Source of the DNA: Myxococcota bacterium
Lineage (GTDB): Bacteria > Myxococcota_A > Bradymonadia > Bradymonadales > GCA-2716585
DNA length: 42,806 bases
Assembly (NCBI GenBank): GCA_963169075.1
Contig: CAUJGC010000403.1
Span: 1-42,806 of the forward strand
Reading direction: 5' to 3'
In this document: positions 1 through 42,806 of the stretch, in pieces
How positions within the stretch are numbered: the stretch's first letter is position 1
How the letters are laid out: each line of letters begins with the position of its first letter
Translations under genes and position numbers: made by a program
Notes under the pieces: model-generated
What the model was told of the DNA's origin: nothing
Database searches by the model: none
Seen by the model: only the letters and a program-made list of their open reading frames with translations

Positions 1-42
1 AATAAATGCACGAGATTTATATATAAATCTCGTGCATTTATT
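1..42. terminator. Perfect 42-bp palindrome, probable terminator of the 114-806 gene
   Basis: The first 42 bases read identically on both strands, forming an A/T-flanked hairpin with a GCACGAG/CTCGTGC core. It lies about 70 bp beyond the stop of the minus-strand gene at 114-806, so it is best read as a rho-independent, probably bidirectional terminator. The window begins exactly at its edge, so what lies on the other side cannot be seen. Confidence 0.65.
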
Positions 43-113
43 CTTGGGGAGGACGCCCGGGGCGCCTCCCGCGGCTGGGGGCGCAGCCCCCAGCCCCCCC
101 CGCTCACCCAGGC

Positions 114-806
114 TCACCGCGCGCAGCCCACCACCTCCTCCAGGATCGCCTTCGCAGACGACTTCGCCTGCCCCTTCGGCAGGATCACCGCCAGCACGCT
201 CTGCTTGTCCCGCCCCAGCTCCGCCGACGCGTTCCCCTGCGACCCCAGCCGCCCCTGAAGCTGCGCCGCAGACGCCGGGTTCTTGTACCAGTACGACGCC
301 ACCACCGCCTGACGACCCTCCTGCGTCGCCTCATAGACCAGGATCCGGTAGCCCTCGCCTTCCTTCGCCTTCGGCTCCCCGAAGGTCCACCCCGAGGCCC
401 GGAGCAGGATCTCCACGCTCTCCTGGCCCAGCGCCTCAAACGGCGCGTGCGCCTTGCACCCCGCGATCGTCGGCGGACCCGGCTCCAGCGTCGGGGAGCT
501 TGACGACGCGACCGCGGACCCGCCGCCCTCCGCGCCACGCAGCTTGTCCTCGACGCTCCGCGCACCGCCCGCCTCCTCCTTCCCCGGCGTCCCCTTCACC
601 TTGTCCTTGTCCTTCCCCTTCGCCTCGTCGCCCGCCGCAGCCTTCACCTTGACGCAGACCTGCGCCTTCGGCACGCAGCGATCATTGCACGCCTTCTCCC
701 CCTTGGCGCACTTCGGCTCCGCAGACACCAGCGACGAGCCCAACACCAGCCCGCACATCACGCCACACACCCATACACCTGCCACCCCAAGACGCTGACG
801 TCTCAT
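114..806 (-). CDS. Secreted hypothetical protein, Cys- and Lys-rich N-terminus
   Basis: The protein has 230 residues. It starts with an Arg-rich n-region and a hydrophobic segment (about residues 7-29) ending near SLVSA, a probable Sec signal peptide. Then comes a short Cys-rich stretch (CAKGEKACNDRCVP, with another CV pair), a Lys/Asp/Gly-rich linker (about 52-100), and a compact C-terminal domain (about 115-230) with one Cys near its start and one near its end that could form a disulfide. The start is supported by an AGGTGAG-type ribosome site immediately upstream. I do not recognise the family. It is predicted to act in the periplasm or outside the cell. It is divergent from the RNase E gene. 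Confidence 0.7.
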   Translation of the reverse strand: MRRQRLGVAGVWVCGVMCGLVLGSSLVSAEPKCAKGEKACNDRCVPKAQVCVKVKAAAGDEAKGKDKDKVKGTPGKEEAGGARSVEDKLRGAEGGGSAVASSSSPTLEPGPPTIAGCKAHAPFEALGQESVEILLRASGWTFGEPKAKEGEGYRILVYEATQEGRQAVVASYWYKNPASAAQLQGRLGSQGNASAELGRDKQSVLAVILPKGQAKSSAKAILEEVVGCAR

Positions 807-951
807 CTCACCTCCCTCCGTTGCAGCTCAGGCACGGGACGCCTCGATCCGGCTCCACGCCGCTCCCATGCGGCTGCCTGGTGTCCGACCAGCATACAAC
901 GGTCGCTCCCGCAGCGTCTATGCCCAACGCCCTGACGCCTCGGTGCATTAT

Positions 952-981
952 TTGATTGTGGCGGGAGCCCGCCTGTATTAT
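952..981 (+). promoter_or_regulatory. Candidate sigma-70 promoter for the RNase E gene
   Basis: TTGATT (952-957) and TATTAT (976-981) are separated by 18 bp inside a local A/T-rich patch in otherwise very GC-rich DNA. It points toward the RNase E gene and would give a start near 988, about 460 nt before the start codon. It is a motif match only. Confidence 0.5.
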
Positions 982-1448
982 AGGTGGTGCCTACGGGTCT
1001 AGAGCGTGCTCGCGTGGAGAACCTCCCGCGCACCTCCAACCCCAGCGGCCGATCAGCGCATGGCTGATCCCCGCGCCGTGGGCGTCCCCTCCAGCCTCTC
1101 GCGTAGCCTGGAGCGGAGCTTGTCTAGCGCCCACAACGCTCAGGCGTTGATGAGGCTCCGCCTCGCGCGCCGAACCTGAGGCCCCTCTCCTTCTGCGAGA
1201 CGCTCCTCGGGCAGCTCCCCAGACCTGGGCCCTCTCCGCTGAGCGCGCGACCTCACCAGGCCGCGCGCACCCAAGCCCGAGGCCCGTCTCAGCTCGCCCG
1301 ATCCGCTCGCCGCTTGGCTGATGCCCACGCTCGGCGTACACCTCCTGGGTGCATCGCTCTACACAACCCCTCAGCGCCCCAACACAGGCCGATCCCGGCG
1401 ACGCGAGCCGGTCCGATCGCCGGGCGCGTCGCAACATCAGGTGATCCC
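982..1448 (+). promoter_or_regulatory. Long presumed 5' leader of the RNase E gene
   Basis: This stretch of about 470 bases has no convincing gene on either strand. It contains small inverted repeats: GATCAGC/GCTGATC at 1051-1069, and CCGGC/GCCGG just upstream of the coding start. Escherichia coli rne also has a long, structured leader through which RNase E degrades its own message. The same role here is inference from length and position only. Confidence 0.35.
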
Positions 1449-4400
1449 TTGACCCGTAAGATGCTCATCAACGCGCAGCGCCCCGAAGAGCTGCGCGTCG
1501 CCATCATCGAAGATGGCCGCCTCGAGAACTACCAGACCGAGGTCGCCCAGGCCGACCTCTGCCGCGGCAACATCTACCGCGGCGTCGTCGCCAACGTCGA
1601 GCCCAGCCTCAACGCCGCCTTCATCGAGTTCGGCGCCGACCGGCACGGCTTCCTCGCCGCCCACGACGTCGTCGAGCAGGCGTGGCACAAGACCCCCTCC
1701 GACAAGCGCCACCCGCGCATCGACCAGATCCTCCAGCGCGGCAAGCCCATCACCGTCCAGGTCACCAAGGACGCCATGGGCTCCAAGGGCGCCACCCTCA
1801 CCACCAACCTCTCCATCGCAGGCCGCTACCTCGTCCTCACCCCGATGGACAGCTCCCGCGGCGTCTCCCGCAAGATCGAAGACGAGGCCCGCGACGACCT
1901 CCGCGCCAAGGTCCGCGAGCTGGAGCTGCCCCCCGGCGTGGGCTGCATCATCCGCACCAACGGCATCGACCAGAGCAAGCTCGCGCTCACCCGCGACCTC
2001 CAGATGCTCCTCCGCCTCTGGCAGCGCATCGACGAGCAGTCCAACCAGCAGGGCGGCGGCACCCGCCTCCTCTATAATGATCAGGACCTCGTCCTCCAGA
2101 CCATCCGCGACTACCTCGACGCCGGCATCGACGAGCTGATCATCGACGACGCCCGCGCCCTCGCCAAGGCCACCGCCTACATCGAGGCCGTCATGCCGCG
2201 GACCAAGCTCCGCGTCACCCACTACACCCAGCGCCTCCCCCTCTTCTCCCGCTACAACCTCGAGCCCCAGATCGACGGCATCTACAGCCGCGTCGTCCGG
2301 CTCCCCTCCGGCGGCTCCATCGTCATCGACGCCACCGAGGCCCTCACCAGCGTCGACGTCAACTCTGGCAAGTCCACCGGCGCGCGCTCCCAGGAGGAGA
2401 CGGCCTACAACACCAACCTGGAGGCCGCCCGCGAGGTCGCCAGGCAGCTCCGCCTCCGCGACATCGGCGGCCTCATCGTCGTGGACTTCATCGACATGCG
2501 CTCGCGCAAGTACCAGCGCGACGTCGAGCGGGCCCTCCGCGAGGCCATGAAGCTCGACAAGGCCCGCACCCGCGCCGACCGGATCAGCGAGAACGGCCTG
2601 CTGGAGATCAACCGCCAGCGCATCAAGCAGGCCCTCCAGCTCCAGACCCACCGCCCCTGCCCCACCTGCAACGGGGTCGGGCGCATCGCCAGCCCCGAGT
2701 TCGTCGGCCTCAACCTCCTGCGCCGCATCGAGGCCCGCGCCGCCATCGGCGGCGTCGAGCGCGTCACCATCTCCCTCCACCCCGAGCTGGCCGACGCCAT
2801 CCAGAACTCCCGCCGCCGCGAGCTCTACGAGCTGGAGCAGGAGTTCGGCATCCACATCGAGGTCGTCTCCTCCGCCAAGCTCCACCGCTCGGACGAGGAG
2901 ATCCAGTGGCACCTCGGCCACTCCCGCCTCCGCACCTACATCCCCAAGGCGCAGCAGAACGAGCTCCTGCCGCCGCCCCTCCCCGGCCCCTCCAGCCTCG
3001 ACCCTGAGTTCGCCGTCGCCTTCCGGCGCGTCGATGACGACGACGACGACGTCGTCGCCGCCTCCTCCCCGCCCCCCAGCCCCGACGACGACAGCGACGG
3101 CGGGCGTGGACGCCGACGCCGACGCGGCGGGCGCCGACGCCGACGCGGCGAGGACGCCGAGGTGGACGCCAGCGCCGATCTCGTCCAGCAGCGCCTGGAG
3201 GCCAGCCTCCAGGCCGACCTGGACGACGACGACAGCGACGACGAGGACGACGACGACGCGCGCTCCAGCGAGCGCCTCCCCCGCGGCGCCGAGCGCACCC
3301 GACGCCCCGAGGACGACCTCGACACCGCCGCCCCCCAGGGCGAGGACGGCGAGGGCGGCGAGGGCGGGCGACGACGCCGGAACCGCCGGCGGCGAGGGCG
3401 CGGCCGCGACCGCGGGCGCCAGGACGGCGCCGAGGTGATCGACGGCGACGAGGTGGACGGCGACGAGGCGGACACCGCCGAGGAGCCCACCCCGGCCCCG
3501 GCCCCGGTCCCGGCCCTTCGGGCGACCCCGGCCAGCCCCGACACCCCGGCGGTGCTCAAGCGACCGGCGCGCGCCAACGCGGCAGCGGCGGCCGCCAGCG
3601 CGACCCTCGGCACCTCCCGCCTGCGGCGCGCCGAGCGCTTCACCGGCGAGGCGGACGCGGGCAACGACCGCCGACGCGGCCGACGCCGCGGTCGACGCGG
3701 CGACGAGGTCGAGCTGGAGGCCGAGGCTGAGGCTGAGCTGGAGCTGGAGGCCGAGGCCGCGGCCCCCGCCGACGCAGAGATCGAGGCGGTCCCCACCGCC
3801 GCGACCGCAGCGCCCCAGGCCGAGGACGCCGAGGCCGCCGCGGCCGAAGCCGCCGACGCCAGCGGCGAAGGGGACGAGGGCGGCCGTCGCCGCCGTCGTC
3901 GCCGCCGCCGCGGTCGCGGCCGCGGCCGCAGCGCCGAGGCGGCGGCTGCCGCCGAGGATCTCGCGGACGACGGAGACGAGGACGACACCGACGACGCCCC
4001 GGCGCCGCAGGCGGCTCCGGCCCCCCAGGCTGCCCCGGCGCCGCAGGCCCCCCCGGTCGCAGCGGACGAGGAGGAGGAGGAGCATACGCCTCGGCGCGGA
4101 CGTCGCCGTCGCGGCGCCTCCGTCACCCCGCCCCGCCCGGTGACCGTCGAGGCGCCGGTCGCTCCGGCTCGCGCTGCGGCTCCGGCTCCGGCGGCTCCGG
4201 CTCCGGCTGCGCCTGCTCCTGCTGCGCCCGCTCCTGCCGCCCCGGCGCCCACCCCTGCCGCTCCGGCGGCGGAGGAGGCCGGTTCGACAGCGGGGCGGCG
4301 TCGCCGCGGCGGACGCATGAAGCCCGCCGCCGAGGCACCTGCCGAGGCGCCTGCTGAGGTCGTCGCGGAGGCCCCTGCCGAAGCCCCCCAGGAGGCCCAG

Positions 4401-5015
4401 GAGGCCCCCCAGGAGGCCCCGGAGGCTGCGGTGACCCCTGAGGTCGCACCGGAGCCCGAGGCCGCACCGGAGCCCGCCAAGGCCCCTCGGCGCGGTCGCC
4501 GCAAGGCGGCCTCCAAGGCGCCGGCTGCCGAGGCGGCCCCGGCGGAGGCCCCCGCGCCTCCCGTCGAGGCGCCCAGCGAGCCTGCCCCCGAAGCGGCCGC
4601 CCCGGCCCCTGAGGAGGTGAAGGCCCCCAAGGCGTCCTCACGCAAGGCGCCCGCCTCCCGCAAGAAGGCCGCCGAGCCTCCTGCCGAGGCAGCGCCCGCA
4701 GCGGAGGTCACCGCCCCCGAAGCGGCCGCCCCGGCCCCCGAGGAGGTGAAGGCCCCCAAGGCGTCCTCACGCAAGGCGTCCTCACGCAAGAAAGCCGCCG
4801 AGCCCCCTGCGGAGGAGGTCACCGCCCCCACCGAGGTGATCGCAGCCGAGGAGGCCGCCCCGGCCAAGCCGCGCCGCGCCTCCTCGCGCAAGAAAGCCGC
4901 CGAGGCCCCCGAGGCGATCACCCCGGCCCCCGCCGAGGAGCCCCCGGCTCCCGAGGAGGCCCCCAAGAAGACCCGCAAGGCGCCCGCTCGCAAGAAGAGC
5001 GCCGCCGACGCGTGA
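1449..5015 (+). CDS. rne: Ribonuclease E (RNase E/G family) with very long disordered tail
   Basis: This is an endoribonuclease for mRNA decay and rRNA/tRNA processing, 1188 residues. An S1 RNA-binding domain lies at about residues 38-125, followed by the RNase E/G catalytic core to about residue 500. From the TTG start, the catalytic metal-binding aspartates in SVDVNSG and VVDFIDM fall at 303 and 346, and the zinc-link CPTC cysteines at 404 and 407, the same numbers as in E. coli RNase E. The TTG is chosen because AGGTGA lies 4 bases upstream; ATG at 1461 is the alternative. Residues ~510-1188 are low-complexity: acidic blocks, Arg-rich RRGRRRR blocks, then Ala/Pro/Glu and SRKKAAE-like repeats. 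These presumably bind RNA or degradosome partners, as known for other RNase E tails. Followed by a hairpin and rpsD. Confidence 0.95.
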   Translation: MTRKMLINAQRPEELRVAIIEDGRLENYQTEVAQADLCRGNIYRGVVANVEPSLNAAFIEFGADRHGFLAAHDVVEQAWHKTPSDKRHPRIDQILQRGKPITVQVTKDAMGSKGATLTTNLSIAGRYLVLTPMDSSRGVSRKIEDEARDDLRAKVRELELPPGVGCIIRTNGIDQSKLALTRDLQMLLRLWQRIDEQSNQQGGGTRLLYNDQDLVLQTIRDYLDAGIDELIIDDARALAKATAYIEAVMPRTKLRVTHYTQRLPLFSRYNLEPQIDGIYSRVVRLPSGGSIVIDATEALTSVDVNSGKSTGARSQEETAYNTNLEAAREVARQLRLRDIGGLIVVDFIDMRSRKYQRDVERALREAMKLDKARTRADRISENGLLEINRQRIKQALQLQTHRPCPTCNGVGRIASPEFVGLNLLRRIEARAAIGGVERVTISLHPELADAIQNSRRRELYELEQEFGIHIEVVSSAKLHRSDEEIQWHLGHSRLRTYIPKAQQNELLPPPLPGPSSLDPEFAVAFRRVDDDDDDVVAASSPPPSPDDDSDGGRGRRRRRGGRRRRRGEDAEVDASADLVQQRLEASLQADLDDDDSDDEDDDDARSSERLPRGAERTRRPEDDLDTAAPQGEDGEGGEGGRRRRNRRRRGRGRDRGRQDGAEVIDGDEVDGDEADTAEEPTPAPAPVPALRATPASPDTPAVLKRPARANAAAAAASATLGTSRLRRAERFTGEADAGNDRRRGRRRGRRGDEVELEAEAEAELELEAEAAAPADAEIEAVPTAATAAPQAEDAEAAAAEAADASGEGDEGGRRRRRRRRRGRGRGRSAEAAAAAEDLADDGDEDDTDDAPAPQAAPAPQAAPAPQAPPVAADEEEEEHTPRRGRRRRGASVTPPRPVTVEAPVAPARAAAPAPAAPAPAAPAPAAPAPAAPAPTPAAPAAEEAGSTAGRRRRGGRMKPAAEAPAEAPAEVVAEAPAEAPQEAQEAPQEAPEAAVTPEVAPEPEAAPEPAKAPRRGRRKAASKAPAAEAAPAEAPAPPVEAPSEPAPEAAAPAPEEVKAPKASSRKAPASRKKAAEPPAEAAPAAEVTAPEAAAPAPEEVKAPKASSRKASSRKKAAEPPAEEVTAPTEVIAAEEAAPAKPRRASSRKKAAEAPEAITPAPAEEPPAPEEAPKKTRKAPARKKSAADA

Positions 5016-5021
5016 CGGGCG

Positions 5022-5051
5022 CGGGCGCCCCTCCCCAGCGTGGGGCGCCCG
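5022..5051 (+). terminator. GC-rich hairpin after the RNase E gene
   Basis: Ten base pairs (GGGCGCCCC against GGGGCGCCC, plus a closing pair) enclose a 10-base loop, starting 7 bases after the stop codon. There is no T tract, so it may act as an mRNA 3' stabiliser or a weak terminator. Confidence 0.5.
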
Positions 5052-5198
5052 TCGCCGCGGATCTTCGCCCCACTTTGGACTTGCGTTCGCCCCCTGAGTG
5101 GGGCATACCTTCCGACCGCTCATCGGGCGCGGAGAGAGAGCCCTCCCTCCGTGGCTGCGTCACCAGGAAGCGAGCTGGCCGCGGCCCTCGGCCTGAGC

Positions 5199-5238
5199 GC
5201 CCCCTCGGGGGCTTTGAGAAACTCCGGGCTTCGCCCGG
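5199..5238 (+). promoter_or_regulatory. Two hairpins in the rpsD leader
   Basis: Two tight GC hairpins (GCCCCC/GGGGGC at 5199-5212 and CCGGGC-TTC-GCCCGG at 5224-5238) sit directly before the AGGAG ribosome site of rpsD. In other bacteria uS4 represses its own translation by binding a structured leader. A similar function here is inference. The short loops could also simply insulate the ribosome site. Confidence 0.35.
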
Positions 5239-5258
5239 CCATCCCATGTGAGGAGAAC

Positions 5259-5882
5259 ATGTCTCGCTATACCGGTCCCCGCGTCAAGCTCCTGCGTCGC
5301 CTCGGCGGCGTCGATCTCCCCGGCCTCACCCGCAAGATGAAGTGGGTCAGCAACCGCCCCTTCCCCCCCGGCCAGCACGGCCGCAACATGCGGCTCAAGA
5401 AGTCTGACTACCGCGTCCGCCTTGAGGAGAAGCAGAAGGTCCGCTTCTACTACGGCCTCCGCGAGCGTCAGATCGTCCGCTACATGCGCCGCGCCGCCAA
5501 GAGCAAGGGCAACACCGGCGAGAACTTCCTCCGCTACCTCGAGAGCCGCCTCGACAACGTGGTCTTCCGTATGGGCCTCGCCCCCACGGTCCCCGCCGCG
5601 CGTCAGATGGTCAACCACGGCCACATCGCCGTCAACGGCCAGAAGGTCAACATCGCCTCCTACGAGATCCGCGCCAACGACGAGATCTCCGTCCGCGACC
5701 GCGAGCGCAGCCGCAAGCTCGGCGAGCTCTGGGCCGCCGAGCCCTCCCTCGCCCTCCCGGCCTGGCTGGAGTTCGACAAGAACGCCCTCAAGGGCCGCGT
5801 CCTCGACACCCCCAGCCGCGACCACCTGCCCTACGAGCTCAACGAGCAGCTCATCATCGAGTTCTACTCGCAGAAGGTCTAA
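5259..5882 (+). CDS. rpsD: 30S ribosomal protein uS4 (S4), zinc-free form
   Basis: This is a primary 16S rRNA-binding protein of the small subunit, 207 residues. The N-terminus MSRYTGPRVKLLRR lacks the four-cysteine zinc-binding pattern of the C+ type. An S4 RNA-binding domain lies around residues 95-160 (LDNVVFRMG, then AARQMVNHGHIAVNG). The start is fixed by AGGAG at 5251-5255; an upstream in-frame ATG would add unrelated sequence. It stands alone rather than beside rpsM, rpsK and rpoA, so the genome may carry a second rpsD in the alpha operon. C-/C+ pairs of this kind are known for several zinc-ribbon ribosomal proteins. Hairpins flank the gene on both sides, suggesting a monocistronic unit. 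Confidence 0.96.
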   Translation: MSRYTGPRVKLLRRLGGVDLPGLTRKMKWVSNRPFPPGQHGRNMRLKKSDYRVRLEEKQKVRFYYGLRERQIVRYMRRAAKSKGNTGENFLRYLESRLDNVVFRMGLAPTVPAARQMVNHGHIAVNGQKVNIASYEIRANDEISVRDRERSRKLGELWAAEPSLALPAWLEFDKNALKGRVLDTPSRDHLPYELNEQLIIEFYSQKV

Positions 5883-5902
5883 GGGCACCCCGCCAACACG
5901 GC

Positions 5903-5928
5903 TTCGAGCCCGCCAACACGGGCTCGAA
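5903..5928 (+). terminator. rpsD terminator-like hairpin
   Basis: A perfect 10-bp stem (TTCGAGCCCG/CGGGCTCGAA) with a 6-base loop begins 20 bases after the rpsD stop. The hairpin overlaps two direct copies of CCCGCCAACACGG spaced 20 bp apart (5889 and 5909). No T tract follows. Confidence 0.55.
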
Positions 5929-5996
5929 ACACCGCACGGCGACGCCTCACACCACCCGCTGACACACGCAGGTGTGACCGCAGGTGTGATCTGGCA

Positions 5997-6030
5997 ACAA
6001 CGCCCTTGGCCTTTCGGTCAAGGGCGTTGT
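5997..6030. terminator. Strong hairpin at the left edge of the defence island
   Basis: A 12-bp perfect stem (ACAACGCCCTTG/CAAGGGCGTTGT), extendable by three pairs including one G-T, has a TTTC loop. Two direct copies of CGCAGGTGTGA lie just upstream (about 5968-5990). It separates rpsD from hsdM and may be a terminator. No run of T follows, so a recombination or protein-binding site is also possible. The rest of 5929-6143 shows no gene and no convincing promoter. Confidence 0.45.
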
Positions 6031-6143
6031 AGCTTGGGGGCGAGGTTGAAAGGTCAGTGGGGTAGAGTGGGCGGGAGTTGCAGACAGCATGAGCCCTACA
6101 AGTTCAAAGGCACCGAGTCGCAAGCTACCAAGGAGCAACCCGA

Positions 6144-8636
6144 ATGGCGATCAAGAAGTCTGACCTCTACTCCTCACTTTGGGCGTCATGCGACGAGCTG
6201 CGCGGTGGTATGGATGCCAGCCAGTACAAGGACTACGTCCTGTTCATGCTGTTCATCAAGTACATCTCAGACAAGTATGGGAACAGCGATGACTTTGAGC
6301 CACCGGTTGTTATCCCGAAGGGCGCGAGCTTCAAAGACATGGTCGCCCTCAAGGGTAAGAGCGACATCGGCGACAAGATCAACACGCAGGTCATCCATCC
6401 TCTCATCGACGCCAACAGCCGCCTTGCTCGGGATGACTTCCCCGACTTCAACAACCCGAACATGCTGGGCGAAGGACAGGCGATGGTCGACCGCCTGTCG
6501 AACCTCATCGGCATCTTCCAGCGGCCCGAGCTCGACTTCTCGAAGAACCGGGCGGAGCACGACGACATCCTCGGTGACGCCTACGAGTATCTGATGAGGC
6601 ACTTCGCCACGCAGAGTGGCAAGAGCAAGGGCCAGTTCTACACGCCATCCGAGGTGAGCCGCATCATCGCCAAGGTCATCGGCATCTCGCCGAAGAACTC
6701 CATAGGGGCGACAACCGCCTACGACCCCACATGCGGGTCAGGCTCACTGCTCCTCAAGGTAGCGGCTGAAGCAGGGACGAACATCACACTTGAGGGACAG
6801 GAGAAGGACGTCATGACGGCGGGCCTTGCCCGTATGAACATGATCCTCCACGACTTCCCGACCGCGAACATCCTGACAGGTAACACCCTCGCTGCCCCAA
6901 AGTTCAAAGACGGGAACCAACTTCGGACCTATGACTACGTCGTCGCGAACCCTCCGTTTTCCGACAAAAACTGGACGGCGGGGCTGACCCTGCCCGCAGA
7001 CCCCTACAAAAGGTTCGGCTGGGGCGAGCCGCCTGCGAAGCAAGGTGACTACGCCTACCTCCTCCACATCATCCGCTCGATGAAGAGTACTGGTAAGGCC
7101 GCTTGCATCCTGCCCCACGGCGTCCTCTTCCGCGGAAACGCCGAGGCAGCGATTCGCCAGAAGCTGGTTCAGTCTGGGCTACTCAAGGGGATAATCGGCC
7201 TGCCCGCGAACCTCTTCTTCGGCACCGGCATTCCTGCGTGCATCCTAGTACTCGACAAGGAGAACGCCGCGAGCCGGAAGGGCGTGTTCATGATCGACGC
7301 CTCGAAGGGGTTCAAGAAGGACGGACCGAAAAATCGCCTCCGTGAGCAGGACCTCCATCGCATCGTTGACACCTTCGCGCAGGGCCTCGATGTCCCCCGC
7401 TTCGCCCGCATAGTGCCGATCGAGGAGATCGCCGACCCGAAGAACAACTATAACCTCAACCTTCCTCGCTATATCGATAGTACCGAGCCGGAAGATCTCC
7501 AAGATATCAACGCGCACCTGAGCGGCGGTATCCCGGCGCGCGATATCGATGCTCTTGAGCGTTACTGGAAGGTCCTCCCTGGGTTGAGGAAAGACCTGTT
7601 CGAGCCGACAGAACGCCCAGGGTACCAGCACCTCCGGATCCCGCTTGACGTAGTCCAGGACAAGATCCTCAACCACTCTGAGTTCATCGCCTATCAGTCG
7701 CGTGTGGTGGCGATCTTCGACACATGGCGGACGTCCACCGAGCCGCAGCTCCGCAGCTTCGCTCAAGGACACCAGCCGAAGGATCTCATTGAGCAGGTGT
7801 CCGAGTCCCTGCTGCACGCATTCGAGGCGGCGCCGCTCGTCGACTCCTATGACGTGTACCAGCGCCTTATGGACTATTGGTCGGAGTCGATGCAGGACGA
7901 CGCATACCTCGTCGCTGCTGACGGATGGCTGAAGGGTGCACAGCCCCGTGAGATCGTTCGGGTCAAGGACAAGAACAACAAGCTCGTCTGGCCGGAGCCG
8001 CACGACTACCTCCGCGGTACCAGGCGAGGCGCGAGGCGCTTCAAGTCCGACTTGGTGCCTGCGACGCTCCTCGTGGATCGCTACTTCGTCACCGAGCGCG
8101 ACGCTATCGCTGCGCTCGATGATGACTTGGCGACGATCGAGCAGCAGCTCGCCGAGCTGCTTGAGGAGCATGGTGGCGATGAGGGGCTGCTCAACGAGGT
8201 CATCGAAGGCGAGGACGACAAGCAGAAGATCACCAAGCCAGCAGTGAACGCCCGGCTCAAGGAGATTCAAGAGGACACTGCTTTCGATGACGAGCGAGAG
8301 GTGTTGCTCGCGTACGCGGAGTTGCTGAAGAAGCAGGACGCAACGAAGGCCAAGCGGAAGGCTTCAGAAGAAGCGCTCCACGCCAAGATCGACGGCAAGT
8401 ACCCCAAGCTCACCGAGCAGGAGGTTCAGGCGCTCGTCATCGAAGACAAGTGGCTCGCCCATCTGCGCCGGAGCGTCGAGGAGGAACTCGACCGCGTATC
8501 TCATCGACTCACCAACCGGATTCGACTGCTCGCCGCGCGCTACGCCACTCCCCTGCCGAGCCTGACGAAGGAAGTGGCGGATCTCGCAGCCCGCGTCGAG
8601 GAGCACCTCGCGAAGATGGGGGCGACATGGAACTGA
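6144..8636 (+). CDS. hsdM: Type I restriction-modification DNA methyltransferase subunit HsdM
   Basis: This N6-adenine methyltransferase subunit joins HsdS to methylate host DNA and joins HsdS and HsdR in the restriction complex. It has 830 residues. The HsdM N-terminal helical domain spans about 6-140. The AdoMet-binding motif DPTCGSGS starts at D194 and the catalytic NPPF motif at N269-F272. A long C-terminal extension (about 500-830) is helical and charged with likely coiled coils (about 665-780); the family often stops near 500 residues, but ~800-residue forms occur. AAGGAG precedes the ATG. The gene overlaps hsdS by 10 bp. Its GC content and codon use are visibly less extreme than the flanking rne and rpsD genes, consistent with acquisition by transfer. 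Confidence 0.95.
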   Translation: MAIKKSDLYSSLWASCDELRGGMDASQYKDYVLFMLFIKYISDKYGNSDDFEPPVVIPKGASFKDMVALKGKSDIGDKINTQVIHPLIDANSRLARDDFPDFNNPNMLGEGQAMVDRLSNLIGIFQRPELDFSKNRAEHDDILGDAYEYLMRHFATQSGKSKGQFYTPSEVSRIIAKVIGISPKNSIGATTAYDPTCGSGSLLLKVAAEAGTNITLEGQEKDVMTAGLARMNMILHDFPTANILTGNTLAAPKFKDGNQLRTYDYVVANPPFSDKNWTAGLTLPADPYKRFGWGEPPAKQGDYAYLLHIIRSMKSTGKAACILPHGVLFRGNAEAAIRQKLVQSGLLKGIIGLPANLFFGTGIPACILVLDKENAASRKGVFMIDASKGFKKDGPKNRLREQDLHRIVDTFAQGLDVPRFARIVPIEEIADPKNNYNLNLPRYIDSTEPEDLQDINAHLSGGIPARDIDALERYWKVLPGLRKDLFEPTERPGYQHLRIPLDVVQDKILNHSEFIAYQSRVVAIFDTWRTSTEPQLRSFAQGHQPKDLIEQVSESLLHAFEAAPLVDSYDVYQRLMDYWSESMQDDAYLVAADGWLKGAQPREIVRVKDKNNKLVWPEPHDYLRGTRRGARRFKSDLVPATLLVDRYFVTERDAIAALDDDLATIEQQLAELLEEHGGDEGLLNEVIEGEDDKQKITKPAVNARLKEIQEDTAFDDEREVLLAYAELLKKQDATKAKRKASEEALHAKIDGKYPKLTEQEVQALVIEDKWLAHLRRSVEEELDRVSHRLTNRIRLLAARYATPLPSLTKEVADLAARVEEHLAKMGATWN

Positions 8637-9865
8637 CGGCGGCATTCAAGCAGACGGACATCGGCCCGTTGCCGAGCGACTGGGAAGTCGTTCCGTTGGG
8701 GCAGCTCGTGCGCATCACCAGCGGCGAGAGCCCATCGAGATTTGTCTTCCAAACCGCTGGAACGCCCTACTACAAAGTGGAGCAGCTCAGCGCAACAAAT
8801 AAGTACCTCTCGCAGAGCTCGACACCGTACCACTTCGACGGCAACACCACTGTGCCTGCCCGGAGTGTGGTCTTCGCCAAGAGGGGCGCCGCGATTGCTC
8901 TGAACAAGGTCCGCATCCTGACCGATGCCTCGTTCATGGATACGAATCTGATGGCGCTTACCCCCGGCGCTCGACTTGACGCGGAGTACCTCTACTACGC
9001 CCTTGCGCACATCGGGCTCTGGCGCTTCGCGGACACCACATCTGTCCCCCAGATCAACAACAAGCACATCAATCCGCTTCAATTTCCGCTGCCCACCCTC
9101 GCAGAGCAGGAGTCCATCGCACGTGCTCTCGGAGATGTGGACACGCTGCTTGAACGGCTCGACCAGCTCATCGCGAAGAAACGCGACCTGCGGGTTGCAG
9201 TCATGCAACAGCTTCTCAGTGGGGAGACCCGACTTCCGGGCCACGTGAAGCCCTGGACTGAAGCGCGACTCGGAGAGCTCGGAACCTTCGTCAAGGGAAG
9301 CGGGGTTAGGAAGTCCGAAGCGAACAGCGGGACGTTGCCCTGCGTCCGATACGGCGAACTCTATACGCATCACGATAACGTTGTCCGTCGATTCTTCTCC
9401 TCCATTTCAACTCGAGTAGCGGCCACAGCCACACGCCTTGAGCAGGGCGACCTTCTCTTCGCCGCTTCGGGTGAGACGAAGAAGGAGATCGGCAAGTGCG
9501 CTGCGTTTACCGGCAACTTTACTGCATTCGCGGGCGGTGACCTCGTGATTCTACGCAACCACCAGCAGAACCCGACGTTCATGGGTTACTACTGCAACTC
9601 GCCAGTTGTCAGACGACAGAAATCAAGCAAGGGTCAGGGCGACGCGGTGGTGCATATCAGCGCCCGCGCGCTCGCAAACATCACGGTGCGGCTGCCCTCA
9701 GTGCCGGAGCAAGACGCGATTGCAGAAGTTCTCGAGGACTCCGATGCCGAGATCTCATCTCTTGAGGAACGCCGAGCCAAGACCCAGGATCTCAAGCTGG
9801 CCATGATGCAGGAGCTACTGACCGGTAAGACGCGGCTCCACACCACAGGAGGTACCAATGGCTAA
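8627..9865 (+). CDS. hsdS: Type I restriction-modification specificity subunit HsdS
   Basis: This is the DNA-recognition subunit, 412 residues, with the usual two target recognition domains. TRD1 spans roughly 15-160 (GPLPSDWEVVPLGQL onward), a conserved spacer helix follows (about 165-205, LAEQESIARALGDVDTLLERL), TRD2 spans about 210-355, and a second spacer helix contains VPEQDAIAEVLEDSDAEISSLEERR. Both halves are present, so a bipartite target is expected; its sequence cannot be read from the protein. The ATG at 8627 is chosen because homology begins there and it overlaps the hsdM stop, which fits translational coupling. A longer in-frame opening upstream would only translate the end of hsdM in the wrong frame. 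It overlaps hsdR by 8 bp. Confidence 0.94.
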   Translation: MELTAAFKQTDIGPLPSDWEVVPLGQLVRITSGESPSRFVFQTAGTPYYKVEQLSATNKYLSQSSTPYHFDGNTTVPARSVVFAKRGAAIALNKVRILTDASFMDTNLMALTPGARLDAEYLYYALAHIGLWRFADTTSVPQINNKHINPLQFPLPTLAEQESIARALGDVDTLLERLDQLIAKKRDLRVAVMQQLLSGETRLPGHVKPWTEARLGELGTFVKGSGVRKSEANSGTLPCVRYGELYTHHDNVVRRFFSSISTRVAATATRLEQGDLLFAASGETKKEIGKCAAFTGNFTAFAGGDLVILRNHQQNPTFMGYYCNSPVVRRQKSSKGQGDAVVHISARALANITVRLPSVPEQDAIAEVLEDSDAEISSLEERRAKTQDLKLAMMQELLTGKTRLHTTGGTNG

Positions 9866-12800
9866 GCAGCCTCGCTCCGAGCGTAAGACGCAGGACCGCG
9901 TCGTATCCCTCTTCACGGATTCAAAGCGCACTGACAATCTCGACTATGTCTATCTCGGTAACCTCTCGAAGGAGCCGAAGAACAGGTGTCTCCGAACGGC
10001 CGAGCTGGAGCTCAACCTGGAACGCCGTCGGTACTCGGCAGCGCACATCACTCAGACGCTTCAAGAATTTGAAGCTGCGCTCGACACGACCGGTGTGACC
10101 CTCTACCAGGCGAACCTCCGCACCTACCAACTGCTCCGCTACGGCGTGAAGGTAAAGGTCAGCGAGGCTCGCCCCTATGAGACGGTCCACCTTATTGACT
10201 GGGAGCATCCCGAGGAGAACGACTTCGCGCTGGCCGAGGAGGTCACGCTCAAAGGTGGTCATGAGCGGCGACCGGACATCGTGCTCTATATCAACGGCAT
10301 CGCCATGGCGGTGCTTGAGCTCAAGCGCAGCTCGGTCGAGGTAGGCGATGGAATTCGGCAGCTGATCACGAACCAGGAAGAGATCTTCAACAAAGGGTTC
10401 TTCTCCACGGTGCAACTCCTCCTGGCTGGCAGCGACTCCCAGGGGCTGCGCTACGGAACTACAGGCACGCCAGAACAGTTCTTTGTACAGTGGAAGACTG
10501 AAGGCTCCGATGCTGGGTCACTGGAAGCAGGCGGCCTTCTCGACCGTCCCCTCGCCGATCTCTGCAACAAGACCACGCTCCTCGATCTCATCCGGAACTT
10601 CATCGTCTTCGACGCAGGGCACAAGAAGGTGCCCCGGCAACACCAGTTCCTGGCCGTGAAGGCGGCTCAAGAGCGCATCGTCAAGCGCGAAGGCGGCGTC
10701 ATCTGGCACACCCAGGGGAGCGGCAAGAGCATCCTGATGGTCCTTCTGGCCAAGTGGCTGCTTGAGCATGAAGCCAACGCGCGCGTCCTCATCATCACCG
10801 ACCGCGACGAGCTCGACAAGCAGATTGAGGGTGTGATGAAGAGTGCAGGGGTGATCTCTACCTCTTCGCCGTCGCTGCGGATCACCTCGCGCGCTGAGTT
10901 CGTCGACAAGCTCGGCGCAGCGACGCCGAGGCTCCTGTGCGCGCTGGTTCACAAGTTCGACGCCTCCGATCTGAAGGCCCCCCCACCCCCCATCTCTGGG
11001 CGCTTCTACGTCTTCGTCGATGAGTGCCACCGGACCCAGGGTGGCGATATGAACAAGCAGATGAAGCGGTGGCTTACCGATGCCATCTTTATCGGGTTCA
11101 CCGGAACACCGCTGCTTCGCAAAGACAAGCAACTGACGCGCGACGTCTTTGGTTCGTACATCCACACCTACAAGTTCCACCAGGCTGTCGCCGACAAGGT
11201 CGTGCTCGATCTGAAATACGAGGCTCGCAATGTGCCACAGCGGCTCGCCTCGCCGACCTCCATCGACAAGTGGTTCGAGCAGAAAACAAAGAACTTGAAC
11301 AATTTCCAGAAGGCGGCCTTGCGCAAGCGCTGGGCGACCCTGAAAGAACTGATGAGCTCTGGTGAGCGAAAGCAGCGCATCATTGCGAGCATCATCGAAG
11401 ACTTCAGCCTCAAGCCCCGGCTGAACAATGACCGAGGAACAGCCATCCTGGTGGCTGCCTCGATCTACGATGCCTGCCACTACTACCAGCTCTTTCAAAA
11501 CACAACGTTTGGCCCATATTGCGGCCTGATCACTTCCTATGAACCGAATCACAACGAAATATCGCGGGAGCCACCCAACAGCAACGAGCGCTACAAGTTT
11601 GATACATACACAAAACTCGTATTAAAAAATGCCCAGAGCACTGAAAAATACGAGGAACAAACCAAAGAGCGCTTTATCGAAGAGCCCGCCAACATGAAGC
11701 TGCTGATCGTGGTCAGCAAGCTCCTCACGGGGTTCGACGCGCCGAGTTGTACGTACATCTATCTGGACAACGAACTCAGGGACCACAACCTCTTTCAGGC
11801 AATCTGCCGCACCAACCGCTTGGATGGGGACGACAAGGACTACGGCCATATTGTCGACTTCAAAGAGCTCTTCGGCGACGTGCAGCAAGCGATCGCGGTC
11901 TACAGTTCGGATGAACTGGACATTGACGAGGGAACTGGCGGCCAGGACAACATCCCCCTCAAGAACTGGCTCGAAGAGGGAAAGAAGCGACTCGACGAAT
12001 CTCGGGAGGCGCTCCATTACCTCTGTGACCCCGTACCTCTACCGCGTGAACTTGAGCACTACCTCTTCTACTTCTGTGGCGACGCGGCTGATCCGAACGC
12101 GCTGTTTGACACCGAGGCTCTTCGTGTCGCATTTTACAAAGCAGTCGCGGTCTTTGTCCGAGCCTTCACTGCTATTGCACAGGATTTAGCAGCAGCGGGT
12201 TACTCGGAGTCTCAAAGTGCAGCGCTTCAACAGGAGGTACGCTTCTTCGCTGACGTTCGCGCCGCGATCAAGAAGCATTCTGGTGAGGAACTGGACATCA
12301 AGCCCTACGAAGCCGACATGCGCCACCTCATCAACGCCTACATCCAGGCAGATGCGGTCGAGGATCTCGGTGGGTTGGGTGAGATGTCCCTTACCGAGCT
12401 CATCATTGAGACGGGGATTCACGACGCAATCGCCCGGACACTCAACCAAAAGGGAAAGCTCTCCAATCGGTCGATTGCTGAAGGTATCATCAACAATGTC
12501 CGTAAGACGATCATACGCGACCAGCTGGCAGATCCCAGGTTCTATGAGCACATGTCCCAGCTGCTCGATGATCTGATTAAGCATAGCCGCGACAGCGCAG
12601 CGGCCTACGAGGAGTTCTTGCGGAAGGCGGAGGACCTCGTGAAGCAACTGGCTGCCCATCAGCCCCAGGGGGGCGTCCCCTCGTCGCTTCACGGTCGGCG
12701 GGAGGCGATCATCCTTTTCAATAACCTCAACTCGGTGGCCGCGACATCCTTTGTGTGTCCGACGGATCCCGATGAGCGAGCGGAGCTGGCGCTGCAGATC

Positions 12801-12953
12801 GATCGGGCGATCAGGGAGCGCGCCCCTGCGGGATGGAAGGGGGATCAGGCCCGAGAGGCCCAAGTGAAGAACGCGATCTTCCCGCTGCTCGATCGGGACC
12901 GCGAGGCCACAGTGGCGGTCTTTGAGATCGTCAAGAATCAGCCGGGGTACTGA
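9858..12953 (+). CDS. hsdR: Type I restriction endonuclease subunit HsdR
   Basis: This is the ATP-driven translocase and nuclease of the type I complex, 1031 residues. The N-terminal PD-(D/E)XK nuclease is intact: D140 in RRPDIV and E154/K156 in LELK. The superfamily 2 helicase motor shows Walker A QGSGKS (K290), DECH box (D388-H391), FTGTP motif III, then LLTGFDAP and QAICRTNR in the second RecA lobe. A helical C-terminal region (about 690-1031) would bind the methyltransferase. AGGAGG lies before the ATG, within the end of hsdS. A stretch near 11490-11660 is markedly A/T-richer than the rest, but the frame stays open. The final TGA overlaps the next start (TGATG). Confidence 0.96.
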   Translation: MAKQPRSERKTQDRVVSLFTDSKRTDNLDYVYLGNLSKEPKNRCLRTAELELNLERRRYSAAHITQTLQEFEAALDTTGVTLYQANLRTYQLLRYGVKVKVSEARPYETVHLIDWEHPEENDFALAEEVTLKGGHERRPDIVLYINGIAMAVLELKRSSVEVGDGIRQLITNQEEIFNKGFFSTVQLLLAGSDSQGLRYGTTGTPEQFFVQWKTEGSDAGSLEAGGLLDRPLADLCNKTTLLDLIRNFIVFDAGHKKVPRQHQFLAVKAAQERIVKREGGVIWHTQGSGKSILMVLLAKWLLEHEANARVLIITDRDELDKQIEGVMKSAGVISTSSPSLRITSRAEFVDKLGAATPRLLCALVHKFDASDLKAPPPPISGRFYVFVDECHRTQGGDMNKQMKRWLTDAIFIGFTGTPLLRKDKQLTRDVFGSYIHTYKFHQAVADKVVLDLKYEARNVPQRLASPTSIDKWFEQKTKNLNNFQKAALRKRWATLKELMSSGERKQRIIASIIEDFSLKPRLNNDRGTAILVAASIYDACHYYQLFQNTTFGPYCGLITSYEPNHNEISREPPNSNERYKFDTYTKLVLKNAQSTEKYEEQTKERFIEEPANMKLLIVVSKLLTGFDAPSCTYIYLDNELRDHNLFQAICRTNRLDGDDKDYGHIVDFKELFGDVQQAIAVYSSDELDIDEGTGGQDNIPLKNWLEEGKKRLDESREALHYLCDPVPLPRELEHYLFYFCGDAADPNALFDTEALRVAFYKAVAVFVRAFTAIAQDLAAAGYSESQSAALQQEVRFFADVRAAIKKHSGEELDIKPYEADMRHLINAYIQADAVEDLGGLGEMSLTELIIETGIHDAIARTLNQKGKLSNRSIAEGIINNVRKTIIRDQLADPRFYEHMSQLLDDLIKHSRDSAAAYEEFLRKAEDLVKQLAAHQPQGGVPSSLHGRREAIILFNNLNSVAATSFVCPTDPDERAELALQIDRAIRERAPAGWKGDQAREAQVKNAIFPLLDRDREATVAVFEIVKNQPGY

Positions 12954-13669
12954 TGTCAGAGACCATCCAGCTTGGCGAGATTTCGATTGCGGTGACGCGG
13001 AAGGACGTGAAGCACGTCCATCTCTCCGTGCACCCGCCGGCTGGGCGTGTGACCCTGGTGGCGCCGATGTCGACTCGGCTGGATGTTGCGCGGGCCTATG
13101 CGGCGTCGCGGATTGGATGGATTCGCGACCAGCAGACAAAGCTGGCCGAGCAAGCGCGCGAAGCCCCTCGTGAGTTCATTGAGCGCGAGAGCCACTATCT
13201 TTGGGGACGTCGGCACCTGCTGACGGTGACCGAGCGCGACGCGAAGCCTGTCGTGACTGTCGATCACAAGCGCATCACGCTGGCGGTACGGCCTGGGACT
13301 GATCATCTAGGCCGGGCCCGTGTAATGCACGAGTGGCACAAGAGCCTGCTTCACGAACTGGTTCCTCGCCTCATCGATAAGTGGCAGGGCCGCCTCGGCG
13401 TCAAAGTGGGCAGCTACTTCCTGCAGCGCATGAAGACCAAGTGGGGCAGTTGCAATCATGAATCCGGCACGATCCGGTTGAACACTGAGCTCGTGAAGAA
13501 GCCGAAGGACCTAGTCGAATACGTGGTGATGCATGAGATGGTCCACCTCTTGGAGCCAACACACAACGACAGGTTCATTACCCTCCTTGATGAGCACTAC
13601 CCAACTTGGCGCGAGGCCAGGACGGAGCTGAACGCGCTACCGCTCGGTGCGGAGGAGTGGACAGCGTGA
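12953..13669 (+). CDS. YgjP/DUF45-type M48-like zinc metallopeptidase linked to hsdR
   Basis: A 238-residue protein of the YgjP-like (DUF45) metallopeptidase family. The zinc-binding HEMVH motif is at residues 194-198, followed by EPTHNDRF with H204 as the likely third ligand; MKTKWGSCN upstream is another family signature. The N-terminal half is a beta-rich domain. There is no signal peptide or membrane segment, so it should be cytoplasmic. Its ATG overlaps the hsdR stop by one base, so the two are translationally coupled. Genes of this family are often found beside type I restriction genes, but the role is not settled; possibilities include processing of HsdR or of a phage protein. The catalytic residues look intact. 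Confidence 0.88.
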   Translation: MSETIQLGEISIAVTRKDVKHVHLSVHPPAGRVTLVAPMSTRLDVARAYAASRIGWIRDQQTKLAEQAREAPREFIERESHYLWGRRHLLTVTERDAKPVVTVDHKRITLAVRPGTDHLGRARVMHEWHKSLLHELVPRLIDKWQGRLGVKVGSYFLQRMKTKWGSCNHESGTIRLNTELVKKPKDLVEYVVMHEMVHLLEPTHNDRFITLLDEHYPTWREARTELNALPLGAEEWTA

Positions 13670-13798
13670 GGAAGACTACGAATCAACTTTGGCGTGGGGT
13701 TTTCCGTCGCGAATATCTGCTCACCCGTGTATGTTTATTCATATATGGGGCCTCGATCTTTCGAGCCCGCATGGGTTCGGAAACATCGGAGGGCTCTG

Positions 13799-14797
13799 AT
13801 GGCTCGTTCTGACCTTCTCATCGACATCGTCAAGGCAGGGGCCGAAGGCGATCAGATGCTGTTCCAAAAGGCCCTTGAGGCTTTGATCACCGAGGAGCGA
13901 TCCAAGCAGCACAACATCCTCGCAGACCGGCTCGCGGAGCATCTCAACCTCAACGGGAGGCCGACGCGCCCCACACGGCTTGCGGCGGCGCTGCCGAACG
14001 GCGAGGCAAAGCTTTTTCACGAGGTCCGGCCTCGGAGGGGTTTTGACGACCTTTTGCTTCCACCAATTGTGAAGCAAGCTTGCTCGGAGTTGGTGGAAGA
14101 ACACAACCGCGCGGACCTCCTGCGGGCTCACAATCTTGAGCCACGCAACCGTATTCTCCTTGTCGGACCACCGGGCAACGGGAAGACGTCGCTCGCCGAG
14201 GCGTTGGCTTTGGAACTGGGGAGCCCCCTGCTCGTGGTACGCTATGAGACCATTATTGGCAGCTATCTTGGCGAGACCGCTGTACGACTTGCCAAGCTCT
14301 TTGCCCAAGCCCGAACCCAGCGCTGCGTCCTCTTCTTCGACGAGTTCGATGTCATCGGCAAGGAGAGGGGTGATGTCCATGAGACGGGCGAGATTAAGCG
14401 TGTCGTCAGTTCGTTGCTCTTGCAGATCGACCAGCTCCCGTCGTATGTGGTCGTCGTTACAGCCACCAACCACAGCGAGCTTCTCGACCGTGCTGTGTGG
14501 CGTCGTTTTCAGCTCCGCCTAGACCTACCGACCCCAGGAAAGGGGCAGCGTATGGCATGGTTGGATATGTTTGAGAGGCGAAGCGGGCTGCAGCTTGGCT
14601 ACACCCATGAGCACCTCGCACGTCGATTGGCTGGTTTGAGCTTCGCGGAGCTTGAGCAGTTTGCCCAAGACGTCCAGCGCCGATATGTACTCACCATGCC
14701 CGGCGCGGATGTGCGGGGTATTGTCGCAGACCGGCTGAAGCAGTGGACGTCCCGCGCCACACCTACACTTTTCTCGCCGGAGAACGACGATGGTTGA
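13799..14797 (+). CDS. ietA: AAA+ ATPase, IetA-like, partner of a subtilase
   Basis: A 332-residue AAA family ATPase. An N-terminal helical segment (about 1-75) precedes the ATPase core: Walker A GPPGNGKT (K129), Walker B VLFFDEFD (D181-E182), sensor VVTATN, and arginine-finger region DRAVWRRFQ. A small helical lid follows. The ATG at 13799 is chosen because GGAGG lies 6 bases upstream; the longer frame would add 35 residues without a ribosome site. It overlaps the subtilase gene by 8 bp. An AAA ATPase paired with an S8 protease defines IetAS, described first in Agrobacterium Ti-plasmid stability and later as an anti-phage system. The ATPase may restrain or feed the protease. The naming rests on domain pairing and gene order. 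Confidence 0.85.
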   Translation: MARSDLLIDIVKAGAEGDQMLFQKALEALITEERSKQHNILADRLAEHLNLNGRPTRPTRLAAALPNGEAKLFHEVRPRRGFDDLLLPPIVKQACSELVEEHNRADLLRAHNLEPRNRILLVGPPGNGKTSLAEALALELGSPLLVVRYETIIGSYLGETAVRLAKLFAQARTQRCVLFFDEFDVIGKERGDVHETGEIKRVVSSLLLQIDQLPSYVVVVTATNHSELLDRAVWRRFQLRLDLPTPGKGQRMAWLDMFERRSGLQLGYTHEHLARRLAGLSFAELEQFAQDVQRRYVLTMPGADVRGIVADRLKQWTSRATPTLFSPENDDG

Positions 14798-17396
14798 ACG
14801 TCCGCTTTTGATACTGCCTGAGCCTACGAATGCAGAACGTGCCAGAAGGGGTGGTGGAGGGGGCGGCCCTGCTCCTCTCAGCCGGACAAGGCAGCGGCTG
14901 CGCTTGGGGCCTAAACTCACTGCGCTTGAACGTGCCTTTAACGCAAAGCAGCTAAGAATACAGGCGACGGCCGCGGGCCTCGTGCCTGAGGATGTTCTCG
15001 TACTTGAGACTGCGGGCACAGTGGACGATTTCTTCAAAGCTGCATCAGAAATTAGAGGCCTTGAGTTCCTCGCTGAGTATGACGAGGACGACATCCAGCC
15101 TGACGAAGACTTCTTCGTCGAGAAGAACGGCGTACACAAGGAGTACCGCGGACGCGTGTACTTGATGTTTACCAATTTTAGGGCTTTTCAGCAGCTACTC
15201 AGTCTTTGGAGGACGTGGCAGAGTCGTGGGAAGTTCCAGCATGGCCTTGCGAAGTGGCGACAAGTATTCGAGTTGCTGCGTGATATTCGCCCGTGGTCCG
15301 TACAAGACCGGCTGGAAGAGACTGGCGTGCTTGATGACTGGCGCGATCGTCTTGAATGGGAACGCGAGAACATACCGTGCGAGATCGAGCTCTGGTTTCG
15401 TGCAGACGAACAGCAGCGCATGGCGGCGTCCGTCGAGGTCCGCGCTCAAGTGCTGGAACTGGGTGGAGAGGTCGTTTCGGAAGCGACGGTTCCCGAGATC
15501 CACTACCACGCGTTGGCTGTTCGGCTCCCTATCACTGCGGTTCAGAGCCTGCTCGACGAAGATTGCCGCGGCGCCGTTGCCCTCGTGCAAGCCGCACAGA
15601 TCCAATTCTTCCGCGCTTCTGGTCAGATGGCCGGCCGAATCACAGTTGATCAGACCTCGCCGCTCTCAACTCTACCGAACGAACCGCTGCCCAACCCCGC
15701 GACGCCTCCGGTGGTTGCGCTGCTCGATGGTCTTCCGTTGCAGTCTCATAGCGCGCTAACGGGACGCCTCACTGTCGATGACCCCGACGACTTCGGGGCC
15801 AATTACGAGGCACGGGTTCGGCTCCATGGCACGGCTATGGCGTCGCTCATCATCTGGGGCGACCTGCACTCTCCCGGCGAGCCGATTCCCCAGCCGCTGT
15901 ACGTCCGGCCAATCATGCAGCCCGGCGGTGGTGCTCTGTCGACCGACGAACGGGTGTCCGAGGGGCTGCTCATCGTCGATCTCATCCACCGAGCGGTGCG
16001 GCGCATGTTCGAGGGTGAGGGCAGCACGCCTGCGACTGCACCAAACGTCTCTGTCATCAACCTATCGATTGGCATCGCCGACAGGCCCTTCGACGGGACC
16101 ATAAGTCCGCTTGCTCGACTACTCGACTGGCTCTCTTGGAAGTATAGAGTGCTTTTTCTTGTGAGTGCAGGGAACTGCAGTCAAGCGATCAATTTTGAGC
16201 AAGAGTGGGGCGATCTAGCAACAGTTAGCCCAGAAGAATTTCATCAGTGCGTCACTAGGGCCATTGCAGCTGATACGAGGCACCGTCGGTTGCTCTCGCC
16301 AGCGGAGGGGGTGAACGTTCTTACTGTCGGTGCAACGCACGAGGACAATGACTCGACTGCACTGAGGGCAAATTGGATTGACCCTGCAGTCATTGGATTT
16401 CCGAGCCCTATCAATGCACAAGGGCAGGGCTATAAGCGCTCGGTTAAACCGGACGTCCTTGCCCCAGGGGGCCGCGTGGCGTTGATTAAGCCTTTTGCGA
16501 ATTCTACAACCGAACTCAAGATACCCAGTGTCACATACGGTCCAGGGCAACTCGTAGCCACACCAGGCCCCACACCAGGCAACGTAAACTCGACTGTGAC
16601 CAACCGTGGGACCAGTAATGCGACGGCGCTCATGTCGCGGGCGGCAGCCCTTCTGGCACCAGTGCTGGACGAACTACGGGAGCGCGATGGGGGCGAGGTA
16701 CTTAATCGGGTGGCGCCAGCGCTGTGGCTAAAGACGCTGCTTGTGCATGGTGCACGATGGGGACAAGCCGGCGAAGACTACCAAGCCCTCCTCAGGACTC
16801 CGACCAATGGCAACAAGCTTGCGGAGCATCTCACCCGTCTGCTGGGGTTTGGGCGTGTTGACCTTAACGTGGTTCGTGAGTGCACTGAGACGCGCGTGAC
16901 GGCCCTTGCGGGTGGAAGGCTTGTCGCAAACGCGGGCGCAGAACATCGGTTCCCGCTACCGCCGTCGCTCAGCGGCAAGCGGGGGCGACGCTGCTTGGTG
17001 GTCACGCTGACCTGGATGACCCCTATTCATCCCTTGAACCATCGTTGGCGCCGCGCTCACGTCTGGTTCTCTTCCCCGGAGTCGAGGCTCGTGGTCGGCA
17101 GCAACAAACATCTTGAGCGACGCGACGCGGACTGGCAGGCCGTGCAGCGAGGCACCGTTCAGCATGAAGTTTTCGAGGGCGAGAAGGCTGCAGCGTTCGT
17201 TGAAGGTGACGAGATCGTCATCCGTGTGAGTTGTAGAGAGGATGCTCCTGTGCTTTCTGGATCTGTACCATACACACTTGCTGTCACGCTTGAAGTCGAT
17301 CCTGCTATTGGGGTTGATATTTATACTGAGGTTCGTGAGCGTGTTCAGACTCGACTCCGCGTCGTTGCCGACGGTGCCCTGCCGAGCCGCTCCTGA
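14790..17396 (+). CDS. ietS: Subtilisin-like S8 serine protease, IetS-like
   Basis: An 868-residue protease. The N-terminal ~300 residues are a non-catalytic region with a Gly-rich run at about 21-26 and no signal peptide. The S8 catalytic triad is visible: D313 in VVALLDG, H346 in LHGTAM, S609 in GTSNATAL. The subtilase signatures NLSIG and VSAGN lie between. About 200 residues after the Ser form a C-terminal beta-rich domain. Absence of a secretion signal and overlap with the ATPase gene argue for an intracellular, controlled protease rather than an exoenzyme. The likely role is phage defence or plasmid/element maintenance by proteolysis, as reported for IetAS. GC content is moderate, and a patch near 16140-16450 is A/T-richer. 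Confidence 0.88.
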   Translation: MVERPLLILPEPTNAERARRGGGGGGPAPLSRTRQRLRLGPKLTALERAFNAKQLRIQATAAGLVPEDVLVLETAGTVDDFFKAASEIRGLEFLAEYDEDDIQPDEDFFVEKNGVHKEYRGRVYLMFTNFRAFQQLLSLWRTWQSRGKFQHGLAKWRQVFELLRDIRPWSVQDRLEETGVLDDWRDRLEWERENIPCEIELWFRADEQQRMAASVEVRAQVLELGGEVVSEATVPEIHYHALAVRLPITAVQSLLDEDCRGAVALVQAAQIQFFRASGQMAGRITVDQTSPLSTLPNEPLPNPATPPVVALLDGLPLQSHSALTGRLTVDDPDDFGANYEARVRLHGTAMASLIIWGDLHSPGEPIPQPLYVRPIMQPGGGALSTDERVSEGLLIVDLIHRAVRRMFEGEGSTPATAPNVSVINLSIGIADRPFDGTISPLARLLDWLSWKYRVLFLVSAGNCSQAINFEQEWGDLATVSPEEFHQCVTRAIAADTRHRRLLSPAEGVNVLTVGATHEDNDSTALRANWIDPAVIGFPSPINAQGQGYKRSVKPDVLAPGGRVALIKPFANSTTELKIPSVTYGPGQLVATPGPTPGNVNSTVTNRGTSNATALMSRAAALLAPVLDELRERDGGEVLNRVAPALWLKTLLVHGARWGQAGEDYQALLRTPTNGNKLAEHLTRLLGFGRVDLNVVRECTETRVTALAGGRLVANAGAEHRFPLPPSLSGKRGRRCLVVTLTWMTPIHPLNHRWRRAHVWFSSPESRLVVGSNKHLERRDADWQAVQRGTVQHEVFEGEKAAAFVEGDEIVIRVSCREDAPVLSGSVPYTLAVTLEVDPAIGVDIYTEVRERVQTRLRVVADGALPSRS

Positions 17397-17414
17397 CCCG
17401 AGATGTAGGAAAGG

Positions 17415-17984
17415 TCATCCGGCATCCGGCCGACCGGTGACCCCACTCGCAGCCGCCTTTGCATCCCCCTCCCGCAGCGAGGCCAGCTCCGCCTTGGCCT
17501 CCAGCCTGGCGATCTCCTTGGCTGTGGTCAGCGCCTCCTTCTCCAGCAGCTCGATCTTCAGCTTGGCGGCTTCGAGGTCGGCAGCGCGGACCTTGGCGGA
17601 TCGGTCCCATGCGGCGATGAACTGAGAGGCGACGAAGAGTGAGGCGACGACGACGGTGGCCCAGGGGTTCCCGGCGGCGTCCTGGAGCAGCTCGGGGGTG
17701 AGGCCGGCGGCCTCGGTGGGCTGCGCGGTGGCGGTGGCTGCGTAGCCGATGGTGCCTCCGAGGATGAGGAGGTGGAAGAGGACGAGCGGCCAGGAGCGAC
17801 GGGTGTCCTTCAGGGCGGCGTGGAGGGGGCTGGCGGGGCGGGGGCTGGCGGGGGCTGGCGGGTGGGAAAGGGAGCGGCGAGGGGGCGGCCTTGATGGTGT
17901 GGAGGGTGTCGCGACGCCCAGCCCCGGGAGCACACCGCCCCGGGCGCTGGCGGCGTAACCATAAAAAACGCGCGAATCCATCAC
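17415..17984 (-). CDS. Small two-helix membrane protein with C-terminal coiled coil, start uncertain
   Basis: The open frame gives up to 189 residues. The N-terminal ~60 are Pro/Ser/Arg-rich. Two hydrophobic segments follow (about 66-88, PLVLFHLLILGGTIGYAA, and about 108-126, WATVVVASLFVASQFIAA), then a charged Ala/Glu/Lys coiled coil (about 130-175). No family is recognised. The only ATG codons lie inside the terminator hairpin at 17963-18002, so translation from there is doubtful. A GTG at 17930 would give 171 residues. The gene is convergent with ietS (18-bp gap) and outside the island's operon. Confidence 0.5.
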   Translation of the reverse strand: MMDSRVFYGYAASARGGVLPGLGVATPSTPSRPPPRRSLSHPPAPASPRPASPLHAALKDTRRSWPLVLFHLLILGGTIGYAATATAQPTEAAGLTPELLQDAAGNPWATVVVASLFVASQFIAAWDRSAKVRAADLEAAKLKIELLEKEALTTAKEIARLEAKAELASLREGDAKAAASGVTGRPDAG

Positions 17985-18002
17985 GGATTCGCGCGTTTTT
18001 TT
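17963..18002. terminator. Bidirectional rho-independent terminator
   Basis: An 11-bp perfect stem (CGCGCGAATCC/GGATTCGCGCG) with a 5-base loop is flanked by six A on the left and seven T on the right, so it can work in both directions. It follows the stop of the kinase gene (minus strand). Confidence 0.9.
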
Positions 18003-18022
18003 ATACCTGACCCCTCATCCCC

Positions 18023-18676
18023 TCACCCCAGCGGCAGCCCCACGCTCTGGGTGTCCTCGCGGAGGAAGGGGCGCAGCACCTCCAGGAAGTCCTCGCGGCC
18101 CTTCGGGGTGCGGATGTCGAGCTGGGAGACGTCCACGGTCAAGGTGGGGAGCTTGTACTTGTGCTCGCAGACCTGCGCGAAGTTGTCATAATAATGCGCG
18201 AGACCGCGCAGGAAGCTGACGCTGATCGTGCGCTCGGCGGCGCGGCCGCGCTGGTTGATGCGCTGGAGGAGGGTGTTGACGTCGCTGCACTGGAGGAGCA
18301 CCACCCGATCCGGCTGCCGCACCGTCGGCATCAAGGCCCGGCAGTAGTCGAAGTAGAGGTCCAGCTCGGTGTCGGTCATGTGGCCGAGCCCGTGGAGGTA
18401 CTTGGCGAAGACCTCGGGGTCCTCGATCAGGGTCCGGTCCTGCACCCAGTTGGCGCGGTGGAGGTCCACCTGGCGGTGGTGCTCGATCCGGCGGAGCAGG
18501 AACTCCATCTGGAGCGTGAAGGACCAGCGCCGCATGTCGGCGTAGTAGGGCGCCAGGAAGCGGTTATCGACCACAGGCTCCAGCAGGAGCTGGAACCCCA
18601 TGGCCTCGGCGATGAGGTGGGCCGCGGTGGACTTCCCCACCCCGATGTTACCGGCGAGCGCGACAAAGAGCGGCAT
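18023..18676 (-). CDS. Deoxynucleoside kinase (dCK/dGK family)
   Basis: A cytoplasmic salvage kinase that phosphorylates deoxynucleosides with ATP, 217 residues, the usual length. The P-loop is GNIGVGKST (about residues 9-17). EPVVDN follows with the substrate-side Glu, then the DRT motif in QDRTLIED, and an Arg-rich lid RGRAAE. The C-terminal LPTLTVDVSQLDI resembles the end of the family domain. Substrate preference (dA, dG or dC) cannot be read with confidence. It begins 11 bases after the TPR lipoprotein gene and is probably co-transcribed with it, then terminated at the hairpin near 17980. Confidence 0.9.
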   Translation of the reverse strand: MPLFVALAGNIGVGKSTAAHLIAEAMGFQLLLEPVVDNRFLAPYYADMRRWSFTLQMEFLLRRIEHHRQVDLHRANWVQDRTLIEDPEVFAKYLHGLGHMTDTELDLYFDYCRALMPTVRQPDRVVLLQCSDVNTLLQRINQRGRAAERTISVSFLRGLAHYYDNFAQVCEHKYKLPTLTVDVSQLDIRTPKGREDFLEVLRPFLREDTQSVGLPLG

Positions 18677-18687
18677 AGGGCTCCAGC

Positions 18688-19509
18688 TCAGCAGCCGCCG
18701 CGAGCGGCGCGCTTGTTGGCCTTGATGGAGAGGTCCCCGCTGTTGGGCTCCAGCTCCAGGAAGCGACGGTAGCTCTTCGCCGCGTCACAGGGGCGGTTCG
18801 TGTTCTCGTAGAGCCCCCCCAGCGCGAAGTGCGCCATGGCGAAGTCCGGGTCCTTCTGGATGGCCTTCTTGTAGAACTCCTCCGCCCGCTTCTTGTCCCC
18901 GCTCCCGTCGTAGGCCGAGCCCATGTTCATCCAGCCGTGGGGATCGTCGGGGTGGGCCTGGGTGTAGGCCTCGAAGATGGGGAGCGCCTCGTCGTAGCGC
19001 TTGAGCGCCGCCAGCGCGTTGCCCTTGTTGTTCTTGGCCGCCTGGTAGTCCGGCTTCAGCGCGAGGACCTTGTCGTAGGCCTTGATCGCCGGCTCGTAGA
19101 AGCCCATCGAGGCGTAGATGTTGCCCAGGTTGTAGTAGACGTCCACGTCGTTGGGGTCCAGCTCCAGCGCCCGCGCGTAGTCGTCGATGCCCTTGTAGGG
19201 GCGGTGGCGCTTCGTCCAGGCGATGCCGCGGTTGACGTAGGCGTCCTTGAAGTTACGATCCTTCTTGATCGCGCGGCTGTAGGCCCGGATCGCCCCCTTC
19301 CAGTCCTCGCGCAGCAGGAGGTCGTTGCCCTGGAGGAACGCCTCCTGCGCGCCCTTCCGATCGTCCTTGACCTGGGTCCCCAGCGGCTTGTCCGGCTTGT
19401 CATTCAAATCGTGCCCGTTACACCCCACGCTCAGGGCGCTCAGGGCCACCAGCGCCAGGAGCAGCGAGAGGATCGACTTCAAGGAGGAGCGTCGCGCAGC
19501 GGTCGTCAT
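18688..19509 (-). CDS. TPR-repeat lipoprotein
   Basis: A 273-residue protein. The N-terminal hydrophobic signal (about 10-29) ends in SALSVGC, a somewhat degenerate lipobox, so it is probably lipid-anchored and periplasm-facing. Five or six tetratricopeptide repeats follow from about residue 50 to 255 (for example AYVNRGIAWTK, DVYYNLGNIYAS, GWMNMGSAYDGSGD, AMAHFALGGLYENT). TPR lipoproteins are typically scaffolds in outer-membrane or type IV pilus assembly; the partner here is unknown. The protein ends with a CC-free Gly-Cys tail. It is upstream of and probably in an operon with the kinase gene. Confidence 0.85.
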   Translation of the reverse strand: MTTAARRSSLKSILSLLLALVALSALSVGCNGHDLNDKPDKPLGTQVKDDRKGAQEAFLQGNDLLLREDWKGAIRAYSRAIKKDRNFKDAYVNRGIAWTKRHRPYKGIDDYARALELDPNDVDVYYNLGNIYASMGFYEPAIKAYDKVLALKPDYQAAKNNKGNALAALKRYDEALPIFEAYTQAHPDDPHGWMNMGSAYDGSGDKKRAEEFYKKAIQKDPDFAMAHFALGGLYENTNRPCDAAKSYRRFLELEPNSGDLSIKANKRAARGGC

Positions 19510-19641
19510 CGTAAGGAGGCCTCGGCTTGGGTTGACAGAGGACGCGCTCCCTCGTAGAGCGCATAAGCCGCCTGGTCCGGACAGGGCATACTAGCAGGCT
19601 CGCGCCCGCTTGCCTACCCCCCCTCTCGGAGCCTCACCCCC

Positions 19642-20088
19642 ATGCCCCTCTCCCGTCCCCTCCTCGCCGCAGCCGCGCTCCTCGTCCTCGCCGCAGCCCC
19701 CGGCTGCCTGAGCACCGAGGAGGCCCGCCGCCGCGCCGACAGCGCCCCCGATCCACGCCAGGAGCGCCTGGATCAGCTCTGGGCCGCCACCCTCCAGGTC
19801 GCCCGCGAGCGCGCCTGGAGCGTCGAGCTGGCCAGCCGCGAGGAGCTCCTCCTCACCACCGCCTGGGCCGACGAGGACAGCGGCGCCGCCCGGCGCCGCA
19901 CCCGCGTCCTCGCCCTCGTCACCCCCCAGGGCGTCGGCATCAACGCCCACGTCCTCCGGCAGCGGCGCGTCAGCCCCCCAGGCGAGGAGCCCGCCGCCTG
20001 GGAGGACCTGCCCGCCAGCGACGCCGACCGAGCCGAGGAGGAGGCCGTCGTCTCCCGCATCTACGCCCTCTGGCAAGAAGCCTGGTAG
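19642..20088 (+). CDS. Small lipoprotein, unknown function
   Basis: A 148-residue protein. The signal segment (about 6-21) ends in the lipobox AAAPGC, so it is likely a lipoprotein with Leu-Ser after the Cys, which favours the outer membrane. The mature part is Arg/Glu-rich with alternating short strands and helices. I do not recognise the family. Codon use (C-ending) resembles rne and rpoH. It converges on the DUF493 gene with only 2 bp between the stops, and diverges from the TPR lipoprotein gene. Confidence 0.75.
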   Translation: MPLSRPLLAAAALLVLAAAPGCLSTEEARRRADSAPDPRQERLDQLWAATLQVARERAWSVELASREELLLTTAWADEDSGAARRRTRVLALVTPQGVGINAHVLRQRRVSPPGEEPAAWEDLPASDADRAEEEAVVSRIYALWQEAW

Positions 20089-20090
20089 GC

Positions 20091-20375
20091 TCAGAGCATC
20101 ATCCGCACGTCGTCCAGCTCGCGCATCGCCACATAGAGCGCCTGGACCTGGTGGGCGGTCTGCACATAGACCTCCACCGTCACCGCCCGGTGGTTGCCCT
20201 TGCTGCTCGGGCGGCTGGAGGCCCGCACCGCGTCCGGGTAGCCCGACACCTCCCCGGCGACGCGCACCACCGACGCCTCGAAGGCGTCGGTGTTGGCGCC
20301 GATGATCTTGAGGGTATAATGGCAGGGGAAGGCGTGGGTCGCCTCCAGCGAAGGGATCGTCGGCAGGCCTTGCAT
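20091..20375 (-). CDS. DUF493 (YbeD-like) family protein
   Basis: A 94-residue small cytoplasmic protein of the DUF493/YbeD family, with the ferredoxin-like (ACT-like) alpha/beta pattern. It has a FPCHYTLKIIGAN strand near the N-terminus, a helix DAFEASVVRVAG, and the final VEVYVQTAHQVQALYVAMRE region. The E. coli relative sits between dacA and lipB; its function is unclear. The ATG at 20375 is chosen because the family domain starts about there and GAGGT lies upstream; the frame continues further upstream but with low-complexity sequence. It is divergent from rpoH. Confidence 0.85.
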   Translation of the reverse strand: MQGLPTIPSLEATHAFPCHYTLKIIGANTDAFEASVVRVAGEVSGYPDAVRASSRPSSKGNHRAVTVEVYVQTAHQVQALYVAMRELDDVRMML

Positions 20376-20468
20376 GATGACCTCGGGAATGGGGGCGGCA
20401 GAAGGCGCTTTCTCCTTCCGCCGGAGAGCCGCAGCCGCGACCCTCTGCTCAGATCCAACGCCCCAGGA

Positions 20469-20494
20469 CTTGAAGATAGTCGCCGGGGATCCAT
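20469..20494 (+). promoter_or_regulatory. Sigma-32-like promoter upstream of rpoH
   Basis: CTTGAA (20469-20474) and ATCCAT (20489-20494) are separated by 14 bp. They resemble the heat-shock consensus CTTGAA-N13/15-CCCCAT, matching all six positions in the first box and four of six in the second. The site would start transcription about 120 nt before the rpoH ATG. Position and strand suit autoregulation, but it is a motif match only. Confidence 0.4.
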
Positions 20495-20620
20495 CTTTAT
20501 GCTGTTGTGCCCTCGCCGCCTGGCCGCCAGGATGCGGGGGGACGCGACGGTAGCGCCTCCGGCGCCCCCAGCGCAAGCCCTCTCGGCACGCAGACCCACG
20601 ACCCCAGGCACGAGGACCGG

Positions 20621-21670
20621 ATGGGACACGTCGAAGCCTACACCCCCGACACCGAGCTGCTCCAACCCGACGCCGAGCTGCTCGACACGGACGACGCCCA
20701 GGAGGGGTCCAGCGGGGAGGACGACGCCCTCATCGTCGAAGCCGACGACGTCAACCCGCAGGTCTCCTTCGAGGAGCTCTCCCTCTCCGTCCTCGGCACC
20801 GAGCTGCCCGTCCACGCCGACCCCCTCAGCGCCTACCTCGCCCGGCTCCGCGCCGTCGAGCCCCTCCCCGCCGAGGAGCAGCAGGAGCTGGCCATCCGCT
20901 ACCGCGAGAGCGAGGATCTGGAGGCCGCCCGGATGCTCATCCTCACCAACCTCCGCCTGGTGGTGAAGATCGCCCGCGAGTACCAGCGGCGCTGGGCCAA
21001 CCTCCTGGATCTCATCCAGGAGGGCAACGTCGGGCTCGCAGAGGCCGTCAAGCGCTACGATCCCTACCGCGGCGTCAAGTTCACCTCCTACGCCCAGTAC
21101 TGGATCCGCGCGATGATCCTCAACTACCTCATGAACCACTTCCAGCCGGTCAAGATCGGCTCCACCCGCGCGGGCCGTAAGCTCTTCTACAACCTCAAGA
21201 AAGCGCGCGAGGAGCTGCGGCGTCAGGGCTTCCACGCCACCCCCAAGGCCATCGCGGACTACCTCGGCGTGGACGAGGCCGAGGTGGTGCGCGTCAGCGA
21301 GTACCTCGACGCCCCGCCCGTCTCCATCGACGCCCGAGCCCCCGGCCACGAGAAGACCACCTACGGGGATCTCCTGCCCTCCGAGGGGGGCAACCCCGAG
21401 GAGCGCGCCTCCGAGGTCGAGACGACCGCGCAGCTCCACGAGACGATCCGCCTCTTCGGAGAGACCCTGGACAAAGACCGCGAGCAGGCCATCTGGTACG
21501 AGCGCATGATCGCTGAAGAGCCCCGCTCCCTGGTGGACCTCGGGGAGCGCTTCGGCGTCTCCAAAGAGCGCATCCGCCAGGTCGAGGTCCAGATCCGCAA
21601 CAAATTCAAGACCTTCCTCCTGGAGCGTCACGGCGAGGACGTCCACTTTGAGTTCATGAACGACCTGTGA
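20621..21670 (+). CDS. rpoH: RNA polymerase sigma factor, RpoH (sigma-32) type
   Basis: A heat-shock-class sigma factor, 349 residues, longer than E. coli RpoH because of an acidic N-terminal extension (about 60 residues, rich in Asp/Glu). Region 2 is clear: MLILTNLRLVVKIAREYQ, then LLDLIQEGNVGLAEAVKRYDP and FTSYAQYWIRAMILNYL. The RpoH box RKLFYNLKK starts at R186, which separates it from RpoD and RpoS types. Region 4 has LVDLGERFGVSKERIRQVE, the helix-turn-helix for -35 recognition. The start ATG has GAGGA upstream. The AbrB/Doc cassette follows 20 bp downstream, perhaps co-transcribed, which would place the toxin cassette under heat-shock control. Confidence 0.92.
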   Translation: MGHVEAYTPDTELLQPDAELLDTDDAQEGSSGEDDALIVEADDVNPQVSFEELSLSVLGTELPVHADPLSAYLARLRAVEPLPAEEQQELAIRYRESEDLEAARMLILTNLRLVVKIAREYQRRWANLLDLIQEGNVGLAEAVKRYDPYRGVKFTSYAQYWIRAMILNYLMNHFQPVKIGSTRAGRKLFYNLKKAREELRRQGFHATPKAIADYLGVDEAEVVRVSEYLDAPPVSIDARAPGHEKTTYGDLLPSEGGNPEERASEVETTAQLHETIRLFGETLDKDREQAIWYERMIAEEPRSLVDLGERFGVSKERIRQVEVQIRNKFKTFLLERHGEDVHFEFMNDL

Positions 21671-21690
21671 GGGCTGTTTGAGGAGCGCGC

Positions 21691-21915
21691 ATGCACACCA
21701 AGCTCTGCATCATCGGGGATCAGCTCGGCCTCATCCTGGAGCCGACGCTCCTGGAGCGCCTGCAGATTGATCAGGACACGCCGCTGGAGGTGAGCATCGA
21801 CGGCGACGCGATCACCCTCCGCCCTCAGCGCGCGCCCGACGCAGACCCGGTGCGCGAGGCGATGCTCCGCGTCTCGGCGCTGCACGCCGCGGCCTTTGAG
21901 AAGCTCGCCCGGTGA
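21691..21915 (+). CDS. AbrB/MazE-type antitoxin of the Doc cassette
   Basis: A 74-residue protein with the SpoVT/AbrB swapped-hairpin pattern: strand KLCIIGDQLGLILEPTLLERL, then QIDQDTPLEVSIDGDAITLR. The C-terminal helix (about 50-74) is the usual toxin-binding tail. It has GAGGAG upstream. Its last codons overlap the GTG start of the doc gene (GTGA). It probably neutralises Doc and represses this promoter as in phd-doc systems, though here the DNA-binding fold is AbrB-like rather than Phd-like. Role assigned from gene order plus fold. Confidence 0.82.
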   Translation: MHTKLCIIGDQLGLILEPTLLERLQIDQDTPLEVSIDGDAITLRPQRAPDADPVREAMLRVSALHAAAFEKLAR

Positions 21916-22301
21916 AGGCGCCTCGATTTTTGACCCTGGACGAGCTTCTCTTGATCCAGCAGCACCAGATCGAGCGCTTCGGCGGGAGCCCCGGGCTGCG
22001 GGACCGCGCGCTGCTGGAGTCCGCAGCGGCGCAGCCCCAGGCGACCTTCGCGGGGGAGTTCATACATGAGGAGCCCTTCGCGATGGCGGCGGCCTACCTC
22101 TTCCACCTGACCTCCAATCACCCCTTCGTGGACGGCAACAAGCGCATCGGCCTGGCGGCGGCGCTTATCTTTCTTGATCTCAACGGCTATCCCATTACTC
22201 AACACACCGAGCAGCTCTACGAGCTCACCATGGCCGTTGCGCGCGGCGAGGTGGACAAGACCGCGCTGGCCACGGCGCTCCGTCACATGGCAGGACAATG
22301 A
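21912..22301 (+). CDS. doc: Doc-type toxin (Fic family)
   Basis: A 129-residue Fic-fold protein. The motif HPFVDGNKR (H70-R78) is the Doc version, with Lys where AMP-transferring Fic proteins have Gly. Doc uses ATP to phosphorylate EF-Tu and so stops translation, by analogy with phage P1 Doc. Other Doc signatures present are an N-terminal GGSPGLRDRALLESAAAQP and GLAAALIFLDLNGY. The start is GTG at 21912 overlapping the antitoxin stop, consistent with translational coupling. All motif residues look intact. The stop overlaps the next gene's ATG (ATGA). Confidence 0.93.
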   Translation: MKAPRFLTLDELLLIQQHQIERFGGSPGLRDRALLESAAAQPQATFAGEFIHEEPFAMAAAYLFHLTSNHPFVDGNKRIGLAAALIFLDLNGYPITQHTEQLYELTMAVARGEVDKTALATALRHMAGQ

Positions 22302-22798
22302 CCCACATCACGCTCCGCGCGGCGACGCCGGGGGATCTGGCGCTGCTCCAGCGCTGGGATGAGCAGCCGCATGTGATCGCGGCGGATCCGAACGACGACT
22401 GGGGCTGGGAGGAGGAGCTGGCGCATGATCCGCCGTGGCGGGAGCAGCTCATCGCGGAGCGGGAGGGCGTGCCGATCGGCTTCATCCAGATCATCGATCC
22501 CGCGCTGGAGGAGAGCCACTACTGGGGGGAGTGCGCGCCGAACCTGCGGGCGATCGACATCTGGATCGGGGAGGCGGAGCACCTGGGGCGCGGCTATGGG
22601 ACGGTGATGATGCGGCTGGCGCTGGCCCGCTGCTTCGCCGCGCCCGAGGTGGAGGCCGTCTTGATCGATCCGCTGGCAGACAACGCCGGGGCGCGTCGCT
22701 TCTACGAGCGGATGGGCTTTGTTTTTGTGGAGCATCGCCGCTTTGGCGCAGATCACTGCGCGGTCTACCGGCTGGAGCGGTCGGCCTGGGCGCCTTGA
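22298..22798 (+). CDS. AAC(6')-like GNAT acetyltransferase, third gene of the Doc cassette
   Basis: A 166-residue GNAT-fold N-acetyltransferase using acetyl-CoA. The acetyl-CoA binding motif A is LGRGYGT; the tail VLIDPLADNAGARRFYERMGF is typical. IGFIQ, a WGE motif, LRAID and the segment order resemble aminoglycoside 6'-acetyltransferases of the AAC(6')-Ib group. The substrate could instead be a polyamine, tRNA-linked amine or protein. The ATG overlaps the doc stop by 4 bp, so it is made with the toxin-antitoxin pair. It could be a detoxifying or modulating third component, or an accessory cargo gene; sequence alone cannot decide. Confidence 0.85.
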   Translation: MTHITLRAATPGDLALLQRWDEQPHVIAADPNDDWGWEEELAHDPPWREQLIAEREGVPIGFIQIIDPALEESHYWGECAPNLRAIDIWIGEAEHLGRGYGTVMMRLALARCFAAPEVEAVLIDPLADNAGARRFYERMGFVFVEHRRFGADHCAVYRLERSAWAP

Positions 22799-22899
22799 GC
22801 GCGCCGCCAGGTCGCTCCTTGCATCCCCCCTCCCGGGGTGCTACACCCCCGCCCCGCTGCCCCGGCTTACGAGGCAGGCTGTGCACGGAGGATGTTGCG

Positions 22900-23175
22900 A
22901 TGAATATGCAGAATGTCGATCTGAAAGAATGGAAAGAGCTGCTGAGCCTGGCGGATGACCTGGAGCCGCAGACGCGGATGCTGCTCTATCAGTACACGAT
23001 GTTCCTCGACAGCCAGGGCCGCTCGTTCACCAAGCCGAACGTGCTGGCGAAGACGCTGAACATGCCGGAGAAGGAGGTGCGCCGGCACCTCCAGTCGGCG
23101 CTGGACGCCCGGTGGCTTGAGGCGATCCAGCACGAGGGGAAGAAGGGCTTCCGGGTGCTGAACCCTCTCTCCTGA
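22900..23175 (+). CDS. Small winged-helix DNA-binding-like protein
   Basis: A 91-residue protein with a helix-turn-helix/winged-helix pattern: helix [15 protein letters not shown], then [19 protein letters not shown] as the putative HTH and [18 protein letters not shown] as the recognition helix and wing, ending with [10 protein letters not shown]. It resembles small MarR/DeoR-like wHTH proteins but I cannot assign a family. The ATG at 22900 has GGAGG 8 bases upstream. An ORF reading further upstream is not supported. It lies between the Doc cassette and uvrB. Confidence 0.8.
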
Positions 23176-23190
23176 ACGCTGCCTCAGCCC

Positions 23191-23219
23191 TTGCCTTTTG
23201 TCCGTCCGCGCCGTACCTT
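23191..23219 (+). promoter_or_regulatory. Weak sigma-70 promoter candidate for uvrB
   Basis: TTGCCT (23191-23196) and TACCTT (23214-23219) are 17 bp apart, about 62 bp before the uvrB ATG. No SOS box is evident. Motif match only. Confidence 0.3.
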
Positions 23220-23281
23220 CGTTCAGCCTCGCGCCCCAGGGGCGCCGCAGCGCTCAACCTGACGGCCCGGACGGACACCCC

Positions 23282-25288
<2,007 letters not shown>

Positions 25289-25303
25289 GCAGGGGGCGCC
25301 GGG

Positions 25304-26533
25304 TCAAAAGAACTGCTGCACGCCGAAGGAGACGCCGTGGGAGGTCTCCGCGGCGTGGGCGATGGCGTAGTCCAGGCGGAGGACGAGGCGAAAGATCCTG
25401 GGAGAGATGACGCGGAGCCCGACCCCGCCGCTCATGCAGGGGACACGAGCGAAGGAGGCGAGCTGGGCCGCGTCGTCGGAGACATCGCCGATGTCAAAGA
25501 AGAGGTTGTGCTGGAGGACGACCCAGGAGGTCTCCAGGCTGGGGACGCGGACCTCCGTGTTGAGCTCCCAGAAGCTGCGCCCGCGGAACTGCCCGTCGAG
25601 GAAGCCGCGCTTGTAGTCGAGCCCACCGATGAAGAAGAGATATTGTTCGGCTGAGGTGTTGATATAGCCGAGAGAGAGGCGCGACGCGAGGTTGACCTTA
25701 TAAAAGGGGAGCAGCTTGAAGGCGAGGGTCTCGTGGGTGAGCCGTGAGAAGGAGAGATCGGAGCCGAGGGCGTGCGCGGCCTGTTCGAAGGTGAAGGTGG
25801 CCTGCACGCCATCGACGAGGTAGTCTTCGTAGTTGAGCTGCCCGAGGGTGATCCAGGCGCGAGCGATGGCGGCGCGTGTGTCTTATTCGGCGCCGACCCC
25901 GACGCGCAGGAGCCTGTGCAGCTCGCTCTGGAGGCCGAGGTTGACCTTGAGGCGGTCGAGGGTCCAGGCGCCTTCGAGCTGCCCCTCGGGCGTGTAGAGG
26001 CGTCGGATCTGGGCGAGCGACCAGACATCGGTGCTGAGGAGGAGTCGCTCGTTGAGGAAGCGGGGGTCGCGGAACCAGAGGACGCCGGAGTGGCTGCCGT
26101 TGAGGTTTTGATACTGTCCGCCGACCTCCAGGTAGCGTCCGGCGGTGTTGATGTCGTAGGCGCCGAGGATGAAGAAGGTGGAGCCGCCGCCGCCGCCGCC
26201 GCGCGCGATGGGGAGGAGGGTCCACTTCTCAGCGACGGTGATGACGAGGCGCACCCGTCCGTCGTCCAGGGGCTCGACGCGCTCGGTGACGGCGCTGAAG
26301 ATGCGGAGATTCTTGAGCCGCTGGATGCTCTCCTGGAGGGCGTCCTCCTGGAGGGCGTCGCCTTCGTGGAGGAGCAGCTCGCGCTCTACGACGTCGAGAT
26401 CCGTGCTGGAGAGCCCTTCGAAGTCGATGGCGGCGATGCGGGGTGTCTCTGCGGCGGCCGGTGGAGCGAGGAGGAGGAGGGTGAGGGTGAGGAGGGCTGG
26501 GGTGATGGGGTCGGGGCGTCGGCGGAGGGCCAT
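25304..26533 (-). pseudogene. One-POTRA Omp85/BamA-like outer-membrane protein, split by an in-frame TAA
   Basis: Reading from 26533, the protein has a signal peptide (about 1-28, ending PPAAAE), a POTRA domain (about 30-105, PRIAAIDFEGLSSTDLDVVE then RRLVITVAEKW-like), and then a beta-barrel. After GVGAE the codon at 25885-25883 is TAA. The same frame continues without another stop through DTRAAIARAWITLGQ to the C-terminal GVQQFF, a normal outer-membrane barrel end. So one substitution (for instance TAC to TAA) would restore about 409 codons. It is either a recent pseudogene, a sequencing error, or a read-through case. ATG lies 3 bases after the stop of the HEAT gene. Function: outer-membrane assembly or translocation family, substrate unknown. 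Confidence 0.8.
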
Positions 26534-26536
26534 GGC

Positions 26537-28315
26537 TCAGAGTCCCGGGATCGGGACGCCGTAGGCGCGGGCGTAGTAGCGGAGGGCGGCGAGGAGGGGT
26601 TCGGCGTGGTAGGGGTCGAGGCAGGGGAGGCGCTCGCTCTTGGGCTGGAAGGGTCCGAGGGCCTCGGAGGGCGCGCACCAGAGGGAGACGGCGACGGTCT
26701 GGAAGCGCGTGCCGAGGTCGTCTTCGCGCTGGCGGAGGGTGAAGTGGACGCCGATGTCCTGGCTGGCCTGGGCGGGTGCGGGCTCGCGGGTGATCTGGAG
26801 GGAGAAGGCGCGGTCCCAGGAGATGAAGGCGGAGGCGTCGCCCGCGCCGAGGATGAGGCGGAGTCCGTCTTCGCTGAGGTGCAGCTCCCCGATGGGTGAG
26901 GGGGGTGGCGGCGGCGCGGGGGTGCGGGCGCCGAAGAGGCGCCCGAAGAAGGAGGGCGGGGCTGCGGGGGGGGGCGGGGGGAGGAGGCGCTCTCGGGCGC
27001 CCTCGATGGCGTAGAGGGCGATGACGACGGGCTGGGTGGGGACCTTGGGCTCGGGCCAGGTGAAGGGTCGGAAGAGGAGGCGCTGGAGGGCCTCGTTGGC
27101 GGCTTCGACGAGGCGCCGCTCGGAGGAGGCGCGGTAGGGTGAGATCCAGAGGGCGGCCTCGGGGCGTCCTGAGCTGGCGAGGGCGTGGAGGATCTCGACG
27201 CGGACGCTGACCTCTTCGACGGCGAGGCGTTGGGTGAGGAGTTCGAGGCCGTCGGGCGTGGCGAGGAGTCCGAGGGCGCGGACCATGTGGGCGCGGACGA
27301 GGGGGGAGACCTCGGCGCGGAGGGCGGCCTCGACGGGGGGTGAGGCGCCGGCGCGCTTGAGGTGTCCGAGGGCGAAGGCGGCGGCGCTGCGGACCTCGGG
27401 TTGGGGGTCTGTGAGGCCCTGGGTGAGCGCGTTGAAGAGGTCGCGGCCGCGGCTGCCTTCGAGGGTGGCGCTGGGCGTGAGGGCGAGGGCGCCGAGGGCG
27501 GAGGCGCGGACGCGGACGGTGTTGCTCTGGGCGAGGCGGAGGAGGCGCTGGGGTGCGTCGGGGTCGTTGAGGCGGGCGAGGGCGACGGCGGCGGCGACGG
27601 CGAGGCCGGGGTCGATGCCTTCGCTGGCGCGCTGGAGGGCGCCGAGGGCGCGGGCGTCTTTGAGGAGGCCGAGGGCTTCGGCGGCGTGTGTGGCGACGCG
27701 GGGGTTGTCGGCGGTGCGGAGGGTGCGGAGGAGGGGTTCGAGGGCGAGGTCGGGCGGGTAGGCGGCGAGGGCCTGCGTGGCGGCGCCGGTGGCGTTGGCG
27801 AAGGGGACGTCGAGGGCGCGGAGGAGCTCGGGGATGGCGGCGGGGTCTCCGAGGCGCCCCAGCTCCAGGAGGGCAGCGGGCTCGCGGACGTGCCACTGGG
27901 GTGGGGGGTTCTCGCGGAGGAGGGCGAGGAGGCGGAAGGTGGCGTTGGCGCCGCTGTTGGCGGCGAGTGCGCGGACGGCGGCGGGGTGGACGTGGGCGAG
28001 GGGGAGCTGCTTGAGGATGGTGTGGAGGGGTTGGACGAGGCGCTCATCGCGGTAGAAGGCGGCGAGGCGGAGGAGGTGGAGGAGGTGGAGGGGCGCGTTG
28101 GGTCGGGCGGAGTTGAGCCAGGTGATCAGGGGCCCCGGCGCGAGGTCACGGTGGCGCTGCACCTCGGCGTGGAGGGCAGCGACGGCCTCTTCGGGGGTGT
28201 TGGGGAGGGGTTGTGAGCCGAAGACCGCGAGGAAGACGAAGCGGAGCGCCTCGGGGTGGGTGACGAGGAGGCCGCGGAGGAGGTCGTGGAGCGTCGCGTC
28301 GGGGGCCATGATCAT
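26537..28315 (-). CDS. HEAT-repeat protein
   Basis: A 592-residue protein. From about residue 140 to 400 it has consecutive HEAT-like (PBS lyase) repeats: VRALAAN, AALLELGRLGDPAAIPELLRAL, AAEALGLLKDARALGALQRA, VAAAVALARLNDPDAPQRLL, AAAFALGHLKRA. The C-terminal 150 residues hold a Pro-rich stretch (ERLLPPPPPAAPPSFFGRLFG) then a beta-rich domain. There is no signal peptide. The ATG at 28315 is chosen over a longer frame that runs into the dehydrogenase gene; 28309 is an equally good alternative. It is probably a protein-binding scaffold, partner unknown. It is the middle gene of a dehydrogenase - HEAT - Omp85 minus-strand operon, with 20 and 3 bp gaps. Confidence 0.8.
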   Translation of the reverse strand: MIMAPDATLHDLLRGLLVTHPEALRFVFLAVFGSQPLPNTPEEAVAALHAEVQRHRDLAPGPLITWLNSARPNAPLHLLHLLRLAAFYRDERLVQPLHTILKQLPLAHVHPAAVRALAANSGANATFRLLALLRENPPPQWHVREPAALLELGRLGDPAAIPELLRALDVPFANATGAATQALAAYPPDLALEPLLRTLRTADNPRVATHAAEALGLLKDARALGALQRASEGIDPGLAVAAAVALARLNDPDAPQRLLRLAQSNTVRVRASALGALALTPSATLEGSRGRDLFNALTQGLTDPQPEVRSAAAFALGHLKRAGASPPVEAALRAEVSPLVRAHMVRALGLLATPDGLELLTQRLAVEEVSVRVEILHALASSGRPEAALWISPYRASSERRLVEAANEALQRLLFRPFTWPEPKVPTQPVVIALYAIEGARERLLPPPPPAAPPSFFGRLFGARTPAPPPPPSPIGELHLSEDGLRLILGAGDASAFISWDRAFSLQITREPAPAQASQDIGVHFTLRQREDDLGTRFQTVAVSLWCAPSEALGPFQPKSERLPCLDPYHAEPLLAALRYYARAYGVPIPGL

Positions 28316-28335
28316 CCAGGTGTGATATCCATATA

Positions 28336-29535
28336 TCAATAGGACCGGGGGAGGCCGAGCATATGCTCTGCGAGCTGGTTGAGGATCATCTCGTTGTTGA
28401 TGGGGGCGGTCTTGAGGAGTCGGGCGGGCGCCCAGAGGTTGATGAGGTGGTACTCGCGGACGAAGCCGTTGCCGCCGTGGGTCTGGATGGCGGCGTCCAC
28501 GGCGTCCACGGCGAGTTCGGAGGACATGTGCTTGGCCATGTTGGCGAAGTGTCCGACCTCGTGGGGTGAGGCGTGCTGGTCGAAGAGCCAGGCGGCCTTG
28601 TAGGTGAGGAGTCGTGCGGCCTCCTGTCGGATCTTGACGCGGGCGAGGGGGTGCTGGACGGCCTGGTAGGCGCCGATAGGCGAGGCGAAGACCTTGCGCT
28701 CGTGGGCGTAGGCGATGGCCTTCTGGAGCGCGAACTCGCTCATGCCGAGGGCGACGGCCGCGGCGAGGACGCGCTCGGGGTTGAGGGCCTGGAAGAGGGT
28801 CATAGCGCCCGCGTCGGGGTCCCCGAGGACGTGCTCGGGGGGGATCTCGACGTTGTCGAAGTAGAGCATGTACTGCTTGTAGCCCTCGATGCCGGCGGTG
28901 TCCATGACCTGCATTTCGAGGCCGGGTGCGCGGGCGTCCACGATGAAGAGGCCGAGGCCGTAGGTCTTGGGGAGCCCCTGGGCCTTGAGGTCTTCGTAGG
29001 AGGTGGTGCGCGCGACGACGAGGATGTAGTCGGCGACGTTGGCGCCGGTGATCCATCCTTTGGAGCCGTTGAGTCGGAAGCCGTCGCCGTCGCGTGTGGC
29101 GCGGGTCTTCATCTTGAAGGAGTTGGTGCCGGCGTCGGGCTCGGTGATGGCGAAGGCGAACTTGGCCTCTCCGGAGGCGATGCGTGGCATCCAGTGGGCC
29201 TTCTGCTCTTCGGAGCCGCCGCGGAGGAGGGCCATGTTGGCCATGGTGGTGAGGATGCAGAAGGCGTTGGTGAGCCCGGCCGCGGAGAGGCGCTCCAGGG
29301 CGAGGGTCATGCCGAGGAGCCCGAGGCCGGTGCCGCCGTACTCTTCGGGGACGAGGGCGCCGATGATGCCTGCGCGGGCCATCTCGCCCCAGAGCTCTTC
29401 GGGGAAGGTCTGCTCTTCGAAGATGAGCTTGAGGTAGCGCTCGCGCTGGGGTTCGATCTTGCGGAGGAGGCCCTCGACAGCCTCCAGGATCATGCCATGC
29501 TCTTCACCGACGGCGAAGCTGAGGCCGCTGCTCAT
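28336..29535 (-). CDS. Acyl-CoA dehydrogenase family protein
   Basis: A 399-residue flavoprotein of the acyl-CoA dehydrogenase family, normally catalysing alpha,beta-dehydrogenation of acyl-CoA thioesters with FAD. The N-terminal helical domain includes MARAGIIGALVPEEYGGTGLG. The FAD-binding beta-domain has FAITEPDAGTNS and LNGSKGWITGA. The C-terminal helical domain has THGGNGFVREYHL. The end (ARLLKTAPINNEM) departs from the common FRDAKIL-type sequence, so substrate preference or even catalytic base position may differ. The ATG has GAGGG upstream. It is the first gene of the minus-strand operon with the HEAT and Omp85 genes. Confidence 0.93.
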   Translation of the reverse strand: MSSGLSFAVGEEHGMILEAVEGLLRKIEPQRERYLKLIFEEQTFPEELWGEMARAGIIGALVPEEYGGTGLGLLGMTLALERLSAAGLTNAFCILTTMANMALLRGGSEEQKAHWMPRIASGEAKFAFAITEPDAGTNSFKMKTRATRDGDGFRLNGSKGWITGANVADYILVVARTTSYEDLKAQGLPKTYGLGLFIVDARAPGLEMQVMDTAGIEGYKQYMLYFDNVEIPPEHVLGDPDAGAMTLFQALNPERVLAAAVALGMSEFALQKAIAYAHERKVFASPIGAYQAVQHPLARVKIRQEAARLLTYKAAWLFDQHASPHEVGHFANMAKHMSSELAVDAVDAAIQTHGGNGFVREYHLINLWAPARLLKTAPINNEMILNQLAEHMLGLPRSY

Positions 29536-29645
29536 GGTGTGCCCTCGCTGGGGTGTGGACGTTCAAGAGGGGCTGCCTCGCAGCGCGAGGCAAGTGCGCG
29601 TTCTTGAGAGTGCCACGGCGGCGCGTTGTCGGCAAGCCGCAGGGC

Positions 29646-29888
29646 TCAGGCGCTGAAGAGCTCGTCGCGGCTCTCGCGGCCGAGTCCGGCCTGGGCTTCC
29701 TTCTTTCGTCGGGTGTAGACGGTGAACCAGAGGACGAAGTGGACGTTGGCGAAGCCGTAGGCGACCGAGCCGGTGAGGATGGCGAGGAGGCGGGTGTCGT
29801 CCTTGTCGGTCATGAGGAGGGCGACGCCAAAGGCGAGCGCGGTGTAGGCGACGGCGAGGAGGAGGTTGGCGAGGATGGAGCGGAGCAT
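29646..29888 (-). CDS. Small two-helix membrane protein
   Basis: An 80-residue protein with two hydrophobic helices (about 4-26, ILANLLLAVAYTALAFGVALL, and about 34-58, LLAILTGSVAYGFANVHFVLWF) and a positively charged cytoplasmic tail beginning TRRKKEAQ. AGGAC lies before the ATG. No family is recognised. It probably sits in the inner membrane. The acyl-CoA dehydrogenase gene lies 110 bp downstream on the same strand. Confidence 0.65.
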   Translation of the reverse strand: MLRSILANLLLAVAYTALAFGVALLMTDKDDTRLLAILTGSVAYGFANVHFVLWFTVYTRRKKEAQAGLGRESRDELFSA

Positions 29889-30100
29889 GGTGCGTCCTGG
29901 GGGTGAAGAGCGGCGCGCAGGCCCTGCGCGTCATGGGGAGAGGGTGGCACCGGAGGCCGTCAGGGTCAAGGGGCGCACATCACGTTGGCGCGTCGTGAGG
30001 AGATCGTGTATGCCTGCGTCGTCGGGGCGCGCGCTGGTCTTCGAACACGATTCAAGCGCATATCAACACACGTTTACCTACATTTTCTGTGGTGTCTCCC

Positions 30101-33100
30101 ATGAAGCGATGGACAAGCCTCCTGCTGACCGCGCTGACGCTGCTGGCGTCGGCGTGTGGCGGCGACGAGACCGGGGGCGCGGGCCCTGGCAACAACAGCC
30201 CGGCGAACAACAACCCGGCGAACAACAACACCAACAACCCGAGCAATAACAGCCCGGCGAACAACAATCCGAGCAACAACAACCCGGTGAACAACAACCC
30301 GGGCAACAACAACCCGGGCAACAACAACCCGGGGGAGACCTGCACGCCGGGCGAGCGGGCGTGCTTTGGGAGCGCGGTGGCGAGCTGCAACGCGTCGGGG
30401 ACGGGGTACCTGGCGCCGACGCTCTGCGAGGCGGACGAGTTCTGTCGAGACGGGGCGTGCGTGACGCAGGTGTGCGCGCCGGGGGAGACGATCTGCGCGG
30501 ACGGCGGAGCCTACCGGGTGTGCGCGGCGGACGGGTCGGGTTATGGGGAGTCGATGTCGTGCGGCGAGGGGTCGCTCTGCCGGGGCGGCTCGTGCGAGGC
30601 GCAGGTGTGCGCGCCGGGGGAGGCGACGTGCCTGGGGAGCGGGGTGGCGCTGTGCAACGCGGACGGGTCGGGGTACGGGGCGCCGGTGTCGTGCGAGGCG
30701 GGGGAGTTCTGCCGGGAGGGCTCGTGCGAGGCGCAGGTGTGCACGCCCGGCGAGGCGTCGTGCGACGGGGACGCGGTGCGTCGTTGCCGCGCGGACGGTT
30801 CGGGGCTGGAGGCGCCGGAGGCGTGCGGCGTGGGGCTCTACTGTGAGGCGGGTCGGTGCGAGGCGCAGGTGTGCGTGCCGGGTGCGACGCGGTGCGAGCC
30901 GGGCGGGGTGTCCACCTGCGACGCGCGCGGGGCGGGCTGGGGTGCGCCAGAGGCGTGCGGCGCGGAGGAGGCGTGCACCTCCGGGGCGTGCCTGCCGACG
31001 CTCTGCGAGCCGGGGTCGCGGGTGTGCAGCGGTGACGGCGTGCTGACGTGCCTGGAGACGGGCAACGGCTACGGGCCGCCGACGCCGTGCGGCGCGGGCT
31101 CGTTCTGTCAGTCGGGGGTGTGTGAGGCGCAGGTGTGTACGCCGGGGAGCCGGAGCTGCGATGTGCAGGGGCGGGTGGTGGTGTGCAGCGCGGACGGCTC
31201 GGGGACGAGCGCGCCGGAGGCGTGCGGGGCGGCGCAGTATTGCAGCGAGGGCTTCTGCTACGATCAGGTCTGCGCGCCGGGGGCGACGGTGTGCGAGGCC
31301 AACGGGGTGCGGACGTGCGCGGGGGACGGCTCGGGGTACGGCGCGCCAGCGGCGTGCGGCGCGGAGGCGGTGTGCGTGGACGGGTCGTGCGTGGCGACGA
31401 CGTGCGAGCCGAACACGGCCTCGTGCCAGGGCGCGTCGGTGGTGGTGTGCAACGCGGAGGGGACGGGCTACTCGAACCCGGTGGCGTGTGGTGCGGGTCG
31501 TTACTGCGAGGCGGGGGCGTGCCAGGTGCAGGCGTGCGCGCCGAACAGCGCGGTGTGTGAGGGGGACGCGGTGCGGGTGTGCGACGCGCTGGGGAGCGCG
31601 CTGGGGCCTGCGCTGGCTTGCGGCGACGGGCGTTACTGCGCGGCGGGCGAGTGCTTCGATCAGGTGTGCGAGCCCAACGCGACCTCGTGCAGCGGCAGCT
31701 TCGCTTATCACATCTGCAACAGCCAGGGCTCAGGCTATGGCGAGAGCTTTGGATGCGGCGAGGATCGGTATTGCGACGAGGGGTCGTGCTTTGATCAGGT
31801 GTGTACGCCGAGCGCGCGGGAGTGTGTGACGGAGCAGACCTACCACGCCTGCGCGGCGGACGGCTCGGGGTACGGCGCGGTGGCGGCGTGCGCGGGCGGG
31901 CGGGTGTGCAGCGAGGGGATGTGCCTGGACCCGTCGGAGGTGCCCAACCCGGCGGTGCAGGTGGCCTTCGTGCGGCCGCAGCCGAACGCGGTGCGTGAGC
32001 TGACCCAGGGGGAGTCGCTGAGCGTGCTGGTGAACGCCACGGCGCAGGGGGCGACCCTGGTGGGCGTGGATCTGGAGGTGGACGGCGCGGTGGTGGAGAC
32101 GGACGTGGACCTGCCCTACGAGTTCACGTTCACGGTGGCGCCGGAGGCGATGACGGGGGCTTCGTACACGCTGGTGGCGCGGGCGCGGGACAGCGCCAAC
32201 CGCTTCAACGTCTCGGCGCCGGCGACGGTGCGGGTGCGCAACGACGTGCCGGTGGCGGCCTTCACGGCGACGGTGTCGGGGGATCGCCAGGTGACGGTGG
32301 ACGCGACGGCGTCGTCGGATCGGGAGACGAGCGGCGCGGAGCTGGAGGTGCGCTGGAGCTTCAACAACGACGGCCAGTACACGGCGTGGAGCACGGACAA
32401 GGTGGCGACGTTCACCTACCCGGAGTACGGGGAGTACACCATCGCGCTCCAGGTGCGGGACGGCGTGGGTCAGACGGCGTCGCGGACGCAGGGGGTGAGC
32501 TTCAGCGACATCACCTATGTGGGCGGCGCGGTGTCCAGCTCGACGACGTGGTACGGGACGGTGGTGGTGACGGGGGACATCACGGTGCCGAGCGGCGTGA
32601 CGCTGACGGTGGCGGAGGGGACGCAGGTGCTCTTCGTGTACCAGGACACGCAGCCCGCCGACGGGATCGGTGACTACGGGTTGGAGGTGCAGAGCGGGGG
32701 CAGCCTGGTGGTGGAGGGCAGCGAGGCGTCGCCGGTGATCTTCTCGGTCTACGGTGACAACCGGGCGCCACGCTCCTGGGCGGGGATCACGCTCCAGAGC
32801 GGGATGTCCTCGCTCCAGCACGCGATCGTCGAGTACGGCGAAGATTGCTTGAATCTTCGGGATGATGCGACGGTGGAGGACGTGGAGGTGCGCTCGTGCC
32901 GGACGGGGGTGCAGGTCGGCGCGGCGGGCGTGACCTTGAACCGGGTGTCGAGCCACGACAACCAGACCTTCGGGCTGCGCCTGAACAGCGGGGCGACGGG
33001 GCTGGTGAGCGAGGGGCTGGCGCTCTACGGCAACGGCGGCGCGGGCGCGGAGGTGACGGCGAACACCTCGGGGAGCTTCACGGGGTGCGAGGTCTTCGGC

Positions 33101-35182
33101 AACGCCGGAGACGGCTGGCAGATCACCGACGCGACCCCGGCGATCACGCGCTGCGCGATCCACGAGAACGGCGGGGCGGGGCTCTGGTACCGGAGCCGGC
33201 GCGGCGGCTCGCTGAGCGAGAGCGAGGTGCTGGAGAACGGCGCCGAGGGGGTCCGCCTGGAGGTGGACGGCAGCGGCCCGACGATCAACCGGAACAACAT
33301 CTATGGCAACTCGGTGACGGGTGGGTGGCGGGTGATGTCGGCTGACACGTCCTCGACGCTGCGCTTCAGCGGGAGCGCGTGCTGCGGGACGCGGCGGACG
33401 TCCTCGACCTGGACGGCGCCGATGGGCGGGGTCGTGCGCCGGGTGTATGTGGACTACAACGAGTCGGACAACAGCACGCCGGGGTCGTACATCACGGGCG
33501 GGCTCTTGAGCGGCGCGACGCTCTACGCGACCTTCAACCGGGACACCGCCCAGTGGGTGGACCTGGGGGGGGCGACGCCTTCGGGGGTGCAGGTGTGGGT
33601 GCTGGACTCGGGTTGGGGCGGCACCCAGACCATCACCGGCACCCAGGCGATCTACGCGGTGCCGGGGCAGAGCGGCGTGGAGGTGAGCGCCAACGTGCTC
33701 AACACGACGGTGGATCTGCGGGCGAACTACCTGGGCGTCTTCCCGGACGTGCTGGGGGCGGTGAGCATGAGCGCGCCGACGGCGGTGAACCTCCAGGGCT
33801 TCACGGGGGTGGCCTTTGATGAGGCCTTCGACACGGGGCCCTACCTGAGCGGGGCGCTGGCGAACGGGAGCGCCTTGAGCGGCACCGTCTACATCACGGG
33901 GGATCTGACGCTGGCCGCCGGGGCGAGCGCCACGGTGGCGGCGGGCACCCAGGTGCTCTTTGTGAAGCACGATCAGAACGGGGACGGCGTGGGGGACTTC
34001 CGGCTGACCCTTCAGGGGAGCCTGACGGCGCAGGGGACGGCGGCGGAGCGCGTGCGCTTTGACGGCTACGGGACGCCGGCGCCTGACGATGCCTTTACGG
34101 ACATCAACGCCCCTGGCTTGATAACCTGGAGTTATGTTGACGTGGCCCATGGGCTCAACAACCTCACGTTGGGGGCGTCGGCGTCGCAGCTGGACCATGT
34201 GCGCCTCCAGCGCGCGGGCCAGGTGGCGCTGCGCCTGAGCAACACGAGCGGCGCGATGATCCGCGAGAGCGAGATCACCGACGCCGGAGGGACGGGCGTC
34301 ACGATGGCGGGCGGCAGCGCCACGCTGGAGCGGGTGCAGATCCTCCGGAGCAGCGGTCACGGGCTCCACGTCACGGGCTCCAACGCGAACCTGACGCTGC
34401 GGGACTCGACGCTGCGCGAGAATATGGACGCGGGGCTGGCTCTCTTCGGCGCGTCCAGCGTCACGGCGGAGTACAACCACCTGGGCGACAACGCGGTGGG
34501 GCTCCTGGTGAGCGGCCTGGTGTCGGGTCAGGTGATCCGGAGCAACATCTCGTTCAACAACCAGGAGGGCGTCCGCATCCACCGCAACGCCAGCGGCGCG
34601 CCGACGGTGCGGATCAACAACAACAACATCTTCTCCAACGCGGTGATCAACGCGCTGGACGTGGGGCGCGAGGACACGTCCTCGACGCTGCGCTTCAGCG
34701 GGAGCGCGTGCTGCGGGACGCGGCGGACGTCCTCGACCTGGACGGCGCCGATGGGCGGCGCGGTGCAGGCGGTGTATGTGGACTACAACGAGTCGGACAA
34801 CAGCACGCCGGGGTCGTACATCACGGGCGGGCTCTTGAGCGGCGCGACGCTCTACGCGACCTTCAACCGGGACACCGCCCAGTGGGTGGATCTGGGTGAA
34901 GAGGGGCCTTCGGGGGTGCAGGTGTGGGTGCTGGACTCGGGCTGGGGCGGCACCCAGACCGTCACTGGCACCCAGGCGATCTACACCTACCCGCTGCCGT
35001 CGGACGGCAGCGCCAACGTGGCGCTGACGGCGTGGAGCTGGCAGGCGGGAGACGTCTATGATCTCCAGAGCAACTGGTGGGGCGGGTCGCTCAACCCGGC
35101 GGGCCTCATCAACGAGGAGCCGGTGGGGTTGATCAACTTCTCCAGCTTCACGGGTCAGGCCTACACGGTGGGTCCGCGCTGA
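30101..35182 (+). CDS. Giant surface lipoprotein: 12 six-Cys repeats and two beta-helix modules
   Basis: A 1693-residue lipoprotein. The signal ends in LLASAC (about residue 19). An Asn-rich linker (about 28-78, PGNNN units) follows. Then 12 tandem repeats of about 44 residues each (about 79-612), each with six cysteines (pattern like CxPGxxxC...C...GSGYG...C...C...C). Next is a PKD/cadherin-like segment (about 615-810), then two right-handed beta-helix regions with nearly identical 104-residue inserts (DTSSTLRFSGSACCGTRR). The start ATG lacks a clear ribosome site; GTG codons just upstream are alternatives. Such proteins of Myxococcota are surface-exposed, and parallel beta-helices often bind carbohydrate. 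No enzyme motif is confirmed. It ends before a strong bidirectional terminator. Confidence 0.85.
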   Translation: MKRWTSLLLTALTLLASACGGDETGGAGPGNNSPANNNPANNNTNNPSNNSPANNNPSNNNPVNNNPGNNNPGNNNPGETCTPGERACFGSAVASCNASGTGYLAPTLCEADEFCRDGACVTQVCAPGETICADGGAYRVCAADGSGYGESMSCGEGSLCRGGSCEAQVCAPGEATCLGSGVALCNADGSGYGAPVSCEAGEFCREGSCEAQVCTPGEASCDGDAVRRCRADGSGLEAPEACGVGLYCEAGRCEAQVCVPGATRCEPGGVSTCDARGAGWGAPEACGAEEACTSGACLPTLCEPGSRVCSGDGVLTCLETGNGYGPPTPCGAGSFCQSGVCEAQVCTPGSRSCDVQGRVVVCSADGSGTSAPEACGAAQYCSEGFCYDQVCAPGATVCEANGVRTCAGDGSGYGAPAACGAEAVCVDGSCVATTCEPNTASCQGASVVVCNAEGTGYSNPVACGAGRYCEAGACQVQACAPNSAVCEGDAVRVCDALGSALGPALACGDGRYCAAGECFDQVCEPNATSCSGSFAYHICNSQGSGYGESFGCGEDRYCDEGSCFDQVCTPSARECVTEQTYHACAADGSGYGAVAACAGGRVCSEGMCLDPSEVPNPAVQVAFVRPQPNAVRELTQGESLSVLVNATAQGATLVGVDLEVDGAVVETDVDLPYEFTFTVAPEAMTGASYTLVARARDSANRFNVSAPATVRVRNDVPVAAFTATVSGDRQVTVDATASSDRETSGAELEVRWSFNNDGQYTAWSTDKVATFTYPEYGEYTIALQVRDGVGQTASRTQGVSFSDITYVGGAVSSSTTWYGTVVVTGDITVPSGVTLTVAEGTQVLFVYQDTQPADGIGDYGLEVQSGGSLVVEGSEASPVIFSVYGDNRAPRSWAGITLQSGMSSLQHAIVEYGEDCLNLRDDATVEDVEVRSCRTGVQVGAAGVTLNRVSSHDNQTFGLRLNSGATGLVSEGLALYGNGGAGAEVTANTSGSFTGCEVFGNAGDGWQITDATPAITRCAIHENGGAGLWYRSRRGGSLSESEVLENGAEGVRLEVDGSGPTINRNNIYGNSVTGGWRVMSADTSSTLRFSGSACCGTRRTSSTWTAPMGGVVRRVYVDYNESDNSTPGSYITGGLLSGATLYATFNRDTAQWVDLGGATPSGVQVWVLDSGWGGTQTITGTQAIYAVPGQSGVEVSANVLNTTVDLRANYLGVFPDVLGAVSMSAPTAVNLQGFTGVAFDEAFDTGPYLSGALANGSALSGTVYITGDLTLAAGASATVAAGTQVLFVKHDQNGDGVGDFRLTLQGSLTAQGTAAERVRFDGYGTPAPDDAFTDINAPGLITWSYVDVAHGLNNLTLGASASQLDHVRLQRAGQVALRLSNTSGAMIRESEITDAGGTGVTMAGGSATLERVQILRSSGHGLHVTGSNANLTLRDSTLRENMDAGLALFGASSVTAEYNHLGDNAVGLLVSGLVSGQVIRSNISFNNQEGVRIHRNASGAPTVRINNNNIFSNAVINALDVGREDTSSTLRFSGSACCGTRRTSSTWTAPMGGAVQAVYVDYNESDNSTPGSYITGGLLSGATLYATFNRDTAQWVDLGEEGPSGVQVWVLDSGWGGTQTVTGTQAIYTYPLPSDGSANVALTAWSWQAGDVYDLQSNWWGGSLNPAGLINEEPVGLINFSSFTGQAYTVGPR
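30190..30333 (+). repeat. In-frame tandem repeat coding the Asn-rich linker
   Basis: Units of 12 and 15 bp, mostly AACAACAACCCGGGC, encode P-G/S/A-NNN repeats. The unit length is a multiple of three, so copy-number change alters linker length without a frameshift. Confidence 0.85.
33344..33655 (+). repeat. First copy of a 312-bp near-identical repeat in the lipoprotein gene
   Basis: It is nearly identical to 34673-34984 (same length), with only a few short clusters of differences. It codes the insert from DTSSTLRFSGSACCGTRR to GTQAIY. Such identity at DNA level points to recent duplication or ongoing gene conversion. Confidence 0.92.
34673..34984 (+). repeat. Second copy of the 312-bp repeat
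   Basis: Same length and almost the same bases as 33344-33655. The first ~85 bases and a central ~110-base block appear identical, with mismatches clustered around the GGxVxxVYVDYN junction and the VDLG junction. Confidence 0.92.
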
Positions 35183-35252
35183 GGGTGGGCCGGGGGTCCG
35201 GGGGTCGCTGACCCCCGGCCGCCGGAGGCGAGCCGCCCCCCGAACACAACCC

Positions 35253-35299
35253 GAACAAACAAAAACAGACATGCAGTGCATGTCTGTTTTTGTTTGTTC
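35253..35299. terminator. Bidirectional 23-bp-stem terminator
   Basis: A perfect 23-bp inverted repeat (35253-35275 against 35277-35299) around one base, A-rich on the left and T-rich on the right. It lies between two convergent genes and can end transcription of both. Confidence 0.92.
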
Positions 35300-35373
35300 T
35301 ACGCTGCCTTACGGGGCGCCAACAGCGGCTCGGGGGCGAGTCGCCCCGGCTGCCCTGGCCCTCAGCGGCTCGT

Positions 35374-35571
35374 CTACTTGTTGAGGAAGTCTACCTTGCG
35401 GACGACGGTGCGGCCTGCGATCTCTTTGAGGGTCACCTCGGCCTGATCCCCGACCTGGATGTCAAAGGTGCTCGCTACGGAGGCGTCAAAGCGCAGCTCC
35501 GTGCCATCTTCCAGGCGCAGCTTGCCAAACCCCTGCTCTTCCTTGAACTCCGTGATCTGTGCGCGCGGCAT
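35374..35571 (-). CDS. Cold-shock-domain-like small protein
   Basis: A 65-residue OB-fold protein resembling cold-shock nucleic acid-binding proteins: QGFGKLRLEDGTELRFDAS corresponds to the RNP1-like region, and VGDQAEVTLKEIAGRTVVRKV to the later strands. The aromatic RNP residues are fewer than in E. coli CspA, so RNA binding may be weaker or differ. AGGAG precedes the ATG. It is convergent with the giant lipoprotein gene and diverges from the NIDO protein gene. Confidence 0.85.
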   Translation of the reverse strand: MPRAQITEFKEEQGFGKLRLEDGTELRFDASVASTFDIQVGDQAEVTLKEIAGRTVVRKVDFLNK

Positions 35572-35766
35572 AGCTCCTCTCTCCGGGTAAGGGCCCCTGG
35601 GGCCCGCGTCCACACTGCGAGACGGGTGCATCATAGCCCCGCCCGCAGCGCCGCACAACGCTTTTCCACGTCCAGAGCGCTTGCCTCGGTGCGTCGCGCG
35701 TGCTATCGGCCCAGACCCGCCAGCGGATGACGCGCAGCGTAACCCTTTGATGCCAGGCGCTTGATC

Positions 35767-38190
35767 ATGAACCGACCTCACCCCTCTGCTCTCCTCCTCC
35801 TCTGGGCTGGCGCCGCCTGCGGCGGCGCTGCGCTGGCGCCGGGCCTCGCGCAGGCTCAGGCGCCGCTCCTGGAGGGTTTTGGCGGCCCGCGCGGCTTTGG
35901 CGCGCAGACGCTCCCGCCCAACGACGACGACTCCGTGCGCGTGGATCTGACGCCGGCCTTCCCGGGTGGGCTGGACTTCCTGGGGACGCGCTATACGGAG
36001 GTCTACATCAACACGAACGGGTCGATCTCGTTCGGGGTGCCGGTGCCGATCTTCACGCCGTCGCTCTTTCCGGTGCCAGGGCAGCCGCAGATCGCGGCGT
36101 ACTGGGCGGACGTGGACATCCGGGAGCAGGGCGATCCGCGCTACGCCAACGCCATCGACTACCACCTGGACCCGTCGGGGCGGCTGATCGTGACGTGGTT
36201 TGAGGTGGGGTTCTTCAACCGGAGCCTGTCCTCGGCCAACTCCTTCCAGATCGTGCTGGAGGATCGGTCGGACATCGTGAACGGGGACTTCGACGTGGAG
36301 TTCCGCTACAACCGGCTGGAGTGGACGACCGGTCAGGAGCGGGGCAGCGGCGGTGACGCGAACGGCCTGGGAGGCAACCAGGCGGTGGCGGGGATCGACG
36401 CAGGCGACGGCGTGAACTGGCTGATGATCTGGGCGTCGCAGACCGACGCGATCCGCTTCATCGACGCCTGCGAGGAGCTGGAGCCCTGCTTTGACACGAA
36501 CGTGGGCGAGACGGGGGTGTGGCGCTTCGGGGTGCGCTCGGGGCGGGAGCCGGTGTGCGGCAACGGCTATCCGGAGCGCGGCGAGGGGTGCGATGACGGC
36601 AACACGTCCCCGCTGGACGGGTGCTCGGCGTCGTGCGCGGTGGAGGAGGACGCGGATCGGGACGGGGTCTTCGACGCGGACGACAACTGCGTGAGCGCCC
36701 CCAACCCCGACCAGGGCGACACCGACGGCGACGGCGCGGGGGATGCGTGCGACAGCGACGACGACAACGACGGCGTCCCCGATCAGGAGGATCGCTGCCC
36801 GGCGGTCCCGGACCCGGATCAAGCCGACAGCGACGATGACGGCGCGGGGGATGCGTGCGACAGCGACGACGACAACGACGGGGTGCAGGACGGCGCGGAC
36901 AACTGCCCGCGGACGCCCAACGTCGATCAGGCGGATCAGGATCGGGACGGGCGCGGTGACGTCTGCGACGCCGACTTCACCGACGACACCGACGGCGACG
37001 GGGTGCTGGATCGGATCGACAACTGCCCCGACACCCCCAACACGCTCCAGCTGGATCGTGATCTGGACGGGGTGGGCGACGCCTGCGACGACGATCTGGA
37101 CGGCGACGGCGTCTCCAACGCCGCCGACAACTGCCCCCGGGTGCGCAACCCCGACCAGGCCGACCGCAACGGGAACGGCGCCGGGGATCTCTGCGACAAC
37201 GACACCGACGGCGACGGGGTGGAGGACATCCTCGACAGCTGCGTCGAGGTGCCCAACGCGGATCAGGCCAACCTCGACGGGGACGCGCAGGGCGACGCCT
37301 GCGACCGCGACGATGACAACGACGGCGTCCCCGACGCGGAGGACAGCTGCCCTCGCCTGAGCAACCCGGGGCAGGAGGATCTGGACGGCGACGGCCTGGG
37401 GGACGTGTGCGACGACGATCTGGACGGCGACGACGTGCTGAACGTGGACGACCGCTGCCCGTCGGTCCCCAACCCGCGCCAGGAGGATCTGGACGGCGAC
37501 GGTCTGGGTGACGCCTGCGACGCGGACGTGGACGGCGACGGGGTGCCGGACTCCTTTGACAACTGCCCGCGCGACCCCAACCGCGAGCAGCGGGACAGCG
37601 ACAACGACGGCCTGGGCGACGTCTGCGACGCGCCGCCGGCGCCTGACAGCGACGGCGACGGCACCCCCGACGCCCGCGACAACTGCCTGGCCGTCCCCAA
37701 CCCCAACCAGCTGGACACCGACGGCGACGGCCTGGGCGATGTCTGCGACGACGATCTGGACGGCGACGGCCTGAGCAACGAGGCCGACAACTGCCCCTTC
37801 ACCGACTCCCCTGACGGCAGCGATCTGGACGGGGACGGCGAGGGCGACGCGTGCGACAAGGACGACGACGGGGATGGGGTGCAGGACGAGGACGATGTGT
37901 GCCCCACCCGGCCCGATCCGGGCCAGGAGGACAGCGACGGGGACGGCATCGGTGACGCCTGCGACCCGTCCTCGGCGGACCCGACGGCGAACAACGAGGG
38001 GAGCAACAGCGGCGGCGGGAACAACAACGGCGGCGGCTTCGCGGAGGAGCCTGCGGGCGACGCCCTGGGCGGGAGCGTCGAGGGGAGCACCCTGGGCTGC
38101 GCTCAGGGCGCGCCGTCGGGTGCGCCGCGTCCGCTGCCGCTCCTGGCGGCGGGGCTCCTCCTCCTGGGTGCGCTGCTGCGGCGGCGGTGA
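35767..38190 (+). CDS. NIDO-domain and thrombospondin type 3 repeat protein with MYXO-CTERM-like tail
   Basis: A secreted, surface-anchored protein of 807 residues. A hydrophobic signal (about 8-31) ends near AQAQA. A nidogen-like (NIDO) domain spans about 45-260 (NTNGSISFG, IAAYWADVDI). A DUF4215-type Cys motif, CGNGYPERGEGCDDGNT, follows. Then 12 thrombospondin type 3 repeats (about 295-745) with DxDxDG calcium-binding loops. A Gly/Asn linker precedes the end: GCAQG, then a hydrophobic helix and a terminal RRR. This fits the MYXO-CTERM sorting signal that is processed by myxosortase. The start ATG is at 35767; no strong ribosome site is visible. Calcium likely rigidifies the stalk. Confidence 0.9.
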   Translation: MNRPHPSALLLLWAGAACGGAALAPGLAQAQAPLLEGFGGPRGFGAQTLPPNDDDSVRVDLTPAFPGGLDFLGTRYTEVYINTNGSISFGVPVPIFTPSLFPVPGQPQIAAYWADVDIREQGDPRYANAIDYHLDPSGRLIVTWFEVGFFNRSLSSANSFQIVLEDRSDIVNGDFDVEFRYNRLEWTTGQERGSGGDANGLGGNQAVAGIDAGDGVNWLMIWASQTDAIRFIDACEELEPCFDTNVGETGVWRFGVRSGREPVCGNGYPERGEGCDDGNTSPLDGCSASCAVEEDADRDGVFDADDNCVSAPNPDQGDTDGDGAGDACDSDDDNDGVPDQEDRCPAVPDPDQADSDDDGAGDACDSDDDNDGVQDGADNCPRTPNVDQADQDRDGRGDVCDADFTDDTDGDGVLDRIDNCPDTPNTLQLDRDLDGVGDACDDDLDGDGVSNAADNCPRVRNPDQADRNGNGAGDLCDNDTDGDGVEDILDSCVEVPNADQANLDGDAQGDACDRDDDNDGVPDAEDSCPRLSNPGQEDLDGDGLGDVCDDDLDGDDVLNVDDRCPSVPNPRQEDLDGDGLGDACDADVDGDGVPDSFDNCPRDPNREQRDSDNDGLGDVCDAPPAPDSDGDGTPDARDNCLAVPNPNQLDTDGDGLGDVCDDDLDGDGLSNEADNCPFTDSPDGSDLDGDGEGDACDKDDDGDGVQDEDDVCPTRPDPGQEDSDGDGIGDACDPSSADPTANNEGSNSGGGNNNGGGFAEEPAGDALGGSVEGSTLGCAQGAPSGAPRPLPLLAAGLLLLGALLRRR

Positions 38191-38197
38191 GCCCTGG

Positions 38198-38247
38198 TCT
38201 CAAGATGAGACGGAGGGCGCCTGCCGCCCTCTCGTCTCATCTTGAGA
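38198..38247. terminator. Long hairpin after the NIDO protein gene
   Basis: A 14-bp perfect outer stem (TCTCAAGATGAGAC/GTCTCATCTTGAGA) encloses a 7-bp inner stem (GAGGGCG/CGCCCTC). It begins 8 bases after the stop codon. Confidence 0.75.
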
Positions 38248-38255
38248 TCGAACGA

Positions 38256-38300
38256 CAAAGGGGGGCGGAGGTCGCAGCAGCGGGCCTCCGCCCCCCTTTG
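38256..38300 (+). terminator. Second hairpin between the two repeat-protein genes
   Basis: A 16-bp perfect stem (CAAAGGGGGGCGGAGG/CCTCCGCCCCCCTTTG), followed by a T/C-rich run. It is a second barrier between the two large genes, or a structured leader of the downstream gene. Confidence 0.65.
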
Positions 38301-38430
38301 CTCTTCTTGGCACGCTCCCTGCTCTAAGAGGCCACGCGCGCCGCGCCGCCGTGGGGACCAAGGGCTCAACACCCACCACTCGCAAGCAAGCCCCCTCAGC
38401 GGCGCGGCCCTCTCTCCAAGGAGCCGCCCC

Positions 38431-40203
38431 ATGTACAAGCACCTCCTCATCGCGACGCTCGCCCTCGCCGCCACGCTCCTCTCCGCCGAGGCCTACGCCC
38501 AGGGCTTCTGCCTGAGCGGCGACACCGACCGCGACACCATCTGCAACGCCAGCGACAACTGCCCCGACGTCGCCAACCCCGACCAGGCCAACGCCGACGG
38601 CGACGACAACGGCGACGCCTGCGACATGGATGACGACAACGACGGCCTCGCGGACGGCGCCGACAACTGCCCCCTCCGCGCCAACGCCGATCAAAACGAC
38701 GCCGACCTCGACGGCACCGGCGACGCCTGCGACGACGACCTCGACGGCGACGGCACCCCCAACGCCAGCGACAACTGCCCCGGCGCCATCAACCCCGATC
38801 AAGAAGACAACGACGCTGACGGCTTCGGAGACGCCTGCGACAGCGACGACGACAACGACGGCGTCCTCGACAGCGCTGACAACTGCCCCCTCGTCGCCAA
38901 CCGACAGCAGAGCGACGCCGACAGCGACGGCCTCGGAGACGCCTGCGACGACGACACCGATGGAGACGGCGTCGCCAACATCGACGACAACTGCCCCGCC
39001 ACACACAACCCCAACCAGGCCGACGCCAACGCCAACGGCGTCGGAGATGCCTGCGACGGCGCCGATGGCGACGGCGACAACGTCCCCGATATGGCCGACA
39101 ACTGCCCCGCCACACCCAACGAGGACCAGGCCGACGCCGACGCCGACGGCATGGGGGACGCCTGCGACGACGACACCGACGGCGACGGCGTCGCCAACAC
39201 CGACGACAACTGCCCCGCCATCGCCAACGAAGATCAGCTCGACACCGACAGCGATGGCGACGGTAACGCCTGCGACGACGACGACGACTCCGACCTCCTC
39301 GTCGACGCCGAGGACAGCTGCCCCCTCGTCGCCAATGAAGATCAGGTGGACAGCGACAGCGACGGCGCCGGAGACGCCTGCGACGACGACGACGACAACG
39401 ACTCCGTCCCCGACGAAGAGGACAAGTGCCCCCTCACCAGCGACCCCGGCCAGGCGGACATCGACGGCGACGGCATCGGAGACGTCTGCGACGACGACAA
39501 CGACAACGACGGCGTCCTCAACGCCGAGGACAACTGCCCCCTGGCCGCCAACCCCGACCAGGGCGACGTGGACAACGACGGCCTCGGCAACGCCTGCGAC
39601 GGCGATGACAACGACGGCGACGGCACCCCCGACGGCCTCGACAACTGCCCCGCCATCGCCAACGAAGACCAGGCGGACGCCGACAACGACGGCGTCGGGG
39701 ACGTCTGCGACGACTCGGACGGCGACGGCATCCTCGACCTGGAGGACAGCTGCCCCGAGGTGGCCAACCCCAACCAGGAGGACAGCGACAACGACGGCGT
39801 CGGTGACGCCTGCGACGCGGACGACAGCGACGGCGACGGCGTGATCAACGGCGCGGACAACTGCCCCCAGGTCGCCAACCCTGACCAGGCTGACGCCGAC
39901 AGCGACGGCGTCGGTGACGCCTGCGAGCCGACCCCCGACGACGCCGACGGCGACGGCGTGCTGGACGCCGACGACAACTGCCCCGACGACGCCAACCCCG
40001 ACCAGGCCGACGCCGACGAGGACGGCGCAGGCGACGCCTGCGACGCGCCCGACGACGAGGACCCCACCCCCACCCCCGCCGCCAGCAGCGACGACGAGGG
40101 CTGCGCCCAGGCAGGCCCCCGCGGCGCCTCCCACCTCCCGGCAGGCGCCCTCCTCTTCGCCCTGGGCGTCCTCGGCGTCACCCTCGCGCGGCGTCGCCGC
40201 TGA
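38431..40203 (+). CDS. Thrombospondin type 3 repeat protein with MYXO-CTERM-like tail
   Basis: A 590-residue secreted protein made almost entirely of 14 thrombospondin type 3 repeats (about 35-540) after a signal peptide (about 5-24, ending AYAQ). Each repeat carries DxDxDGxGDACD-type calcium ligands and a Cys pair. The C-terminus [10 protein letters not shown] followed by a hydrophobic helix and RRRR matches a MYXO-CTERM anchor. AAGGAG precedes the ATG. It has no NIDO domain, unlike its neighbour, and its codons end mainly in C where the neighbour's end in G or C, so the two are not a fresh duplication. Expected location: cell surface, calcium-stabilised stalk or spacer. Confidence 0.9.
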
Positions 40204-40221
40204 GGAGCCGGGCTGCGGGCG

Positions 40222-40788
40222 TCACCAGAGGCGCGCCCGCAGCCCCCACGAGGTCGAGTAGCCCACCGTGGACGACTTGATCCGCCCCTCCTCATCCAAC
40301 ACATAGACCGTGGGGAACTTGTCGATCCGATAGGCCGCCGCGGTCTCGTCCGTGCCCAGGAGCACGGGGTAGTCTACCCCGTGCTCCGCCACGAACCCCT
40401 CCACTTGCGCCCGATCCTGATACCCAAGCGCCACCGAGAGCACCGCCGCGTCCTCCGGGCCGTCCTGGCTGTGGTAGAGGCTGGAGATCGCCCCGCTCTC
40501 CGCCTCGCAGACCCCGCACCACGGCGCCCAGAAGAAGAGCACCACCTCCCGGCCCCGCAGCGCCGTCAGATCCACCACGCCGCCGTCCAGCGTCGCGAGG
40601 CGAAGCGGCGGCGCCGCCGCGCGGGAGTCCAGCAGGTTGCGCCCCTGCCACGCCATCACCGCCCACACCACCGCCAGCAGGATCACCCCGTCCATCCCCC
40701 AGCGGAACCACCACCGCGCCCGCAGACGACCCCAGGCGCTCAACTCCGGCGCCGCTACCGCGCCCGCTGCTTCTTCGCTTCGCTCCAT
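40222..40788 (-). CDS. Membrane-anchored thioredoxin-like (TlpA/ScsD-type) protein
   Basis: A 188-residue protein. An N-terminal membrane segment (about 32-48, MDGVILLAVVWAVMAW) anchors a periplasm-facing thioredoxin domain. The active site is WAPWCGVC (cysteine pair in CGVC); the cis-proline region is FPTVYVLDEEG. It resembles TlpA/ResA/ScsD oxidoreductases that reduce or protect periplasmic thiols. The ATG at 40788 has AAGGAG upstream; a longer frame would overlap the ATPase gene and is not supported. It converges on the 14-repeat protein, which has many Cys pairs that could be substrates, but no direct link is shown. Confidence 0.9.
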   Translation of the reverse strand: MERSEEAAGAVAAPELSAWGRLRARWWFRWGMDGVILLAVVWAVMAWQGRNLLDSRAAAPPLRLATLDGGVVDLTALRGREVVLFFWAPWCGVCEAESGAISSLYHSQDGPEDAAVLSVALGYQDRAQVEGFVAEHGVDYPVLLGTDETAAAYRIDKFPTVYVLDEEGRIKSSTVGYSTSWGLRARLW

Positions 40789-40819
40789 CCTGCTCCTTGA
40801 GGTAGGCGGGCGGCGGCCC

Positions 40820-42806
40820 TCACGCGCCCGCGCTCTGGAGCAGACGCTCCAGACGCGCGCGCTCTTCCCCGCCCGCGTGATCGCGCGCCAGGCGCAGCGC
40901 CCAGCGCGCAGCCTCGTCCAGCCGCCGCAGCGAGTAGTCGCGCGCCTCCACCCCCTCCAGCCCCTCCAGGAGCAGCGCGCGCTGCCCAAGCCGCGCCCCG
41001 CAGGCCGCCAGCCCCGCGCTCGCCCCCAGGCGCTCCCGCGCCGCAGGCTGCGCCTCAGCGCTGCGCTGCGCCGCCTCCAGCGCCTCCAGCGCCGCGCCGA
41101 GCTGCCCGCGCCCAAGCGACGCCAGCCCCAACCCCAGCCACGCCCGGGGCACCAGCCAACACCCCAGCGCCTCCGCCTGAGCCAGCAGCGTCCGCAAGGC
41201 CACCTCGGCGGCCTCCAGCTGGCCGCGCTGGCGCTCCAGGTCTGCCAGCGCGATCTCCACCTCCAGCGCCTCCAGCGCCGCGCCCTCGCCTTGGAGGCAC
41301 GCCAGCGCCTCCTGCCAGCGCGACTGCGCCGCGACGATCTCCCCCTGCGCCGCCTCCAGGCGGCCCGCCGCCGCACCCGCGAGGCCCAGCACCCGACGCG
41401 AGCCCGACGCCAGCGAGGACGCGTCCTTCAGGTGGAGCCGCGCCTCCACGATCCGACCCGCCGCGCAGCAGACCTCCGCCAGCCCCACCAGCGCCTCACC
41501 TTGAGGCCCCTCCGACGACGACGCCAGCTCCTCAAAGCCCTGCTCGGCCTCCGCGAGCCGCCCCGCCCGCAAGAGCCCCCAGGCGCGCCCCAGACGCGCC
41601 TGGAGCGCGGCCCACCCTGCGCCCTGCCCTGCCTCCTCCAACGCCTCCAGCGCGGCTCCCAGGCGCCCCTGCGCCAACGCCAGCAACCCCTCACCGCTCC
41701 GCAGCGCGGCGGGCTCCTCGCCGCGCACCCGGGCGCTGCGACGCCACGCCTCCAGCAACGCCCCGGCCTGCGGCAGCGCCCCCGCCCGGAGCCGCTCCTC
41801 AAAGCCCGCCTGGAGGAGCGGCGCCGCGCGGCCATGCTCGCCCGCCTGGGTGAGGTGATGCCCCGCCCGCGCCGACCAGCCCTCCAGCCCCGAGCGCGGC
41901 CCCAACGCCTCGATCATCGCGGCGCAGGCCCGGTGCAGGCGAGGCAGACGACCCGCGTCGCTCGCCAGCCGCTCCAGGCTCTCCCGCAGCATCCCCTGCG
42001 CGAAGCACCAACCGCCGACGCTCCGCTCCGCCAGCCCCGCCTGGATCAGCCGCTCCACCAGCGCCTCGTCCCCCGGCGCCCCAAGCTGCGCGCAGACCCC
42101 GGCCCAGAGCGCCCCGGGCACCTCGCGCCCCAGCGTCGCCGCCGCCTCCAGCGCCACCGCAGCCCCCGGCGGTGACGCCGCCAGCACCTCGTCCAGCGCA
42201 GCCTCCCAGCGGCGGGTGATCGCCTCGGGCACCGTCGCCACCGCGCCGGGGCGCAGCGCATAGCCCTCCGGACCGGGGATCAGCAGCCCGCGCGACACCC
42301 AGTCACCCACCAGCTCCAACGCCAGGCGCGGGCTGCCGTCGGTCCGCGACACCACCTCCGCCGCCACCGCCGGGGTCAGCCCCAGGCTCGCCTGGACCAG
42401 CATGAGCTGCTCCTCCTCCGAGAGCGGCGCCAGCTCCAGCCGACCCGCCGGGGTCGCCTCCTCCAGCGACGCCCAGGCCGCCGACGCCGCAGGCCGCCGC
42501 GCCACCTCCGCCGGGTCCAGCCCAAGCAGGAGCAGGAGCGGCTGGCGCGGCAGCGCCCGCACCAGCGCCTCGGCCCAGGCGATCATCTCCGGAGCGGCGT
42601 GGGCGTCGTCCAGCCAGATCAAGAGCGGCCGCTCCTGGCTGATCGCCGCGATCAGCCCCGCCGCAGCCAGCCCCGCCCCCCCACCCACCAGGAGCCGCAC
42701 CCCCCCCACCACCCCCACCACCACCCGCCCCCCCCCCACCACCCCCCCCACGCGCAGCCCCCCCCCGGCCCCCCCCACCCCCCCAAACCCCCACCCAACC
42801 AACCCC
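40820..42806 (-). CDS. TPR-containing AAA/STAND ATPase-like protein, N-terminus outside the window
   Basis: A partial protein. The reliable part (before about 42660) shows a Walker B-like LIWLDDAHAA, then a helical NTPase lid and winged-helix region (EAALDEVLAASPPGAAVALEAAAT onward), and many helical TPR-like repeats rich in Ala, Leu and Arg (ALEALEEAGQG, LAEAEQGFEELAS). It resembles the ATPase part of large MalT/LuxR-type regulators or of Ser/Thr kinase-ATPase fusions (PknK-like). The Walker A is missing because the sequence beyond about 42660 is degraded. The product length cannot be stated. It lies 31 bp upstream of the thioredoxin-like gene. Confidence 0.7.
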   Translation of the reverse strand, partial: GLVGWGFGGVGGAGGGLRVGGVVGGGRVVVGVVGGVRLLVGGGAGLAAAGLIAAISQERPLLIWLDDAHAAPEMIAWAEALVRALPRQPLLLLLGLDPAEVARRPAASAAWASLEEATPAGRLELAPLSEEEQLMLVQASLGLTPAVAAEVVSRTDGSPRLALELVGDWVSRGLLIPGPEGYALRPGAVATVPEAITRRWEAALDEVLAASPPGAAVALEAAATLGREVPGALWAGVCAQLGAPGDEALVERLIQAGLAERSVGGWCFAQGMLRESLERLASDAGRLPRLHRACAAMIEALGPRSGLEGWSARAGHHLTQAGEHGRAAPLLQAGFEERLRAGALPQAGALLEAWRRSARVRGEEPAALRSGEGLLALAQGRLGAALEALEEAGQGAGWAALQARLGRAWGLLRAGRLAEAEQGFEELASSSEGPQGEALVGLAEVCCAAGRIVEARLHLKDASSLASGSRRVLGLAGAAAGRLEAAQGEIVAAQSRWQEALACLQGEGAALEALEVEIALADLERQRGQLEAAEVALRTLLAQAEALGCWLVPRAWLGLGLASLGRGQLGAALEALEAAQRSAEAQPAARERLGASAGLAACGARLGQRALLLEGLEGVEARDYSLRRLDEAARWALRLARDHAGGEERARLERLLQSAGA
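42665..42806. other. Low-quality C-rich tail of the window
   Basis: The last ~140 bases are dominated by runs of C with occasional A or G. They encode only Gly/Val-rich nonsense in the ATPase frame, where a Walker A should be. This looks like poor consensus at a contig edge, not biology. Confidence 0.75.

Follow-up and report, generated by a model that had tools for sequence, protein, structure and literature searches.

What do an ATPase and a subtilase encoded side by side at the end of a restriction gene island do for the cell, and are they a defense pair at all? We addressed this question for ietA and ietS in the window, i.e., the whole 42,806-nt stretch of DNA from a Myxococcota bacterium that was analyzed (Table 1). 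The initial annotation had read the two genes as an IetA/IetS pair with intact catalytic residues.

Table 1. Coordinates of the features of the locus in the window and the evidence behind each of them.
Feature	Position	Strand	Evidence
HsdM, type I methyltransferase, upstream in island	6144..8636	+	PADLOC, Pfam, NCBIfam
HsdS, specificity subunit; ORF open from 8450, best profile match starts near 8633	8633..9865	+	
HsdR, restriction/translocase subunit	9858..12953	+	PADLOC, Pfam, NCBIfam
YgjP-like metallopeptidase, between hsdR and ietA	12953..13669	+	Pfam
IetA, classical AAA ATPase, 332 aa, candidate antitoxin/remodeller	13799..14797	+	PADLOC, Pfam, motifs, alignment, fold
IetA residues 1-49, three-helix N-terminal unit	13799..13945	+	aligns with pTiC58 IetA from residue 1
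IetA further residues: N224, R235-R236, pore loop Y156-L157-G158	within 13799..14797	+	
IetS, subtilase, 868 aa, candidate toxin/effector; triad D313/H346/S609 and N462	14790..17396	+	
IetS residues 68-168, first beta-alpha-beta-beta-alpha-beta unit	14991..15293	+	model secondary structure
IetS residues 194-276, second beta-alpha-beta-beta-alpha-beta unit, I9-like pro-domain position	15369..15617	+	model and fold matches
IetS residues 305-696, subtilisin catalytic domain	15702..16877	+	Pfam, model, fold match
IetS residues 702-836, beta-rich C-terminal domain	16893..17297	+	model, fold match

Sequence comparison supports membership of the pair in the IetAS family, as initially proposed, through PADLOC and through profile matches to the pair of plasmid pTiC58. 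PADLOC called the pair IetAS over nearly full profiles (E 3e-147 for IetA and 0 for IetS; PDLC04232/PDLC04233, 488 and 1021 bits), and the two proteins showed no difference from that system. As expected of IetAS, the window has an AAA ATPase gene directly followed by an S8 gene on the same strand, and the Walker motifs and the subtilase triad are intact. The pTiC58 genes are unnamed in their record; the sole S8 match of the plasmid was taken as IetS and the ATPase gene before it as IetA. Window IetA matched pTiC58 IetA from residue 1 (E 5e-46), the N-terminal helical unit included, while the 19 other matches to the PADLOC IetA profile in this genome all started at profile position 54 or later. 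Window IetS was co-linear with pTiC58-type IetS over 745 columns (positions 5-858 to 8-823, E 1e-42), an alignment that reaches beyond the catalytic domain and is weak in places outside it. As controls, two further subtilases from this genome scored probabilities of 4.4 and 0.3 percent against pTiC58-type IetS.

Placement outside the IetS clade had been named beforehand as grounds for abandoning this assignment, and the window protein does stand apart in two respects. In a FastTree phylogeny with long branches, it fell in a separate branch from pTiC58 IetS. Because no single branch separated the outgroup from the rest, use was restricted to two groupings with a support of 100, one containing the window (six rows) and the other pTiC58 (15 rows). 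Nine of the 126 rows (fragments and near-copies) were left out beforehand, and one row (L030) was kept that fails all four catalytic columns, probably because of a wrong reading frame. The pair also scored below the NCBIfam equivalog cut-offs and matched these models in part: IteA (NF042959) over 98-334 with 213 bits vs. 510, and IteS (NF042956) over 163-657 with 72.5 vs. 900. However, the pTiC58 pair misses the same cut-offs (199 bits for IteA and, at E 1e-10, no match to IteS), and the co-linear homology places both in one family. A BLAST search with window IetS retrieved no pTiC58 ORF at 1e-6.

The two genes overlap by eight bases in the window. An alternative IetA start, GTG at 13694, would yield a protein of 367 aa; the PADLOC IetA profile match starts exactly at residue 36 of this longer version, which is ATG 13799, and by eye GGAGG lies just 5′ of that ATG. 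No promoter-like sites were found between 12800 and 17800, which is uninformative with 1.1 expected by chance, and no tRNA genes were found in the window. The catalytic residues and coordinates given by the initial annotation proved exact. K129 (within GPPGNGKT, Walker A), D181 and E182 (within LFFDEF, Walker B) were invariant in all 91 aligned IetA sequences; D313, H346, N462 (within SAGN) and S609 (within GTSNA) were likewise invariant in all 89 aligned IetS sequences. The claim that IetS has no signal peptide was borne out by a crude hydrophobicity proxy: within its first 60 aa, the most hydrophobic 12 residues had a Kyte–Doolittle value of 0.47, and none of the 89 aligned IetS exceeded 2.0.

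The N-terminal region of IetS had been described as unknown, with infection sensing or ATPase binding as possible roles. A region of about 300 residues is indeed there, and in the predicted structure (model pLDDT 93) it is ordered, with two β-α-β-β-α-β units. The second unit occupies the place of the inhibitory subtilisin pro-domain, its predicted order of strands and helices and its position fit the I9 type, and it continues into a conserved FFRPxGQ stretch. A structure search, covering mainly residues 293-795, aligned KP-43 (1wmd) over 305-834. Fold matches also included entries titled ProN-Tk-SP or Pro-S324A, the latter presumably Tk-subtilisin. Neither Pfam (three fragments) nor a PDB profile search detected an I9 pro-domain in this stretch, so we infer the pro-domain from position and topology. 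The second unit may be pro-domain-like and self-inhibitory, and because of its place, self-inhibition appears at least as likely as the sensing role suggested earlier. By sequence, no solved relatives of full IetS were found at E 0.001, and a search of viral structures yielded subtilases and weak matches only.

The two genes rarely part. Of the 89 loci from which both were taken, 43 have ietA and ietS overlapping, and in the remaining 46 the gap from the end of ietA to ietS is no more than 35 bases. Among 101 loci found via IetS, ietA or part of it lies upstream in 98, and the other three start at a contig end or close to one. Distance matrices of the two proteins correlated with r = 0.87 over 86 pairs (permutation maximum, 0.16), as genes that travel together do in any case. 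A second, truncated IetS ORF in one genome (G366) had no detected IetA, and its D313 and H346 columns were unmatched. Conversely, no subtilase was found for six of 37 strong IetA matches; such solo genes may be IetA-like partners of other proteins (DarT, HipA_C) instead of remnants. A Paraburkholderia plasmid encodes a whole IetA followed by IetS similarity to residues 5-237 only, with an IS6 transposase just downstream. No IetS relatives were found in the GenBank phage collection, and distant blastn found no such pair in E. coli genomes.

In the window, ietAS closes an island of hsdM, hsdS, hsdR and ygjP. It lies 3′ of hsdR-ygjP on the same strand after a gap of 130 bases, which would fit placement in a type I restriction-modification (R-M) operon, and the segment from hsdM to ietS is a single low-G+C block (52-64% in 500-base steps vs. 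65-78% on either side). The flanks of 14 of the 80 genome loci contained hsd genes above 60 bits (16 with two weaker ones); ietAS shared their strand in all 14, with no intervening gene in 11. In 50 of the 80 genomes, picked mainly for their long flanks, an HsdM-like gene was beside ietAS in eight vs. 0.48 expected, an estimate that sets an in-house HsdM profile, for which these loci were the training set, against Pfam counts (120 methylase matches summed by hand, genome sizes rounded). Its Poisson P of 4e-8 takes no account of relatedness or of any overall tendency to lie in defense islands. The link is not special to the branch of the window: among pairs with IetS outside it, two of 20 long stretches had an HsdM-like ORF above 60 bits (778 and 67 bits), a share that does not differ clearly from the 14 of 80. 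The hsd label changes about 10 times on the tree, and 39 of the 54 tips that could be scored (the window plus 53 loci) have no hsd gene in view, including two of the five nearest relatives of the window (L057 and L060). Other toxin-like genes are also present in or beside such operons. When an empty insertion site was sought in four genomes of the same family, the best rpsD and deoxynucleoside kinase matches were on different contigs; these genomes are drafts, so the result says little. The titles and abstracts of the literature searched stated no link between IetAS and type I R-M. The initial annotation mentioned neither the restriction genes nor the toxin-antitoxin literature nor the order in the IetS N-terminus.

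Published accounts of relatives assign the toxin role to the subtilase and the antitoxin role to the ATPase (PMC8562856, PMC6755753). As described in PMC8562856, a mycoplasma subtilase brings E. coli counts down by 3-5 logs and is neutralised by its ATPase; section 8 of PMC6755753 gives loss of the ATPase alone as lethal in syn3A. The pairs tested as toxins or against phages are distant from the branch of the window, in which the module is known from sequence. A toxin-antitoxin or abortive-infection module linked to restriction is the most likely explanation for the window pair. On balance, we favor an IetAS-type toxin-antitoxin module that was probably acquired together with the adjacent type I R-M genes.

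An alternative division of labor is a two-component ATP-dependent protease, in which an IetA ring would unfold substrates via its pore and feed them to IetS, like ClpX and ClpP. Within restriction operons, such a protease could serve restriction alleviation as a built-in device, destroying HsdR that attacks the cell's own DNA. All 91 IetA carry a [Y/F]-L-G-E-T pore loop, the aromatic-hydrophobic-glycine type of ClpXP/FtsH-like proteases, and the folds closest to IetA (residues 70-325 compared) are PAN, Vps4, FtsH and p97 (Z 21-23). ClpXP is reported to degrade HsdR in type IA and IB systems (PMC12707154), and ietAS does occur in or beside hsd operons. However, the majority of pairs are not beside hsd genes, and the ATPase of the tested relatives is described as silencing, not enabling, the protease, which makes this explanation rather unlikely. 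Somewhat less probable still is a pure addiction module, with IetAS merely stabilising its island or plasmid and responding to no specific phage trigger. Against it, many copies sit on long chromosomal contigs and part of them repeatedly in restriction operons, and IetAS is catalogued as anti-phage, reportedly by Gao et al. in 2020 and likewise in the names of the PADLOC and NCBIfam models. In its favor are relatives on 82 plasmid records and 21 IMG/VR contigs and the pTiC58 precedent, to which Yamamoto in 2009, according to citing papers, is said to have assigned a role in plasmid stability. A subtilase of unrelated function, housekeeping or secreted, that chances to follow an ATPase gene was rejected as very improbable: subtilases are common and S8 matches lie on five other contigs of this genome, but the missing signal by proxy, the pairing with IetA, the nearly full-length IetS homology over 745 columns and the failing control subtilases contradict it.

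Under the toxin-antitoxin explanation, IetS would be made as a latent cytosolic protease whose pro-domain-like unit covers the active site or lies close to it, and an IetA ring would engage IetS and restrain or remodel it. Upon phage attack, this restraint would be lost, IetS would cut cytosolic proteins, and the infected cell would stop growing. The link of ietAS to R-M genes suggests that the trigger might include whether the restriction enzyme is engaged or inhibited, in the manner of PrrC in EcoprrI; this is the least certain step. The earlier statement that trigger and substrate of IetAS are not established agrees with PMC9958689, where the mechanism was called undescribed in 2023. Recurrent placement in type I operons makes the trigger directly testable via the linked restriction enzyme, and the confident IetS model with its putatively self-inhibitory unit points to concrete mutants. 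IetAS has been reported from many genomes.

Among known systems, the pTiC58 pair resembles that of the window in having the ATPase gene first and in homology of both proteins over nearly their full length; it differs in that no hsd gene is present among the 10 annotated features in the 11 kb around it. The mycoplasma pair (JCVI-syn3 _0132/_0133), with its published toxicity and neutralisation, is alike in gene order and domain types, and its subtilase has 757 aa vs. 868 aa. PrrC in EcoprrI is, as IetS of the window would be, a second effector inside a type I R-M operon, as described in PMC12707154. PrrC is a tRNA nuclease, whereas IetS is a protease whose sole Pfam match at E 0.01 is Peptidase_S8, with no anticodon nuclease match; IetS therefore at most works like PrrC. 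We tentatively suggest, as a possibility, that such IetAS pairs serve type I restriction operons as exchangeable accessory modules. As a counterpart of PrrC based on a protease, the module would keep watch over the restriction enzyme and be released once a phage inhibits or overwhelms this enzyme; in the mirror-image version, it would be an AAA+ protease built into the operon to remove HsdR whenever restriction turns against the host.

The window carries an intact IetA/IetS pair, of a family already known, in a recurrent restriction-operon setting, and this setting, rather than the catalytic residues, is the point of interest. A sequence check returned exactly the coordinates and named residues that the initial annotation had given for both genes. 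IetA (332 aa) starts with the ATG at 13799, just after a GGAGG; a GTG lies upstream in the open frame at 13694, but the PADLOC family profile starts at 13799. IetS (868 aa) is encoded by a gene overlapping ietA by 8 bases. The catalytic residues were intact, as proposed: D313, H346, and S609, together with N462, were unchanged across 89 aligned IetS proteins, and K129 and D181-E182 across 91 aligned IetA proteins. A secretion signal had been thought absent, and a signal-peptide-like stretch, assessed by a hydrophobicity proxy, was found in none of the 89 IetS proteins.

The annotated IetAS identity held at the level of the family. PADLOC matched IetA (488 bits) and IetS (1021 bits) over nearly their full lengths. 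In profile comparisons, the window's IetS family could be aligned over 745 columns, positions 5-858, with its pTiC58-type counterpart (E 1e-42), and the alignment of its IetA family with pTiC58 IetA started at residue 1 (E 5e-46), whereas two further subtilases of the window's genome gave no such alignment. However, pTiC58 IetS fell in another branch of the IetS tree, and the window's pair scored far below the NCBIfam IteA/IteS equivalog cut-offs, although the pTiC58 pair also fell short of them. Sequence comparison thus places the window's pair within the family, on a branch separate from that of pTiC58. The closest relatives among the 80 kept came from Accumulibacter (78%), Magnetococcales (70-71%), and Thermoanaerobaculia (70%), a taxonomic spread suggestive of horizontal transfer; the phylum draw included four genomes of the same family, and these had no match. 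IetS relatives of the window's branch were also present on 19 IMG/VR contigs classed as viral (L136-L154; 31-42% identity, best segment), with weak matches at two more IMG/VR loci (L155-L156) and none in GenBank phage records.

Among 101 loci found via IetS, 98 had a whole or partial ietA upstream, and the remaining three started at or near a contig end. The two genes overlapped or lay at most 35 bases apart in all 89 loci from which both were taken. A second IetS ORF in genome G366, with no IetA detected beside it, was truncated, its D313 and H346 columns unmatched. Searching the phylum with IetA gave 37 strong matches in 36 of 377 genomes: for 30, a match to IetS lay close by on that contig, one had a subtilase detected via Pfam, and six had no subtilase by IetS profile, S8 motifs, or Pfam on those next genes that were tested. 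On a Paraburkholderia plasmid (L051), a whole ietA precedes an ietS remnant similar to residues 5-237, with an IS6 transposase gene directly downstream. IetS is nearly always accompanied by IetA and IetA sometimes lacks IetS, as a toxin-antitoxin pair predicts; IetA-type ATPases may serve other toxins too. The gene pattern also agrees with published work on relatives: in PMC8562856, a mycoplasma subtilase caused a drop of 3-5 logs in E. coli counts and its ATPase neutralised the protease, and in PMC6755753, losing only the ATPase was lethal to syn3A. At L212, the gene of an IetA-like ATPase, whose 207-bit match starts at profile position 1, is followed by overlapping genes for a DarT toxin and a macro-domain protein; other IetA-like ATPases are followed by a HipA_C protein at L213 (G090:C8) and a DUF3800 protein at L215 (G053:C68). 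No subtilase was found at these three loci.

In the window, ietA is preceded by hsdM, hsdS, hsdR, and a YgjP-like metallopeptidase gene, which lie on its strand and overlap one another slightly; 130 bases separate the last from ietA. G+C content was 52-64% over 6.0-17.5 kb (500-base steps), 65-78% in the flanks within the profiled stretch, and 66-79% in the rest of the window (2-kb steps). Because they share this low-G+C block, ietAS and the restriction genes were probably acquired in one event. In four same-family draft genomes, the best matches to the downstream kinase and to rpsD were on separate contigs. A Planctomycetota contig (L068) has a YgjP-like gene before ietAS, arranged as in the window, and stops just upstream of it, so any restriction genes there could be missing from the contig.

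Gene orders (M, hsdM; S, hsdS; R, hsdR) and coordinates of loci and features
Locus or feature	Coordinates	Strand	Gene order or position
189-aa ORF without Pfam match and deoxynucleoside kinase	17415-18676	-	directly downstream of island
L056			M, Fic-like, S, ietAS, zeta-like, R
L058			M, S, two genes, ietAS, R
L059			M, S, ietAS, R
L064			M, S, ietAS, two genes, R
L105			S, ietAS, R
L070			M, ietAS, S, YhcG, R
L073			M, ietAS, S; contig ends
L077			M, S, R, ietAS
L126			ietAS, M, S, R
L090			ietAS, R
L125			ietAS, M
L051	6001-8419
L068	134-955
L212 (G013:C22)	6000-11500
L249 (G044:C121)	4107-8558

With profiles built from the window's genes, HsdM or HsdR exceeded 60 bits in the flanks of 14 of 80 genome loci (16 with two weak ones), on the ietAS strand in all 14; in 11 of these, an hsd gene directly adjoins ietAS. 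In L058, L059, and L105, ietS overlaps hsdR. Among 50 of the genomes, eight had an HsdM-like neighbour, against 0.48 expected from their own methylase counts (Poisson P 4e-8, relatedness ignored). On the IetS tree (15 tips with hsd, 39 without, 21 not scoreable), the label changed about 10 times, so the link was gained or lost repeatedly. A strict link is countered by L057 and L060, two of the window's five closest relatives, where no hsd gene was in view, and a branch-specific link by HsdM-like ORFs of 778 and 67 bits (threshold 60) around two of 20 pairs with an IetS from outside the window's branch. The weaker, a 1,100-residue ORF at L249, stops 22 bases upstream of ietA and perhaps represents another restriction type. 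Pfam matched seven of 10 further genes of hsd-linked loci: OLD/AbiEii-like ATPases (two), YhcG (two), Fic-like, zeta-like (weak), and PIN. Such genes stand beside ietAS and type I genes in L056, L058, L064, L070, L086, and L105. We found no description of this recurrent setting in the literature searched, whose coverage was limited.

The single-protein model of IetA (pLDDT 81.6) shows an N-terminal three-helix unit (residues 2-49) and a classical AAA module, closest to PAN, Vps4, FtsH, and p97 (Z 21.2-22.7 among 50 matches listed; 221-258 residues aligned, covering 70-325). The pore loop, [Y/F]-L-G-E-T, is kept in 91/91 IetA proteins, which makes a substrate-engaging ring plausible. The IetS model (pLDDT 93.2, pTM 0.94) has two beta-alpha-beta-beta-alpha-beta units (68-168 and 194-276), the catalytic domain, and a beta-rich C-terminal domain. 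KP-43 and SubHal matched over 305-834 (Z 24.8, rmsd 3.0-3.2, 381-384 aligned). ProN-Tk-SP, whose entry retains the N-terminal pro-part according to its title, spanned 98-850 (467/507 residues) but at rmsd 6.5; PCSK9 and Pro-S324A entries were among the best Foldseek matches. Unit 194-276 leads into a conserved stretch, FFRPxGQ (R275 in 81, P276 in 71, G278 in 69, and Q279 in 77 of 89 IetS; A at 276 in the window). From the model, we read this unit as a pro-domain-like self-inhibitor, an identity that sequence searches did not confirm.

We propose that the N-terminal part of cytosolic IetS would keep the protease latent together with IetA, acting as antitoxin in the window's branch too; infection would lift this hold, and the freed protease would stop the cell. 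Alternatively, IetAS could be an in-operon AAA+ protease acting on HsdR, which is worth testing, as HsdR of types IA and IB is degraded by ClpXP according to PMC12707154. For a latent IetS, the presence of ietAS within type I operons suggests that the trigger partly involves the restriction enzyme. This would resemble PrrC, likewise an effector in a type I operon, which, according to the same review (PMC12707154), becomes active upon inhibition of EcoPrrI by T4 Stp; by analogy, IetS may be triggered via its restriction enzyme.
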